Positions 1 to 64,000 of a stretch of 64,000 bases of DNA are shown piece by piece. The first letter of the stretch is position 1; each line of letters starts with the position of its first letter. A program made the translations under genes and the position numbers. A model generated the notes under the pieces. The model saw only the letters and a list, made by a program, of their open reading frames with translations. It was not told the origin of the DNA and ran no database searches. Source of the stretch: Candidatus Mycobacterium wuenschmannii (lineage in GTDB: Bacteria > Actinomycetota > Actinomycetes > Mycobacteriales > Mycobacteriaceae); NCBI RefSeq assembly GCF_030252325.1, contig NZ_CP126981.1:248001-312000 (forward strand), given 5' to 3'.

Positions 1-2
1 AG

Positions 3-170
3 CGTCGGGCACAAGAGCTCTGTCGCGACGCGGTCGATATGCAGCGTCGGGCCATGGCGGCACGGTGGCTCGCGGGCCAGCGACCCGTAGTACCGGTGGT
101 CAGCGCGACTGCTTCACCGCCGTGGTCGGGCTGGGCTGACATCGCACGTGGTGTCGGGGTGGATTCGTAG
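3..170 (+). CDS. Possible C-terminal end of an upstream gene (partial)
   Basis: The frame beginning at base 3 is open to a TAG at 168-170, and that stop overlaps the GTG start of the next gene by one base, the pattern of translationally coupled genes. The readable peptide contains a basic stretch around RRAQELCRDAVDMQRR and ends in a Pro/Ala-rich tail. I recognise no family. The other two forward frames also stay open for 90-140 bases in this GC-rich DNA, so this may be chance. Confidence 0.3.
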   Translation, partial: RRAQELCRDAVDMQRRAMAARWLAGQRPVVPVVSATASPPWSGWADIARGVGVDS

Positions 171-844
171 TGGCTGAGTTGGACGGTCGCGCGGTGGAGG
201 TCGGCGAGGCATTCGCCGGTGCACCGCAGCGGGTCGGCACATTCCGCTTCTATTTCGAGGACGAGCGCTGGGAGTGGTCGGAGCAGGTGCAGCGCATGCA
301 CGGATACACGCCGGGCAGTGTCACGCCGACGACCGAGCTGGTCCTCAAACACAAACATCCCGATGATCGTCGTCAGGTCAAAAAGACCATCGACCAGATG
401 ATGCGCAACCGCCAAGCGTTCAGCACGCGGCACCGCATCGTCGACACCGTCGGCGATGTTCACCAGGTCGTCGTCGTCGGTGATCAGCTCACCGACGACA
501 AGGGTGTGGTCGTCGGCACTCACGGCTACTACGTCGACATCACGCCAACATCGGACCGAGTTCGCGAGGAGCAGATCACCGCGCGGGTCGCCGAGATCAC
601 CGAGCACCGGGCCATCATCGAGCAGGCCAAGGGCATGCTGATGCTGGTGTATGGCCTCGACGAGAACGCGGCATTTGACCTGCTCAGATGGCGCTCGCAA
701 TCGAGCAACATCAAGCTGCGACGGCTGGCGGAAATCATCGTCGACAACTTCCGCGAGATCCGCGACGAGGCCATCAGCACGCGGGCGGCGTTCGATCACG
801 CGCTGCTGACCGGCGAGGGAACGGCGTCCTCGGCGGCCAATTAG
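170..844 (+). CDS. PAS-ANTAR domain regulatory protein
   Basis: A 224-residue protein with two recognisable parts. Residues about 25-120 are PAS-like ([20 protein letters not shown], later [10 protein letters not shown]), a sensing fold. Residues about 140-200 match the ANTAR domain ([20 protein letters not shown], then [10 protein letters not shown] and LAEIIVDNF). ANTAR domains bind paired hairpins in nascent RNA and prevent termination, so this is probably a signal-controlled antiterminator. Several such PAS-ANTAR proteins are usual in mycobacteria. The GTG start overlaps the stop of a possible upstream frame. It lies 10 bp upstream of gatB but nothing links their functions. No target RNA hairpin was identified. 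Confidence 0.85.
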
Positions 845-854
845 AATCGTCCCC

Positions 855-2366
855 ATGACTTCAGCAGCCATGGCGAGTGCGGAGCTGCTCGACTACGACG
901 ACGTGATCGCGCGCTACGACCCGGTCATGGGCATGGAAGTGCACGTTGAGCTGTCCACCGCCACCAAGATGTTCTGCGGCTGCGCCAACGAGTTCGGCGC
1001 CGAGCCCAACACCCACGTCTGTCCGGTATGCCTCGGGCTCCCCGGTTCGCTGCCCGTCCTCAACGAGGCCGCCGTCGAGTCGGCCATCCGGATCGGGTTG
1101 GCTCTCAACTGCGACATCGCGCCGTGGGGCCGGTTTGCCCGGAAGAACTACTTCTATCCCGACCAGCCGAAGAACTACCAGATCTCGCAGTACGACGAGC
1201 CGATTGCCGTCAACGGCTACCTCGACGTGCTGCTCGACGACGGCAGCACCTGGCGGATCGAGATCGAGCGCGCCCACATGGAGGAGGACACCGGCAAGCT
1301 GACCCACCTGGGTAGTGATACCGGACGGATCGCAGGCGCCACCACGTCGCTGGCCGATTTCAACCGGGCGGGTGTGCCTCTGATCGAGATCGTCACCAAA
1401 CCGATCGAGGACACCGGTGCACGGGCGCCCGAGATCGCCCGCGCCTACGTCACCGCATTGCGAGACCTGTTGCGCGGCTTAGACGTTTCCGACGTCCGCA
1501 TGGATCAGGGCTCGATGCGCTGCGACTCCAACGTGTCGCTGCGCCCGATCGGTACGACCGAGTACGGGACCCGCAGCGAGACCAAGAACGTCAACTCGCT
1601 CAAGAGCGTCGAGATCGCCGTGCGCTACGAGATGCGCCGTCAGGCCGCCGTTTTGGACTCCGGAGACCGAGTCATCCAGGAGACCAGGCACTTTCACGAA
1701 GATGGCTTCACCAGCTCCGGTCGTACCAAGGAAACGGCCGAAGACTACCGCTACTTTCCCGAGCCAGACCTGGAACCGGTTGCGCCCAGTGACGAACTCG
1801 TCGAGCGGCTGCGGGGGACTATCCCCGAGCTGCCGTGGTTGCGCCGCAAGCGAATTCAGCAGGACTGGGGCATCTCTGACGAGGTGATGCGCGACCTGGT
1901 CAATGCCGGCGCCCTGGACTTGGTGATCGCCACCGTCGACCAGGGCGCGTCCAGCGAGTCGGCGCGGGCGTTGTGGGGCAATTTCCTGGTGCAGAAGGCC
2001 AATGAGGCCGGCGTCGAACTCGACGAACTGCCGATCAGCCCTGCACAAGTCGCCGCGGTCGTGGCGCTGGTGGACGAGGGCAAGCTGAGTAACAAGCTGG
2101 CCCGCCAGGTCATCGAGGGCGTGTTGGCCGGCGAGGGCGAACCCGCCGAGGTGATGACGGCTCGCGGCTTGGCCGTGGTGCGCGACGATTCGCTGATCCA
2201 AGCGGCGGTCGACGAGGCGCTGGCTGCGAATCCCGATGTGGCCGAAAAGATTCGCGGTGGCAAGGTGCAGGCCGCCGGCGCGATCGTCGGCGCGGTGATG
2301 AAGGCCACCAAGGGCCAGGCCGACGCCGCGCGGGTGCGCGAGTTGGTGCTCGCCGCCTGCAGCTAG
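855..2366 (+). CDS. gatB: Aspartyl/glutamyl-tRNA amidotransferase subunit B
   Basis: GatB binds Glu-tRNA(Gln) or Asp-tRNA(Asn) and phosphorylates the acyl group so that ammonia from GatA can amidate it. The 503-residue product has the family opening ([13 protein letters not shown]), the zinc-site cysteines (CGCANEF...[14 protein letters not shown]), the kinase-type core ([30 protein letters not shown]) and the C-terminal helical and YqeY tail ([18 protein letters not shown]). Length is normal. It is Rv3009c-like. gatA and gatC are not in the window. Presence of the gene implies an indirect route to Gln-tRNA, which fits the tRNA-Gln gene at 45126. It is convergent with, and overlaps by 4 bp, the next gene. 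Confidence 0.97.
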
Positions 2367-3439
2367 TTGAACATCCCTGCGAGGTCGTTGAACAGCGCGG
2401 CCAGCGGCTGACCCACACCGTCCCAGCCGACCGCCATGGCTATCGCCTGGTCCTGCATGAACAGCGATGCGATGGGGCCGACCAGCGAATTCGGTACGTC
2501 TAGTGTGGCGCACACGATGCTGCAGTCGCCCAGATGGTCGGCGATGCCGATGCCGTCGATGAGCGAGCCGGCGGGGCTGAGCAATCCACCCAGGTCCAGC
2601 TGGAATGCGTCGACGTCCAGGCCCGACGGGGCGCTGATGCCGAAGGTCGTGAGCAGTGTGCTCAGGTCGATTTCTCCGTAGCCGTTGAGGAACGCGTTGG
2701 TGACATTGGCCGGCATGTCGAGCAGCTCGTTGAACGCGGTGGTGTAGTCGGGCGTCGCGCCGCTGAGCGCCGCGGTGATTGCCGTGATGTCGTCGTTCAA
2801 CTGGATGATCGGTCCCACGGTGGTGCCGAAACTGCCCCACAGGATTCCGCTCAGGGGTGATCCCGAGAACTCGAGGTACGGCTGGATTTGGGCGGCCTCG
2901 TCGCTACCAACCAGCAGCGGCAATATGTCGAAATGTTCTTCCGTGCACAGCGGGCAGATGCCGATCGTGTAAGGAATTCCGTTGGAGAGGATGTTGATCA
3001 GGCCATCCTTTCCCGGCAAGTCGAAGTCGGCGACGTCGAGGCCGAGGACTTGGAGGCCGATCGTGCTCGGCGTCGAGTCGACCGAGGTATAGATGTACGG
3101 CTCCGGGTCCGTCGGCGCGAACACCGTCGTCGCCGCCGCGTAGGCCGAGTTCAGGTCGTCGCCGAAGTTTCGGCTGCCCTCGAAGTAGGCGGGGATGTTC
3201 GCGGCGAACTGCTGCAGGTCCGCGAAAGCGGCAGGGGAGAAGTGGTCGTAGATGTCCGTCGAGTTGGCGAGCGCGGTCTGCAGCACCTGATCCCATGAGA
3301 CGTCGACGAGTTGCACGTCACGGCTCTGCGGGATGGGTACGTCGGCGACGGGTGCGACAGCCGGCGCAACGATCGCGCCAGCGGCGACCAGGGTGAGAGT
3401 GAATCCTGCGGTGGTCGAGGGGCGAGCGGTGATGTTCAT
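2363..3439 (-). CDS. Exported protein of unknown function, possibly GjpA-like
   Basis: About 358 residues from the ATG at 3439, which has GGAG 6-9 bases upstream; a longer frame to 3526 has no ribosome site. The N-terminus is a signal peptide (basic start, then [19 protein letters not shown]). The mature part is acidic and rich in Leu, Gly, Asn and Thr with few Lys or Arg and one CPLC pair plus a second Cys pair (DCSIVC), suggesting an extracytoplasmic disulfide protein. The style recalls the mycobacterial family annotated as outer membrane porin GjpA, but that is an impression only. No PE or PPE N-terminal signature is present. It overlaps gatB tail to tail. Confidence 0.7.
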
Positions 3440-3532
3440 TTCTCTCCTGCGTCGGCCCCCCTGAAGGCAGCTAGATATTAGCTGAGATTCCGCTGAGGTT
3501 TGGATAAACGCAGAAGTTGGCCGCACTAGCAG

Positions 3533-5662
3533 CTAGGTCGCGGGCGTGACATCGCTGCCAGACCCCTTCACCGACGCCTTGGCGCGCTTCTCGGGCCGCA
3601 CTGCCTTGCGGCCCCGCACATAACCGGTCGGTGAGACCGCCGCCGCGAGGAGCGCGGTTTCACCGCCGACGAAGGGATGGAAACCGACGCCGGCGCCGCC
3701 GCGGCCCTTGACCGGGATGTCCGCGACTTCGGTTACCTTCCAACCCTTTTCGGAGATCGACAGGATGGCTTCGCCGTTCTCACACGTCAGGGGCAGCGCC
3801 GCGATCACCTCGTCGCCGTCGGCCGCCAACTTGACGCCGGCGACGCCGTTGCCCGCCGCGCCCTGCGGATTGACCGCCCCGGGATCGATGCGCAACACCT
3901 TGCCCCGTCGTGTCACCAAGGCCAGATGCGATCCGGGTGCAAGCACTCCGGACCGCACCAGCCCCGTGATGTCCGGGGCAACCGGAATGTCCCGGATCTT
4001 GAAGGGCAGACCACTGCCGGTGGTGAATTTGATCCGCCCGTCGCTCCACACCGCCCAACCCAGCCCCGCAGTCAGCAGCTCGCCATGGCTGTCGGAGAAC
4101 ACGCCACGGTCGTCGAGTCGCCACGCGGCGTTGGACTTTCGCTCGCGCGGCCCGTCTTCATCGGCACTGGACGCGGTGGGGGTGGCCTCGAAATCCAACA
4201 CGGTGCGGCGATCGAACTCGGGACCCCTGAACAGCTTTGCGGTCTCCACGAGCTCGTCGTCGATCACCTTTCGACGCGCATCGGGGTTGGACACCAACTC
4301 GGTCAGCGCGGCGAACTCGGCGTCCAGTTTCTCCGCCTCGGCCTGCAGCTCGATCACGTCGAGCTTGGTCAACCGCCGAAGCTGCAGCGCCAGAACGTAA
4401 TCCGCCTGCACGGCGTCAATTGCGAACCGCTCCTGCAGTCCCTGGCGGGCCTCATCGACGGTCTCGGATGCGCGAATCACCGCTACCGCGGCGTCGATGT
4501 CCAGGTGAATGGTCATCAGGCCGGCCACCAGGTGGCGCCGCGCGGTGACCTTCTCCAGGCGATACTCGCTGCGGCGCAACACCGCTGAGTCGCGCAGGTG
4601 CAGGAACGCCGAGATCAGTTCCCGCACCGACCACCAGCGCGGCACCCGGTCCTCATCGAGGGCGACCAGGCTGGCGGCGAAAGTCGACTCCAGCGGCGTC
4701 AGGGCAAGCAACTGTTCGCGGATCTGCTCGGCGTCGTGACCGCGTTTGGCGGTGACCACGATCCGCAGCCCGTTGCGGCGGTCGGTGAGATCCGACATGT
4801 CGGCGACGCCGGACAGCTCGCCCGACTCGACCAGTGCCCGGATCCGTTCCTGCACAGTGTTACTCGCGACACCCGGCGGCAGCTCGGTGATGACTACGTT
4901 CTTGCCGTCGACCGATATTGTGCCGCGCACCGTGAATGCACCGCGGCCGGTGGTGAGGTAGTCCCGCAGTCCGGCCGTGCCGACCACCGCGGCGCCGCAG
5001 CCCCAGTCGGGGCCGGGAATCAGCTTCGCCAACCGGTCGTCGGTCATGTTCGGGGTCTTCAACAGCGCCCGACAGGCCGCCATCACCTCACGCGGGTTGT
5101 GCGCCGGCACCTTGGTGGCCCACCCCTCGGCGATGCCGACCGCGCCGTTGCACAGCAGCACCGGCCAGCGCGCCGGCAGCACCGTCGGTTCGGTCCATTC
5201 CCCGTCGAAGGTCTGCACCATCGGAACGGCGTGATCGTCGAGTTCGGCTGTCAACGCCGCACCCGGTGCCGACAGCCGCATCTCGGTGTAGCGGTCAGCG
5301 GCGGGGATGTCGCCCTGGATGCGAGGGAAAGCACCTTGTCCGTCAATGACTTTCACGCGCTGGAAGTCGGCGGCCATGAGTGCCGCCGCCCCGTACATCG
5401 ACGCGCCGCCGTGCGGGTGCAGGTTGCCGGTGACCGCCGAGCAGACCTTCGAGGACTTCTGCGGCTTGTTCCCGGGCAGCAGCCGGGAGTCGTGCATCTG
5501 GTACAGCAGCCGACGCTGGCCCGGCTTGAGTCCGTCGAACGCCGACGGGATCGCGCGGTCGCTGACGCTGTAGAGCGCGAAGGTCAGCTGGTAGTGGTTC
5601 CAGTAGTCATCGGCGCTCTGGTCCAGGACCAGGTCCGGATTCTGCTCGATCAGGGCGGTCAC
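3533..5662 (-). CDS. GyrA/ParC-like subunit of a second type II topoisomerase (TopoNM type)
   Basis: A 709-residue homologue of the breaking-rejoining subunit of type II topoisomerases: IPSAFDGLKPGQRRLLYQM near residue 38, HPHGGASMYGAAALMA at 82-97, and the active-site tyrosine at about residue 125 in DRYTEMRL. It then has the coiled-coil and a shortened beta-pinwheel C-terminus. No GyrA box (QRRGGKG) is visible, so it is not ordinary gyrase. Mycobacteria generally lack ParC/ParE, but M. smegmatis has an atypical extra enzyme, TopoNM (Jain and Nagaraja), which this pair resembles. GTG start at 5662 with AGGAGA that overlaps the stop of the upstream partner gene. The segment matching the quinolone region of GyrA has Gly at both normally acidic positions. 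Confidence 0.9.
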   Translation of the reverse strand: MTALIEQNPDLVLDQSADDYWNHYQLTFALYSVSDRAIPSAFDGLKPGQRRLLYQMHDSRLLPGNKPQKSSKVCSAVTGNLHPHGGASMYGAAALMAADFQRVKVIDGQGAFPRIQGDIPAADRYTEMRLSAPGAALTAELDDHAVPMVQTFDGEWTEPTVLPARWPVLLCNGAVGIAEGWATKVPAHNPREVMAACRALLKTPNMTDDRLAKLIPGPDWGCGAAVVGTAGLRDYLTTGRGAFTVRGTISVDGKNVVITELPPGVASNTVQERIRALVESGELSGVADMSDLTDRRNGLRIVVTAKRGHDAEQIREQLLALTPLESTFAASLVALDEDRVPRWWSVRELISAFLHLRDSAVLRRSEYRLEKVTARRHLVAGLMTIHLDIDAAVAVIRASETVDEARQGLQERFAIDAVQADYVLALQLRRLTKLDVIELQAEAEKLDAEFAALTELVSNPDARRKVIDDELVETAKLFRGPEFDRRTVLDFEATPTASSADEDGPRERKSNAAWRLDDRGVFSDSHGELLTAGLGWAVWSDGRIKFTTGSGLPFKIRDIPVAPDITGLVRSGVLAPGSHLALVTRRGKVLRIDPGAVNPQGAAGNGVAGVKLAADGDEVIAALPLTCENGEAILSISEKGWKVTEVADIPVKGRGGAGVGFHPFVGGETALLAAAVSPTGYVRGRKAVRPEKRAKASVKGSGSDVTPAT

Positions 5663-5671
5663 GGCGTTCTC

Positions 5672-7705
5672 CTAGTCGAGGTCGAGAGCAGAGGTGTCGA
5701 CGCGCGCTGCGACGTCGGCCATCCACGAGCGGCGGCCCTCCGGCGGCCCGCCGAACAGGGTGTGGTGCAGGTTCGCGTCGGTGTCGTCCAGATGCACACG
5801 AATCACCGTGCGGCGCTGGGGATCCAGCACGGTGTTCCAGAAATCGTCGGCGTCCATCTCACCGAGTCCTTTGTTCCGCTGGACCTCGACTTTGCGTTTC
5901 GAGGTGGCGCGCAGCTTGGCCACGGCGGCGTCGCGCTCGGACTCGTCCTGACAGTAGATCCGGTCCTGGCCGTCCTTGACCACGAACAGCGGGGGAAGCG
6001 TCACGTAGACCATTCCGGCCTTGACGAGCGGGCGGTAGAAGTCCAGGAACATCGAGATCAGGCTCGAGTTGATGTTGCCGCCGTCGGGGTCGGCGTCGGA
6101 CGCGAACAGGATCCGGTCGTAGCGGCACGACTCCGGGTCGCAGTTGTCGCGGACCCCGCAGCCCAGAATGCGTTCGATCGAGTCGAACTCGTCCTTGACC
6201 CGCGCCTTGCTCAGCGTGAACCCATACGTGTTGGGCGGCTTGCCTTTCAGCGGGAAGGCCGCCTGGAAGGTGGCGTCGCGGGCGGCCTTGATAGTGCCCA
6301 GTGCCGAGTCGCCCTCGCACAGGAACAGCTCGGCACCGGAGCCGCGCCCGGTCTCCCGGCTGGGCAGCAGCTTCGGCGGCAGGGAGAGGTTCGTACCCAA
6401 GCCCTTGGCTTTCGACGCCGCCCGGGACCGGGCCTTGGCGCCCTCGGCGCTGCGCCGCGCCCTGGCCGCCTCCAGCGCCAGCTTGGTCCACAGCGACACC
6501 ATGTCGGCGTTGCCGGGGTTGGCGGCCCAGATGGTGACGCTGCGCGCTACCTCCGGAGCCATCGCCACGTTCAGCGACCGCGATGACACCGCCGTCTTGG
6601 CTTGGGAATCCCAGGCCACATCGGGTGCTCGAGTGTCCACGGCGAGGGCGGTCACTGCGGCGAAATCCTGTGCCTCCGGGCCGTCTTCGCCTTTGGCCAG
6701 GCCTAGGTCGCGGATGCGGGATGCGCGGTCGGCCAGCGCTTCGGACAATCCCTTCACCGCCGCGTTCAGGTGGGATCCGCCGCCGGGGGTGCGCACGGTG
6801 TTGCAGAACGCGGCGACGGTGGCCGGTTCGGCCGGGCCGGCGGTCAACGACCAGCGGAACGGGGTCGGTCCGCGGCCGGTGGTGTACTCACCGCGGCCCT
6901 CCACCACGGCGCGCACACCCGGCGGGGGAGTGCCGGCCGCGGCGCACATCAGGTCCAGCAGGGTGTCGGTGCCCCACGGTCCGCTGAACGACTCCAGCAA
7001 CTCGGGCCGGACCTCGTCGCCGGGCCAGCCCTCGTCGTCGACGATCAGATGCACACCGGGGGACATCCGCGCCGCGGCGTGCGCCCGCAGCAAGACTTCG
7101 TTGATGTCGATGGTCGAGTCCGGCACGACGGTCGCATCGAACAAGATGCGGACCGTGGTCCCGTGGGCATCCGGTTTGCGATTACCTACGCCGCGCAGCT
7201 TCTGGGTGTCGGCTCGGGTGAACTCGGCATCCGGGTCGAAGTCCTTGCCGTCGAACGCTCCTGGGTAGCCGCGGCCGAAGCACTGCAGGTAGGTTTTTCC
7301 GGCCCGCCGCACCGTCACGTCGGCGCGGGCGGAAATGAAAATGGCTGCGGCGGCACCGATTCCGTTCAAGCCGGCACCGGTGCTCGTCGCGTCGACGTGT
7401 GCGGAGAACTTGCCACCCGCCCGTGCGGTGCCCAGGGTCTTGACGATGCCGTTCTTCCCGTTCACCGAGTCGGTGTCAACGGGCAGGCCGCGGCCGTCGT
7501 CGGCGACGCTGACCGAGCCGTCGGCGTGCAGCGTGATCGTGACGGTGGATCCACCGTGGTCCGGATCGGCGACCTCCTCGATCGCGTTGTCCACCAGTTC
7601 GCGCAGCGCGGTGTTCAGCACGTCCAGCCCGAGGTTCACCGCCGGCCGCAGGCGGGTGTGCTGGACATCGTCGAGTTCGGTGATGTCGGCGGCGGTGTAG
7701 CTCAC
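5672..7705 (-). CDS. GyrB/ParE-like ATPase subunit of a second type II topoisomerase (TopoNM type)
   Basis: About 677 residues from the GTG at 7705, chosen because GAGGAAGG lies just upstream and the protein then begins SYTAADITELDDVQHTRLRP, the usual opening of GyrB-type ATPases. The GHKL site is visible (ELVDNAIEEV; DDGRGLPVD; GAGLNGIGAAA), as is the Toprim domain (LCEGDSALGT, later FASDADPDGGNINSS), although the normal DADVDGAHI sequence is altered. It is encoded 9 bp upstream of the GyrA-like gene on the same strand and would form an A2B2 enzyme with it. The pair is additional to the gyrase expected elsewhere in the genome. Up to 7822 the frame stays open but without a good ribosome site. 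Confidence 0.9.
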   Translation of the reverse strand: MSYTAADITELDDVQHTRLRPAVNLGLDVLNTALRELVDNAIEEVADPDHGGSTVTITLHADGSVSVADDGRGLPVDTDSVNGKNGIVKTLGTARAGGKFSAHVDATSTGAGLNGIGAAAAIFISARADVTVRRAGKTYLQCFGRGYPGAFDGKDFDPDAEFTRADTQKLRGVGNRKPDAHGTTVRILFDATVVPDSTIDINEVLLRAHAAARMSPGVHLIVDDEGWPGDEVRPELLESFSGPWGTDTLLDLMCAAAGTPPPGVRAVVEGRGEYTTGRGPTPFRWSLTAGPAEPATVAAFCNTVRTPGGGSHLNAAVKGLSEALADRASRIRDLGLAKGEDGPEAQDFAAVTALAVDTRAPDVAWDSQAKTAVSSRSLNVAMAPEVARSVTIWAANPGNADMVSLWTKLALEAARARRSAEGAKARSRAASKAKGLGTNLSLPPKLLPSRETGRGSGAELFLCEGDSALGTIKAARDATFQAAFPLKGKPPNTYGFTLSKARVKDEFDSIERILGCGVRDNCDPESCRYDRILFASDADPDGGNINSSLISMFLDFYRPLVKAGMVYVTLPPLFVVKDGQDRIYCQDESERDAAVAKLRATSKRKVEVQRNKGLGEMDADDFWNTVLDPQRRTVIRVHLDDTDANLHHTLFGGPPEGRRSWMADVAARVDTSALDLD

Positions 7706-8040
7706 TGCTCGTCGCCTTCCTCTAGGCCGGTTGCCGGTGAATTCACGGCGTTCTACCGTCGATTTACTGCGCAAGCGCTCGGGTTTCGCAGAAATCCTAA
7801 ACGCCGTGGCGGACATCTTCACGGAGCCGCGACGGTGACGTCTCCCACGGATCGCGCCAACCGCCGACGGTATCGCGGACGCACGACGCCAAAACGTATG
7901 ACCTCGATGAGCTGTATCGGGTCCTAATCTGCATCGATGACACCGGCTATTGACGGTCGAGCGATCGCGGTCATACGCTTCGAGTCAATATGTCGGCTTG
8001 AGCCTTACCGCGGGGTGCTGGCAGAGAGACGGGTTTACCG
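7706..8040. promoter_or_regulatory. 335-bp divergent intergenic region with a 9-bp inverted pair
   Basis: The gap separates the topoisomerase pair (leftward) and the P450 gene (rightward), so it must carry both promoters. CGTATGACC at 7895-7903 is matched by its complement GGTCATACG at 7969-7977; extending outward gives 11 of 12 matching bases. The 65-bp spacing suggests two operator sites or a DNA loop rather than one dimer site. The TetR gene after the P450 is a candidate binder. No clear -10 or -35 could be assigned. Confidence 0.4.
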
Positions 8041-9294
8041 ATGAACGTAAGTAGTGCCGCTCCCAATGTCTTCGAGGCCGGGCTTCCGAACCTCACCTAC
8101 GGGCTGGATGCCACTCCCCAGGACATCCTCGACGACGTCCGATCGGTGCAGGCGCGCTCGCCGATCGCTATCGGCCCGCTCGGACCGGAAATCCTGGCTT
8201 ACGATTTGGCTCGTGACTTTCTGCGCGACAACAGGTTTCGGCTACCGCCGGGGATTACGCTTGCGGCGCAAGGCATCACCTCAGGTCCGTTGTTCGACAA
8301 GTTGGCGAACAGCCTCTTAGGCCTCAACGGCCCACCGCACGTCCGATTGCGCAAGCTAGTTTCGAAGGCGTTCACGCCTCGTGCGACGTCGCGGCTCCAG
8401 GACACCATCCACGAGGTGGTGAACGGGCTGATCGATCGGGTGATGGACGCCGGACGGTGCGACGTCGTGACTGATATTGCCCGTCCATACCCCACCCCCA
8501 TCATCTGCGCGCTGCTCGGCGCCCCCCGCGAGGACTGGGAGCTGTTCGCGGACTGGACCGAAGACATCTTCAAGGCCCTCAACTTTCAGCCAGATGCCAC
8601 CTTCGACGAGTCCGCGGTCATGCGGGCCTGGGGTGAACTCGACGCGTACGTCGACGGCATGGTCGCCGCACGCCGACACAATTTGACCGATGATCTGCTC
8701 TCGGAGCTCATCCGCGTGGAAAGCGAGGGCGACCGGCTGGATCTCGACGAACTGCGCATGCTGGCGTCCGGATTCCTGATGGCTGGAACAGATACGACGC
8801 GCAACCAGTTGGCGGCGTCGGTCCAGGTGATGTGTGAGCATCCAGACCAATGGGAGACGTTGCGCGACCATCCAGAACTTGCCATGCAGGCAGTCGAGGA
8901 GACCATGCGCCACTCGCCCGCGGCGTGCATCGTGCCGCGCGCCGCGGTAGGAGACGTTGAATTCGCCGGCTACCTGTTCCCGGCGGGAACCTTCGTACTT
9001 GCCAACACCCTTGCGGCCAACCGTGATCCGGCAATCTACGACGAGGCCGATCGCTTCGACATCACGCGCAACGACGTTCCCGCGATCTTGACGTTCGGCG
9101 GTGGCGCGCACTACTGCCTGGGGGCGAATCTCGCCCGGCGGGAACTGGCAGAGGCACTCATCGTCCTCACCCGTCGCCTGCCCGCGCCCCACCGCATCGG
9201 TCCGGCACCGTGGAAATCCCTGCTGGGAATGACCGGTCCGACGACCCTTCCGATCGGGTTTACGAGCGATCGGCGCGTGACGGCGGATGCGTAG
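8041..9294 (+). CDS. Cytochrome P450
   Basis: A 417-residue soluble bacterial P450, which would oxidise a small molecule using electrons from a ferredoxin and reductase. The I-helix oxygen-activation motif is AGTDTTRNQ, the K-helix ExxR is ETMR, and the haem loop is FGGGAHYCLGANLARRE with the cysteine ligand at about residue 359. Acid-alcohol pair of the I helix is present as D-T. No ferredoxin gene adjoins it; the only ferredoxin in the window is plant type at 28409. The TetR gene overlaps its last 8 bases, so the regulator probably controls it and responds to the substrate. CYP family cannot be assigned by eye. Confidence 0.95.
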   Translation: MNVSSAAPNVFEAGLPNLTYGLDATPQDILDDVRSVQARSPIAIGPLGPEILAYDLARDFLRDNRFRLPPGITLAAQGITSGPLFDKLANSLLGLNGPPHVRLRKLVSKAFTPRATSRLQDTIHEVVNGLIDRVMDAGRCDVVTDIARPYPTPIICALLGAPREDWELFADWTEDIFKALNFQPDATFDESAVMRAWGELDAYVDGMVAARRHNLTDDLLSELIRVESEGDRLDLDELRMLASGFLMAGTDTTRNQLAASVQVMCEHPDQWETLRDHPELAMQAVEETMRHSPAACIVPRAAVGDVEFAGYLFPAGTFVLANTLAANRDPAIYDEADRFDITRNDVPAILTFGGGAHYCLGANLARRELAEALIVLTRRLPAPHRIGPAPWKSLLGMTGPTTLPIGFTSDRRVTADA

Positions 9295-9949
9295 TCGAGG
9301 CTGGGCGGGTTCGACGCCCTCGTCGGATGAGGAAGCCATTGCGCGCATCCTGACCGCAGTAGACCAAGAGGTTGCCGAGCACGGGGCGGCGCTACGTCTT
9401 GCCGACGTCGCCCGCAGGCTCGGAGTCACACGCCAAACCGTCTATCGCTACTTCCCGAATGCCGACGCGCTGCTCATCGCCAGCGCGATGCGCGCGGTCA
9501 ACGGCTTCATCGACCAGGCCGCGGAACACGTTCGCGGCCTGAATGATCCGGTTGCCGCCGTTGTCGAATGTGTGTCGTTCGGGATCGAAAACCTTACCGG
9601 CGACCCACAATTGGAAGGCTTGCTCAATCGCTCGGACGAGGGTCCCGCCGTCTCCCTAACCTCCGACACCGCGGTCAGCTTCTGCTTGTCAGTTTTCGAC
9701 CGCCTCGATGTCGATTGGAAGTTGCACGGTTTCGACAGCGCCGCCCTCCGTGAAATTGCCGAGATGACGTTGCGCACGGTGCAGTCCCTGCTGACCGATC
9801 CTGGGGAAACGCCACGCACGGGAGCTTCGCTACGACGCTTCGTTGCCACATGGCTGGGCCCAGCGATCCTCTATCCGCGCATGGCCTCGCTGGCGATCTA
9901 CCAACATGACGCGACGTTGGAATCCGCTCGCACCCGCCAAATGCGTTGA
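9287..9949 (+). CDS. TetR family transcriptional regulator
   Basis: A 220-residue regulator. The N-terminal helix-turn-helix reads LADVARRLGVTRQTVYRYFPNADALL, typical of TetR. The C-terminal ligand-binding part is not identifiable. It starts within the last codons of the P450 gene (8-bp overlap), so the two are translated together. Likely a repressor of the P450 operon, binding in the gap before 8041. Alternatively it could control the exported-enzyme genes on the other strand, which end 6 bp away. Confidence 0.9.
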   Translation: MRSRGWAGSTPSSDEEAIARILTAVDQEVAEHGAALRLADVARRLGVTRQTVYRYFPNADALLIASAMRAVNGFIDQAAEHVRGLNDPVAAVVECVSFGIENLTGDPQLEGLLNRSDEGPAVSLTSDTAVSFCLSVFDRLDVDWKLHGFDSAALREIAEMTLRTVQSLLTDPGETPRTGASLRRFVATWLGPAILYPRMASLAIYQHDATLESARTRQMR

Positions 9950-9955
9950 TGCGAG

Positions 9956-10798
9956 CTAGATCTGCCAATCGTTGGAGCCGTCGTGCCGTGCGTAGGTACC
10001 GCCGCCGGAGTTGGTGACCACGATGGGATCGCCGGCGTTGAAGTTGTCGAAGAACCATCGCGCGTTCGCCGGACTGATGTTGATGCAGCCGTGGCTGACG
10101 TCGCGCTTACCCTGGTCGTCCACCGACCACGGCGCGCTGTGCACGTAGTCGCCGCTGTCGTCGAAGCGAACGGCCAGCTCGACCGTGGTCTTGTAGCCGT
10201 AGGTCGAAGAGACCGGGACCCCGTACGTCGAGGAGTCCATCACCACCGATGGCTTCTTTTCTTGGACGTAATAGGTGCCGTTGGGGGTTTGGTGCCCACC
10301 GGCCGCCATCCCCATCGACATCGGAATCGTCTTCTCCACAACGCCATTGCGGGTGACGACCAACTGATGCGAGGGGTCGTCGGCCGTGGCGATCAACGTG
10401 TCGCCGGTCTGGAAGCTGGACACAGCACCAGCGGCGTCGACGGTCACCGCGGTGTGGGCTGGCCAGAAGGCCAGCGGACGCCACCGCAGCTGCGTGGGAG
10501 TCATCCAGTAGAACTTGCCGTCCACGGGCGGTTCGGAGGTGATGTGGACGGAGTTTTCGGCGAAACTGGAGCCGTCCGGGAAGTTGATGATGATCGGTTG
10601 ACCCACACCCACGGTCGAGCCGTTGCCAGGAAAGATCCGCGTGGGGTTGGGCGGCGGAGCCGGGTCTGGCCCGGGATCGCCGGGCGGCGGGTCCGCCCAC
10701 GCGAGTCCGGTTCCTGGTAACAGCGCCGCGCTCGACGCCAGGATCGACGCCAACGCCGCAGTCTTCACAGCGGCGAAGAGGCTTCCCCAGCCGGACAT
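9956..10798 (-). CDS. L,D-transpeptidase (YkuD) with Ig-like domain
   Basis: About 280 residues from ATG 10798 (GGAGGGG just upstream). N-terminal signal sequence ([23 protein letters not shown]), a proline-rich linker, an Ig-like domain ([20 protein letters not shown]...) and a C-terminal YkuD catalytic domain with the HGCINIS active-site cysteine motif preceded by [23 protein letters not shown]. Such enzymes make 3-3 cross-links in mycobacterial peptidoglycan and are insensitive to most penicillins. The layout is that of the LdtMt group; which paralogue it matches is uncertain. It is encoded downstream of and in line with the GH6 gene, separated by 75 bp. Confidence 0.93.
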
Positions 10799-10873
10799 AC
10801 ATCCCCTCCGATTACTTCGTTCGAGTGGTTCGCCGCGCACCCGTGTGCCGGATGCGTGCGACGACGAACGCTC

Positions 10874-11884
10874 CTAGTGACCGGCGCGCGCCAGATCGAC
10901 AGGGCCACCGTTGTGGGCCAGGTCGACGACGTATTGGTTCACGAACGTCCCGGCAGGCGGGTCGCCTTTGTCGCACGATCCGTCGGACTCGCCGGGACGC
11001 TTGATCCACAGGAACGCGTCGACATGTCCGTTGCCGGTCGCTGTCGTCGGAACCGCGCCCAGCGCCCGACCGCTGGGGTTGCACCAGTCGAGCTTGGACG
11101 CCGGCGCCGGGCCCACGCCGTTGCGCGAGGTGTCGATGACGTAGTGCGCACCATTGAGATGCGCCGAAATCGCGTCGCCGTAACCGATTTCGCTGTCGGT
11201 GGTGTAGAAGTTGGCGACGTTGAGGCTGAATCCGCGCGCGTGGCCGACACCGGCTTTGTTGAGTCGGTCGGCCATGTCCTCGGGGCTGTGCCAGAAGATG
11301 TGGCCGGCGTCGACGTACACACCCGTCGCTGGATTGCGCGAGAGTGAGTCGACGGCGTAGCGGATCAGGTCATAGCGCTCCTGGCGCTGATCCCCGGACA
11401 GGCAGTCGGCCATCGCGAGGGCGTCGGGCTCGACGACCACGGCAGCGCGCGAAGCGCCGATCTGGCCCGCAATGCCGTCAATCCATCCGCGGTAGGCGTC
11501 ACCCGATCCCATGCCGCCGGCGGCGAAGCTGCCGCAGTCGCGGTGGGGGATGCCGTAGATCGTGAACACCGGTAGCGCCCCGGCAGCAGCCGCGTCACCG
11601 GTGTACTTCGCCACGGTCGACGCCGAGGAGCCCGGGACCAGCCAGTACGCCTGCGGTGTGTTGGCGACGGCGGTCAACTCCGGACTAGGCGGATTGGCTT
11701 TCTGCGCAGCGCGCATGGCCGCCGAGTTGGGGTTGACGTAAAAAGGCATGCCCGCCAGCGGGTTGGCATCGTCCACCAGGCGCACCCCGGGTGCGGGGCC
11801 GGCCTGGGTGGGATTCGCGACGAGGAACAAGCCGGCGATGAGGGGGAGGACGGTAGCGACTAACCGGGCGACGGTAGAGAACAT
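10874..11884 (-). CDS. Secreted glycoside hydrolase family 6 protein (endoglucanase-like)
   Basis: 336 residues starting at ATG 11884; the preceding GTG at 11887 is also possible. The signal peptide is VARLVATVLPLIAGLFLVANPTQAG. The GH6 core shows the VVVEPDALA loop carrying the catalytic acid, then YVDAGHIFWHSPEDMADRL and the C-terminal HVDAFLWIKRPGESDGSC region. Family members cut beta-1,4-glucans by inversion. M. tuberculosis has related CelA1 (Rv0062). In a mycobacterium the target may be plant cellulose or the organism's own cellulose-containing biofilm matrix. There is no separate carbohydrate-binding module in this one. Confidence 0.9.
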   Translation of the reverse strand: MFSTVARLVATVLPLIAGLFLVANPTQAGPAPGVRLVDDANPLAGMPFYVNPNSAAMRAAQKANPPSPELTAVANTPQAYWLVPGSSASTVAKYTGDAAAAGALPVFTIYGIPHRDCGSFAAGGMGSGDAYRGWIDGIAGQIGASRAAVVVEPDALAMADCLSGDQRQERYDLIRYAVDSLSRNPATGVYVDAGHIFWHSPEDMADRLNKAGVGHARGFSLNVANFYTTDSEIGYGDAISAHLNGAHYVIDTSRNGVGPAPASKLDWCNPSGRALGAVPTTATGNGHVDAFLWIKRPGESDGSCDKGDPPAGTFVNQYVVDLAHNGGPVDLARAGH

Positions 11885-12168
11885 CACACCTGAGAAATTA
11901 GCGTCTTCGGCCAGCGCACGCGACTTGCCCCCTTGTTACCCGCAGCGAGGACAGACCTGTGCTCGCAATCTGTCCGTGCTCGCGATATCGACAAATCGAA
12001 GCTGGTTGAATGACTCAGCGCGACCACGAGGCGGTTGCTGAGCACCCGCACAGCAGTGACCTACACTTACACATCGACCAGAAGATGTATCGGCAGTGTC
12101 CAACCCTGGGGATGGTCCTGGAATGCGATTGACGATGTTGATCGAGCACGATGACGCGAGGGTCCGCG
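11885..12168. promoter_or_regulatory. Divergent intergenic region upstream of the mutase operon
   Basis: About 280 bp between the GH6 gene and the mutase operon. Two inverted repeats are visible. GGACAGA at 11949-11955 pairs with TCTGTCC at 11969-11975. ACATC at 12071-12075 pairs with GATGT at 12084-12088, in a slightly larger imperfect palindrome. The latter is about 80 bp from the mutase start and could be a regulator site. I could not assign promoters or match either element to the palindrome beside the GntR gene at 16824. Confidence 0.35.
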
Positions 12169-13743
12169 ATGAGTGACGTGGTGCAGACGCCGTCGGGCAT
12201 CCCGCTGGACGCGGTTTACGGGCCGGGGGATCGAGGTCCCGAACCGGCACCCGGCGAGTACCCGTTCACCCGCGGCAACTTCGCCTCCGGCTATCGCGGC
12301 AAGACCTGGACGTTCCGCCAGTACTCGGGCTTCGGCACCGCCGAGGAGTCCAACGAGCGGTATAAGTATCTCCTGGGTCAGGGCAGCACGGGACTCTCCG
12401 TCGCGCTCGACCTGCCGACGCAGTGCGGCTACGACTCCGACGACCCGGAATACGGCGAAGAGGTCGGCCGCGTCGGCGTCGCCGTCGACACCCTCGCCGA
12501 CGCCGAGTTGCTGTTCGACGGCATCCCGCTGGACAAGATCAGCACCAGCTTCACCATCAACGGCACTGCCGCGATCCTGCTGGCGTTCTACGTCGCCGCC
12601 GCGGAGAAGAAGGGCGTGCCTCGGGAAAAGCTCACGGGCACAATCCAAAACGACATCCTCAAGGAATACGCGTCGCGCGGCACGTGGATCTGGCCGCCGG
12701 AGCCCTCGCTGCGGCTGATCGCGGACACCATAGAGTTCTGCGCCGCCGAAGTGCCCAAGTTCAACGCGATTTCCGTTGCGGGCGCGCACTTTCGGGACGC
12801 GGGCGCCAACGCCGTACAGGAGATGGCCTTCACCCTGGCCGACGGTGTCACTTACTGCGACACCGTCGTCGAACGCGGCCGGATGACCATCGACAAGTTC
12901 GCGCCGCAGATCTCGTTCTTCTTCTACACCCACGGCGACTTCTTCGAGGAGATCGCGAAGTACCGGGCGGGCCGACGCCGCTGGGCAACCATCGTGCGCG
13001 AACGCTACGGCGCCACAACGGATAAGGCATCGATGTTCCGCTTCGGCTGCGTCGCGGGCGGCGCGTCGCTGTATGCGCCGCAGGCGCAGAACAACCTGGT
13101 CCGTGTCGCCTACGAATCGCTGGCCGCGGTGCTCGGCGGCGTCCAGTCGATGTTCACCGCCGCGTGGGACGAGCCGTTCGCGCTGCCGAGTGAGGAGTCC
13201 GCCACGCTGGCGCTGCGCACCCAGCAGATCCTGGCCTACGAGACCGGGGTGACCAAGGTGGCCGACCCGCTGGGCGGCTCCTACTTCGTCGAGGCGCTGA
13301 CCGACGCCACCGAGGCCAAGATCATCGAGATCATGGATGACCTCGAAAAGCACGGCGGCATGGTGCGTTCCATCGAGGACGGTTACCTGCAGGGGCTGAT
13401 TGCCGACGAAGCCTTCAAGATCCACCAGGAGGTCGAATCGGGCGAACGTCCCGTCGTCGGCGTCAACAAGTTCGTCACCGACGAACCGTCGCCCGACATC
13501 GACACCTACGAGCTGAACGCCGAGGGTCGCGATCTGCAGCTGCGGCGGCTGGCGAAAGTCAAAGCCGAGCGCGACGCGGTCGCCGTCAAGGAAACACTGG
13601 CCGCGCTCTCACGTGCGGCCGAGGGGACCGAGAACCTGATGCCACGACTCATCGACTGCGCCAACGCGTATTGCTCTGTCGGAGAACTGGTTACAGCGCT
13701 CAAAGCGGTCTGGGGCGAGTTCCAGCAGCCGGTGGTGTTCTGA
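12169..13743 (+). CDS. Adenosylcobalamin-dependent acyl-CoA mutase, large (substrate-binding) subunit
   Basis: About 524 residues. It resembles the catalytic TIM-barrel subunit of methylmalonyl-, isobutyryl- and ethylmalonyl-CoA mutases and lacks the C-terminal B12 domain, which is supplied by the next gene. Visible family blocks are TWTFRQYSGFGTAEESN, GLSVALDLPTQCGYDSD, TINGTAAILLAFY, GTIQNDILKEY and a C-terminal MPRLIDCANAY. Counting against the P. shermanii methylmalonyl-CoA mutase as I remember it, Tyr89 is kept (Tyr52), Arg207 is kept (Arg170) and His244 is kept (His207), but Tyr243 is Ala206 and Met78 is Gly41. Tyr and Arg favour a carboxyl-bearing acyl group; the two small residues suggest a bulkier substrate. 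An earlier in-frame ATG lies at 12151; 12169 fits better. Confidence 0.9.
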   Translation: MSDVVQTPSGIPLDAVYGPGDRGPEPAPGEYPFTRGNFASGYRGKTWTFRQYSGFGTAEESNERYKYLLGQGSTGLSVALDLPTQCGYDSDDPEYGEEVGRVGVAVDTLADAELLFDGIPLDKISTSFTINGTAAILLAFYVAAAEKKGVPREKLTGTIQNDILKEYASRGTWIWPPEPSLRLIADTIEFCAAEVPKFNAISVAGAHFRDAGANAVQEMAFTLADGVTYCDTVVERGRMTIDKFAPQISFFFYTHGDFFEEIAKYRAGRRRWATIVRERYGATTDKASMFRFGCVAGGASLYAPQAQNNLVRVAYESLAAVLGGVQSMFTAAWDEPFALPSEESATLALRTQQILAYETGVTKVADPLGGSYFVEALTDATEAKIIEIMDDLEKHGGMVRSIEDGYLQGLIADEAFKIHQEVESGERPVVGVNKFVTDEPSPDIDTYELNAEGRDLQLRRLAKVKAERDAVAVKETLAALSRAAEGTENLMPRLIDCANAYCSVGELVTALKAVWGEFQQPVVF

Positions 13744-14144
13744 TGGCGGCCCGCGTGCTGGTGGCGAAGCCCGGTCTGGACGGGCACGACCGCGGCGCGA
13801 AGATCGTGGCGCGCACCCTGCGTGACGCCGGGTTCGAGGTCATCTACACCGGCATCCGGCAGCGCATCGAGGACATCGTGTCGATCGCGCTGCAAGAGGA
13901 CGTCAAACTCGTCGGGCTGTCGATCCTGTCGGGTGCGCACCTGGCCCTGACAACCCGAACTGTCGACGCGCTGCGCGCCGCGGACGCCAGCGATATCGCG
14001 GTGGTCGTCGGCGGCACCATCCCGCAGGCGGATGTGCAGAAGTTGTTGGATGCCGGTGCCGCAGCGGTCTTTCCGACGGGCACGTCGCTGGAGACGCTGG
14101 TTCGCGATGTCAAGGCGCTGACCGAAGCCGGGGCAGAGGACTGA
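13743..14144 (+). CDS. B12-binding small subunit of the acyl-CoA mutase
   Basis: 133 residues forming a stand-alone cobalamin-binding Rossmann domain. The DxHxxG motif is GLDGHDRGAK, with His15 as the lower cobalt ligand, followed by the LSILSGAH serine loop and the GGTIP glycine pair. Its start ATG overlaps the TGA of the large subunit (TGATG), so both are made in step for a heteromeric holoenzyme, as in isobutyryl-CoA and 2-hydroxyisobutyryl-CoA mutases. Methylmalonyl-CoA mutase of mycobacteria (MutA/MutB) is organised differently, with the domain fused. Confidence 0.95.
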   Translation: MAARVLVAKPGLDGHDRGAKIVARTLRDAGFEVIYTGIRQRIEDIVSIALQEDVKLVGLSILSGAHLALTTRTVDALRAADASDIAVVVGGTIPQADVQKLLDAGAAAVFPTGTSLETLVRDVKALTEAGAED

Positions 14145-15187
14145 TGCCCGGCCCGCTCGCCGGAATTCGGGTGCTCGAGATCGGCCACATGCTGGCCGGG
14201 CCCTACGCCACGATGATGCTGGCCGACTTGGGGGCCGAGATCATCAAGATCGAGCCGCCGGGTGGCGACATCTCCCGGCAGGTCGGGGATTCGTATTTCG
14301 CCAGCCTCAATCGCGGCAAGCGCAGCATCTGCGTGGATCTGACGTCCGAAGCCGGCCAGCGCGAACTCGGTGAACTCGTCTCCGAATCCCATGCGCTGCT
14401 GGCGAATTTGAAGCCGTCGGCGATTCAACGCTACGGCCTCAACTACGACGCGCTGCGGGTATGGAACGACCGGATCGTCTGCGTGGCCCTGACCGGTTTC
14501 GGTCTGGACGCGGGCGACGACCCGGCGTTCGACTACGTGATCCAGGCGACGACGGGTATCGCCGCGCTGACGGGCGATCCGCTCGGCCCGCCGACCCTGC
14601 CGGGATACTCCGCCGCCGACAACTCCGCCGGAATCACCGCCGCGCTGGGACTCTTGGCCCAGATCGTGTCCGGCCGCGGAGGACAGGTCGAGGTCTCGCT
14701 TCGCGACGTGATGCTCTCCCAGCTGAACTACCGCGCGTCCGCCTATCTCAACGACGGCGCCGAGCCGCGTCGGCTGCCGATGGGTGCGCACTCGTATTAT
14801 GTTCCCGCTCAGCTCTTTTCCACTGCGGACGGCTATCTCGCGCTGTTCATCACTCACGACAAGTTCTGGAAGCTGTTCGCCGCGGAGGCCGGCATCGTTG
14901 GGCCCGAGACGATGCGGGAGCGGTCCGCACAACGCGACGAGGTTCTCGCGCTGGTGAACGCCGCGCTGGCCACCGACACCGCCGTGAACTGGGAAGCGCG
15001 GCTGCGTCGCCTCGGTGTGCCCGTCGCGGCCGTCCGGACGTTGCCCGAGGCGCTCGCCGCCAACCCGGAAGTGGTCGTCGACGCAGGCGCATTTCGGCTG
15101 ATCCGCAGCCCCATTCAGGTTGACGGGTACGAACCCGAATACGGCGCACCACCCCTACTCGGTGAGCATGGCAAAGCCAGTCTCTGA
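14144..15187 (+). CDS. Family III (CaiB/BaiF) CoA-transferase
   Basis: 347 residues. The opening MPGPLAGIRVLEIGHMLAGPYATMML and GAEIIKIEPP are characteristic of family III CoA-transferases, which move CoA between an acyl-CoA (often succinyl-CoA) and a free acid through an aspartyl intermediate. The catalytic Asp is about residue 188 in VEVSLRDVML. The gene begins inside the stop of the B12 subunit (ATGA) and its end overlaps meaB, so it is an integral operon member. The likely job is to activate the acid that the mutase rearranges, in place of the acyl-CoA ligase found with 2-hydroxyisobutyryl-CoA mutase. Its substrate cannot be read from sequence. Confidence 0.93.
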   Translation: MPGPLAGIRVLEIGHMLAGPYATMMLADLGAEIIKIEPPGGDISRQVGDSYFASLNRGKRSICVDLTSEAGQRELGELVSESHALLANLKPSAIQRYGLNYDALRVWNDRIVCVALTGFGLDAGDDPAFDYVIQATTGIAALTGDPLGPPTLPGYSAADNSAGITAALGLLAQIVSGRGGQVEVSLRDVMLSQLNYRASAYLNDGAEPRRLPMGAHSYYVPAQLFSTADGYLALFITHDKFWKLFAAEAGIVGPETMRERSAQRDEVLALVNAALATDTAVNWEARLRRLGVPVAAVRTLPEALAANPEVVVDAGAFRLIRSPIQVDGYEPEYGAPPLLGEHGKASL

Positions 15188-16061
15188 GCTCATTCAGGCG
15201 TCGTTGGACGGCTCCGCCCGGGCGACGGGGCGCCTGCTGAGCCTGATCGAAGGCGACCGCCGCGACGAGGTGCTGGCGGCCCTGAGCGCTGACACCGCCC
15301 CCATTCGGGTGGTCGGAATCACCGGACCGCCGGGCGCGGGAAAGTCGACGACGATCGCGGTGCTGGTCACCGCCTACCGCGAACGCGGCCTGCGTGTCGC
15401 CGTGCTCGCGGTGGACCCGTCGTCGCCCTACAGCGGTGGCGCCATCCTCGGTGACCGTATCCGGATGGCCGCCCACATCAACGATGCCGACGTGTTCATC
15501 CGCTCGATCGCCACCCGGGGTCACCTGGGCGGTCTGGCCGCGGCGGTACCGGCGGCGATCCGGCTGCTCGCAGCGCTGTCCTACGACCTGGTCGTGCTCG
15601 AAACGGTCGGTGTCGGTCAGTCGGAGATCGAGATCGCGGCCGTCGCCGACCCCACCGTCGTCATCCTCAATCCCGGTGCGGGCGACGCGGTGCAAGCCGC
15701 GAAGGCGGGCCTGCTCGAAGTCGCCGACATCGTGGTCGTCAACAAGGCCGACCGCGACGGCGCGAAGCAGACCGCCCGCGATCTGCGGGCCGAGACGTCG
15801 GCGCCGGTCCTCACACTTGTCGCCGCCCGTTCCGAGGGCGTCACCGAGTTGATCGACGCGATCGAAGCCCATCACCGCGCCGACACGCCGGCCCGCAGGG
15901 CGTCGCGCGCCCGGGCGCAGATCCTGTCGCTTGCGCAGACCCGCCTGCACCGCCATCCCGAACTCGTCGAACTGGCCGCCGCCGTCGCCGACGGTCGCTG
16001 CGATCCCTACACCGCCGCCGGCCGGCTACTGATCGAGTCGGCCACCGACAAACCCGGCTAG
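15168..16061 (+). CDS. meaB: MeaB/ArgK-type G-protein chaperone of the B12 mutase
   Basis: About 297 residues from ATG 15168, which lies 20 bases inside the CoA-transferase gene. It has a P-loop (GPPGAGKSTT), switch-region DPSSPYSGGAILGDRIRM, the LETVGVGQSEIEIA block and the NKAD base-recognition motif. MeaB proteins load adenosylcobalamin into acyl-CoA mutases and expel inactivated cofactor, with GTP hydrolysis. Clustering with this mutase means it probably serves this enzyme; the housekeeping methylmalonyl-CoA mutase would be expected to have its own copy elsewhere. Confidence 0.95.
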   Translation: MAKPVSELIQASLDGSARATGRLLSLIEGDRRDEVLAALSADTAPIRVVGITGPPGAGKSTTIAVLVTAYRERGLRVAVLAVDPSSPYSGGAILGDRIRMAAHINDADVFIRSIATRGHLGGLAAAVPAAIRLLAALSYDLVVLETVGVGQSEIEIAAVADPTVVILNPGAGDAVQAAKAGLLEVADIVVVNKADRDGAKQTARDLRAETSAPVLTLVAARSEGVTELIDAIEAHHRADTPARRASRARAQILSLAQTRLHRHPELVELAAAVADGRCDPYTAAGRLLIESATDKPG

Positions 16062-16062
16062 C

Positions 16063-16785
16063 TCACTTCGGCCGGCTGCGGTTCATCACCCGGTCCGCTG
16101 CGGCCCAGTGCTCGTCGGAGACCCACAATGCGGCGAATGCGGCGATGGCATCGCGCGCCGGCACGCCGCCGACGACTCGCTTGATCTCGCCGGCGGGCTT
16201 GTTGGCCAGCGACCGCGCCAGTGACCGCCACTCAGTGTCGAAGGTCGCCCTCGGCAGCACCCGGTCGATCAGCCCGAGCCGTTCGGCCTCCGGCGCGGTG
16301 AGAATGGTGCCGCTGCCGGCGAGCATCAGCGCGCGGCCGCGGCCGACGAGGGTTGCGAGCCGTTCGGCGCCGCCCCAGGCCGGCATGATCTCGAGCGAGA
16401 CCTGGTTGAACCCGATCTTGATGTCGTCGGCGGCAACTCGGATGTCGGCGGCGACGGCGACCTCCGCGCCACCTCCGAGGGCGTGGCCGTTCAGTGCGGC
16501 GACCACCGGGGCGGGGAACTCGGCCAGCTGGTCGCAGATTGACCGCATCCGCGACGCCATCGCGGCCGCCTGCTCGACCGTGCGCAACGCGCTGAGCTCT
16601 TTGAGGTCTCCGCCCGAGACGAACGCCTTCTCGCCCTCACCCCGAATGACCAGGCATTGCGCGCCCTCGGCGCCAGTGATGGCCTGCTCGAGTTGGTCCA
16701 TGGTCTGCGGTGCGATGGCATTGCGCGCGTTCGGGCGGTTGATGGTGATGACGGCCAGCCCGTCGTCGAGTTCGAGCTCAACCAT
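16063..16785 (-). CDS. Enoyl-CoA hydratase/isomerase family protein
   Basis: 240 residues from ATG 16785 with AAGGAC upstream; a longer frame extends through the GntR gene and is not credible. Crotonase-fold motifs are LAVITINRPNARNAI, the oxyanion-hole segment ALNGHALGGGAEVAVAADIRVA and GFNQVSLEIMPAWGGAERL. The glutamates of true hydratases are not both obvious: Glu in GGGAEV is present, and the second position reads SLEIMPAWGG. It converges on meaB with a 1-bp gap and is divergent from the GntR gene. A role in further processing of the mutase product or substrate is an inference from position. Confidence 0.9.
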   Translation of the reverse strand: MVELELDDGLAVITINRPNARNAIAPQTMDQLEQAITGAEGAQCLVIRGEGEKAFVSGGDLKELSALRTVEQAAAMASRMRSICDQLAEFPAPVVAALNGHALGGGAEVAVAADIRVAADDIKIGFNQVSLEIMPAWGGAERLATLVGRGRALMLAGSGTILTAPEAERLGLIDRVLPRATFDTEWRSLARSLANKPAGEIKRVVGGVPARDAIAAFAALWVSDEHWAAADRVMNRSRPK

Positions 16786-16823
16786 TTGTGTCCTTCGCGC
16801 CGACGTTGCCGAAGAGACATTCA

Positions 16824-16844
16824 TATCAGATTTCACATGTGATA
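16824..16844. promoter_or_regulatory. Candidate GntR operator between divergent genes
   Basis: In the 85-bp gap between the enoyl-CoA hydratase and GntR genes, TATCA at 16824-16828 is matched by TGATA at 16840-16844, with the self-complementary CACATGTG partly inside. It is the only obvious dyad in the gap, and GntR proteins usually bind such sites near their own gene. No footprint or second copy supports it. Confidence 0.4.
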
Positions 16845-16870
16845 CCCGCAGGCCAGCTACCGTTGGTTTC

Positions 16871-17515
16871 ATGCCTGGTGTTTCCGACATTTCCGGGACC
16901 GTGCGCGAGCGCGCCGTGCGGGAACTGCGCGACCGCATCCTGACCGGGGCCCTGCCCGCGGGCGCGCGCATTGACCTGGACGCCATAACCACCGAGTTCG
17001 CCACGAGTCGCACACCGGTGCGCGAGGCGCTACTGGAACTGTCGTTCGAAGGCCTCGTCCAGGTGGCGCCGCGCAGCGGCATCACGGTCATCGGCATCAG
17101 CTCACGGGACGTGGTCGACAGCTTCACGATTCTGGGCGTCCTCACCGGGCAGGCCGCCGCGTGGGCGGCCGAGCGCATCAACGACGAGGAACTCGCTGCG
17201 CTCCGCGAATTGGCCGGCGAGGTCGCGGCGCGGTCGGGTGCCGACAGCATCGGCGAAGCCAACTGGCGCTTCCATCAGGAGATCCACCGCGCGGCTCATT
17301 CGCGACGACTGCTCGCCCAACTCACCCAGGCCGCCCGCGTGGTCCCGACCAACTTCCTGACCCTGTTTCCCGAGCACGAGAAGCATTCGCTCGACGAGCA
17401 CGACGAACTGATCGAGGCGATTTCCGAGCACGATGCGGAGCGGGCCCGCTCGGTGGCCGAACGGCACGTCCTCGAGGCCGGCCGGTCGCTGGCTTCGTGG
17501 CTCGATCAGCGCTGA
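16871..17515 (+). CDS. GntR family regulator (FadR-type C-terminal domain)
   Basis: 214 residues from ATG 16871. The winged helix-turn-helix is RERAVRELRDRILTGALPAG, then TTEFATSRTPVREALLELSFEGLV, the classic GntR pattern. The C-terminal part is an all-helical FCD-type effector domain with metal-binding candidates (WRFHQEIHRAAHS; DEHDELIEAI). FCD regulators commonly sense organic acids or acyl-CoA. It is divergent from the enoyl-CoA hydratase gene, follows the mutase operon, and may control one or both. Confidence 0.92.
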   Translation: MPGVSDISGTVRERAVRELRDRILTGALPAGARIDLDAITTEFATSRTPVREALLELSFEGLVQVAPRSGITVIGISSRDVVDSFTILGVLTGQAAAWAAERINDEELAALRELAGEVAARSGADSIGEANWRFHQEIHRAAHSRRLLAQLTQAARVVPTNFLTLFPEHEKHSLDEHDELIEAISEHDAERARSVAERHVLEAGRSLASWLDQR

Positions 17516-17537
17516 TTCGCGCGCTCGCTAGCGAATC
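17514..17537. terminator. Short inverted repeat at the end of the GntR gene
   Basis: GATTCGC at 17514-17520 pairs exactly with GCGAATC at 17531-17537 across 10 bases. It begins in the GntR stop codon and lies between convergent genes. There is no T run, as is common in mycobacteria, so a terminator role is only plausible. Confidence 0.35.
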
Positions 17538-17569
17538 CTGCGGTCCTGCAACGTTATTGCTGCGTTCAA

Positions 17570-18025
17570 CTAGTTGCGGGTGATCAGGATGACGCCGGTG
17601 ATGAGAACCAAGCCACCGATCACGCGGGTGGGGGTAAGGGGGTGCGCCGGCACTCCTAACCATCCGTAGTGATCGATGACCAACGAGGCGATCAGGTTGG
17701 CGCTGACGGTGAGCGCGGCGTAGGTGCCGACACCGATCGCGCCGATGAAGAGCAGGCCGCAGACCACGGCGAGGGCTCCGACGATGCCGCCCAGCGGAGC
17801 CCACCAGGGCATCCCGGCGACGCCGGCGACAGATGGCAGCGGTCGGACGAACACCGCCGCGACGACGAGGAATATCGGCACGATCAGCCCGAAGGACACC
17901 AGGGTGGCCAGCCATGGGTTCACCAGTGATACCCGGAGGGCGTTGTTCATGGCGCCACCCATTGCCTGTAGCGCACCGCCCGCCACGATCAGCGGAAACA
18001 GCCATAACGCGCTGGTCGATGTCAT
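17570..18025 (-). CDS. DMT-superfamily small transporter (YdcZ/DUF606 type)
   Basis: 151 residues from ATG 18025, with GAGGAG upstream. It is almost entirely hydrophobic with about five membrane segments, beginning LWLFPLIVAGGALQAMGGAMNNALR and ending RVIGGLVLITGVILITRN, the signature layout of the DUF606/YdcZ half-size drug/metabolite transporters. Substrate unknown. It is downstream of, and on the same strand as, the ArsB-like transporter, separated by 47 bp. Confidence 0.85.
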   Translation of the reverse strand: MTSTSALWLFPLIVAGGALQAMGGAMNNALRVSLVNPWLATLVSFGLIVPIFLVVAAVFVRPLPSVAGVAGMPWWAPLGGIVGALAVVCGLLFIGAIGVGTYAALTVSANLIASLVIDHYGWLGVPAHPLTPTRVIGGLVLITGVILITRN

Positions 18026-18072
18026 CGAAGCTCCTCTGGGTTGAGTCGTTTTCCGAATGAGGGCACTACAGA

Positions 18073-19335
18073 TCAGGTCCCGATGAGTTCGACCGAGGCC
18101 CAGAGCGCGAGGACGGCGGCGGCCAAAGCGGTGGGGGTTGCCAGTGCGCCGATTGCGGTGAACTCGCCGACCGTGGTGTGGTGGCCGTGCTGGCGCAGGA
18201 CGCGTCGCCACAGCATGGTCGCCAGCGACCCGGTGTAGGTGAGGTTGGGCCCGATGTTGACCCCGATCAGGACGGCCAGGACGACGGCGGGCCCGGCGGC
18301 AGCGACCAACGGAATCAGCATCAGCACGGCGGGCAGATTGTTGACCACGTTGGCCGCGATCGCCGCAACGACGGCGATCGCGAGTAGCTCTGCCAGCCCG
18401 CCGGGATGCGGAAGCCAGGCGCGCAAGTGCTCACCGAGCCCGTTATCGATCAGTGCGCGAACCACCACACCCAGTGCGAGCACGAAGAGCAGAAACGGGA
18501 TGTCGACGGCGCGCGCGATCGTTGCGATGCGGGCTTTCCGGGACACCAGTGAGCGCACCGACAACGCCAGTGCCCCCGCTGCGGCGGCCCACGCGGGACT
18601 GAGGCCTGCCGCTTCGGTGACGACGAATCCGATCAACGTTGCCGCCACCGCGACCAGGGCCGCCACGGGGAGAGCCGGCGGGGCGGCCCGGTCGGATGAC
18701 GGAGCGACTTCGGGTGTGGTCAGATCTACCGAAAAGAATCGCCGTATGACAAGGAACTCCGCGAATATCGCTGCCAGCCAAGGTAATCCCATCAGGCCCG
18801 CGAAGTGTACGAAGCTCAGGCCACTGGCCTGGAGTGCGAGCAGGTTGGTGAGATTGGAGACCGGCAAGAGCAGAGAGGCGCTGTTGGAGAGGTGACCGCA
18901 TGCGTAAAGATGCGGGCGGGCATTGACTTTCAGCCGTGCAGCGGTGGCCGATACCACTGGCGTCAGCAGCATGACGGTCGCATCGAGGCTGAAGACCACC
19001 GTGACCACCGAGGCGACTGCAAACACTGCGACAAGCAATCGCCGCGAGTTACCACCCGAGGCACGGGCCATCCACACGCCGCACCATTCGAACAAACCCT
19101 CCACGGCGCAGAGCTGTGACAACACCAGCACGGCGGCCAGAAACCCGACGACCGGTGCCAGCTGGGCGATTTCGTTGCGTGCGTCGGTCGGCGAGACCGC
19201 GTCGACTCCGACCACAATGACTGCCGCCGGAACCGCGACCACGGCTTCAGGCCATCCGAACGGGCGAACTATCGCCGAGACCAACACCACCAGAAGCAGT
19301 GCAGCAGAAATCGACTCTGCGACAAACGCATTCAC
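18073..19335 (-). CDS. ArsB/NhaD-type ion or organic anion transporter
   Basis: 420 residues with about 11-12 membrane segments. The internal repeat of the ion-transporter superfamily is visible as SLDATVMLLTPVV in the first half and NVVNNLPAVLMLIPL in the second, each next to a re-entrant segment (NSASLLLPVSNLTN; GVNIGPNLTYTGSLATMLW). This is the arrangement of ArsB arsenite pumps and related citrate or Na+/H+ carriers. There is no arsR or arsC gene nearby, so arsenite is only one option. ATG start at 19335. Confidence 0.88.
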   Translation of the reverse strand: MNAFVAESISAALLLVVLVSAIVRPFGWPEAVVAVPAAVIVVGVDAVSPTDARNEIAQLAPVVGFLAAVLVLSQLCAVEGLFEWCGVWMARASGGNSRRLLVAVFAVASVVTVVFSLDATVMLLTPVVSATAARLKVNARPHLYACGHLSNSASLLLPVSNLTNLLALQASGLSFVHFAGLMGLPWLAAIFAEFLVIRRFFSVDLTTPEVAPSSDRAAPPALPVAALVAVAATLIGFVVTEAAGLSPAWAAAAGALALSVRSLVSRKARIATIARAVDIPFLLFVLALGVVVRALIDNGLGEHLRAWLPHPGGLAELLAIAVVAAIAANVVNNLPAVLMLIPLVAAAGPAVVLAVLIGVNIGPNLTYTGSLATMLWRRVLRQHGHHTTVGEFTAIGALATPTALAAAVLALWASVELIGT

Positions 19336-19421
19336 ATGGCTTCACCTTCTCCGGGTCTGGTGATAGCCGAGCGCCGATCAGGCACGATCGCCAGATACAA
19401 CGATGGGCAGATACTTGCGGT

Positions 19422-19658
19422 CTATGGCCCCACCAGTCCCGCGAAGAAACCGGGCCCGCCTAAACCGCCGATCGGTCCCGCGGCCATGCCCAGCAGCAGG
19501 ATGCCCAGCACAGCCGCGGCGGCCACCCACGGCCAGACCCGCACCGGGTCGCGTAGCGCCTCGCGGCGCTGCGTCTCGGCGGGTGGGTAGGAGCGGGTGT
19601 TCTTGCCGGCCCAGTAGCAGCCGGCGCCCACAGCGGCAATCACGAGTGCTATCAACAT
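19422..19658 (-). CDS. Small two-span membrane protein of unknown function
   Basis: 78 residues from ATG 19658 with GAGGAGC upstream. Segment 1 is LIALVIAAVGAGCYWAG, then a charged loop (NTRSYPPAETQRREALRDPVR), then WPWVAAAAVLGILLLGMAAG and a glycine-rich tail. It is downstream of the proline-rich membrane protein gene on the same strand (30 bp), probably one transcript divergent from the two-component system. No family recognised. Confidence 0.7.
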   Translation of the reverse strand: MLIALVIAAVGAGCYWAGKNTRSYPPAETQRREALRDPVRVWPWVAAAAVLGILLLGMAAGPIGGLGGPGFFAGLVGP

Positions 19659-19688
19659 GATTGAGCTCCTCGAGAGGCGAGTGGTGCG

Positions 19689-20210
19689 TCAGCTCGGCGG
19701 CCCGGGTGGCGGAGGTGGGCCCCAAGGTCCCGGGGGTGGTGGTGCGCCCGGCCCCCAGCCGGGTGGAGGCGGTGGAGGTCCCGCGAACGGCGGTGGGGGA
19801 GGCGGGCCCCAACCCGGCGGCGGCGGAAGCGGTGCTCCCCAGGACCCTGGGGGTGGTGGTGCGCCCGGTCCCCATCTCGACGGAGGCTGAGGCGGTGCTC
19901 CCCAGGGTCCCGGAGGCGGCGGCGCCTGATCGATGTGGGCGGGCGGCATCGCGCGCACTGGGTCATTCCAGGGCTCGCCGGCAGGTGCAAAGGCGTTGAA
20001 CATCGAGGCTGTCAGTCCGGCGCCGAGCAGCAGTCCCGCGACCCCCGCGCCGATCGGCAGCGCCAGAGGATGCCGGTCTGATGAGCGGCGAAGTGACTGC
20101 CAGCGGCGGCGCGGCAGCGTCGAGACCGTCTCGGGGACCTGATCGTCTGCCTGCACCGGCCTCTCGGCCTGGCTGGCGGCGCTGGTATCGGGTTGTTCGT
20201 CTTCAGTCAT
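19689..20210 (-). CDS. Single-pass membrane protein with long proline-rich C-terminus
   Basis: 173 residues. Acidic N-terminus (about 1-35), a basic stretch (RRRWQSLRRSSDR), one membrane helix (LALPIGAGVAGLLLGAGLTA, residues about 50-69) and a C-terminal half made of repeats related to PPPPGPWGAPP and PPPPGWGPP. The N-in topology predicted from the basic stretch would put the proline-rich tail outside the membrane. The neighbouring sensor kinase, divergently encoded, carries a similar proline-rich segment in its outer loop, so the two could meet there. Function unknown. Confidence 0.75.
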   Translation of the reverse strand: MTEDEQPDTSAASQAERPVQADDQVPETVSTLPRRRWQSLRRSSDRHPLALPIGAGVAGLLLGAGLTASMFNAFAPAGEPWNDPVRAMPPAHIDQAPPPPGPWGAPPQPPSRWGPGAPPPPGSWGAPLPPPPGWGPPPPPPFAGPPPPPPGWGPGAPPPPGPWGPPPPPGPPS

Positions 20211-20264
20211 TGCCCCGTCTCTTTCGCGGTCGGTGGTCGATACCGGGAAAGCTAGGCAGCGAAC

Positions 20265-20320
20265 TTGAAGCGGACCTGAAGAAACTGCGCCCGCGACTGT
20301 TTCTTCAGGCTGGTTTCAGC
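20265..20320. promoter_or_regulatory. Probable response-regulator binding region
   Basis: In the divergent gap (20211-20342), an 11-bp perfect inverted repeat lies at 20275-20309: CCTGAAGAAAC, 13-bp spacer, GTTTCTTCAGG. Each arm also has a partial direct copy about 11 bp away (CTTGAAG before CCTGAAG; TTTCTTCAG before GTTTCAG), the spacing seen in OmpR-family sites. It starts about 33 bp upstream of the regulator start, so autoregulation and control of the divergent membrane-protein genes are both likely. Confidence 0.6.
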
Positions 20321-20342
20321 ATGGTCGCGCTAAGAATGGACC

Positions 20343-21071
20343 ATGCCCGATGACGCCCCCGCTGTACCGCGCAGCCAACGTTCCGCTGCACCTTTCAGTG
20401 CCGGTTCGCCGAGGGTGTTGGTCGTGGAAGATTCCGAGACGATCCGCGAGATGGTCGCCGAGGCGTTGACCGAGGTCGGGTATCACACCGATGTGCGCTC
20501 CGACGGGCACCGGCTGGAGAGCGTTCTCGACGGTGTCCGACCGGACTTAGTGGTTCTCGATGTGATGCTGCCCGGTCGCGACGGTTTCGCACTCACCGAA
20601 GTCATTCGCGCCTGGGGCGATGCGGGCATCGTGATGATCACCGCCCGCGACGGGCTGCCTGACCGGCTGCGCGGACTCGACGGGGGTGCCGACGACTACG
20701 TCGTGAAGCCCTTCGAATTGGCGGAATTGGTCTCGCGGGTCGGAGCGGTACTGCGTCGCCGCGGGCGCCTGCCACAGGTCGTGCAATTCGGCGACCTGAC
20801 GCTCGACGCCGCGGCAGGAGTCGTCGCGCGCGACGGATACCGGCTCGATGTGACCGCGACGGAGTTGCGGCTATTGACCTTCCTCGTCGAACAGCGGGGC
20901 CGCATCGTCAGTGCGACTCAGATCCTCAGTGCCGTATGGGGATACGACGCCTACGACACCAACCTCGTCCAGGTGCACATCAGCAGCCTGAGACGAAAAC
21001 TCGAAGCCCATGGACCGCGCATCCTGTTGACCGTCCGCGGTCTCGGTTACCGGCTGCAACCACCGACATGA
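20343..21071 (+). CDS. OmpR-family response regulator
   Basis: 242 residues. Receiver domain at about 20-135 with the phospho-acceptor Asp in PDLVVLDVMLPGRDGF, the Thr switch in IVMITARD and Lys in DDYVVKPFELAEL. C-terminal winged-helix DNA-binding domain ends in VRGLGYRLQPPT, and SLRRKLEAHG is its recognition-helix region. The gene overlaps the sensor kinase by 4 bp (ATGA), so they are a cognate pair. The partner operator is probably the dyad at 20275-20309. Which named mycobacterial system it corresponds to is uncertain; TrcRS-type systems look similar. Confidence 0.95.
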   Translation: MPDDAPAVPRSQRSAAPFSAGSPRVLVVEDSETIREMVAEALTEVGYHTDVRSDGHRLESVLDGVRPDLVVLDVMLPGRDGFALTEVIRAWGDAGIVMITARDGLPDRLRGLDGGADDYVVKPFELAELVSRVGAVLRRRGRLPQVVQFGDLTLDAAAGVVARDGYRLDVTATELRLLTFLVEQRGRIVSATQILSAVWGYDAYDTNLVQVHISSLRRKLEAHGPRILLTVRGLGYRLQPPT

Positions 21072-22582
21072 CCACATCCATCCCGGCCGACATCACCACC
21101 GCAACCCCGTCGCTACAGCGGCGGGTAACGATCACTGCCGTCGGGCTGCTGGCCGTTCTGCTGCTGATTCTGGGTGTCGTCATCGATGTGAGCTTGAACG
21201 TGCAGGCTCGACGCAGCCTGCACGACCGGCTGATGGCGGTCACCTCCCGTGCCGATGTGCTCGTCGCCGCACACACCCCGCCAAGTCAGATTGCGGCAGA
21301 ACTCAACGGCGGCGGCATTCGAGCGCGCCTGATCACGGCCGACGGCACCGCTTTCGGCGACCGAACCATCAGCCCCGACACCGCCCCCGGACCCGCGACT
21401 CCGCTTGCGCCACCCCCGCCGCCTCCACCTCCGCACCGCGGGCCATTCGGATGGGACCCGCCACCACCGCCTCCACCACCCCACGGCCCGCCACCGCCGC
21501 CACCGGATTCCACTGCGGTCGCCATGATCCATCCCCTGCCGGATGGGGGGCGCGTCATCTTGGTCGCCGACACCACGCAAACCACCCAGGTCACTCATCA
21601 GTTGCGGCAGGTGATGATTGGTGCCGGCGCAGTCACATTGGCGATCGCCACGATCCTGCTGATGGCCGCCAGCAGGGTGGCGCTGCGCCCGCTGGAGCGG
21701 TTGACCGCATTGGCCTCCGCCATCACTACCGGCGATCGCGGGCGGCGGCTCCGACCTGATCGGCGCGATACGGAACTCGGTCGAGCCGCGACAGCGTTCG
21801 ACGGCATGCTCGACGAACTCGAGAATTCCGAACGCCGCGCGCAGAACGCAGCCGAGATCGCTCAGCAGGCCGAGACCGCGACCCGTCGTTTTCTGGTCGA
21901 CGCGGCCCACGAGCTGCGCACCCCCATAGCCGGAATCCAGGTTGCCGCAGAGCAACTCGTCAACAGTGCAGGCCAACATGATGCCGATCCGATCGCGCGT
22001 GGCCAGTATCGGCGTGCTTCCCTGCTGCTGTCTGATGCGCGACGCGCAGGACGACTTGTCGCCGACATGCTCGACCTCGGCCGCATTGACGCCGGCCTGC
22101 CCTTACACACACAAGACATCGACCTGGCAGCCGTCGTCGATGCCGAATACGAGCGCGCGGCCATGCTGTCGAGCCAACTGACAATTTCCCGCAGCGGGGC
22201 ATCAACCATCACCGTGCAGGCCGACCCGACCCGCGTGGCGCAAATCCTGTCCAACCTGTTCGACAATGCACGGCGGCATACGCCGCCCGGTGGACGCATC
22301 ACCATCGACTTAGAGGCAAGCAGCACAATCCCTTTCGCGGTCGTGACGATCACTGATTCCGGCCACGGCGTACCGGAGGGCGAGCGCGATCGCATCTTTC
22401 AGCGGCTAGTGCGCCTCGACGACGCCCGTGCCCGCGACCACGGGGGCGCAGGCCTGGGATTGCCTATCGCGCGGGCCTTGGCCCGAGCCCACGGCGGCGA
22501 TCTTTGCTGTATACCGCACCAGGGCGGCGCCCGGTTTCAGCTCACACTGCCCGTAAAGGCCAGTGCGGTGACTGTCGAATAG
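21068..22582 (+). CDS. Sensor histidine kinase with proline-rich extracytoplasmic loop
   Basis: 504 residues. First membrane helix about 20-42 (VGLLAVLLLILGVVIDVSL). The outer domain, about 43-175, includes a long proline-rich stretch (PPPPPPPPHRGPFGWDPP and a repeat of it). Second helix VMIGAGAVTLAIATILLMAA is followed by HAMP and the H-box RFLVDAAHELRTPIAGIQ, the N-box ILSNLFDNARRHTP, then DSGHGVPEGERDRIF and GGAGLGLPIARA. All catalytic elements look intact. Overlaps the regulator gene. The proline-rich loop is unusual for a sensor and is echoed by the divergently encoded membrane protein. Confidence 0.95.
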   Translation: MTTSIPADITTATPSLQRRVTITAVGLLAVLLLILGVVIDVSLNVQARRSLHDRLMAVTSRADVLVAAHTPPSQIAAELNGGGIRARLITADGTAFGDRTISPDTAPGPATPLAPPPPPPPPHRGPFGWDPPPPPPPPHGPPPPPPDSTAVAMIHPLPDGGRVILVADTTQTTQVTHQLRQVMIGAGAVTLAIATILLMAASRVALRPLERLTALASAITTGDRGRRLRPDRRDTELGRAATAFDGMLDELENSERRAQNAAEIAQQAETATRRFLVDAAHELRTPIAGIQVAAEQLVNSAGQHDADPIARGQYRRASLLLSDARRAGRLVADMLDLGRIDAGLPLHTQDIDLAAVVDAEYERAAMLSSQLTISRSGASTITVQADPTRVAQILSNLFDNARRHTPPGGRITIDLEASSTIPFAVVTITDSGHGVPEGERDRIFQRLVRLDDARARDHGGAGLGLPIARALARAHGGDLCCIPHQGGARFQLTLPVKASAVTVE

Positions 22583-22596
22583 GGGCCGAGCGCGAA

Positions 22597-22869
22597 TTAT
22601 CGATCCGTCCATGGTGCGCGGCGAAAGCGCCGAAGATCGCTGGGTTTCGGTGAGCTGTGGCTACCAACTGAGCGCTGAATGCCCGAATCCCGGCCCGTCG
22701 TGTCGAGGTTCTTCTTACGCGTGGCCTCCAGTTGCAGAGCCGATTTCGGCCGCGGAAGCTCGACGCCCATCCACGCAGGCAGGTACCGCACGACCAACGT
22801 CATGACCAGGGCGCTGAACGCCGCCGCTGCGGCGATGATCGCCACTGTCCAGCCGATCAGGCTGAGCAT
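22597..22869 (-). CDS. Possible small single-span membrane protein
   Basis: If started at ATG 22869 the product is 90 residues with one convincing membrane helix (LIGWTVAIIAAAAAFSALVMTLVVRYLPAW) followed by a basic, low-complexity tail. The frame stays open upstream to 22962. No strong ribosome site precedes either start. It is convergent with the kinase gene. The membrane helix argues for a real gene; the tail does not. Confidence 0.4.
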   Translation of the reverse strand: MLSLIGWTVAIIAAAAAFSALVMTLVVRYLPAWMGVELPRPKSALQLEATRKKNLDTTGRDSGIQRSVGSHSSPKPSDLRRFRRAPWTDR

Positions 22870-22962
22870 TGGGTGGAACCGCCGCATTCTGTCGCGAAAG
22901 CACCTGTGGCGCTGCGCGTTTGAGCCCGAAGGAACTTGTCGCCACCCTGCCCTGAACGCCAC

Positions 22963-23198
22963 ACAACGCTGGCCTTGGTGATCAGGTCTGCTTGCACCCT
23001 CGTCACATCGTCAGGGTAATGAGTCCGCGCGGAGCGGCGCGGGCCGGCACAAAACCTTAACGCTTTGCATACGCGAAGACGGTGGGTAGCGCACCGTGTG
23101 GGCCAGCGTTGCGACCCGTGAGTATCAACTACTTGCTATTGCCCGGGCGGGGTTATACGGTCGACGTACCGTGCCCGATCGGACACCAAGGAGCGACC
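22963..23198. promoter_or_regulatory. Promoter region of the first Rieske operon, with shared 16-bp element
   Basis: The gap holds GAGTATCAACTACTTG at 23120-23135, about 64 bp before the Rieske start. This is the exact reverse complement of 28385-28400, which precedes the ferredoxin operon. It has AGTA and TACT arms around a 5-bp centre. The most likely binder is the TetR protein at 27759. Otherwise the stretch has no gene that I can support. Confidence 0.7.
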
Positions 23199-24473
23199 GT
23201 GGCTCGATTCCCCAAGCCTCCGGAAGGCAGTTGGACGGAGCACTACCCCGAGCTGGGCACCGGGCCCGTCTCCTACGAGGACTCCATCAGCCCGGAGATC
23301 CACGAGCTGGAGCGCGAGGCGATCTTCAAACGCGCGTGGCTCAATGTCGGCCGGGTGGAACAGCTTCCCCGCAAGGGCAGCTACATCACGCGGGAACTGA
23401 AAGTCGTCAACACCTCGATAATTCTGGTGCGCAACGGTTCTGGTGAGATCAATGCGTTTCACAATGTTTGTCGGCACCGCGGCAACAAGCTGGTGTGGAA
23501 CGACATGCCGCTGGAAGAGACGCGCGGGGTGTGCCGCCAGTTCACCTGTAAGTATCACGCCTGGCGCTACGACCTGGACGGCAACCTCATCTTCGTCCAG
23601 CAGGAAGGGGAGTTCTTCGACCTCGACAAGAGCCGCTACGGCCTGGTGCCGGTGCACTGCGACGTCTGGGAGGGCTTCATCTTCGTCAACTTCGCGAAGG
23701 TTCCGGAGCAGTCGTTGCGAGAGTTCCTGGGGCCCATGGTCACCGGGCTCGAGGGTTACCCATTCGACAAGATGACGTCGCGCTGGAGCTATCGCTCCGA
23801 GGTCAAGGCGAACTGGAAGCTCTACATGGACGCGTTCCAGGAGTTCTATCACGCGCCGGTACTGCACGCGAACCAGTCGCCGACCGCATATTCGAAAGCG
23901 GCCGCGGAGGCGGGATTCGAGGCACCGCACTATCGACTCGACGGACCGCACCGGCTGGTCAGCACCTCGGGCGTGCGGGCATGGGAGATGGCTGCCGAGA
24001 TGCGCAAGCCGATCGAAGACATTTGTCAGAGTGGGCTTTTCGGGCCCTGGGACAAGCCCGACGTGGGGCCGATGCCCGAGGGTCTGAACCCGGCGAAATG
24101 CGATCCGTGGGGCCTGGACTCGTTCCAGCTGTTCCCCAACTTTGTGATTCTGTTTTGGGGTCAGGGCTGGTATCTGACCTATCACTATTGGCCAACGTCG
24201 TTCAACAGCCACGTTTTTGAGGGCACTCTGTACTTCCCGGCGCCGCGTACCCCTCGCGAGCGTGTTGCCCAGGAACTCGCCGCGGTGTCGTTCAAGGAGT
24301 ACGGATTGCAGGACGCGAACACGCTCGAGGCCACCCAGGCGATGATCCAGTCGCGCGTGATCGACACGTTTGTGCTCAACGACCAGGAGATCCTGCTGCG
24401 CCACCTGCACAAGGAGACGGCGGCGTGGATCGACGAGTACCTCAGGACCTCGACGGCGGGGGTGCCATCGTGA
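23199..24473 (+). CDS. Rieske non-haem iron oxygenase, alpha subunit (copy 1)
   Basis: 424 residues from GTG 23199, preceded by AAGGAG. Rieske cluster ligands are Cys91, His93, Cys117 and His120 (CRHRGNK...CKYH); 23 residues separate His93 and Cys117 rather than the usual 15-17, and the extra loop contains Cys112. The catalytic iron site is DAFQEFYHAPVLH, giving His218, His223 and bridging Asp211. Such oxygenases hydroxylate or dealkylate aromatic and other substrates using electrons from a ferredoxin. No beta subunit is present; instead a 106-residue companion gene follows with overlapping stop and start. It is closely similar to copy 2 at 29501. Confidence 0.95.
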   Translation: MARFPKPPEGSWTEHYPELGTGPVSYEDSISPEIHELEREAIFKRAWLNVGRVEQLPRKGSYITRELKVVNTSIILVRNGSGEINAFHNVCRHRGNKLVWNDMPLEETRGVCRQFTCKYHAWRYDLDGNLIFVQQEGEFFDLDKSRYGLVPVHCDVWEGFIFVNFAKVPEQSLREFLGPMVTGLEGYPFDKMTSRWSYRSEVKANWKLYMDAFQEFYHAPVLHANQSPTAYSKAAAEAGFEAPHYRLDGPHRLVSTSGVRAWEMAAEMRKPIEDICQSGLFGPWDKPDVGPMPEGLNPAKCDPWGLDSFQLFPNFVILFWGQGWYLTYHYWPTSFNSHVFEGTLYFPAPRTPRERVAQELAAVSFKEYGLQDANTLEATQAMIQSRVIDTFVLNDQEILLRHLHKETAAWIDEYLRTSTAGVPS

Positions 24474-24793
24474 TGCTGCCCCCCGAATTCACCGACCTCG
24501 AAACGTTTTCCGAGTGGTGTCTGCCGAGTGAATCCGAGCGCTATGCCAAACGCCTGGCCAGTTCGATGGTCGAGATGAAGGCGTTCTACGACGCCGTCAC
24601 CGCGCGCGCCGAAGAGGCCTTGGCGTACTGCGACAAGTTCGCGCTCGACGACCTGCCCGATGACGTGCAGAACCTGATGCATCTGCTGTATTCGATGATC
24701 ATGGTGTCGTTCCCGGTCGAGTGCTGGAAGCAGCCACGCGTTCCCGACTCGGGTGCCTCGACCCTGGACTGCGTCTCCGAGCCCGTTCCGTGA
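24473..24793 (+). CDS. Small companion protein of Rieske oxygenase (copy 1)
   Basis: 106 residues, helical and acidic. It shares a run with the copy at 30763: YCDKF.LDDLPDDV followed by an L-M-H-x2-YS-x-IMV pattern and a C-terminal EP.P, with roughly half of all positions identical. I recognise no known family; it is not a standard beta subunit (no NTF2-like fold signature) and has no ferredoxin cysteines. Its ATG overlaps the oxygenase stop, and the same oxygenase-companion order occurs twice in the window, so a structural or assembly role for the oxygenase is a fair inference. Confidence 0.85.
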   Translation: MLPPEFTDLETFSEWCLPSESERYAKRLASSMVEMKAFYDAVTARAEEALAYCDKFALDDLPDDVQNLMHLLYSMIMVSFPVECWKQPRVPDSGASTLDCVSEPVP

Positions 24794-26043
24794 CCACCCA
24801 GACCGTGCTGCGGGCCGCGCGTTGGGCCGACGTCGAAGCTGGGGTGATTCGCTCGCCGGCGGTCATCGTTGTCGACGGCGAACGCATCACCGCGATCAAT
24901 CCCGAAGCGGCGCTGCCGGATTCGGCGACGATCGTCGACCTCGGCGACGTGACGTTGCTGCCGGGTCTGATGGACATGGAACTCAACCTGCTCATCGGTG
25001 GTCCCGGCGGGCCGGAGGGCCTGCCGTCGCCGATGCACGGCGTGCAGGACGACCCCGCCTACCGGACGCTGCGCGGCGCGGTCAACGCGCGCACCACGCT
25101 GGAGGCCGGTTTCACAGCGGTCCGCAATCTCGGGCTGATGGTCAAGACAGGCGGCTATCTGCTCGACGTCGCGCTGCAGCGCGCGATCGAGCAGGGCTGG
25201 CACGTCGGGCCGCGCATATATCCGGCCGGTCACGCGGTCACGCCGTACGGCGGGCATCTGGACCCGACGGTCTTCCAGCGACTTGCACCCGGGGTGATGC
25301 CACTCTCGGTCGCCGAGGGTATCGCCAACGGCGTGCCCGATGTCATTGCGTGCGTGCGCTATCAGATTCGGCACGGCGCCAAGCTGATCAAGGTGTCGGC
25401 GTCCGGGGGAGTGATGTCGCACAGCACCGCGCCCGGGGCGCAGCAATACTCCGACGCCGAGTTTGCCGCGATTGCCGACGAGGCGCACCGGGCCGGGGTC
25501 CGGGTCGCGGCGCACGCCGTTGGCGACAGTGCGATCCAGGCCTGCATCCGCGCGGGAATCGATTGCATCGAACACGGTTTCCTGGCCAGCGATGAGACCA
25601 TCCAGATGATGGTCGACCACGGGACCTTCCTGGTGTCGACCACCTATCTGACCGAAGCGATGGCCGTCGACCGGATCGCGCCCGAACTGCGTAAGAAGGC
25701 GCTCGAAGTCTTTCCGCGGGCAAAAGCCATGTTGCCCAAGGCCATTGCGGCCGGCGTGCGAATCGCGTGCGGCACCGACGCACCGGCCATCCCGCACGGC
25801 CAGAATGCGAAGGAACTCGGCGCCCTGGTGGCGCGGGGAATGACTCCGGCGCAGGCAATTCGGGCGGCCACCATCGTCGCGGCCGAACTCATCGAGGCCG
25901 ACGATCAGTTGGGCCGGCTGGCGCCCGGATACCTCGCCGACATCATCGCCGTTCCCGGCGATCCGTTCGCCGACATCGCCGCCACCCTCGACGTCCGCTT
26001 CGTGATGAAGAATGGGCAGATCTACACGGCGCCCGCTGCGTAG
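24790..26043 (+). CDS. Amidohydrolase-superfamily protein with altered metal site
   Basis: 417 residues from GTG 24790, overlapping the companion gene by 4 bp. The fold is that of imidazolonepropionase or prolidase-like amidohydrolases: beta-sandwich start, LLPGLMDM, KLIKVSASGGVMS with the carboxylatable Lys201, His242 (AHAVGD), His262 (IEHGF) and Asp330 (CGTDAP), closing with LGRLAPGYLADIIAV. The normal HxH metal motif after LMDM reads E-L-N (Glu64, Asn66). The enzyme may use one metal or have a changed chemistry. A role in hydrolysing an amide, ester or lactone of the oxygenase substrate is inferred from the operon. Confidence 0.9.
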   Translation: MTTQTVLRAARWADVEAGVIRSPAVIVVDGERITAINPEAALPDSATIVDLGDVTLLPGLMDMELNLLIGGPGGPEGLPSPMHGVQDDPAYRTLRGAVNARTTLEAGFTAVRNLGLMVKTGGYLLDVALQRAIEQGWHVGPRIYPAGHAVTPYGGHLDPTVFQRLAPGVMPLSVAEGIANGVPDVIACVRYQIRHGAKLIKVSASGGVMSHSTAPGAQQYSDAEFAAIADEAHRAGVRVAAHAVGDSAIQACIRAGIDCIEHGFLASDETIQMMVDHGTFLVSTTYLTEAMAVDRIAPELRKKALEVFPRAKAMLPKAIAAGVRIACGTDAPAIPHGQNAKELGALVARGMTPAQAIRAATIVAAELIEADDQLGRLAPGYLADIIAVPGDPFADIAATLDVRFVMKNGQIYTAPAA

Positions 26044-26060
26044 TGGCCGTGGAGGCAAGC

Positions 26061-26513
26061 ATGGAACTCACCGACAACATCCTCTGGTTACTCAAGCAGG
26101 CCTTCTACTACTCGCTGACCACCATCAACGACGCGATGAAAGTCCACGGCGTGAGCACCGCGCAGATCGGTGTGCTGCGCCAGTTGGCCAACGAACCGGG
26201 GCTATCCGGTGCGGAGTTGGCCCGGCGGCTGTTGATCAGTCCGCAGGGCGTGCAGCTCGCACTGACGGCGTTGGAACGCCGCGGCCTGGTTGAACGCAAA
26301 AAGGACCCGCAGCACGCCCGCATCCTGCAGGCCTTCCTCACCGGTGAGGGGCGCGACGTCGCGGAGACGGTGGTCAATGACGCGATCGACGCGCACCAGG
26401 AGGTGTTCGGTGTGCTGACCGCCAAGGAGCAGGAAACGTTGCGCGACTTGCTCGGTCGTGTCGTGGAGAAGGGCACCGGGCACGAGTTGTTCAACGATCA
26501 CGTCGACGGCTGA
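26061..26513 (+). CDS. MarR family regulator
   Basis: 150 residues from ATG 26061, chosen because GGAGG lies 6 bases upstream; an in-frame GTG at 26043 is possible. The winged helix is visible as STAQIGVLRQLANEPGLSGAELARRLLISPQGVQLALTAL followed by the wing ERRGLVERKKDPQHARI. MarR proteins usually repress catabolic genes and are released by phenolic or acidic ligands. It is the last gene of the first Rieske operon and converges on the AveC-like gene. Confidence 0.9.
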   Translation: MELTDNILWLLKQAFYYSLTTINDAMKVHGVSTAQIGVLRQLANEPGLSGAELARRLLISPQGVQLALTALERRGLVERKKDPQHARILQAFLTGEGRDVAETVVNDAIDAHQEVFGVLTAKEQETLRDLLGRVVEKGTGHELFNDHVDG

Positions 26514-26520
26514 CGTCTCG

Positions 26521-27660
26521 TCAGCGACCGGGTTGGAACGGCACCACCGTCGGTAGCGTCGCGCCCGGCGGCAGCACGAGGCGGCCGTTCTTGTCGATGT
26601 AGCCCGAGTGTTTGGTGGGCACCGGGAGGACGGGATTCGGGCATGGTTGGTCGCTGCCGTCTCCGCAGACGCCGCCATTGAGGTACGAGCGTTTTTGGGT
26701 GTCGGTGGGCCAGGGGTCGGCGTGCATGCCGAACCATTGCGCCGGCACGTTGTAGAGGAAGAAGAAACATGCGCTGGCGCCGGCGAAGAGGGCGAGGAAG
26801 CGCACGAATTGTTGTCGTGCAACGCCGCCCGCGACGCGGTCGAGTCCGCGTTCGACGATCGTCCGGCCCTCGTCGTCGGTGAAGTACCGCAGGCAGCACA
26901 ACGCGGTCTGGACCCCGCCCCACATCAGGCCCTCGTAGATGGGCCACTGATAGTAGTGGCCGGCGTTGATCGACACCGCTCGGATTGCGCCGGGGTAGGA
27001 GTAGAAACCGATGGGAAGCAGCAGGCACCCCTCCATCAGGAAGTCGAGCAGGATGTCGAAGGCGTACGCCACCAAGATCAAGCGCACGACGCTGATATTC
27101 GGCCAGCGCGACTGGATCTTTCGCATGACCGCGCAGCCCACAATGGTGATGAGGACGACTCCGTAGGCGTAGCCGGGGACGTTGGTCAGCAACGGCTCGG
27201 CCACTTGGCGGCCCGGCGCCTCGGGTGACACGGCGCCGGGAATCATCGCCGACCATGAACCGCGGTTGAACAGCCAGGTGTTGTAGGTACACCACGTGTT
27301 GAGGTAGTTCAGCAACGGATCCTGGAAGAACATCAACCCCGTCGACAGCACGAGCAGGCCGTCGAGGCTGATCCGCCGTTCGCGCCGCCAGGGTCGGATG
27401 AAGAACCACCAGAGGGCGACCGGCAATGCCGCCCACAGGATCGCGGCGTTCGCGATCAACGGCACCTTCATGTACATCGGCGGATCGCTGACGCCGGTCG
27501 GTACCCGGGTGAAGAACGGCCCGGTGATCCAGCGCGCCCACACGTAGATCTGCAGCAGGAGCAGGGCGCCGCCGATCGTCGCCCAGATCAGGACGGGTCG
27601 GGACGCGGCGCCAGGTGCGGTTTTCTCGGTCGATTCGCGCTCGGCGATCAGTTCGCTCAC
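26521..27660 (-). CDS. AveC spirocyclase-like integral membrane protein
   Basis: 379 residues, GTG start at 27660, about seven membrane segments. The sequence ISLDGLLVLSTGLMFFQDPLLNYLNTWCTYNTWLFNRGSW and the conserved YSYPGAIRAVSINAGHYYQWPIYEG block match the family named after AveC of avermectin biosynthesis, which forms or modifies a spiroketal. Many mycobacteria have paralogues of unknown function. It is transcribed away from the TetR gene with operator-like repeats between. The link to the Rieske cluster is by position; whether it is an enzyme or has another membrane role is unknown. Confidence 0.75.
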   Translation of the reverse strand: MSELIAERESTEKTAPGAASRPVLIWATIGGALLLLQIYVWARWITGPFFTRVPTGVSDPPMYMKVPLIANAAILWAALPVALWWFFIRPWRRERRISLDGLLVLSTGLMFFQDPLLNYLNTWCTYNTWLFNRGSWSAMIPGAVSPEAPGRQVAEPLLTNVPGYAYGVVLITIVGCAVMRKIQSRWPNISVVRLILVAYAFDILLDFLMEGCLLLPIGFYSYPGAIRAVSINAGHYYQWPIYEGLMWGGVQTALCCLRYFTDDEGRTIVERGLDRVAGGVARQQFVRFLALFAGASACFFFLYNVPAQWFGMHADPWPTDTQKRSYLNGGVCGDGSDQPCPNPVLPVPTKHSGYIDKNGRLVLPPGATLPTVVPFQPGR

Positions 27661-27698
27661 GACGGATTCTCCTCAAAGTCGACCGTGGTCGCGTTCAA

Positions 27699-27736
27699 GA
27701 TACTACCGAGTATCTGAGTATCCAAGTAGTTACTCA
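27699..27736. promoter_or_regulatory. Probable TetR operator cluster
   Basis: Between the divergent AveC-like and TetR genes there is a 16-bp palindrome, GATACT-ACCG-AGTATC (27699-27714), then TGAGTA and TACTCA arms at 27715-27720 and 27731-27736. GAGTATC occurs twice and CAAGTAGTT once, all pieces of the 16-bp element found at 23120 and 28385. This AT-rich block stands out from its GC-rich surroundings. Confidence 0.65.
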
Positions 27737-27758
27737 GAATCTGTGGCAACATTTCGGC

Positions 27759-28361
27759 ATGGTGGAGCGCTGGACCCGCGAGCGACGGATGGAGCACACG
27801 CGGTCGCTGTTGCTCGATGCGGCCGACGAGGTCTTCGCCGACAAGGGTTTCGCGGCGGCGTCGCTCGACGACATCGCCCAGGCTGCCGGCTACACCAAGG
27901 GGGCGATCTACAAGCACTTCGCCACCAAAGAGGACCTCTTCCTGGCTGTCAGCGACCGGCACTGGCGGCGCTACTTCGACAACTTTGCCGAGGTCCTGTC
28001 CGCGGCGACCGAGGTCGGGGCGCGCGAACTCGACGACGTCGCGGCGCGATGGCGACAGATCAGCCTGGAACGCGGCGCGGCCCACGCGGCCCTCGGCCAC
28101 GAGTTCGCGCTGTATCTTCTGCGCAATCCCGAAGTACGAGAACGGGTCTCGGCGAAACGGGCCGAGGTGGTCGAAGCCCTGGCGCACTACGCGGTCGAGG
28201 GCGTGGAGCGGATGGGTGGCGCGCTCCTGATTCCTCCGGCGACGTTCGCGCAGGTGCTGATCGCCACCAGCGATTCGATCGTCATCACCAGTCACCTCGA
28301 CGACGTCGACCTGTTCCGGCCGATCCTCGAGATGTACGTCTCGGCGATCAAGATGCCGTGA
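27759..28361 (+). CDS. TetR family regulator of the Rieske cluster
   Basis: 200 residues from ATG 27759. The helix-turn-helix is ASLDDIAQAAGYTKGAIYKHFATKEDLFLAV. The effector domain is not recognisable. Its position, between the AveC-like gene and the ferredoxin operon with operator-like repeats on both sides, makes it the leading candidate to control all three transcription units. A repressor released by a pathway intermediate is the default expectation. Confidence 0.9.
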   Translation: MVERWTRERRMEHTRSLLLDAADEVFADKGFAAASLDDIAQAAGYTKGAIYKHFATKEDLFLAVSDRHWRRYFDNFAEVLSAATEVGARELDDVAARWRQISLERGAAHAALGHEFALYLLRNPEVRERVSAKRAEVVEALAHYAVEGVERMGGALLIPPATFAQVLIATSDSIVITSHLDDVDLFRPILEMYVSAIKMP

Positions 28362-28384
28362 TATTCAGTACTTGAGACTAATGA

Positions 28385-28400
28385 CAAGTAGTTGATACTC
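28385..28400 (+). promoter_or_regulatory. Shared 16-bp operator element, second Rieske operon
   Basis: CAAGTAGTTGATACTC is identical, in opposite orientation, to the element at 23120-23135. It ends 8 bases before the ferredoxin ATG, so a bound protein would block translation-proximal transcription start. A related AGTACTTGAG lies about 15 bases upstream. Confidence 0.7.
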
Positions 28401-28408
28401 TAACGGGG

Positions 28409-28744
28409 ATGAGTGACTCGATCTCCACGACGAACTGCGCCGTCGAGCGCTCCGCCGACGACGAGGTGGCCACCGAGCAGGTGATCATCGAGCTTGGCAA
28501 GCAGACCGTGACGGCGCCCTACACCGCCGGCGACACGGTGCTGCAGACCGCGCGGATGGCTGGTCTCAATGCGCCGTCGTCGTGCGAAATAGGTTCCTGC
28601 GGAACATGTATGGCGCGGGTGACGCACGGCAGTGTGCGGATGCTCAACAACGACGCGCTCGAGGACGACGAACTCGAGGAGGGCTGGGTACTCACCTGCC
28701 AGTCGCTCCCGACCAGCCGCACGGTGCGGGTCGTCTACGAATGA
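28409..28744 (+). CDS. Plant-type [2Fe-2S] ferredoxin
   Basis: 111 residues with the CEIGSCGTCMARV cluster motif (C-x4-C-x2-C) and the distant fourth cysteine in VLTCQSLP. The N-terminal 30 residues are an acidic extension. It would carry electrons to the Rieske oxygenases encoded nearby. A ferredoxin reductase is not encoded in the window. It opens the second Rieske operon and overlaps the SDR gene by 4 bp. Confidence 0.93.
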   Translation: MSDSISTTNCAVERSADDEVATEQVIIELGKQTVTAPYTAGDTVLQTARMAGLNAPSSCEIGSCGTCMARVTHGSVRMLNNDALEDDELEEGWVLTCQSLPTSRTVRVVYE

Positions 28745-29484
28745 GCAGGGTTGCGGTTGTCACCGGTGGCGCCTCGGGAATGGGCGAGGCGACCTGTCAC
28801 GAGTTGGGGCGACGCGGGCTGAAGGTCGCCGTCCTCGACGTCAATGAGGCTGCCGCGCAACGGGTCACCGCCGACCTGCGGAGCGATGGTGTCACCGCGG
28901 TCGGGGTGGGCGTCGACGTCACCGACCGCACCGGGGTCGAGCATGCATTCGAAAAGGTCCGCGGCGAACTCGGCCCGGTGACCGTGCTGGTGACCAGCGC
29001 CGGCCAATTCGGATACTCCGCCTTCGCCGACATCACCACCGAATCATGGTCGCGCATCATCGATGTCAACCTGACCGGCACATTTCATTGCTGTCAGGTT
29101 GCGCTGCCCGACATGGTGGACGCCCAGTGGGGCAGGATCGTGATGATCTCCTCGTCGAGCGCGCAGCGCGGCTCTCCGTTCGCCGCCCACTACGCGGCGT
29201 CCAAGGGCGCGGTGATCACCCTGACGAAATCGCTGGCCCGGGAATACGCCACCCAGGGGATCACGGTCAACAACATCCCGCCGTCGGGCATCGAGACCCC
29301 CATGCAGCACCAGGGACAGGCGGCCGGATACCTGCCCTCCAGCGAGCAGATGGCCAGCAACATCCCGCTGGGCTATCTGGGGACGGGAGCGGATATCGCT
29401 GCCGCGGTGGGGTTTCTGTGCTCCGAGGAAGCTCGCTACATCACCGGCCAGGTGCTCGGCGTCAACGGCGGAGCGGTGATGTGA
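28741..29484 (+). CDS. Short-chain dehydrogenase/reductase
   Basis: 247 residues from ATG 28741. Cofactor site TGGASGMGE, aspartate after beta-2 (AVLDVNEAA, suggesting NAD(H)), SAG in the fourth strand, catalytic Ser in MISSSSAQ and the YAASK pair. It most likely oxidises an alcohol or dihydrodiol made by the Rieske oxygenase, but only position supports that. Overlaps the ferredoxin stop and lies 16 bp before Rieske copy 2. Confidence 0.95.
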   Translation: MSRVAVVTGGASGMGEATCHELGRRGLKVAVLDVNEAAAQRVTADLRSDGVTAVGVGVDVTDRTGVEHAFEKVRGELGPVTVLVTSAGQFGYSAFADITTESWSRIIDVNLTGTFHCCQVALPDMVDAQWGRIVMISSSSAQRGSPFAAHYAASKGAVITLTKSLAREYATQGITVNNIPPSGIETPMQHQGQAAGYLPSSEQMASNIPLGYLGTGADIAAAVGFLCSEEARYITGQVLGVNGGAVM

Positions 29485-29500
29485 CGACGACGAGGAGGTT

Positions 29501-30766
29501 GTGATGACGAGGGCAGGTCGGCCGGCGGAGGGCTCCTGGACCGAGCACTATCCCGACCTGGGCACCGGGCCCGTCTCGTTCAAGGACTCGACGTCACGAG
29601 AGTTCTACGAGCTGGAGCGCGAGGCGATCTTCAAACGCGCCTGGCTCAACGTCGCCCGCATCGAAGAACTGCCGCGCGTCGGCAGCTACCTGACCAAAGA
29701 GATTGAAATCGTCGGCGCCTCAGTGATTCTGGTGAAGGGCAAGGACGAGCGGATCCGCGCGTTCTACAACGTGTGCCGCCACCGCGGAAACAAGCTGGTG
29801 TGGAACGACTATCCCGGCGACGAGACACGTGGGACGTGCCGCCAATTCACCTGCAAGTACCACGGCTGGCGCTACGACCTCGAGGGTGCGCTGAAGTTCG
29901 TCCAGCAGGAGTCGGAGTTCTTCGACCTCGACCCCGCCGAATACGGCCTGCGCCCAGTGCTTTGCGACGTGTGGAACGGCTTCGTCTTCATCAACTTCGA
30001 CCCCGAGCCGCGGCAGGACCTGCGCGAGTTTCTCGGGCCGATGATCACCGCACTCGACTGCTACCCATTCGACAAGCTCACCGAGCGCTACGACTGGGTC
30101 GCACACAACAACAGCAACTGGAAGATCTTCGCCGACGCCTTCCAGGAGTACTACCACGTTCCGTCGCTGCACTCGCAGCAGGTGCCGTCGGAGGTGCGCG
30201 ACCCGAACGCTGGATTCACCTGTGGCCATTTCCAACTCGACGGGCCGCACCGACTGGTGTCGACGGCGGGTCGGCGCCGTTGGCTGCTGCCGCCGGAGTA
30301 CATGTATCCGATAGAGCGCGCCACCCGCAGCGGCCTCGTCGGGCCATGGCGCACACCGGATATCGGCGAACTGCCGGCCGGCCTCAACCCCGGTGGAATC
30401 GAACCCTGGGGGATCAGCAATTTTCAGATCTTCCCTAACATCGAGATCCTGATCTACGGCGGCTGGTACCTGCTCTACCGCTACTGGCCGACGTCGCACA
30501 ACACGCATCGCTTCGAGGCCTACACCTACTTCCATCCGGCGCGCACCGTGCGCGAACGCGTCGAGCACGAGGTCGCGTCGGTGGTGTTGAAGGAATTCGC
30601 CTTGCAGGACGCGGGCATGCTCGGCGGCACGCAGGCCGCCCTGGAATACGGAATCGTTGACGACTTCCCGCTCAACGATCAGGAGATCCTGGTCCGCCAT
30701 CTGCACAAGGTGGTCGTCGACTGGGTGGAGGCATACCGCCACGAGTACGCCGGCGTGGAGGTGTGA
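29501..30766 (+). CDS. Rieske non-haem iron oxygenase, alpha subunit (copy 2)
   Basis: 421 residues; GTG 29501 and ATG 29504 are adjacent and both follow GAGGAGG. It is a clear paralogue of copy 1: same GSWTEHYP.LGTGPVS opening, ELEREAIFKRAWLNV and DGPHRLVST. Rieske ligands are Cys92, His94, Cys118 and His121, with the same 23-residue loop and extra Cys113. The iron site is DAFQEYYHVPSLH. Differences cluster in the middle of the catalytic domain (residues about 225-275), so the two may act on different intermediates. The companion gene overlaps its stop. Confidence 0.95.
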   Translation: MMTRAGRPAEGSWTEHYPDLGTGPVSFKDSTSREFYELEREAIFKRAWLNVARIEELPRVGSYLTKEIEIVGASVILVKGKDERIRAFYNVCRHRGNKLVWNDYPGDETRGTCRQFTCKYHGWRYDLEGALKFVQQESEFFDLDPAEYGLRPVLCDVWNGFVFINFDPEPRQDLREFLGPMITALDCYPFDKLTERYDWVAHNNSNWKIFADAFQEYYHVPSLHSQQVPSEVRDPNAGFTCGHFQLDGPHRLVSTAGRRRWLLPPEYMYPIERATRSGLVGPWRTPDIGELPAGLNPGGIEPWGISNFQIFPNIEILIYGGWYLLYRYWPTSHNTHRFEAYTYFHPARTVRERVEHEVASVVLKEFALQDAGMLGGTQAALEYGIVDDFPLNDQEILVRHLHKVVVDWVEAYRHEYAGVEV

Positions 30767-31104
30767 GCATGCCAGAAGCTTTGCTGCCCAGCGCATTCGC
30801 TGAACTCGAGAGCTACGCGCAGCGGTGGTGCCTGGCGACCGAGACCGAGCGGTGGGATGCCCGCGTCAATGCATCGATGCCCGAACTGCATGAGTTCTAC
30901 GACGCATTCTTCCCACGGCTGGAAGAGGCCATCGAGTACTGCGACAAATTCCCCCTCGACGACCTGCCCGACGACGTCCTGCACCTGCTGCACATGATCT
31001 ATTCGCTGATCATGGTCGCGATGGCGGTCGAGATCATGCACCAGCCGGCCCCCGTCGACGCCGCCGACGCGGTGATGATCCGCACCGGTGAACCGATTCC
31101 GTGA
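30763..31104 (+). CDS. Small companion protein of Rieske oxygenase (copy 2)
   Basis: 113 residues from GTG 30763 (GTGA overlap with the oxygenase) or 111 from ATG 30769. It aligns over its whole length with the copy at 24473; shared landmarks are WCL..E.ER, FYDA, EEA, YCDKF.LDDLPDDV and IMV. Helical, no cysteine cluster, no signal. The repetition of the oxygenase-companion pair shows that duplication involved the pair and that the two have stayed together. Confidence 0.85.
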   Translation: MSMPEALLPSAFAELESYAQRWCLATETERWDARVNASMPELHEFYDAFFPRLEEAIEYCDKFPLDDLPDDVLHLLHMIYSLIMVAMAVEIMHQPAPVDAADAVMIRTGEPIP

Positions 31105-31153
31105 CCAAATACCCACCCGCGCAAGCTATATACCCCCGCCGAAAGGAGCGACC

Positions 31154-31999
31154 ATGAGTCTGCTCACGATCGCCAAACTGACCGACTCGGTCGGCGCCGA
31201 GGTTATCGGCCTGGAACCCGCCACGCTGGCTCACGACGACTCCGTCGGCCAGTCGGTGCTGGATGCCCTGGAGGACAACGGTGTTCTGGTCTTCCGCGGT
31301 CTGCAACTCGACCCGGCGGCTCAGGTCACGTTCTGCCGCCACCTCGGCGAGATCGACCACTCCTCCGACGGGCACCATCCGGTGCCGGGGATCTACCCGA
31401 TCACCTTAGACAAATCCAAGAACGCATCTGCCGCCTACCTGAAGGCGACCTTCGACTGGCACATCGATGGCTGCACGCCACTGGACGACGCGTGCCCGCA
31501 GAAGGCCACGGTGCTCTCCGCCCTGCAGGTTGCCGAGCGGGGCGGTGAGACCGAATTCGCCAACTCCTACGCCGCCTACGACGCGCTGACCGAGGACGAG
31601 CAGACGCGCTACTCCTCAGTGCGCGTGGTGCATTCGCTGGAGGCGTCGCAGAGCCGGGTCTACCCGAATCCGACACCGGAGCAGGTCGAACGGTGGCGAT
31701 CTCGTCGGGTACACGAGCACCCGTTGGTGTGGACGCATCGCAGCGGTCGGAAGTCGTTGGTGTTGGGCGCATCCGCCGACTACATCGTCGGCATGGACCG
31801 CGACGCCGGCCGCGCGCTGCTCGACGACCTGCTGTCGCGAGCGACGTTGCCGGACAAGGTCTACCGCCATACCTGGTCGATCGGAGACACCGTCATCTGG
31901 GACAACCGCGGAGTGCTGCACCGTGCGGCACCGTACGACCCCGACTCGCAGCGCGAAATGCTGCGCACCACCGTTCTCGGCGACGAGCCGATCGAATAG
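31154..31999 (+). CDS. TauD/TfdA-family Fe(II)/2-oxoglutarate dioxygenase
   Basis: 281 residues from ATG 31154 with AAAGGAG upstream. The iron ligands are His103 and Asp105 in FDWHIDGC, and a distal His in WDNRGVLHRAAPYDP, followed by the 2-oxoglutarate Arg in REMLRTT. Family members cleave or hydroxylate sulfonates, phenoxyacids and similar acids. It is probably the fifth gene of the second Rieske operon, 49 bp after the companion gene. Confidence 0.93.
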   Translation: MSLLTIAKLTDSVGAEVIGLEPATLAHDDSVGQSVLDALEDNGVLVFRGLQLDPAAQVTFCRHLGEIDHSSDGHHPVPGIYPITLDKSKNASAAYLKATFDWHIDGCTPLDDACPQKATVLSALQVAERGGETEFANSYAAYDALTEDEQTRYSSVRVVHSLEASQSRVYPNPTPEQVERWRSRRVHEHPLVWTHRSGRKSLVLGASADYIVGMDRDAGRALLDDLLSRATLPDKVYRHTWSIGDTVIWDNRGVLHRAAPYDPDSQREMLRTTVLGDEPIE

Positions 32000-32012
32000 A
32001 AGGACGACGCCC

Positions 32013-32831
32013 ATGTCGACAAGCCTGCCGGAACTTGCCCACCCCGACCTGACCCATCCGGACCTGGCCCGGCCGTTCGCGCCCCACCGGCTGAAGATCT
32101 ACGCGGTGATGTTCTCCTTCGTGGGGGCGGTGTTCGTCTTCATGACGATCGGCTCCGGCGTCGGGCTCATCAAGCCGACGATGACGGTGGACATCATCGC
32201 CAACCTCATCTTCGGCATCCCCGTCATCATCCTGCCATTCATCATGCTGTGGAAAGCGCCGGGCGAGAACCGATCCCGGCTGTCACTGGCGGCCGAGCTG
32301 GTCATGGTCTACATCCCGCTGACTGCAGGAAGTCAACTCACCTACGAGCTGCCGTTCCTCCTCGGTCACCCATTTCACCTGTGGCAGAACATCACCGACC
32401 CGGGGTGGCGTTGGCTGTGGTGGCAGTGGGGACTTGCCGACACCCGCTATCGCAGCGACAACAACTGGGTCTTCGGTGTCGAATTCGGGGCGGTGCTGGT
32501 CGGCATCGTGTTGTACGTGGTGTGGATGAAGATGCTGCGCCGCGACCAGCCGGACGAGTCGCGCATCCGTTGCCTGTGGCTGACGTTCTTCGGCACCTCG
32601 GTCCTGATCGCCGGCACCACTGCGTATTACGTCGCCGAATTCCGGGCCGGGTTCGGCGACATCGGCCAGGGCGCATTCGGCCTGTGGTTCAAGTTCATCG
32701 GCGAGAATGTCCCGTACATGATCCTGCCGTTCGTCGTGCTGTATGCGATTTACTATCTCGTCGACCACCTGACCCGGCAGGCCGGAGTCGCCGCGGCACT
32801 GGAGACGGCGCCAGAATCTGTCGCCGACTGA
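32013..32831 (+). CDS. Polytopic membrane protein of unknown function
   Basis: 272 residues from ATG 32013. About six membrane segments, first near residue 30. Between segments lie aromatic-rich loops (FHLWQNITDPGWRWLWWQWG). Charged residues inside or next to helices (YELPFLLGHPF; VEFGAVLVG; YYVAEFRAG) suggest binding or catalysis rather than a simple anchor. A distant likeness to emopamil-binding/EXPERA sterol isomerases crossed my mind but is not supported by a motif. It follows the TauD gene by 13 bp. Confidence 0.75.
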   Translation: MSTSLPELAHPDLTHPDLARPFAPHRLKIYAVMFSFVGAVFVFMTIGSGVGLIKPTMTVDIIANLIFGIPVIILPFIMLWKAPGENRSRLSLAAELVMVYIPLTAGSQLTYELPFLLGHPFHLWQNITDPGWRWLWWQWGLADTRYRSDNNWVFGVEFGAVLVGIVLYVVWMKMLRRDQPDESRIRCLWLTFFGTSVLIAGTTAYYVAEFRAGFGDIGQGAFGLWFKFIGENVPYMILPFVVLYAIYYLVDHLTRQAGVAAALETAPESVAD

Positions 32832-32895
32832 AGCGCGGCGTCGCCGCAGGTCAAACCTTGCCATGTGACGTCGAAGGTGGAAACGTACGTCAGCG

Positions 32896-33741
32896 ATGAC
32901 GAGCATCGGCGATCGGCTTCGCGAACAATCGGTGGATACCGTGCTCGGCCGAATTCGGCTGCAGGTCGGGGGATCTGGATCGCCGATTCTGTTCTGGCCG
33001 AGCCTGCTCATGACCGGCGACATGTGGCATGGCGTGGCCGGCGATCTCATCGACCGCCACCAGGTGGTGCTCATCGATCCGCCGGGCCAGGGCGGTAGCC
33101 AAGAGCTCGACGATTTTTTCAGCTTCGACGACTGCGCCCGCTGCGTGGCCGACATTCTCGACGGCCTCGGTCTCGACAAGGCCCACTTCGTCGGCAACTC
33201 GTGGGGCGGCATGATCGGTGCGACTTTCGCGGCGGCGTACCCCGGGCGGGTCGGGGGATCGGTGCTGATGAACTGCACTGCCGGCCGTGCCGGCCTGCGG
33301 CAGAAGGTTGAGTTCGCGATCCTGCTTCAGGTGGCGAAGTGGACGGGCGGCATCGGGGCGTTGCTGAATCGTTCTGTGCTGAAAGCGTTCTTGGGGCCAA
33401 CCACCTTCCGGGAGCGCCCCGAGGTGGTGGCGCACGTGACCAATACGGTGAAGTCGGTCAATATCGCCTCTGCTTCCTGGGCGGTGAAGAGTGTCGTGCC
33501 GCGCCGGCCGGACCAGCGGCCGACGTTAGGCCGCATCCGCACTCCGGTGCTCGTCGTCGGTGGCGCCGAGGACGCTACCTTTCCGCCCCAGGACGCGATC
33601 GACATGGCCAAGGGCATCCCCAGTGCATCTGTTCGGGTCCTGGACGGGGTCGCACACCTGGCCGGCCTGGAGAACCCACCGCTGGTGAGCACGCTGGTCG
33701 AGCAATTCTTGGACAGCCAAAGCGGCTCCGCCGCAACCTAA
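32896..33741 (+). CDS. Alpha/beta hydrolase
   Basis: 281 residues from ATG 32896. Nucleophile elbow GNSWGG, acid in VVGGAEDATFP and histidine in GVAHLAGLE form the expected triad; the oxyanion region is FWPSLLMTGDMW. Similar proteins hydrolyse C-C bonds or esters at the end of ring-degradation pathways. It is 64 bp after the membrane-protein gene, perhaps still in the same operon, and converges on lppZ. Confidence 0.9.
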   Translation: MTSIGDRLREQSVDTVLGRIRLQVGGSGSPILFWPSLLMTGDMWHGVAGDLIDRHQVVLIDPPGQGGSQELDDFFSFDDCARCVADILDGLGLDKAHFVGNSWGGMIGATFAAAYPGRVGGSVLMNCTAGRAGLRQKVEFAILLQVAKWTGGIGALLNRSVLKAFLGPTTFRERPEVVAHVTNTVKSVNIASASWAVKSVVPRRPDQRPTLGRIRTPVLVVGGAEDATFPPQDAIDMAKGIPSASVRVLDGVAHLAGLENPPLVSTLVEQFLDSQSGSAAT

Positions 33742-33745
33742 CTGG

Positions 33746-34867
33746 TTAGGTCTTGTCTTCGTTGGCCCGCGGGAAGCCGCCGCCCTGCGGGAACAGTGGG
33801 AACACCACATCGTCGAGTTTCATGGCGTCGCCGCTGGTCTTGTTGATCGTGTCACCCCAGATGTTGCCGTCGGGCGACATTTTCAGCGCCCACGCGTGGC
33901 CGTGAGTGTCCTGACGGACCACATCCGGCTGGCCGGTCACGGCGCCGGTGCCCTGCGCCAGGTGCAGCGCGACCGTCTGCTTGGTGTTCACCAGGTTCAG
34001 CAGCACCGTGCCGTCCAGCGCCGAACAGCCGGCGACGCCGGGCCGGTCCGGCCAGGTCCACACCGTGGATACCTTGGAGTCCTTGGTGATTCGCTGCAAC
34101 CGGTCGGCGGTGGGCGTGCGGTCCGCGATAAACAGCGATCCGTCGACCGGGTCGGTGCACATGCCGCCACCGACCCCGATGCCGCTCAGCGCGGTCGTCG
34201 GCGGCGACGGGTTCAGCGTGGTGGGCTGCTCGAGGCGAATCACCTTGCCCGCCAACGACGCCGGGTCGTTGGCCGCCCCAGGGTTACCGGCGTCGCCGGT
34301 CATCACAACCAGCGTCGTCGGGCTGGTGAACAACATGGCGCCGGTATTTCCCATGGGCCCCTTGGGAATTCCGGTCAGGATGTCCTTGGGGGTGTCGCCG
34401 TCGGCGATCCGGATCACTCGGTTGTCGGTGGGCGTGCTGATGTAGGCGTACATCAACCGGTCCTGCGTGTAGGTCGGCGAGAGCACGATGTCCATCAGGC
34501 CGCCGTCGCCGGCCGCGTCGACGGGGATCACCAGCTTCACCTTGGGCTCGGCGCTGACCGACACCTCCTTGACCGCGCCGGTCGTGCGCTCGGCCACCAA
34601 CGCCGACTTGCTGTCGGGCTGCATGAGCAGGCCGCTGGTGCTTTCCAGGCAGCCCTGCATCACGCCGGGCGCGGGGCATTCCTTGGGGAACGGCTTGTCG
34701 GGCAGCGGCGGGGGAGGAGGCGGTGACGAACTCGGCGCACCATGCCGCTCGGGTTCGGTGGTGAACGGCTGCGACGCCGTGTCGTTGAACTGGGCGCAGC
34801 CAGCCAGAACCAGCATCGTCGAGCAGAGCACAGGCACACCGCGCCGACCCGACCACCACAACCGCAT
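33746..34867 (-). CDS. lppZ: LppZ-like lipoprotein with beta-propeller domain
   Basis: 373 residues from ATG 34867; an upstream ATG at 34897 gives 383. The signal peptide ends in a lipobox (LVLAGC), then a proline-rich spacer, then repeated beta-propeller strands similar to PQQ-type sugar dehydrogenases (DAAGDGGLMDIVLSPTY; DRLMYAYIST). Rv3006 (lppZ) has the same build and the same DoxX neighbour. PQQ-binding residues cannot be confirmed. It would sit on the outer face of the cytoplasmic membrane. Confidence 0.85.
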   Translation of the reverse strand: MRLWWSGRRGVPVLCSTMLVLAGCAQFNDTASQPFTTEPERHGAPSSSPPPPPPLPDKPFPKECPAPGVMQGCLESTSGLLMQPDSKSALVAERTTGAVKEVSVSAEPKVKLVIPVDAAGDGGLMDIVLSPTYTQDRLMYAYISTPTDNRVIRIADGDTPKDILTGIPKGPMGNTGAMLFTSPTTLVVMTGDAGNPGAANDPASLAGKVIRLEQPTTLNPSPPTTALSGIGVGGGMCTDPVDGSLFIADRTPTADRLQRITKDSKVSTVWTWPDRPGVAGCSALDGTVLLNLVNTKQTVALHLAQGTGAVTGQPDVVRQDTHGHAWALKMSPDGNIWGDTINKTSGDAMKLDDVVFPLFPQGGGFPRANEDKT

Positions 34868-35033
34868 AGCTGCCAGATTACGGATATGCCGGCGCATGCG
34901 CCCGTGACGGGTGCCGGGCGGGGCCCGGATTGGCCCGCAAACCCCGACCCGCCCGCGGACGAGCCCAAATCGCCGCCGCGAAAGCGCCGCTCAAATCCCC
35001 GATTCGCAGGAATTTGCCCTTACCCTGACACGG

Positions 35034-35894
35034 GTGAGCAGTCAACCGAATGACGCGCATTGGCAACGACAGGACTCCTCCGCGGTGCCGACCCCGGCGC
35101 GACCGGCGTCGGCGAGCCTGGTCGACCCCGAGGACGATCTGCCGTCGGACACCTACGCGGGTGACTTCGAGACCACGTTGATCCCGCATTACGACTCCGC
35201 CGACTCGGGCAGCGTCCGCTCGGCCAGCAGCGGCGTCGGCGTGATCGGCGGCCGGCACGAGCCGCTGCCCTACCAGCCGCAGACCACGGGTCGGCACTCG
35301 ATCTTCGCGACCGAGGGCATGGAGGCGCAGCAGCGGGAGTACGACGACGAACGGGTCCGCGCCGCACACCGCCGCGGCACGCAGCACCTCGGCCTGCTGA
35401 TTCTCCGGGTGGGCCTCGGCGCGGTCTTCCTCGCGCACGGCCTGCAGAAGCTATTCGGCTGGTGGGGCGGGCAAGGGCTGACCGGCTTCAAGAACCAGCT
35501 CTCCGACATCGGCTACCAGCACGCGGACATTCTCACCTACTGCGCCGCCGGTGGGGAGATCGCCGCGGGCGTGCTGCTGGTGCTCGGGCTGTTCACGCCA
35601 ATCGCCGCGGCCGGTGCGCTGGCCTACCTGACGAACAGCCTGCTGGCCGGCCTGTCGGCGCAGCACGGCCCCCGGTCGTTCCCGTATTTCCTGCCCAACG
35701 GACATGAGTACGAGATCACTTTGGTCGTGCTGGCGGCCGCCGTCATCCTGGTCGGACCGGGGCGCTACGGCTTCGACGCGGGCCGCGGCTGGGCGCGGCG
35801 GCCGTTCATCGGCTCGTTTGCCGCCCTGGTGGTGGGCATTGGCGCCGGTGTCGGGCTGTGGATGCTGCTCAACGGCGCCAACCCGATCGGCTAG
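35034..35894 (+). CDS. DoxX family membrane protein (Rv3005c-like)
   Basis: 286 residues from GTG 35034. A long polar N-terminal extension of about 120 residues precedes the four-helix DoxX domain (LGLLILRVGLGAVFLAHGLQKLFGWWGG ...). In M. tuberculosis Rv3005c joins SodA and SseA in a membrane-associated oxidoreductase complex that resists thiol and superoxide stress. The gene overlaps cfp6 tail to tail by 4 bp. Confidence 0.88.
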   Translation: MSSQPNDAHWQRQDSSAVPTPARPASASLVDPEDDLPSDTYAGDFETTLIPHYDSADSGSVRSASSGVGVIGGRHEPLPYQPQTTGRHSIFATEGMEAQQREYDDERVRAAHRRGTQHLGLLILRVGLGAVFLAHGLQKLFGWWGGQGLTGFKNQLSDIGYQHADILTYCAAGGEIAAGVLLVLGLFTPIAAAGALAYLTNSLLAGLSAQHGPRSFPYFLPNGHEYEITLVVLAAAVILVGPGRYGFDAGRGWARRPFIGSFAALVVGIGAGVGLWMLLNGANPIG

Positions 35895-36295
35895 TCCGCG
35901 TACGGGTTGGGGACCCGGCCGGCGCTGGCCTTGGTCAGCTGCGGAAGCGTCGCGAAGGTGACCGCGGGTAGTCGCAACTGGCGGCCGTCCTTCAGCTGAG
36001 CGCGAGCCCAGGAGCCGCGGCTGAACCGGAGTCCGTCGATGTCTTCCCAGCGCACCGAGTGGCTGCCGAGCAGCGTTCGTACGGTGACGCCGTCGTCGTC
36101 GGCACTGGTTCGCAGCCGAATGATCAACGCCGACAACAGCACCGGAATGACCAGCACCGGCGCCGTGACGGGCCAGGTCATCACCGGCACGAGCAGACCG
36201 AGGGCGAAGAAGCCGACCGCGAAGTGAGCCATCGGTGAAATCCTGATCACCACGGGCGGTGCGGGCGCCGTTTCCTGGGGTGAGTCGGTGGCCAT
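35891..36295 (-). CDS. cfp6: Cfp6-like PH-domain membrane protein
   Basis: 134 residues. Two adjacent membrane segments (HFAVGFFALGLLVPVM and VLVIPVLLSALIIRLRT) are followed by a short PH-like domain (DDGVTVRTLLGSHSVRWEDIDGLRF...). It matches low-molecular-weight antigen 6 (Rv3004) in layout and position, next to the DoxX gene and divergent from ilvB. Confidence 0.85.
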   Translation of the reverse strand: MATDSPQETAPAPPVVIRISPMAHFAVGFFALGLLVPVMTWPVTAPVLVIPVLLSALIIRLRTSADDDGVTVRTLLGSHSVRWEDIDGLRFSRGSWARAQLKDGRQLRLPAVTFATLPQLTKASAGRVPNPYAD

Positions 36296-36395
36296 GCAAG
36301 CATCATGGCATCGCCGTCTGACCTCGATCTCCTGCCCGCCCCGGCCTGGCCGGGATTTGACGTTTGACCAGTACGGCAGCTACCGTCGTGGGGCG

Positions 36396-36446
36396 ATGAA
36401 CACATCTGGGAAGCTCGTAGTAATCCACCTGCGCGTTGGTGTCTGA
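36396..36446 (+). CDS. ilvB leader peptide
   Basis: A 16-codon frame, ATG 36396 to TGA 36444-36446, encodes MNTSGKLVVIHLRVGV. Eight of the 16 residues are Leu, Val or Ile when the run LVVI, then L, V and V is counted, far above chance. It sits upstream of two competing hairpins and ilvB. Ribosome stalling when branched-chain amino acids are scarce would prevent the first hairpin and favour readthrough, the classic attenuation logic also described for Corynebacterium ilvBNC. Confidence 0.8.
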   Translation: MNTSGKLVVIHLRVGV

Positions 36447-36505
36447 CTGATCAGTCTTACCGACGCGCAACCCTCGTGCAGCTGCTGAGCTGACGGGGGT
36501 TTTTT
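36430..36505 (+). terminator. Attenuator of the ilvBNC operon
   Basis: Hairpin 1 pairs TGCGCGTTGGT (36430-36440, inside the leader) with ACCGACGCGCA (36459-36469); its loop contains the 12-bp palindrome GACTGATCAGTC. Hairpin 2, 36470-36500, pairs ACCCTCGT.CAGCT with AGCTG.ACGGGGGT around a 4-base loop and is followed by six T residues, a textbook intrinsic terminator. It ends 53 bp before ilvB. Confidence 0.85.
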
Positions 36506-36558
36506 GTTGCCCACCCTTTCCAGAGCAAATTTCCAGAGCAAGACGACAAGAGGACACC

Positions 36559-38417
36559 GTGAGCGCACCCGCCAAGCCGGCGTCGCCCGAGATCGCAAGT
36601 CTCGCCTCCGACGCGGCGAAAGCTGCCCCCAAGCCGCCGACCGCTCGGCCGAAACATGTTGCGCCTGAGCAACTCACCGGCGCTCAGTCGGTAATCCGGT
36701 CGCTGGAAGAGCTAGAGGTCGAGGTCATCTTCGGGATCCCCGGCGGCGCGGTTCTGCCGGTCTACGACCCGCTGTTCGACTCCAAGAAGCTGCGCCACGT
36801 GCTGGTCCGCCACGAGCAGGGCGCTGGCCACGCGGCCAGTGGCTACGCGCACGCCACCGGCAAGGTCGGCGTGATGATGGCCACCTCCGGTCCCGGCGCC
36901 ACCAACCTGGTCACCCCGCTGGCCGACGCGCAGATGGACTCGATCCCCGTCGTCGCGGTGACCGGGCAGGTCGGACGGTCGCTGATCGGGACGGATGCCT
37001 TCCAGGAGGCCGACATCTCCGGCATCACCATGCCGATCACCAAGCACAACTTCCTAGTGCGCGACGGCGACGAAATTCCCCGGGTGCTGGCCGAGGCGTT
37101 CCACATCGCCGCGAGTGGCCGGCCGGGCGCGGTGCTCGTCGACATCCCGAAGGACGTGCTGCAGGCGCCGTGCACCTTCAGTTGGCCGCCGCGGATGGAC
37201 CTGCCCGGCTATAAGCCGAACACCAAGCCGCACAACCGGCAGATCCACGAGGCCGCCAAGCTGATCGCCGCGGCGCAGAAGCCCGTCCTCTATGTCGGCG
37301 GCGGAGTGATTCGGGGTGATGCCACCGAGCAGCTCAAGGAGCTCGCCGAGCTGACCGGCATCCCGGTGGTCACCACGCTGATGGCCCGCGGCGCGTTTCC
37401 GGACAGCCACCGCCAGCACCTGGGCATGCCCGGCATGCACGGCACCGTCTCGGCGGTGGCGGGTCTGCAGCGCAGCGACCTGCTGATCGCGCTGGGCACC
37501 CGCTTCGACGACCGGGTCACTGGGCAACTCGACTCGTTCGCCCCGGAGGCCAAGGTCATCCACGCCGACATCGACCCGGCCGAGATCGGCAAGAACCGGC
37601 ACGCCGACGTGCCGATCGTCGGGGACGTCAAGGCCGTCATCACCGAGCTGATCGCGGCCCTGCGCCACGACGACGCGTCGTCGAAGATCGGCATCGCCGA
37701 CTGGTGGACCTACCTCGACGAGGTGAAGGCCACCTACCCGCTGAGCTACGGGCCGCAGAGCGACGGCAGCCTGAGCCCGGAGTACGTCATCGAAAAGCTG
37801 GGTGAGATCGCCGGCCCCGACGCGGTGTACGTCGCGGGCGTCGGTCAGCACCAGATGTGGGCCGCGCAGTTCGTCTCCTACGAGAAGCCCCGAACCTGGC
37901 TCAACTCAGGCGGTTTGGGCACCATGGGCTTCGCAGTCCCGGCGGCGATGGGCGCCAAGATGGCCCGCCCCGAGGCCGAGGTGTGGGCGATCGACGGCGA
38001 CGGCTGCTTCCAGATGACCAACCAGGAATTGGCCACCTGCGCCATCGAAGGCGCGCCGATCAAGGTCGCGTTGATCAACAACGGCAACCTCGGCATGGTC
38101 CGCCAGTGGCAGACGCTGTTCTACGAGGAGCGCTACTCGCAGACCGACCTGGCCACCCACTCGCGGCGGATCCCGGACTTCGTCAAGCTGGCCGAGGCGC
38201 TGGGTTGCGTCGGATTGCGTTGCGAGCGTGCCGAAGACGTGGAGGACGTGATCAACCAGGCGAGGGCGATCAACGACCGCCCGGTGGTGATCGACTTCAT
38301 CGTCGGCGCCGACGCGCAGGTGTGGCCGATGGTGGCCGCCGGGACCTCGAACGACGAGATCCAGGCCGCCCGCGGCATCCGCCCGCTGTTCGACGACGGT
38401 GTCGAGGGGCACGCCTG

Positions 38418-38418
<1 letters not shown>
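36559..38418 (+). CDS. ilvB: Acetolactate synthase large subunit
   Basis: 619 residues, GTG 36559 with AAGAGGA. Condenses pyruvate with pyruvate or 2-oxobutyrate, the first common step to valine, leucine and isoleucine. The ThDP-activating Glu lies in [15 protein letters not shown]; the ThDP/Mg motif is [15 protein letters not shown]...NNGNLGM. A 40-residue Ala/Pro-rich N-terminal tail precedes the catalytic domains. Rv3003c-like. Controlled by the leader attenuator. Overlaps ilvN (TGATG). Confidence 0.97.
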
Positions 38419-39972
<1,554 letters not shown>

Positions 39973-39978
39973 TCATTC

Positions 39979-40042
39979 GCGCCGAACGTGCACTCAGAGC
40001 GAATTTTTGGCGATTTTCTCGCACTGAATGCACGTTCGGCGC
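39979..40042. repeat. Long imperfect palindrome after ilvC
   Basis: Two 24-base arms (39979-40002 and 40019-40042) are inverted copies with two mismatches; the outer 14 bases (GCGCCGAACGTGCA and its complement) match perfectly. The 16-base centre is T-rich. It can fold into a strong hairpin and would end ilvBNC transcription, but length and sequence recall a dispersed mycobacterial intergenic palindrome. Confidence 0.75.
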
Positions 40043-40108
40043 TGGCAGCGGGCCCGATCGGCGACCGTGGCGCAATCGGCCGCAACCGCGACCACTAGGC
40101 TGGCCCGC

Positions 40109-41695
40109 GTGAGCCTGCCTGTTGTTCTTATCGCTGACAAACTTGCCGAATCAACTGTCGCCGCACTGGGCGATCAGGTCGAGGTCCGCTGGGTAGACGG
40201 CCCAGACCGGCCGAAGCTGCTCGCGGCGGTGCCCGAAGCCGACGCGCTGCTGGTCCGCTCCGCGACCACCGTCGACGCCGAGGTGCTCGACGCCGCGCCG
40301 AAGCTGAAGATCGTCGCCCGCGCCGGAGTCGGCCTGGACAACGTCGACGTCAAGACCGCCACCGAGCGCGGTGTGCTCGTCGTCAACGCGCCGACCTCCA
40401 ACATCCACAGCGCCGCCGAGCACGCGCTCGCCCTGCTGCTGTCGGCGGCCCGCCAGATCCCCGCGGCCGACGCCACGCTGCGCGAGCACGAGTGGAAGCG
40501 CTCCAAGTTCTCCGGCACCGAGATCTTCGGCAAGACGGTCGGTGTGGTCGGCCTCGGTCGCATCGGGCAACTGGTCGCGCAGCGCCTGGCTGCCTTCGAA
40601 GCACACATCGTCGCGTATGACCCCTACGTGTCGGCGGCGCGCGCGGCCCAGCTCGGCATCGAGTTGCTTTCACTCGACGAACTGCTCGGTCGCGCCGACT
40701 TCATCTCCGTGCACCTGCCGAAAACGCCTGAGACGGCGGGCCTGATCGGCAAAGAGGCGCTGGCGAAAACCAAGCCGGGCGTGATCATCGTCAACGCCGC
40801 CCGAGGGGGCCTGATCGACGAGGCCGCCCTAGCCGACGCCATCACCAGCGGTCACGTTCGCGCTGCCGGTCTCGACGTGTACTCCAAGGAGCCGTGCACC
40901 GACAGCCCGCTGTTCGAGCTGTCAGAGGTCGTGGTGACCCCGCACCTCGGGGCCTCCACCGAAGAGGCTCAGGACCGGGCCGGCACCGACGTCGCGGCCA
41001 GCGTGAAGCTGGCGCTGGCGGGGGAGTTCGTCCCCGACGCGGTCAACGTCGGCGGCGGAACGGTCAGCGAAGAGGTGTCGCCGTGGCTGGACCTGGTGCG
41101 CAAGCTGGGTCTACTCGCCGGTGCGCTCACCGAGGAACTGCCGAACTCGTTGTCGGTGCAGGTCCGCGGCGAGCTGGCGTCCGAAGACGTTGAGGTTCTT
41201 CGACTTTCGGCGTTGCGCGGATTGTTCTCCGCTGTCATCGAGGACCAGGTGACGTTCGTCAACGCGCCCGCCATCGCCGAGGAGCGCGGGGTGGCCGCCG
41301 ACATCAGCACCGCCACCGAGAGCCCCAACCACCGCAGCGTCGTCGACGTGCGGGCCGTGGCCGCCGACGGGTCGGTGGTCAACGTGGCCGGTGCGCTGTC
41401 CGGCCCGCAGCAAGTCGAGAAGATCGTGCAGATCAACGGTCGCAACTTCGACCTGCGCGCGCAGGGCATCTACCTCGTCATCAATTACGGCGATCAGCCC
41501 GGGGCGCTGGGCAAGATCGGCACGCTGCTGGGCACCGCCGGGGTCAACATCCAGGCCGCGCAGTTGTCCGAGGACGCAGAGGGTCCGGGTGCGACGATCC
41601 TGCTGCGCGTCGACCGCGACATCCCCGCCGAGGTCCGCGACGAGATCCGCTCGGCCGTGTCGGCCAACAAGCTGGAAGTGGTTGACCTGTCGTGA
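40109..41695 (+). CDS. serA: D-3-phosphoglycerate dehydrogenase
   Basis: 528 residues from GTG 40109, the exact length I recall for M. tuberculosis SerA1 (Rv2996c). Catalyses the first step of serine synthesis. NAD site VVGLGRIGQLVAQRLAAF; catalytic Arg in VNAARGGLIDE, Glu in YSKEPC and His in TPHLGASTEEAQ. The C-terminal 200 residues form the extra substrate-binding (ASB) and ACT domains (YLVINYGDQPGALGKIG) that give serine feedback. A longer frame begins at 40028 within the upstream palindrome and is rejected. Confidence 0.97.
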   Translation: MSLPVVLIADKLAESTVAALGDQVEVRWVDGPDRPKLLAAVPEADALLVRSATTVDAEVLDAAPKLKIVARAGVGLDNVDVKTATERGVLVVNAPTSNIHSAAEHALALLLSAARQIPAADATLREHEWKRSKFSGTEIFGKTVGVVGLGRIGQLVAQRLAAFEAHIVAYDPYVSAARAAQLGIELLSLDELLGRADFISVHLPKTPETAGLIGKEALAKTKPGVIIVNAARGGLIDEAALADAITSGHVRAAGLDVYSKEPCTDSPLFELSEVVVTPHLGASTEEAQDRAGTDVAASVKLALAGEFVPDAVNVGGGTVSEEVSPWLDLVRKLGLLAGALTEELPNSLSVQVRGELASEDVEVLRLSALRGLFSAVIEDQVTFVNAPAIAEERGVAADISTATESPNHRSVVDVRAVAADGSVVNVAGALSGPQQVEKIVQINGRNFDLRAQGIYLVINYGDQPGALGKIGTLLGTAGVNIQAAQLSEDAEGPGATILLRVDRDIPAEVRDEIRSAVSANKLEVVDLS

Positions 41696-41744
41696 AACGC
41701 GCCGGCGACGATGCAGCACGCAGTAATGAGGAGGAGCGGCGCCG

Positions 41745-42755
41745 ATGAAGCTCGCCGTCATCCCGGGCGACGGGATCGGGCCAGAGGTCATCGCCGAAGC
41801 GGTCAAGGTTCTCGACACCGTTGTACCCGGTGTGCAGAAGACGCACTACGACTTGGGCGCCAAGCGATTTCACGCGACCGGCGAGCTGCTCCCGGACGAG
41901 ACGATCGCCGAACTGCGTGGGCACGACGCGATCCTGCTGGGTGCGATCGGCGACCCGTCGGTGCCCAGCGGCGTGCTGGAGCGAGGCCTGTTGCTGCGCT
42001 TGCGCTTTGAGCTCGACCATCACGTCAACCTGCGGCCCGGCCGGCTGTACCCGGGTGTCAGCAGCCCGCTCGCCGGCAAGCCGGACATCGACTTCGTGGT
42101 CGTGCGTGAGGGCACCGAAGGCCCCTACACCGGTACCGGCGGTGCGATCCGCGTCGGCACCCCGCACGAAGTCGCGACCGAGGTCAGCACCAACACCGCG
42201 TTCGGGATCCGTCGAGTGGTGGAGGACGCCTTCGCGCGCGCGCGGCAGCGACGCAAGCATCTGACGCTGGTACACAAGACGAACGTGCTGACCTTCGCCG
42301 GGTCGCTGTGGGCGCGCACCGTCGCCGAGGTCGGCGAGAAGTACCCCACCGTCGAGACGGCCTATCAGCATGTCGACGCCGCCACCATCCACCTGGTCAC
42401 CGACCCGGGCCGATTCGACGTGATCGTCACCGACAACCTGTTCGGCGACATCATCACCGACCTGGCCGCGGCCGTGTGTGGCGGAATTGGGTTGGCGGCC
42501 AGCGGAAACATCGACGCGACGCGGACCAACCCGTCGATGTTCGAGCCGGTGCACGGCAGCGCACCCGACATCGCGGGTCAGGGCACCGCCGACCCGACCG
42601 CCGCGATCATGTCGGTGGCGCTACTGCTTTCCCACGTCGGCGAAGACGCTGCCGCCGCGCGAGTGGACCGGGCCGTGGCTTCCCATCTGGCCAGTCGCCC
42701 GACCGAAAAGCTATCCACCGCCGAAGTCGGCGAAAGGATTGCGTCCGCGCTCTAG
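41745..42755 (+). CDS. leuB: 3-isopropylmalate dehydrogenase
   Basis: 336 residues, ATG 41745 after GGAGCGG. Oxidative decarboxylation in leucine synthesis. Start [15 protein letters not shown], substrate arginines in [20 protein letters not shown], metal aspartates in [15 protein letters not shown], and NAD-binding [20 protein letters not shown]. It is 49 bp downstream of serA. Its last 149 bases overlap the oppositely encoded MFS gene. Confidence 0.97.
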
Positions 42756-43965
42756 CTTCCAGGCCAGGCGGCAAAGTCCTGGCCGGCACGAGGGGCACCG
42801 CCAGAAGCGGAAACAGCGCGCAGACAAGGAATCCCGGCGGGTAGCCGTGGGACGCGATCAGCCCACCGAACACCGGTGGCGCGCCAGCCGCCATCACGCG
42901 CTGATAAGTGTTCTGCAGACCCAAGGAGCGACCGCTCCAGAACGGGCCCGCGTACTCGGTGATCGCCGTCGACTCCAGGCCGTTGTCGAGTACCGCGACC
43001 ACCGACGCAATCACCATCAACGGCACGGCAATCCACGCCCGCACGTTGTCGGCGAATGCCAGGCCGAGCAGCACGATGGTCCCGGCCACCGACATGATCC
43101 GAACCGGAACCAGCCGCGATCCCACCCGGTCGGACCAGCGACCGACGATCACGCGTCCGACCGCTCCGAGTACCTGCGACACCGTGACGAGCAAGCTCGC
43201 CAACGGAACCGAGCATTTGTAGTTCGCGATCAGCCAGATCAACATGAACGTCACGGTCACCGTCTGCGGCACCATCAGCAGCGCCGACACCGCGTGAATA
43301 CGCCGCAGCACCCACGAGCGCCGGTATGGGTTGGCCAATTCCTCCGGTGTCGCCTCGTCCCATTCCTTGCGCGGCGGATCGGTGATGGCGACGACGCTGA
43401 GCACCGCCGCGGCAGCGCACAAGATCGCCGGAAAAATCAGCGCCGACGTCGCGATCTTGCTGTCGATCGCGAATTCGGGAATGACCAACGCGCCCAACCC
43501 GATTCCGAGTGGCTGCGCGGCCTGCCGGACGCCCATCGCCAAGCCGCGCTGCTCGGGCGGAAACCAGCCGGAGACCAGCCGACCGCCCGCGGAATTGCAA
43601 CTCGCGGCCGCCATGCCACCAATGAACAACCACGTCGCGAACGCGACCATCGAATGCATGTTGGCCGCCGCGTAGGCGGCGCCCGCCGTCAGCGCAGAGC
43701 CGAGGGTCAGCACGATCCGTTCGCCCACCCGGTCCAGCACGTAACCCCACAGGATCAGCGTCGCGACCATGCCGAAGCTCGGCATCGACGACAGCAGTCC
43801 GGCCTCGGCCAGCGGTGTGCCCAGATCTTCCTTGAGGGCGGGAATGAGGAACGCGACGCCGTTGATGAAGACGAAGGCGCTGGCGGTCACCAAGAGCGAG
43901 ACGACGACGATCAACCAGCGTCGAGCTGCGCTCAGCTCGACCGTGTCGGTCGCGTCCGAAGTCAT
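42607..43965 (-). CDS. MFS transporter (Rv2994-like)
   Basis: 452 residues from ATG 43965, with 12 predicted membrane segments. Motif A-like loop is [16 protein letters not shown]; a second copy is [15 protein letters not shown]. The final roughly 50 residues (from about [12 protein letters not shown]) are arginine-rich and read antisense through the end of leuB, unlike the membrane part. The ancestral stop was probably near 42755 and has been lost, adding a tail. Substrate unknown. Confidence 0.88.
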
Positions 43966-44015
43966 GATCAATGCTTGCACAGCGCTGCGACTGCTGTGGT
44001 CAAAGCGGCTACGCC

Positions 44016-44159
44016 CCGCCGTTCCGGCGCGCATCGTCGGCCGACTCGGCGATTGGTCGGCCTCCTCAGCCCGCCGTTCCGGCGCGCATCGTCGGCCGAC
44101 TAGGTGAATGGTCGGCCTCCTCAGCCCGCCGTTCCGGCGCTCATCGTCGGCCGACTAGG
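44016..44159. repeat. MIRU-like 55-bp tandem repeat
   Basis: Three copies: 44016-44070, 44071-44125 and a partial 44126-44159. Each begins CCGCCGTTCCGGCG and contains CATCGTCGGCCGACT and GGTCGGCCTCCTCAGC. Copies differ at a few positions. It fills the gap between the MFS and FAA genes. A related 55-bp repeat occurs at 53543. Confidence 0.85.
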
Positions 44160-44168
44160 CTGAATCAA

Positions 44169-44957
44169 ATGCGCCTTGGCCGAATTGCCAGTCCCGATGG
44201 CGTCGCGTTCGTCTCCATCGAGGGTGAGCCCGACGACATGACCGTCCGCGAGATCGCCGAGCACCCCTTCGGCACCCCCACCTTCACCGGCCGTTCTTGG
44301 CCACTGGCCGACGTGCGGCTGCTGGCCCCGATCCTGGCCAGCAAGGTCGTCTGCATCGGCAAGAACTACGCCGACCACATCGCCGAGATGGGTGGCACGA
44401 CGGGCCCTGTCCCGGCCGACCCGGTGATCTTCCTCAAGCCCAATACCGCGATCGTGGGGCCGAATGTGCCGATTCGGTTGCCGGCCAACGCATCACCGGT
44501 CCACTTCGAGGGTGAGCTGGCGGCCGTCATCGGTCGGCCATGCAAGGACGTCACCGCCGACCGCGCCGCCGAGAGCATCCTCGGCTACACGATCGCCAAC
44601 GACGTGTCCGCCCGCGACCAGCAGAAGTCCGACGGGCAGTGGACCCGGGCCAAGGGGCACGACACCTTCTGCCCGGTCGGTCCGTGGATCGAGACCGAGA
44701 TCAATCCGGCCGACCTGGAACTGCGCACCGAGGTCAACGGTGAGGTCAAGCAGGACAGCCGCACCTCCCTGATGATTCACGATGTCGGCGCGATCGTGGA
44801 GTGGATCTCCGCGGTGATGACGCTGCTGCCGGGCGACCTCATCCTGACCGGTACGCCCGCGGGCGTCGGCCCGATCGTCGACGGCGACACCGTCAACATC
44901 AGTATTTCGGGCATTGGGACGCTGTCGAATCCCGTTGTCCAGAAGCAGGATTCGTAG
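44169..44957 (+). CDS. Fumarylacetoacetate hydrolase family protein (Rv2993c-like)
   Basis: 262 residues from ATG 44169, just after the tandem repeat. Core motifs are KVVCIGKNYADHIAEMG, FLKPNTAI, HFEGELAAVIG with metal glutamates, NDVSARDQQ and LTGTPAGVGP. The family splits C-C bonds or decarboxylates oxo-diacids. In M. tuberculosis it is followed by the glutamyl-tRNA synthetase gene, absent here. Confidence 0.92.
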   Translation: MRLGRIASPDGVAFVSIEGEPDDMTVREIAEHPFGTPTFTGRSWPLADVRLLAPILASKVVCIGKNYADHIAEMGGTTGPVPADPVIFLKPNTAIVGPNVPIRLPANASPVHFEGELAAVIGRPCKDVTADRAAESILGYTIANDVSARDQQKSDGQWTRAKGHDTFCPVGPWIETEINPADLELRTEVNGEVKQDSRTSLMIHDVGAIVEWISAVMTLLPGDLILTGTPAGVGPIVDGDTVNISISGIGTLSNPVVQKQDS

Positions 44958-45125
44958 GCCGGGGGAGCGGTGATCCACCGCCCGGGCGGCGAGCGTCGGG
45001 CGCTGGTGAGAGGTAGGCCGTTTGTTTGGTAGTCTGCTCGTCGGCCCATTACGGCTGGCAGCAGTGCCCGTACGACCGCTGAGGGTCTACCGGCAGGCCT
45101 CTGACCAGCGGTTATAGGCAGCCAA

Positions 45126-45197
45126 TGGGGTATGGTGTAATTGGCAACACAGCTGATTCTGGTTCAGCCATTCTAGGTTCGAGTCCTGGTACCCCAG
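45126..45197 (+). tRNA. tRNA-Gln (anticodon CTG)
   Basis: Seven-pair acceptor TGGGGTA/TACCCCA, anticodon stem GCTGA/TCAGC with loop TTCTGGT (anticodon CTG) and T loop GGTTCGAGTCC. G is the discriminator and CCA is not encoded. In an organism with GatCAB it is charged with Glu and then amidated. Confidence 0.95.
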
Positions 45198-45269
45198 CAC
45201 AATTCGTCCACCGCAAGCGATTAGGTGGGCGTTGGGCGGTCAGCTATGCTGGCTGCTCGGTATCAGTCC

Positions 45270-45342
45270 GGCCCCGTCGTCTAGCGGCCTAGGACGCCGC
45301 CCTCTCACGGCGGTAGCGTGGGTTCGAATCCCATCGGGGCTA
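45270..45342 (+). tRNA. tRNA-Glu (anticodon CTC)
   Basis: Acceptor GGCCCCG/CGGGGCT, anticodon stem CCGCC/GGCGG with loop CTCTCAC (anticodon CTC), T arm GGGTTCGAATCCC. It lies 72 bp after tRNA-Gln and is probably on the same transcript. CCA is not encoded. Confidence 0.95.
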
Positions 45343-45364
45343 CTCATCCAACAAGCCAGCTGCT

Positions 45365-45865
45365 CTAGCTGGCTGCTGGGGCGGTTGAACCGCCCACCGG
45401 CATCGCCGGAATTCCGAGCTTGCGGTGATCCCACGATCGCGTGCGCTGACCGACGATGCGAACCCCGACGCGCTTGTTCATCATCATGTCGACCGCGGGC
45501 TTCATTTCCTCGGTATAGGGCCCGGTGTAGCGCTCCCACACGCTGACGCCCACCCGGAAGCACGCGTCCGGGTCGTCGACGATCTCCGCGACTCCCTCGA
45601 ACGACACACCGCGCAGGGTGTCGTAGGTGTCGCCGTCCTCGATCATGAAACTCACCCGCGGGTCGCGCGCGAGGTTGACCGCCTTCTGCGACTTCGCTTT
45701 GGTCTCCAGCCAGATCTCGCCGTCGACGACGCCGTACCACATCGCGGTGAGGTGCGGCTGCCCGTCGGGGCCGATCGTCGCAAGGGTTCCGGTCCGGCTG
45801 TTGTTGACGAACTCGGTGATCTCCGAGGAGGACATGACGATCTGCGCGCGCTGGTTCGTTCCCAT
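45365..45865 (-). CDS. Pyridoxamine 5'-phosphate oxidase-fold protein (Rv2991-like)
   Basis: 166 residues. Split-barrel flavin/F420 fold: TGTLATIGPDGQPHLTAMWYGVVDGEIWLET, then KAVNLARDPRVSFMIEDGDTY. Mycobacterial members bind F420 or FMN and act on quinones or unknown substrates. It has the same position as Rv2991 in M. tuberculosis, between the tRNA region and the IclR gene. Lies antisense to, and 22 bp from, tRNA-Glu. Confidence 0.9.
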   Translation of the reverse strand: MGTNQRAQIVMSSSEITEFVNNSRTGTLATIGPDGQPHLTAMWYGVVDGEIWLETKAKSQKAVNLARDPRVSFMIEDGDTYDTLRGVSFEGVAEIVDDPDACFRVGVSVWERYTGPYTEEMKPAVDMMMNKRVGVRIVGQRTRSWDHRKLGIPAMPVGGSTAPAAS

Positions 45866-45897
45866 GGCGTCAGTGTCTCAGGTCACGAAAATACGGT

Positions 45898-46599
45898 TCA
45901 CAACCGCCTCGTCAGTGCGTCGGCGGCCGCCAACAGGTCGGCGGCCCAGCGTGCACCGGGCCGGCGACCCATGCGATCGATCGGACCCGACACCGAGATC
46001 GCGGCGACCACCGTGCCGTGGGCATCGCGCACCGGCGCCGAGACACTGGCCACCCCCGGCTCGCGCTCGGCGGCGCTCTGCGCCCAGCCGCGGCGCCGCA
46101 CCTCGGCCAGCACGCGGTCGCTGAACTTGGCGCCCGGCAGCACCGCGGCGCGGGTGGCGTCGTCACCGAACGCAAGCAACACCTTGGCGCCCGAGCCCGC
46201 CGTCATCGGCAACCGCGCACCGACCAGGACCGTATCGCGAAGGCCCGCAGGGGGTTCCACGGCGGCGACGCAAATCCGCGACGTGCCTTCGCGGCGATAC
46301 AACTGCACGCTCTCGCCGGTGATCTCGCGCAGCCGTGGCAGCACCGTTGCGCCGGCGGCCAACAGGGGATCGTGGACCTGTGCCGCCAGTTCGCTGATCG
46401 CCGGCCCCAGCCGCCACCGTCCCTCGCCGTCGCGCGCGAGCAAGCGGTGAACCTCCAGGCCCGCGGCCAACCGGTGCGCGGTGGCCCTGGGGAGCCCGGT
46501 GCGATCACACAATTCGGCTAGCCCGCAGGGTGATTCCGCGATGGTCTGCAGAACCCCCACGGCTTTGTCGAGGACGCCGATGCCGCTATCCTGTCTCAC
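45898..46599 (-). CDS. IclR family regulator, probable leuCD regulator
   Basis: 233 residues, GTG 46599. Winged helix-turn-helix [34 protein letters not shown] and a C-terminal effector domain ([24 protein letters not shown]). It is divergent from leuC. The Corynebacterium homologue LtbR represses leuB and leuCD together with tryptophan genes, so the same role is likely (Rv2989 equivalent). Confidence 0.92.
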
Positions 46600-46629
46600 A
46601 GAGAGATACTAACGTCTCGCATAGTGAGA
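46595..46629. promoter_or_regulatory. Candidate IclR (LtbR-type) operator before leuC
   Basis: Overlapping dyads built from TCTC and GAGA fill the gap: TCTC-ACAGA-GAGA near 46594-46606 and TCTC-GCATAGT-GAGA at 46615-46629. The gap is only 51 bp between the regulator and leuC starts, so one site could control both. Confidence 0.5.
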
Positions 46630-46650
46630 TCAACGAATTGGGATGAGCTC

Positions 46651-48084
46651 GTGACGAAAACTGCAGCCCACGACGCCGCGCGCCCGCGCACGCTGGCGGA
46701 GAAGGTCTGGGACGACCACCTGGTGTCGTCCGGCGGCGACAACGAACCGGACCTGATCTACATCGACCTGCATCTGGTGCATGAGGTGACCAGCCCGCAG
46801 GCGTTCGACGGCCTGCGCCTGGCGGACCGTCCGGTGCGACGCCCGGATCTGACGATCGCCACCGAGGACCACAACGTCCCGACGATCGACATCGACAAGC
46901 CGATCGCCGATCCGGTATCGCGCACTCAGGTGGAGACGCTGCGCCGCAACTGCGAGGAATTCGGCGTTCGGCTGTACCCGATGGGCGACATCGAGCAGGG
47001 CATCGTCCATGTCGTCGGTCCGCAGCTGGGCCTGACGCAGCCGGGGATGACAGTCGTGTGCGGTGACAGCCACACCTCGACGCACGGCGCCTTCGGCGCA
47101 ATCGCCATGGGAATCGGCACATCCGAGGTCGAGCACGTGCTGGCCACCCAGACGCTTCCGTTGCGCCCGTTCAAGACGATGGCGGTCAACGTCGACGGTG
47201 AGCTGCCGGCCGGCGTCACCGCAAAGGACGTGATCTTGGCCGTCATCGCCAAGATCGGTACCGGCGGGGGGCAGGGCCACATCATCGAATACCGCGGCAG
47301 CGCCATCGAATCCCTGTCGATGGAGGCGCGGATGACGATCTGCAACATGAGCATCGAAGCCGGCGCGCGCGCAGGCATGGTGGCACCGGATGCCACCACC
47401 TACGAATTCCTGCGCGGCCGCCCGCACGCTCCGACGGGTGCCCAGTGGGATGCGGCGCAGGCCTATTGGGATCAGCTGCGCACCGACGAGGGAGCCGAAT
47501 TCGACACCGAGGTCTACCTGGATGCCGCGTCGCTGACCCCATTCGTCACGTGGGGGACGAACCCCGGACAGGGCGTTCCGCTGGGCGACAACGTCCCTGA
47601 TCCCGAGTTGATGGGCGACGACAACGAGCGACAGGCGGCCGAGAAAGCGCTGGCGTACATGGATCTTCGGCCCGGGCTTCCGATGCGGGAGATCGCCGTC
47701 GACGCCGTGTTCGTGGGCTCGTGCACCAACGGCCGCATCGAGGACCTGCGTGTGGTCGCCGACATCCTGCGGGGCCGGAAGGTCGCCGACGGGGTTCGGA
47801 TGCTGGTCGTGCCGGGCTCGATGCGGGTCCGCGCGCAGGCCGAAAGCGAAGGGCTGGGCGAGATCTTCACGGCCGCGGGTGCCGAATGGCGTCAGGCGGG
47901 CTGCTCGATGTGTCTGGGGATGAACCCCGATCAGCTCGAACCGGGGGAGCGCTGCGCGGCGACGTCGAACCGGAACTTCGAAGGTCGCCAAGGTAAAGGC
48001 AGCCGTACACATTTGGTGTCGCCGGCCGTTGCCGCGGCCACTGCGGTGCGCGGAAAACTCTCCGCGCCGGATGACTTGAACTGA
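46651..48084 (+). CDS. leuC: 3-isopropylmalate dehydratase large subunit
   Basis: 477 residues from GTG 46651; a longer frame from 46624 has no family match. Aconitase-type enzyme of leucine synthesis. Fe-S ligands are the cysteines in GSCTNGR and the pair in [26 protein letters not shown] is the family signature. The ribosome site is weak (GGGATGAG). It is 16 bp before leuD. Confidence 0.97.
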
Positions 48085-48100
48085 TCGAGAGAGAAATCCA

Positions 48101-48697
48101 ATGGATGCATTTCACACCCACACCGGGATCGGCGTGCCGCTGCGGCGCTCCAATGTCGACACTGACCAGATCATTCCCGCGGTCTACTTGAAGCGAGTCA
48201 CCCGAACGGGTTTCGACGATGGATTGTTCGCGGCGTGGCGCAATGATCCGTCATTCATTCTGAATCTCAGTCCATTCGACAGAGGTTCAGTACTGGTCGC
48301 CGGACCGGATTTCGGGACGGGTTCCTCGCGCGAGCATGCGGTCTGGGCGCTTATGGACTACGGCTTCCGGGTGGTGATCTCGTCGCGCTTCGGTGACATT
48401 TTTCGCGGCAATGCGGGCAAGTCGGGTCTGTTAGCGGCCGAGGTTGCTCAAGATGATGTGGAACTTCTTTGGAAGCTCATCGAGAACAGCCCCGGGCTGG
48501 AAATCACTGTGAATCTTCAAGATCGGAATGTGTCGGCGGGAACGGTGGTGGTGCCGTTCAAGATTGACGATTACACCGCATGGCGTTTGACGGAGGGGCT
48601 CGACGACATAGCCCTTACGCTGCGCAAACGCGACCAGATCGAAGTCTTCGAGGCGGACCGTCCGGACTGGAAGCCAAAGACTTTGCCCTCCGCCTGA
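48101..48697 (+). CDS. leuD: 3-isopropylmalate dehydratase small subunit
   Basis: 198 residues, ATG 48101 with GAGAGA upstream. Swivel domain with [14 protein letters not shown] and the flexible substrate loop [17 protein letters not shown]. Forms the isomerase with LeuC. Ordinary length. Confidence 0.97.
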
Positions 48698-48896
48698 CGG
48701 CTCGATCGAGCCCGAAATGGCGGCGCCCCAGGGGCGTATTTCGCCGCTGCGCGACCTCCCAAGGGCGGCAAGCGGATTCCTGAAAAGTTCGCCGAGATCC
48801 ATTGAAATTGCGCGTGGCTCTTGGAAATCAGGCACTTGAGGGTTTACCGTGTTTGCTAGTCGGTCCAGAGAGGGCCACTAGCTTCGGAGGATATGG
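48698..48896 (+). promoter_or_regulatory. hupB upstream region
   Basis: About 200 bp with no gene I can support. GGAGG at 48886-48890 precedes the hupB ATG by 6 bases; another ATG at 48893 is out of frame. TTTACC at 48842 could form part of a promoter, but no pair of boxes is convincing. Confidence 0.4.
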
Positions 48897-49517
48897 ATGG
48901 TCAACAAGGCAGAGCTCATCGACACACTCACCGAGAAATTGGGCACTGACCGTCGTCACGCAACCGCGGCCGTCGAGAATTTCGTCGACACCGTCGTGCG
49001 TGCGGTTCAAAAGGGTGAGAGCGTCACCATTACCGGTTTCGGTGTGTTCGAGCAGCGCCGTCGTGCGGCCCGCGTAGCCCGTAACCCCCGCACCGGCGAG
49101 ACGGTCAAGGTCAAGCCGACCTCGGTGCCGGCATTCCGCCCCGGCGCGCAGTTCAAGGCGGTTGTGTCTGGCGCACAAAAACTCCCATCAGATGGACCTG
49201 CAGTGAAGAGAGGTGTCGTGGCTACTGGAGCGAAGAAGGCGGCGAAGAAGGCCCCCGCTAAGAAGGCGGCCGCGAAGAAGGTCGTGAAGAAGGCTCCGGC
49301 CAAAAAGGCGGCCGCGAAGAAGGTCGTGAAGAAGGCTCCGGCCAAGAAGGCAGCGACCAAGCGGACCACCGCGGCCAAGAAGGCTCCGGCCAAAAAGGCA
49401 GCGACCAAGCGGACCACCGCGGCCAAGAAGGCTCCGGCCAAAAAGGCAGCGACCAAGCGGGCTCCGGCCAAGAAGACCGCAGCCAAAAAGGCTCCGGCTC
49501 GTCGCGGTCGTCGCTAA
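48897..49517 (+). CDS. hupB: HU-like histone HupB with lysine-rich tail
   Basis: 206 residues. Residues 1-90 are a normal HU fold ([16 protein letters not shown], the DNA-binding arm [14 protein letters not shown]). From about residue 110 the tail is composed of AKK, APAKK and KR repeats resembling eukaryotic H1 and ends in ARRGRR. Two repeat types are visible: a 14-residue [14 protein letters not shown] unit and a 16-residue unit with [16 protein letters not shown]. The protein compacts DNA and affects iron and stress responses in M. tuberculosis (Rv2986c). Tail length is likely variable among strains. Confidence 0.97.
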
Positions 49518-49534
49518 GGACTAACCGCACCAAA

Positions 49535-49586
49535 CGCAGATTCGCCGCGGAACCGGCTCACCCGAGCCGTCCGCGGCGAATTTGCG
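49535..49586. terminator. Bidirectional hairpin between hupB and mutT1
   Basis: Seventeen-base arms (49535-49551 and 49570-49586) pair with a single mismatch, and the interior CGGCTC/GAGCCG extends the stem. It lies exactly between convergent genes, ending 3 bp from the mutT1 stop. No long T run, but AAATTCGC in one arm gives T-rich ends either way. Confidence 0.75.
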
Positions 49587-49588
49587 TG

Positions 49589-50521
49589 TCAGGCCTCGAT
49601 GTTGGCGGCCAGTGCGCTGCCGATGTGATCGGCGGCGATCAGCCGGCCGTCCGCCAATGACAGCACCCACGTGCTGCCCTTGCGGTTGCGCGACTTGTCC
49701 GGGCGGACCCCGTCGCGTTCGCACCACCAGGCGATCAGGTCCGGAATGACCTTGCCCTGAGTGCAAATCACCGGCGTGCGGTGCGATTCGACGATCTGCA
49801 GCACGCGGCGCCGCGCGCGCTTCGCGTTGTCGGCGTACGCCTCTTCGGTCAGGGCCGGCTCGTTGGTGATCGTGACGCCCAGCTCTTCGGCGAGCGGTTC
49901 CACTGTCTGTTGGCAGCGCACCCGATCCGCGGCGAAGACGTCGGTGGGGCCGAAGGTCGACAGTTGCGCGACAAGCGCCTCGGCCTGTGCCCGGCCCTTT
50001 TTGTCCAGTGGACGCATCTTGTCGTCGCCGGTGAAGCGGGACTTGCTGCCCGCGGTGCCGTGCCGGACGATCAACACTGATTGAGTGTCAGCCGGTTGTT
50101 TTGCCCACCGCCGCAATATCTTTCGGTCGTAGGGGTACGACACCTTCTTGAGCGCGGCAGCGACCGGCAACCAGATGAGCTCGTCGACCTCGTTGTTGGG
50201 TGCGAAGCTGCCGCCGATGCTGCGGGCCGACCAGTATTGGACCCGCTTGGTGCGCTGCTCGATCGGATAGCTCACGGTGGCGATCCGCCGGCCGAGGTGG
50301 ACGAGATACCCCGTCTCCTCGAGCACCTCGCGTACGGCCGTCACCGGTTCGGTCTCGCCGGGGTCGACTTTGCCCTTGGGCAGCGACCAGTCGTCGTATC
50401 GCGGACGGTGGATCACCGCGACCTCGGCGGCGGATTCGCGGTGCCCCGGTCGCCACAGCACGCCGCCGGCGGCTAGGACGATCTTGCTCGTCGAGCGCCC
50501 TGACGAGGTTTGTGTCGACAC
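49589..50521 (-). CDS. mutT1: MutT1: Nudix hydrolase fused to histidine phosphatase
   Basis: 310 residues, GTG 50521. The N-terminal Nudix box is [24 protein letters not shown]. The C-terminal half is a phosphoglycerate-mutase-like phosphatase with LIVRHGTAG and ICTQGKV. In mycobacteria the enzyme removes 8-oxo-(d)GTP and degrades diadenosine polyphosphates (Rv2985). Encoded 67 bp downstream of ppk on the same strand. Confidence 0.95.
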
Positions 50522-50588
50522 CTACACTCCTGCAAGTCAATTGGGGCCCAACGGGGCCTATGGCCAGAAGCTCGAGGTCTGCCGTCGG

Positions 50589-52781
50589 CTAGCTGCGGTG
50601 CTTGTCCATCAGCGACACCTGGTGGTCGCGGACCGAGTGGCCGGCCTGCGGCGACGCTTTCCACTGGCCCTCGGAGCCCAATTCCCAGCAGCGCGTCGCG
50701 GGGTCGAGCGCCGAGTCCAGAATGTCGTTGAGTTGAGTGGTCAGGCGCGGATCCTTGACCTGAACCAGAACCTCGACGCGGCGATCGAGGTTGCGGTGCA
50801 TCATGTCTGCGCTGCCGATCCAGACCTCGTTGATGGCGCGGAAATTGAAAATGCGCGAGTGTTCGAGGTACTGGCCGAGGATGGAACGCACGGTGATGTT
50901 CTCGGAGAAGCCCGCCACGCCCGGGCGCAGCGCGCAGATCCCGCGCACCACCACCTCGACACGCACACCGGCCTGCGACGCACGGTAGAGCGCATCGATG
51001 ACCTGCTCGTCGACCAGAGAGTTCATCTTCAGCCGGATGTGCCCCTTGCCGGTTTCCTTGTGCGCGGCGATCTCCTGGTTGACGCGATCGATGATTCCGA
51101 GACGAATCCCGTGCGGCGCAACCAGAAGGTTCCGGTAGGACACCTTGCGCGAGTAGCCCGTCAATGTGTTGAACAGGTCGGTCAGGTCGGCGCCGATGTC
51201 GGGGTCGGCGGTCAGCAGGCCGACGTCCTCGTACAACCGCGCCGTCTTGCTGTTGTAGTTGCCGGTCCCGATGTGGCAGTAGCGCCGGATCGTCGAGCCC
51301 TCGCGCCGCACGACCAGGCAGGTCTTGCAGTGCGTCTTCAATCCCACCAGGCCGTAGGCGACGTGCACGCCCGCCTGCTCCAGCGCGCGCGCCCACTTGA
51401 TGTTGGCCTGCTCGTCGAATCGGGCCTTGATTTCCACCAGCGCCACGACTTGCTTTCCGGCAGCGGCTGCTTCGATCAGCGCTCGCACGATCGGCGAGTC
51501 TCCAGAGGTGCGGTAGAGCGTCTGCTTGATCGCGAGCACGTTGGGGTCGGCTGCGGCCAGTTCGATGAAGCGCTGCGTGCTCGTCGAGAACGAGTCGTAG
51601 GGGTGGTGCACCAGCACGTCACCCTCGCGCAGCGTCGCGAAGATGCTCTTGGGCGTCTCGCGATCTACGAAGGCGGGGCTGGTCGCCGGGACGAACGCCG
51701 GATCCTTCAGCGTCGGACGGTCGACGCCGTAGATCTGCCAGAGCGACGAGAGGTCAAGCAGCCCAGGCACTTGGATGACGTCGCCGGGATGCACGTCGAG
51801 CTCGCGAAGCAGCAGCTCCAGCATGTGTTCGGTCATGTCGTCGGCCACCTCGAGGCGCACCGGCGAACCGAATCGGCGGCGCGCGAGCTCGCGCTCCAAC
51901 GCCTGCAGCAGATCCTCGTCGCGGTCTTCGTCGACCTCGAAGTCGGCGTTGCGGGTGATCCGGAAGGCGTGGTGCTCAACGATTTCCATGCCCGGGAACA
52001 GCGCGGTCAGGAACGCCGCGATCAGCTCCTCCATCGGCAGGAAGCGGACTTCCTTCTTGCCGCCCACCTCGTTGACACCCGGCCGGTCGTCGAGTTCGAC
52101 GAAGCGATCGACGTTGTCGGGCACCTTGACCCGCGCGAAGTGCTGGCCGCCGTCGTCGGGTTGCTTGACGGTGACGGCGAGATTCAGGCTCAGGCCGCTG
52201 ACGAACGGGAACGGGTGGGCGGGGTCGACCGCCAACGGGGTCAGCACCGGGAAGACCTGCTCGGTGAAGTACGTCGAGAGCCGGTCGCGCTCGGCCCTGT
52301 CGAGATCGGCCCACGTGACGATGCGGATGCCCTCTTCGGCGAGACCGGGCTCGACCGAGTTGAGGAACACCTCGGCGTGCCGGGTCGCGATCTTCTGGGT
52401 CTGTTCACCGATGCGACGCAGTTGCTCGCGCGGAGTCAGCCCGTCCGCGGAACGCACCGACAGGCCCATCTCGTCGCGCCGTTTGAGGCCGGCGACGCGG
52501 ACCATGTAGAACTCGTCAAGGTTGGAGGCGAAGATCGCGAGAAACTTCGCGCGCTCAAGCAGCGGCAGCGACGTGTCTTCGGCGAGCGCGAGGACGCGGG
52601 CGTTGAAGTCCAGCCAGCTCAGCTCGCGGTTGATGTAGCGGTCTTCCGGAAGAGGGTTCTCGACCGCGGTGGCGGTGGTGGCAGGCGGCGCACCCGGCGC
52701 GGTGTCGACGGCCGGCCGCTCCGGAGCTTCGGCGGAGGCGGCGGTGTCCGGGGCTTTGATGTCAGTCACCCTTGCGATCAT
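50589..52781 (-). CDS. ppk: Polyphosphate kinase 1
   Basis: About 730 residues from ATG 52781; an in-frame GTG follows at 52770. Makes polyphosphate from ATP. Conserved [17 protein letters not shown], the [21 protein letters not shown] helical bundle, and the phosphorylated His in [19 protein letters not shown]. The Ala/Pro-rich first 45 residues are variable in the family. Polyphosphate feeds stress signalling through MprAB and SigE in M. tuberculosis. Follows fbiD in the same direction. Confidence 0.96.
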
Positions 52782-52853
52782 TCCCCATCGGTGGCGGGTG
52801 CTGCTACCGACCGGCGGTGGGACATTTGCCGTTGTAGCCCCGTTCACCCGTCG

Positions 52854-53624
<771 letters not shown>

Positions 53625-53678
53625 ACGGTGAAGCGCCGGGAGTTAGAGCACACTGACCAGACGGGACCTAGCCGACAC

Positions 53679-54680
53679 ATGCCCACGACGACAGCGGTAA
53701 TGGGGTCCGGCGCGTGGGGCACGGCGCTGGCCAAACTGCTCGCCGACGCCGGCGGTGACGTCTCGTTGTGGGCGCGGCGATCCGATGTCGCCGAGCAGAT
53801 CAACTCCACCCGTCGCAACCCCGACTACACGGCCGATGTGGCCTTGCCCGACGGCATTCGGGCTACCGCGGATCCAGCCGAGGCGTTGAGCGGAGCCACG
53901 ACGGTTCTACTGGCGGTCCCTGCTCAGACCATGCGAACCAACCTCGAGCAATGGGCCGGCCTGATGGCCCCCGGCGCGACACTGGTCAGCGCCGCGAAGG
54001 GCATCGAACTCGGCACGCTGATGCGGATGAGCCAGGTGATCGTCGCTGCGACCGGGGTCGACTCGTCGCAGGTCGCGGTGATCTCCGGACCGAACCTGGC
54101 CAACGAGATCGCCGACGAACAACCCGCGGCCACCGTGATCGCCTGCCCCGACTCCGGTCGGGCCGTCGCACTGCAGCGCATGCTGAACACCGCCTACTTC
54201 CGGCCGTACACGAATGCCGACGTCATCGGCACCGAGATCGGCGGCGCCTGCAAGAACGTGATCGCGCTGGCCTGCGGCATGGCGTCCGGGGTGGGGTTGG
54301 GGGAGAACACCGCGGCGGCGATCATCACCCGGGGTCTGGCGGAGATCATGCGCTTCGGCATCGCCGTGGGGGCCAAGGGCACCACGCTGGCCGGGCTGGC
54401 CGGCGTCGGAGATCTGGTCGCGACCTGCACCTCACCCAGATCGCGCAACCGCAGTTTCGGCGAGAGCCTGGGCCGCGGCGAGACCATGGAGGCCGCTCTG
54501 CAGGCACGCGGCGGACACGTCGTCGAGGGCGTCACCTCATGTCAGTCGGTGCTGGCGCTGGCCTCCAGTTATGACGTCGAGATGCCCCTGACCGACGCCG
54601 TCCACCGGGTTTGCCACAAAGGACTCTCGGTCGATCAGGCCGTGATCGCGTTGCTGGGGCGCAGCACCAAGCCGGAATGA
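53679..54680 (+). CDS. gpsA: NAD(P)-dependent glycerol-3-phosphate dehydrogenase
   Basis: 333 residues from ATG 53679. Makes glycerol-3-phosphate for phospholipids. Rossmann motif [16 protein letters not shown], catalytic Lys in [13 protein letters not shown] and [10 protein letters not shown]. Begins about 55 bp after the tandem repeat. Rv2982c-like; followed 44 bp later by ddlA. Confidence 0.96.
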
Positions 54681-54724
54681 GCTCGTAACCAGCGCCGCTG
54701 CGCCAGCCGGTAGCCTCTCTGGTT

Positions 54725-55858
54725 GTGAACGCCCGCCCGTCCTCCCACGCGCCCGATCGGGACCGTGTCCGGGTTGCCGTCGTGTTCGGCGGGCGCAGTA
54801 GCGAGCACGCCATTTCCTGCGTCTCGGCGGGCAGCATCCTGCGCAACCTCGACCCGGAGCGGTTCGAGGTCGTCGCGGTCGGCATCACCCCGGAGGGCTC
54901 CTGGGTGCTCACTGACGGCGACCCCGCGGCGCTGGCCATCACCGACCGGCGGTTACCCGGGGTGACCTCGGCGTCGGGCACCGAGTTGGCGTTGACTGCC
55001 GACCCGCGCCGCGCCGGTCAACTGGTGTCGCTGTCGCCCGGCGGGGGCGAGGTGCTGACGTCGGTCGATGTGGTGTTCCCGGTGCTGCACGGTCCGTACG
55101 GCGAAGACGGCACGATCCAGGGTCTGCTCGAACTCGCCGGGGTGCCGTACGTCGGTGCCGGGGTGCTGGCGAGCGCGGCCGGAATGGACAAGGAGTTCAC
55201 CAAGAAGCTGCTGACGGCCGAGGGCCTGCCGATCGGTGACTACGCGGTGCTGCGGCCTTCGGAGTCGACGCTGGACGCCGAACAGCTTGACCGGCTTGGT
55301 CTTCCGGCCTTCGTCAAGCCCGCTCGCGGTGGCTCGTCGATCGGGGTCAGTCGGATCACCAGCCGGCACGAACTGCCCGACGCGATCGCCTACGCCCGCA
55401 AGCATGATTCGAAGGTGATCGTCGAGTCCGCGATCGTGGGCCGCGAACTGGAATGCGGTGTGCTCGAATTTCCCGACGGCACTGTGCAAGCCAGTACTTT
55501 GGGGGAGATCCGGGTGGCCGGGGTCCGTGGTCGCGAGGATTCGTTCTACGACTTCGCCACCAAATACCTCGACGATGCCGCCGAACTCGACGTGCCCGCC
55601 AAGGTCGACGATGACGTCAGCGATGCGGTGCGAGCGTTGGCAATTCGCGCGTTCACGGCCATCGACGGCCGCGGTCTGGCGCGGGTCGACTTCTTCCTCA
55701 CCGAGGACGGGCCGATCATCAACGAGGTCAACACCATGCCCGGGTTCACCACGATCTCGATGTATCCGCGGATGTGGGCGGCCAGCGGCGTCGACTATCA
55801 GACCCTGTTGGCGACCATGGTCGACACCGCGTTGTCGCGTGGGACCGGTCTGGTCTGA
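54725..55858 (+). CDS. ddlA: D-alanine:D-alanine ligase
   Basis: 377 residues, GTG 54725. ATP-grasp enzyme for the peptidoglycan dipeptide and a target of cycloserine. Motifs [48 protein letters not shown] and [23 protein letters not shown] are intact. Usual length for the mycobacterial enzyme (Rv2981c). Confidence 0.97.
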
Positions 55859-55865
55859 CCGCCGA

Positions 55866-56390
55866 TCAGCCCCGCGCCGGGTCGACGGGCCGGGCCGGCA
55901 CGACGCGGTCGATCAACTCGGACAGCTGCTGGATCGGCGTCGGCCCGGAATTCGGTGGCAGCGTCAGCGCCACGTAGACCGCCCGATCCACGGTGTACCA
56001 GGTCGATCGTTGGTCCTGGCGCACCTCGAACCATTGCACGTTGTCGACGACCTGGAGCGGGGACCCGATGACGAAATCGGCTGGGCGCTCGAGGCCGCAC
56101 CGCAGCACCACGGCATCCCCGGAACTCGACGGCTGCCAAGCCGCCGCCCCGTCCGGGGCCGGTTGCGCCAGCTGAGCCCGGGTGTAGTCGCCAAGGCGTT
56201 GGGGCAGCGCGTCAGTCAGCCGGCGGCAGGCAGGATCGTGTGCCTGCGGCGCGGGCACGGCCGCGACGACGGCCGGGCCGGCGGTGTGGTGGCGGGTCGC
56301 GGCGATCGCCAGAATGACACCGATGGCGCCGACCGCCACCGCCAATGCGGCGATCAGTGCGGCCCGCGGGGGGCCGTCGGACTCGGCCAT
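55866..56390 (-). CDS. DUF3515 membrane-anchored protein (Rv2980-like)
   Basis: 174 residues from ATG 56390. One N-terminal membrane helix (AALIAALAVAVGAIGVILAIAAT) and an extracytoplasmic domain with a Cys pair (DPACRRL; LRCGLERP) and WFEVRQDQRSTWYTVDR, the features of the actinobacterial DUF3515 family. Function unknown. Divergent from thiL by 24 bp. Confidence 0.88.
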   Translation of the reverse strand: MAESDGPPRAALIAALAVAVGAIGVILAIAATRHHTAGPAVVAAVPAPQAHDPACRRLTDALPQRLGDYTRAQLAQPAPDGAAAWQPSSSGDAVVLRCGLERPADFVIGSPLQVVDNVQWFEVRQDQRSTWYTVDRAVYVALTLPPNSGPTPIQQLSELIDRVVPARPVDPARG

Positions 56391-56414
56391 GGCTAGAAAC
56401 CTACCGTTGATGCT

Positions 56415-57371
56415 GTGCACAGGGACGAGTCGGATCGCACCCTCGCTCAGATGGGCGAATTCGGAGTGATCGAGCGGCTGACCCGGGGTCGACCGGGATC
56501 GGCCGATGTGGTCGTTGGCCCCGGCGACGACGGCGCGGTGGTGTTGGCCGGTGACGGTCGCGTAGTGGTGTCCACCGACATGCTGGTGGAGGGCCGGCAC
56601 TTTCGGCTGGACTGGTCGACGCCGTACGACGTCGGCCGTAAAGCGGTGGCGCAGAATGCCGCCGACATCGAGGCGATGGGGGCGCGCGTTTCCGCCTTCG
56701 TCGTAGGATTCGGCGCGCCGGCGGAAACTACTGCAGCGCAAGTCAATACGCTGGCCGACGGAATGTGGGAGGAAGCCGGCCGGGTCGGCGCGGTCATCGT
56801 CGGCGGCGACTTGGTGGCCAGCCCGCAGTGGGTGGTGTCGGTGACCGTGCTCGGCGATCTCGAGGGCCGCGCCCCGGTGTTGCGGTCCGGTGCGAGGCCC
56901 GGCTCGCAGCTGGCGATCGCCGGCTGGCTCGGCCAGTCGGCTGCCGGATTCATGTTGTGGGACAGGAAGATCGAACGCTTCGATGAGTTACGTCGACGCC
57001 ACCTGGTGCCACAGCCGCCGTACGGCCAGGGCCGCGCGGCCGCCGAGGCGGGAGCGCACGCGATGATCGACATCTCGGACGGCCTGGTCGGCGATCTGCA
57101 GCACGTCGCCGACGCGTCCGGGGTCGTCATCGACCTGAGCACCGAGGCGCTCAGCGCCGACCGGGAAGTGTTGGCGCAGGCGGCGGCGGACCTCGGAGTC
57201 GACCCGTGGGACTGGGTGTTCGGCGGTGGCGAAGACCATGCCCTGGTAGCCGCGTTCCCCGGGCCCGTGCCCGGCGGCTGGCGCGTGATCGGGCGGGTGC
57301 TCGACGGCCCCGCCGCGGTACTCGTCGACGGTGCACCGTGGCGCGGGTACGCGGGATGGCAGTCGTTCTAG
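56415..57371 (+). CDS. thiL: Thiamine-monophosphate kinase
   Basis: 318 residues, GTG 56415. Phosphorylates thiamine monophosphate to the active diphosphate. FGVIERLTRG, VVGPGDDGAVV (ATP and Mg site), STDMLVEGRHF, VGGDLVASPQWVVSVTVLG and MIDISDGLVGDL are the family blocks. Rv2977c-like; 19 bp before the DUF1330-like gene. Confidence 0.95.
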   Translation: MHRDESDRTLAQMGEFGVIERLTRGRPGSADVVVGPGDDGAVVLAGDGRVVVSTDMLVEGRHFRLDWSTPYDVGRKAVAQNAADIEAMGARVSAFVVGFGAPAETTAAQVNTLADGMWEEAGRVGAVIVGGDLVASPQWVVSVTVLGDLEGRAPVLRSGARPGSQLAIAGWLGQSAAGFMLWDRKIERFDELRRRHLVPQPPYGQGRAAAEAGAHAMIDISDGLVGDLQHVADASGVVIDLSTEALSADREVLAQAAADLGVDPWDWVFGGGEDHALVAAFPGPVPGGWRVIGRVLDGPAAVLVDGAPWRGYAGWQSF

Positions 57372-57390
57372 GTATCAGTAGGGTGACCGG

Positions 57391-57681
57391 GTGACCGTCT
57401 ACGCGATCGCCCAGTTGCGCTTCACCGACCGGGCGGCCTACGACCGGTATCAGGGGCGATTCCTAAAAGTGTTCAGTCGATACAGCGGCACACTGCTGGC
57501 CGCCGATGAACAGCCCCAGGTAGTCGAAGGTCGCTGGGACCGGGAGAAGGTGGTGCTGATGTCGTTTCCCGACGAGGCGGAATTTCGGTCATGGTCGGAA
57601 TCAGCTGACTATCAAAAGATTTCGAAGGATCGCGAGGCGGGAGCGGACTCGGTGGTGCTGTTGGTGAGGGGGCTGGCATGA
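57391..57681 (+). CDS. DUF1330-like small protein
   Basis: 96 residues, GTG 57391. Dimeric alpha/beta-barrel style: [54 protein letters not shown] and [12 protein letters not shown] match DUF1330. No catalytic function assigned. It sits between thiL and ung with a 4-bp overlap onto ung, and I do not recall it at this position in M. tuberculosis. Confidence 0.85.
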
Positions 57682-58361
57682 CCGCCAAGCCGCTACGCGA
57701 ACTGATCGACGACGGCTGGGCCACCGCGCTGCAGCCGGTCGAGGAGCAGGTCGCGACGATGGGACAGTTCCTCCGCGAGGAAATCGCTGCGGGTCGGGGA
57801 TACCTGCCCGCCGGCGAGAATGTGTTGCGCGCCTTCACCTTTCCATTCGACAAGGTGCGGGTGCTGATTGTCGGCCAAGATCCCTATCCCACGCCCGGGC
57901 ACGCCGTTGGACTGAGCTTCTCCGTTGCTCCCGACGTGCGCCCGCTACCGCGCAGTCTGGAGAACATCTTTCGCGAGTACTCCAGCGACTTGGGCTTTCC
58001 GGCCCCATCCAACGGGGATCTCACCACCTGGGCCCAGCGCGGCGTGCTGATGCTCAACCGAGTTCTCACCGTCCAGCCGGGCAACTCGGCATCGCATCGT
58101 GGCAAGGGCTGGGAAGCGGTCACCGAGTGCGCGATTCGCGCGCTGGTGGAACGCCGTCAGCCGATGGTCGCGATCCTGTGGGGCCGCGACGCGTCGACTC
58201 TCACGTCGATGCTGGCGGGTAGTGACTGCCTGTCGATCGAATCGCCGCATCCGTCGCCGCTCTCGGCGTCGCGCGGATTCTTCGGATCGCGGCCGTTCAG
58301 CCGCGCCAATGAACTACTCGCCCAGCTGGGCGCGGAACCGATCGACTGGCAGCTGCCCTGA
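57678..58361 (+). CDS. ung: Uracil-DNA glycosylase
   Basis: 227 residues, ATG 57678. Removes uracil from DNA. Water-activating loop [17 protein letters not shown], uracil pocket [17 protein letters not shown] and the leucine loop [18 protein letters not shown] are all present. High-GC mycobacteria depend on it. Convergent with rpmB (6-bp gap). Confidence 0.97.
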
Positions 58362-58367
58362 GGCGAT

Positions 58368-58562
58368 TCAGCCGCGGACGACCTTGCCGGCTTTGATGCA
58401 CGAAGTGCAGACGTTGACGCGATGCTTGTTGCCTCCGGGACGGTCGGCGATGCGCACGCTCTGGATGTTCGGGTCCCACCGGCGGCTGGTCCGGCGATGA
58501 GAGTGCGACACCGACTTACCGAAGCCGGGGGCCTTCCCGCAGATATCGCAGACGGCAGCCAT
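58368..58562 (-). CDS. rpmB: Ribosomal protein bL28 (zinc-binding C+ form)
   Basis: 64 residues. [20 protein letters not shown] with Cys5 and Cys8, and CTSCIKAGK with a second CxxC, make a zinc ribbon. Mycobacteria also carry a cysteine-free L28 in a Zur-controlled operon; this is the zinc-replete form. Divergent from the DhaL/FakA-like gene. Confidence 0.95.
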
Positions 58563-58753
58563 ACGTGAAACTCCTCAGACTCTGGGGCCAACAACCAGGC
58601 GACGGGTGGCCCGACAACCTTGAAAGGATAGCTGCCGCCGGGCGGAACTGCCAAAACGGTCAAGAATCTGCGTGTGGGCACGTGACCTGTGTTGTCGTCG
58701 CGAGTGGATAGGCTGACGCGCACCGAGTGGCGGCGCGAGGAGGTGGTTTCGAG

Positions 58754-60415
58754 GTGGGTTCGGAGCTGGCTGAGCCGGGTCGCACGCTGGATGCGGCCGC
58801 GCTGCGTGACTGGGCCCATACGGCGGTCGGTGACCTGATCACCCACATCGACGAGATCAACCGCCTCAACGTGTTCCCGGTCGCCGACTCCGATACCGGG
58901 GTGAACATGCTGTTCACGATGCGCTCGGCGCTGGCCGAGGCCAACACCGAGGCCGGCTCCGCCGACGTCGTCACGACCGCGGCCGCGCTCTCATCCGGCG
59001 CGTTGAACGGCGCCCGCGGCAACTCCGGGGTGATCCTGTCCCAGATCCTGCGCGGCATCGCTGACGTCACCGCGCACGCGTCCGCCGACTCCGACCTGCA
59101 CGACGTCGACGCCCATCTGCTCGCCACGGCACTGCACCGCGGGGCCGAATTGGTCGTCGCCTCGATGGGAGGTCGCGAGGTCGAGGGCACGATCGTCTCG
59201 GTGCTCAAAGCCGCCGGTGAGGCGGTCGAGAAGGCCGCGGGTGACGGGCTGTCGCGGGCGGTCACCGCCGCCGGCGAGGCCGCGGTGGTCGCGCTGGAGA
59301 AGACACCCGAGCAGCTCGACGTCCTGGGCGAGGCCGGCGTAGTGGACGCCGGCGGCCGCGGGCTGCTGGTTCTGCTCGACGCGCTGCGCTCGACGGTCAC
59401 CGGGCAGGCGCCCAGCCGGAAGGTCTACGAGCCGGCTCCGCGACGGCCGGCGCCCGAGCTCGAAGCCAAACCGCCGTCGCCGCAGTTCGAGGTGATGTAC
59501 CTGTTGGGCGGCTGCGACGACGACGGCGCCAACCAGCTGCGCGAACGGCTCGACGAGCTCGGGGAATCGGTGGCCATCGCGACGTCGGGCGTCGTCGGCG
59601 GCTACTCCGTGCACGTCCACACCGACGACGCGGGGGCCGCCATCGAGGCGGGCCTGGTGTTCGGCAATCCCCGTCGCATCCAGATCTCGTACCTGACCAG
59701 TGGCACCAGCGGGCTGCCGCCGGGCAGCTGGACGCGGGAGCGGGCCGTCCTCGCCGTCATCGACGGTGACGGCGCGGCCGAATTATTCGGCGACGAGGGC
59801 GCCTGCGTGCTGCGGCCCGACGCGCTCGCGGAAGACCCGACGACCGTGCTCACCGCGCAGCAGTTGCTGCGCGCCGTCGTCGACACCGGCGCCGCGCAGG
59901 TGATGGTGTTACCCAACGGCTACGTGCCGGCGGAGGAGCTGGTGGCCGGTTGCACGGCGGCGATCGGCTGGGGCATCGACGTGGTGCCGCTGCCCACCGG
60001 CTCGATGGTCCAGGGCCTGGCCGCGCTCGCGGTGCACGAACCGGGCCGGCAGGCGGTCGACGACGGCTACACGATGGCGCGGGCCGCGGGCAGCGCCCGG
60101 CACGGGGCGGTGCGCCTCGCCACCGAGACGGCGCTCACCTGGGCGGGCACGTGCGAGCCGGGCAACGGGCTGGGCATCGCCGGCGACGAGGTGTTGATCG
60201 TGGCGCCCGATGTGCCTTCTGCCGCCACCGGCCTGATCGATCTGCTGCTCGGCGCCGGCGGGGAGTTGATCACCGTGCTCATCGGCGGTGGCATCGACGC
60301 GGACTCCGTCGAGTCGGCGCTGCAGGCGCACGTGCACGACCGCCACTTGGGCACCGAGCTGGCGATCTATCGCACCGGTCATCGCGGCGACGCGCTGCTG
60401 ATCGGGGTCGAGTAG
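58754..60415 (+). CDS. DhaL/FakA-like protein (Rv2974c-like)
   Basis: 553 residues from GTG 58754 (GAGGAGG 10 bases upstream); 58727 is an alternative GTG. N-terminal DhaL nucleotide-binding domain (INRLNVFPVADSDTGVNMLFTM; SSGALNGARGNSGVILSQILRG) and C-terminal FakA-type domain (VMYLLGGCDDDGANQLRERLDELGESVAI; SVHVHTDDAG). In Firmicutes FakA phosphorylates fatty acids bound to FakB. Whether that holds in mycobacteria is not shown. Ends 2 bp before recG. Confidence 0.88.
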   Translation: MGSELAEPGRTLDAAALRDWAHTAVGDLITHIDEINRLNVFPVADSDTGVNMLFTMRSALAEANTEAGSADVVTTAAALSSGALNGARGNSGVILSQILRGIADVTAHASADSDLHDVDAHLLATALHRGAELVVASMGGREVEGTIVSVLKAAGEAVEKAAGDGLSRAVTAAGEAAVVALEKTPEQLDVLGEAGVVDAGGRGLLVLLDALRSTVTGQAPSRKVYEPAPRRPAPELEAKPPSPQFEVMYLLGGCDDDGANQLRERLDELGESVAIATSGVVGGYSVHVHTDDAGAAIEAGLVFGNPRRIQISYLTSGTSGLPPGSWTRERAVLAVIDGDGAAELFGDEGACVLRPDALAEDPTTVLTAQQLLRAVVDTGAAQVMVLPNGYVPAEELVAGCTAAIGWGIDVVPLPTGSMVQGLAALAVHEPGRQAVDDGYTMARAAGSARHGAVRLATETALTWAGTCEPGNGLGIAGDEVLIVAPDVPSAATGLIDLLLGAGGELITVLIGGGIDADSVESALQAHVHDRHLGTELAIYRTGHRGDALLIGVE

Positions 60416-60417
60416 CC

Positions 60418-62631
60418 ATGGTGTCGCTCAGCGACCGCCTGGATTTCGTCGTCGGCGCCAAGGCCGCGGGCCCGCTGGAGGAAGTCTTCGGCATCCAGAC
60501 CGTCGACGACCTGCTGCGGCACTACCCGCGCAGCTATGTCGAGGGCAGCACTGTGCGCGGCGCCGACGAGGAAAAACCGCCGGAGGGTCAGCACGTCACG
60601 CTGGTCGACGAGATCACCGACACGGCGCTGCTACCGATCCGAAACCGGCCCAGGGACAAGCTGTTTCGCGTGACCGTCGGCTCGGGCCGCGGCAAGGTCA
60701 CTGCGACGTTCTTCCATCCGAAGAAGTGGATCACCGACCAGCTGTCCAAGGGCACCCGCGTGATGCTGTCCGGGGAGGTCGGCTACTTCCGCGGTGCTAT
60801 GCAATTGACTCATCCCGACTTCATGGTGCTGGACGGGCGCGCCCGTGGTAGCCGTTCATTGACCAAGATCGCCGAAGCCTCGCAGGCGGTCAGCGGTGAG
60901 GTCCTGCAGGAGGCGTTCGAGCGGACCTTCTACCCGATCTACCCCGCCAGCGCGAAGCTGCAGAGCTGGGACATCTTCAACTGCGTCCGGCAGGTGCTCG
61001 AGGTGCTCGAGCCGATCACCGATCCGCTACCTGAAAAGCTATGTGCCGCATATAATTTAGTCTCCGAAGACGAGGCGCTGCGGGCGATCCACCTGGCCGA
61101 GAACGACGCCGACCGGCGACGGGCCAAGGAGCGCCTGGCCTTCGACGAGGCGGTGGGTCTGCAGTGGGCGCTGGTGAGCCGGCGGTACGGCGAACTGGCC
61201 CAATCCGGTCCGGTGGCGCCGCCGAAGCCGGACGGTCTCACACATCAACTGCTGCACCGCTTGCCGTTCGACCTGACGGCGGGACAACGTGAGGTGCTCG
61301 ACGTCCTGTCCGCGGAACTCGCGGCAAACCGGCCGATGAACCGGTTGCTGCAGGGTGAAGTGGGTTCCGGCAAGACCATCGTCTCGGTGCTGGCGATGCT
61401 GCAAATGGTCGACGCCGGCTATCAGTGCGCGCTACTGGCGCCCACTGAAGTGCTTGCCGCGCAGCATCTCCGGTCAATCAGTGACGTGCTCGGCTCGTTG
61501 GCGATGGGTGGCCAGCTCGGCGGCGAGGAGGGCGCGACCAGGCTGGCGCTGTTGACCGGGTCGATGTCGGCAGGCCAGAAGAAGCAGGTACGCGCCGAGA
61601 TCGCGGGCGGCGAGGTCGGGATCGTCGTCGGCACGCACGCGCTGCTGCAGGACACCGTCGAGTTTCACAACCTGGGCATGGTGGTGGTCGACGAGCAGCA
61701 TCGCTTCGGTGTGGAGCAGCGAGATCAGTTGCGGGCCAAGGCGACTGCCGGCATCACCCCACATCTGCTGGTGATGACCGCGACGCCGATCCCCCGAACG
61801 GTGGCCCTGACCGTGTTCGGTGACCTGGAAACCTCGACGCTGCGCGAGCTTCCGCGTGGTAGGCAGCCGATCACCACCACCGCGATCTTCGTCGAGGAAA
61901 AACCCGCGTGGCTGGACCGTGCCTGGCGCCGCATCATCGAAGAAGTGCGCGAGGGCCGGCAGGCCTACGTGGTGGCGCCGCGTATCGACGACTCGGACAG
62001 CACCGGCCAATCCGAGACAAGCCAACGGCCTTCGGCCACAGTCGAAGAGCTCTACGCCCGGCTGGGCAACGATCAGTTGGCCGGTCTGCGACTCGGGCTC
62101 ATGCACGGTCGGTTGAGCGGCGATGAGAAGGACGCCGTGATGACCGCGTTCCGCGCACGTGAGATCGACGTGCTGGTGTGCACCACGGTGATCGAGGTCG
62201 GCGTTGACGTTCCCAACGCCACGGTGATGCTGGTGATGGATGCCGACCGCTTCGGAATCAGTCAGCTGCATCAGTTGCGCGGTCGCATCGGCCGGGGCCA
62301 ACACGCCAGCATCTGCCTGCTGGCCAGCTGGATGCCATCACTGTCGCGGGCTGGCCGACGGCTGAGCGCGGTTGCCGGGACGCTCGACGGGTTCGAACTC
62401 GCCGACCTTGACCTCAGGGAACGCCGCGAGGGAGATGTGTTGGGCCGCAGCCAGTCCGGCCGCGCGATCTCGCTTCGGCTGCTCTCGCTGATCGATCATC
62501 GCGAGATCATCGAGGCGGCCCGGGAGTTCTGCGAACGGGCCTACGACGACCCGGCTGCCCATGCCGGGCTGGCGCTGCTGGCCGCGCCGTTCACCGGCAG
62601 TGAGCGCATCGACTTCCTGGACAAGTCGTGA
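60418..62631 (+). CDS. recG: ATP-dependent DNA helicase RecG
   Basis: 737 residues from ATG 60418, as in M. tuberculosis Rv2973c. Remodels stalled forks and recombination junctions. N-terminal wedge with OB fold (KLFRVTVGSGRGKVTATFF), Walker A GEVGSGKT, Walker B VVDEQHRFG, TATPIPRT and the helicase C part with QLRGRIGRGQHASICLL plus the TRG-like end. Overlaps the HNH gene (GTGA). Confidence 0.97.
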   Translation: MVSLSDRLDFVVGAKAAGPLEEVFGIQTVDDLLRHYPRSYVEGSTVRGADEEKPPEGQHVTLVDEITDTALLPIRNRPRDKLFRVTVGSGRGKVTATFFHPKKWITDQLSKGTRVMLSGEVGYFRGAMQLTHPDFMVLDGRARGSRSLTKIAEASQAVSGEVLQEAFERTFYPIYPASAKLQSWDIFNCVRQVLEVLEPITDPLPEKLCAAYNLVSEDEALRAIHLAENDADRRRAKERLAFDEAVGLQWALVSRRYGELAQSGPVAPPKPDGLTHQLLHRLPFDLTAGQREVLDVLSAELAANRPMNRLLQGEVGSGKTIVSVLAMLQMVDAGYQCALLAPTEVLAAQHLRSISDVLGSLAMGGQLGGEEGATRLALLTGSMSAGQKKQVRAEIAGGEVGIVVGTHALLQDTVEFHNLGMVVVDEQHRFGVEQRDQLRAKATAGITPHLLVMTATPIPRTVALTVFGDLETSTLRELPRGRQPITTTAIFVEEKPAWLDRAWRRIIEEVREGRQAYVVAPRIDDSDSTGQSETSQRPSATVEELYARLGNDQLAGLRLGLMHGRLSGDEKDAVMTAFRAREIDVLVCTTVIEVGVDVPNATVMLVMDADRFGISQLHQLRGRIGRGQHASICLLASWMPSLSRAGRRLSAVAGTLDGFELADLDLRERREGDVLGRSQSGRAISLRLLSLIDHREIIEAAREFCERAYDDPAAHAGLALLAAPFTGSERIDFLDKS

Positions 62632-63359
62632 CCGCACCGCAGATGACCCGCAGAGCGTGGCTGTGGTTGTCGGCACTCGCGATCCTGACGGTCCTGGTCG
62701 CCTATCAGGTGGTGGTCACGACGGCGGGGGACCGGGCCCGGGAATTCGCGGCCCGCGCCGATGTCCCGACCGTCCAACCCGGGGTTGACGTGCTGGGCGG
62801 AATCGCCGTGGTGCCGTGGCGAACTCGGCACTACGACTACCGCCGGGCGGCCTTCGGCGACGCCTGGACCGACGACAACGACGCACCGGGCGGGCACAAC
62901 GGCTGCGACACCCGCGACGACATCCTCAACCGCGACCTGGTCGACAAGACTTCGGTGTGGACCAAGCGCTGCCCCGACGCCGTCGAGACCGGCACCCTGC
63001 ACGACCCATATACCAACGCCACCATCAACTTTCACCGCGGCCCCAAGGTAGGCGAGGCGGTGCAGATCGACCACATCGTCCCGTTGGCGCTGGCCTGGGA
63101 CATGGGTGCCTACGACTGGCCGGCTGCTCAGCGGATCCGGTTCGCCAATGATCCGGCGAATCTGCTTGCGGTGCAAGGCCAGGCGAACCAGGACAAGAGC
63201 GACTCCCAGCCCGCGCTGTGGATGCCACCGAACGCCGCGTTCCACTGCCAGTACGCGATGCAGTTCATCGCGGTGTCCCGGGGTTACGGTTTGCCGATCG
63301 ACGCCCCGTCGGCCGTGGTCTTACGCGGAGCGGCGCAGACCTGCCCCGTCGCGCCCTGA
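62628..63359 (+). CDS. Secreted or membrane-anchored HNH-family (DUF1524) nuclease
   Basis: 243 residues, GTG 62628. N-terminal hydrophobic helix (AWLWLSALAILTVLVAYQVVV), then DYRRAAFGDAWTDDN, NGCDTRDDILNRDL, the metal-site VQIDHIVPLALAWDMGA and NLLAVQGQANQDKSDSQPALWMPP, the pattern of exported GmrSD/DUF1524-like nucleases. Probably digests DNA outside the cytoplasm. Coupled to recG by overlap. Confidence 0.9.
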   Translation: MTAPQMTRRAWLWLSALAILTVLVAYQVVVTTAGDRAREFAARADVPTVQPGVDVLGGIAVVPWRTRHYDYRRAAFGDAWTDDNDAPGGHNGCDTRDDILNRDLVDKTSVWTKRCPDAVETGTLHDPYTNATINFHRGPKVGEAVQIDHIVPLALAWDMGAYDWPAAQRIRFANDPANLLAVQGQANQDKSDSQPALWMPPNAAFHCQYAMQFIAVSRGYGLPIDAPSAVVLRGAAQTCPVAP

Positions 63360-63442
63360 ATCGTCATCCAGTGTGAATCCCGCGACGCGACACGCCGATA
63401 CGCCGTCGTGGATCGCAGACTCTGGGGAGGCAGACCGTACAG

Positions 63443-64000
63443 CTAGACGCCGGTGTAGGTCAGCGGATCCGGCCGCACGCGGGTTCCGTCGTCGAGTCCG
63501 TTGAGCGCGTCCATGTGGGCGGCGGTCAGCTCGAAGTCGAAGACGTTGAAGTTGCCGGCGATGCGCTCGGGGTTGCCGGACCGCGGAATCACGACGTTGC
63601 CCAGCTGAATGCTCCACCGAATCAGCACCTGCGCGGGGGTGCGGTCGTATTCGCCCGCGATCGAGGTCACGGTGGCGTTGTCCAGCAGTCCGCCGATCGC
63701 CAGCGGGCTGTAGGCCTCGGTGACGACGTTGTGCTTCGCGTTCTCCGCCCGCAGCTCGGCCTGGTTCAGCAGCGGGTGCAGCTCGATCTGGTTGACCGCG
63801 GGGGTGAAGTAGGTCAGGTCGATGACCGTCTCGAGGTGTTCCTCGGTGAAGTTGCAGACGCCGATCGACTTCGTATGGCCGTCGCCTCGAGCCTGGATCA
63901 ATCCGCCGAACGTGTCGACGTACTTACCCAGTGAGGCCATCGGCCAGTGCACGAGGAACAGGTCGACATACTCCAGCCCCAACTTGTCCAGGCTGACCTT
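63443..64000 (-). CDS. Aldo/keto reductase (partial, 5' end beyond window)
   Basis: The C-terminal 185 or so residues of an NADPH-dependent aldo/keto reductase: [45 protein letters not shown] and the NADPH-binding [22 protein letters not shown]. The catalytic Tyr and Lys region, in the missing N-terminal part, cannot be checked. Rv2971-like by position. Confidence 0.93.

Follow-up and report, generated by a model that had tools for sequence, protein, structure and literature searches.

The window analysed in this study, a stretch of 64,000 nucleotides from Candidatus Mycobacterium wuenschmannii, contains an operon of four coupled genes, read as open reading frames, for a mutase large subunit, a B12 subunit, a CaiB/BaiF CoA-transferase and a MeaB GTPase. 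The frames were found where the first-pass annotation had placed them. With their neighbours, they are as follows.

8041..9294, + strand: cytochrome P450 that may belong to the mutase pathway
12169..13743, + strand: large subunit of the acyl-CoA mutase, a TIM barrel of the "Ala243-His244" clade
13743..14144, + strand: B12-binding small subunit, motif LDGHDRG (DxHxxG); TIGR00640, 146 bits (cut-off 57); overlaps the mutase stop codon
14144..15187, + strand: CaiB/BaiF (family III) CoA-transferase, 347 aa; PF02515, 269 bits
15168..16061, + strand: MeaB-type G-protein chaperone; TIGR00750, 255 bits (cut-off 241)
16063..16785, - strand: crotonase-family enzyme, Glu144 kept and Gln at the Glu164 position; PF00378; convergent to the MeaB gene
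16871..17515, + strand: candidate GntR-like regulator, divergent from the crotonase gene; GntR-type matches below cut-offs (scanned from 16844)

The mutase and B12 subunit genes overlap by TGATG at 13741-13745, and the B12 subunit and CoA-transferase genes by TGATG at 14142-14146; the MeaB start (ATG, 15168) falls within the CoA-transferase gene, which ends at 15187. The mutase start (ATG, 12169) agrees with the 525-aa length of most relatives among the matches listed. The large subunit gave a significant match, as a TIM barrel, to the AdoCbl-dependent acyl-CoA mutase superfamily, and the small subunit supplied the B12 domain with DxHxxG by which membership in this superfamily is recognised. 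Against NCBIfam NF006944 (equivalog cut-off 876) the large subunit scored 562.5 bits; this model spans a fused protein, so a split mutase is unable to reach 876 in a single chain. A search for a B12 riboswitch in 7500-20500 gave, up to E = 1, a single match to a snoRNA family; it scored below that family's cut-off and is regarded as fortuitous. A regulatory role of the GntR-like gene product is possible.

Residues of the large subunit were counted from 12169 and aligned with methylmalonyl-CoA mutase (MCM) of P. shermanii (1req), the reference for residue numbers. The positions of interest are listed below.

12289..12291, + strand: Gly41, at MCM Met78
12322..12324, + strand: Tyr52, at MCM Tyr89, kept
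12406..12408, + strand: Leu80, at MCM Phe117
12676..12678, + strand: Arg170, at MCM Arg207, kept
12784..12789, + strand: Ala206-His207, at MCM Tyr243-His244, His244 kept
13045..13053, + strand: Gly293-Cys294-Val295, at MCM His328-x-Gln330; predicted strand 292-296, low local confidence
13153..13161, + strand: Phe329-Thr330-Ala331, at MCM His364-Thr-Asn366; predicted strand 325-330 and the next residue, low local confidence

The alignment bore out the first-pass annotation in that the equivalents of Tyr89, Arg207 and His244 are kept, with a spacing of 118 from Tyr52 to Arg170, and in that no Tyr is aligned at position 243. Replacement of Met78 by Gly41 was also found, but it is not an unusual trait, Gly being present there in 7 of the 50 other mutases. 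The claim of an odd active site proved to be understated, since the replacements extend to residues that almost every other mutase examined retains: the changes at 117, 241, 328, 330, 364 and 366 had been missed. Leu replaces Phe117 in 197/201 actinobacterial and 120/120 proteobacterial rows of the clade (Phe in 47/50 others), and Ser241 is replaced by Ala204. His328, Gln330, His364 and Asn366, near-invariant in the 50 others, are Gly, Val, Phe and Ala/Cys in the clade. Thr195, Gln197 and Glu370 are kept beside Tyr89, Arg207 and His244, and position 283 is Gln in actinobacterial clade rows and Arg in MCM and proteobacterial clade rows. The predicted structure is of moderate quality (mean pLDDT 71.7), with low values at 297-314, 319-325 and 329-370, near the changed strands. 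In MCM, Tyr89 and Arg207 accompany the substrate carboxylate. His328, Gln330 and Asn366 may contact the adenosyl group, and the cofactor chemistry of the clade might therefore itself differ.

Ala243, Gly328 and Val330 were present in 201/201 actinobacterial and 120/120 proteobacterial rows, many of which are close kin and some the same protein twice, so these are not independent events; the other mutases had Tyr243 in 48/50, His328 in 49/50 and Gln330 in 49/50. The sequence NAISVAGAHFRDAG is present in the Ala206-His207 region of 199 out of 200 actinobacterial proteins, the remaining one differing in the last letter. The window's own locus (L002) and two L003 pieces were left out before all counts and the tree; L112 was omitted from the fixed-position list and kept in the tree and residue counts, for which five clade rows (L102, L084-L087) were not included among the 50 others. 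The alignment rows show an active site rebuilt in a nearly uniform way across many mycobacteria and environmental bacteria. A match to the mutase at E<=1e-150 is present in 112 of the 148 genomes sampled from the genus of the window, with at least 84% identity in 111 of these.

In the tree, a branch (100/98) separates 12 Ala243 rows from the MCM, 2-hydroxyisobutyryl-CoA mutase (HCM) and isobutyryl-CoA mutase (ICM)-like rows; three MCM rows group together at 100/100, the Ala243 rows not with them, and the single Ecm/MeaA-like row (L108, a label inferred from its fused size) is placed elsewhere. Phe89/Gln207 is found in the ICM-like rows and Ile89/Gln207/Asp116 in the Methylibium row, labelled HCM in the present analysis, while the window mutase has Tyr, Arg and, at the Asp116 position, Ala; both activities are thus excluded, as had been claimed. 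By residues and tree, the window enzyme is neither an ordinary MCM nor an ICM or HCM, and its active site is unlike theirs.

The order mutase, B12 subunit, CaiB was found in 72/72 actinobacterial loci with enough flank; these came from 80 loci that were the best 80 of 417 relatives, so the context counts are biased to close kin. All seven proteobacterial plasmid records with a 56-57% mutase have this gene, CaiB and a crotonase gene at matching places (Ala243 residues checked in 4/7), and one gene order is common to the four proteobacterial modules read out. The best NCBIfam matches of the neighbouring CaiB protein were succinate-glutarate and succinyl-CoA:mesaconate or oxalate transferases, all below cut-offs (succinate-glutarate CoA-transferase, 175 bits against 750). 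TRAP or tripartite-tricarboxylate transport genes adjoin three of the four modules, and in the fourth a TRAP binding protein is encoded approximately 4.6 kb away. The Marinobacter module encodes a cobalamin adenosyltransferase (TIGR00636, 192 bits; cut-off 108), which fits AdoCbl use. In the Sulfitobacter module, an oxygenase gene suspected between those for a reductase and a regulator was rejected, the only long frame there resembling a transposase by eye.

The window crotonase was aligned with those of the four proteobacterial modules and a dehydratase. In all five module crotonases aligned, Glu144 is retained and position 164 is Gln (rat crotonase numbering); they thus do not look like ordinary hydratases, for which Glu at both positions is characteristic. 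Their best NCBIfam matches are nevertheless hydratase families, every row shown being below cut-off, and the E. coli crotonase (L109), which we take to be ScpB, has Pro, not Gln, at 164; loss of CO2 at this step is therefore a guess. A crotonase of the window type occurs in only 3/72 actinobacterial loci, and the long-operon crotonase (three rows aligned) lacks both Glu residues.

A link of the P450 to the mutase pathway is only suggestive. In the same genome, a 60% paralogue lies next to the pathway's other half, and the subfamily is present in 7/80 related loci; it was not found in L004, where 10 kb upstream was covered, and the upstream stretch of L005 is too short to judge.

Taken together, the operon probably encodes an AdoCbl mutase whose substrate is the CoA ester of a di-acid bearing a bulky and largely hydrophobic group, so that 2-substituted succinyl-CoA and substituted malonyl-CoA would be interconverted (probability 0.55). 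The CaiB transferase would load CoA onto the di-acid or shift it between the two carboxyls, MeaB would serve in cofactor loading and guarding, and the mutase, acting after CoA transfer and before the crotonase or acyl-CoA dehydrogenase step, would move the thioester group. The substituted malonyl-CoA may then lose CO2 through the Gln164 crotonase (short form) or an acyl-CoA dehydrogenase pair (long form), and the acyl-CoA would enter beta-oxidation. Direction, substituent and step order are likewise inferred. The dicarboxylic acyl-CoA proposed in the first-pass annotation agrees with Tyr89/Arg207, the transferase likeness and the TRAP/tripartite-tricarboxylate genes; its bulky group comes from the residue replacements, Tyr243Ala, Phe117Leu and His/Gln/His to Gly/Val/Phe, which suggest it. 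More tentatively, the clade may form a further mutase class with a rebuilt adenosyl/substrate cavity, rearranging bulky succinyl-CoA esters of (cyclo)alkyl or terpenoid origin in aerobic breakdown and opening branched or quaternary carbons to beta-oxidation, in most sampled genomes of the genus of the window and in environmental Pseudomonadota.

Several other explanations are conceivable. It is unlikely, though worth weighing, that the mutase is orthologous or closely related to IaaGH and acts on an aryl-succinate in aerobes; IaaL of that system is presumably a family III CoA-transferase. An enlarged pocket would suit an aryl group, and the available part of PMC8360864 describes the same functional trio, CoA-transferase (IaaL), mutase (IaaGH) and removal of the malonyl carboxyl (IaaF), likened here by description. 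However, no Aromatoleum name occurs among the best 120 of approximately 8000 matches in either of two lists, in which many rows are nameless, and the annotated genes around the four proteobacterial modules include none named for indoleacetate. Branched acyl-CoA substrates that are neutral or hydroxylated, as for HCM or pivalyl-CoA mutase, with the neighbours serving other steps, are improbable in view of the kept Tyr89 and Arg207, the different branch of the HCM rows and the resemblance, below cut-off, of the CoA-transferase to dicarboxylate transferases. There is also a small chance that the mutase abandoned AdoCbl radical chemistry or grips the adenosyl group in a new way, as the replacement of His328, Gln330, His364 and Asn366 could indicate; retention of Tyr89, His244, Glu370, the B12 motif and MeaB argues against this, as do the cobalamin adenosyltransferase of one module and the 83-95% identity among listed relatives of several genera, which speaks for a working enzyme. 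A drifted ordinary methylmalonyl- or ethylmalonyl-CoA mutase, for all its MCM-like Tyr89, Arg207 and His244, is very improbable given an MCM with normal residues in the same genome (L001), the separate branch and a fixed, coordinated change set in both Actinomycetota and Pseudomonadota.

With the di-acid mutase as the preferred reading, the conserved neighbours make the identity of the di-acid directly testable. Among the matches listed, clade proteins are named methylmalonyl-CoA mutase (family protein) or acyl-CoA mutase large subunit; the former name, at face value, would place a wrong propionate-pathway reaction in metabolic models. A mutase lacking four residues that almost all of the other mutases examined retain would be a test of where in the site the radical is held, and a wider pocket could be a scaffold for new carbon-skeleton rearrangements. 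No description of the Ala243 clade was found in the literature searched, which covered few subscription journals, so that absence means little; the available parts of PMC5395668, PMC9804861, PMC10481361, PMC10356863 and PMC11599936 contain no link to it.

Compared with known systems, the clade shares with MCM the six kept residues and, in the window operon, a MeaB-type GTPase; it differs in positions 78, 117, 241, 243, 328, 330, 364 and 366, and the window mutase differs in its split subunits and in having CaiB and crotonase alongside. The E. coli scpA-argK-scpB-scpC (Sbm) operon is similar in that a mutase, a 334-aa frame, a crotonase-like frame and a 505-aa frame adjoin in L109, where we take the 334-aa frame to be the GTPase and the 505-aa frame the CoA-transferase; its mutase has Tyr243, His328 and Gln330, however, and the crotonase motif differs. 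ScpC belongs to another CoA-transferase family. For HCM (4r3u), the difference shows in row L110, which has Tyr243, His328, Gln330 and His364 besides the residues given above, and targeted first-shell changes inactivated an HCM according to the available part of PMC11599936, a warning that such sites may tolerate little change. By description, the closest described logic to that of the window operon is phenylsuccinyl-CoA/benzylmalonyl-CoA mutase IaaGH of indoleacetate degradation, where a B12 mutase and a CoA-transferase act on a substituted succinate (PMC8360864, available part); there the dehydrogenase IaaF comes next, whereas the present loci have a crotonase or a dehydrogenase pair.

The mutase operon and its flank in the window comprise the following features:

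12169-16061: genes for the mutase large subunit (12169..13743), a B12 subunit, a CaiB/BaiF CoA-transferase and a MeaB GTPase (ORFs and family matches)
16063-16785, minus strand: crotonase gene, directly after the MeaB gene
Past the crotonase gene: GntR-like regulator (family matches, under the cut-offs)

Stop and start codons overlap along the four genes of 12169-16061, and because of this they look like a single coupled unit. The window (G000:C1:248001-312000) lies in a genome of 5.10 Mb on a single contig with three PF01642 matches, namely the window mutase and two at 832955-836421, the second of which (L001) has normal methylmalonyl-CoA mutase (MCM) residues by alignment. Elsewhere in the window, a GyrA-like and a GyrB-like gene adjoin each other (3533-7822, minus strand); the latter scores far under the gyrase and ParE cut-offs, and the two may make up an additional pair of type II topoisomerase genes.

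Alignment to Propionibacterium shermanii MCM (1req numbering) bore out the first-pass annotation in that Tyr89, Arg207 and His244 are retained, while Tyr243 is replaced by Ala and Met78 by Gly. As a mark of an unusual site, the Gly at position 78 is a weak argument, since it is also found in 7 of 50 other mutases. Residues were compared in 201 actinobacterial rows (the window, 80 loci and 120 protein clusters), 120 proteobacterial clusters and the 50 other mutases, from which five further clade rows were kept apart; rows within these counts are not mutually independent.

Residues at six positions (actinobacterial; proteobacterial; other mutases)
243: Ala 201/201; Ala 120/120; Tyr 48/50
328: Gly 201/201; Gly 120/120; His 49/50
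330: Val 201/201; Val 120/120; Gln 49/50
364: Phe 200/201; Phe 120/120; His 49/50
366: Ala 201/201; Cys 119/120; Asn 48/50
117: Leu 197/201; Leu 120/120; Phe 47/50

The proteobacterial rows are the best 120 of approximately 8000 matches to a profile of the Ala243 clade, and thus show that the signature is fixed inside the clade, not how far it reaches.

In a tree of 42 rows, midpoint-rooted for drawing, the 12 Ala243 rows, spanning actinobacteria and alpha-, beta- and gammaproteobacteria, fell on one side of a branch with support of 100/98. Three MCM rows and two 2-hydroxyisobutyryl-CoA mutase (HCM) rows each formed their own group, and 12 rows like isobutyryl-CoA mutase (Phe89/Gln207) clustered at 91/92; placement of three long rows (IcmF, L111 and L112) is unsure.

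Another odd mutase lies on a plasmid of Sphingobium sp. TomMM7A (L112:4785-6506). One of the 50 others, it is 38% identical and its alignment therefore unsure; it reads Val89, Val207, Ala243, Gln244 and Met328, with P450, epoxide hydrolase and MeaB genes nearby. The mutase on a Roseovarius sp. THAF8 plasmid (L111:2890-4566; Leu89, Asn207, Gln243) is adjoined by MeaB and an AMP-binding protein. The Sinorhizobium meliloti pB mutase (L115:4884-6584; Val89/Gln207/Asp116) clusters with the HCM rows and has aminotransferase, crotonase and AMP-binding protein genes nearby.

The window mutase was matched at E<=1e-150 in 112 of 148 genomes of its genus, 111 at identities of at least 84% and one at 48%. 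In a phylum sample, 103 of 149 genomes gave some match at E<=1e-60. Identity was at least 82% in six of these, namely the genome of the window itself, three from the same genus, one from the family and one from the class.

Gene context was counted in the 72 loci with at least 8.5 kb downstream, out of the 80 closest of 417 actinobacterial loci. The B12 subunit and CaiB were present in 72/72, an F420-type luciferase-like oxidoreductase (TIGR03564) in 70, an acyl-CoA ligase in 68, two acyl-CoA dehydrogenases and a second crotonase in 65 each, SDR10 in 62, SDR8 in 57, MeaB in 43 and the window-type crotonase in 3. The short gene order of the window is also that of two related loci, L004 and L005. 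In the window's genome, the oxidoreductase, ligase, dehydrogenases and second crotonase sit at 3.03 Mb, a locus from which the mutase, B12 subunit and CaiB are absent, and the next CaiB relative by E-value is 34% identical; the pathway is therefore probably divided between two loci in this lineage. The second locus (G000:C1:3026001-3046000) holds the remaining long-operon genes, interrupted by LysR-regulator-like and SDR-like frames (by eye). Only three of the genome's 58 P450-like matches, the window P450 included, are at least 60% alike and so belong to one subfamily; two of the three (window 8041-9294 and G000:C1:3040521-3041744) map close to one half each of the split pathway, and the subfamily recurs in 7 of the 80 related loci.

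A mutase 56-57% identical was found on seven plasmid records (four Paraburkholderia, Sulfitobacter, Marinobacter and Diaphorobacter), with the Ala243 signature confirmed in the four checked. All seven carry, at matching places, a crotonase (at least 45% to that of Sulfitobacter; other rows at most 38% among 15 listed of 1033 records) and CaiB (at least 56%; other rows at most 40% among 20 listed of 1229). The order crotonase-MUT-B12-CaiB-GTPase was seen in four modules read out, three with TRAP or tripartite-tricarboxylate type transport genes immediately downstream. Two of their GTPases, annotated as hypothetical, were identified by alignment, and the Sulfitobacter one scored 222 bits to MeaB, just under the cut-off of 241. 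A cobalamin adenosyltransferase lies just downstream in the Marinobacter module.

Glu144 is retained in all five aligned module crotonases, though Gln occupies position 164, which makes a standard hydratase role unlikely. Our guess is that they catalyse CO2 loss, as E. coli ScpB does.

Because the window system keeps Tyr89, Arg207, His244, Glu370 and the DxHxxG motif, the enzyme is most likely still an AdoCbl mutase whose substrate bears a second acid group. The window CaiB resembles succinate-glutarate and mesaconate transferases and scores under their cut-offs. In the indoleacetate pathway, IaaL is reported to transfer CoA both within a phenylsuccinate and from one to another, and IaaGH to connect phenylsuccinyl-CoA and benzylmalonyl-CoA (PMC8360864); judged by its description, this pair offers the nearest described logic to that of the window CaiB and mutase.
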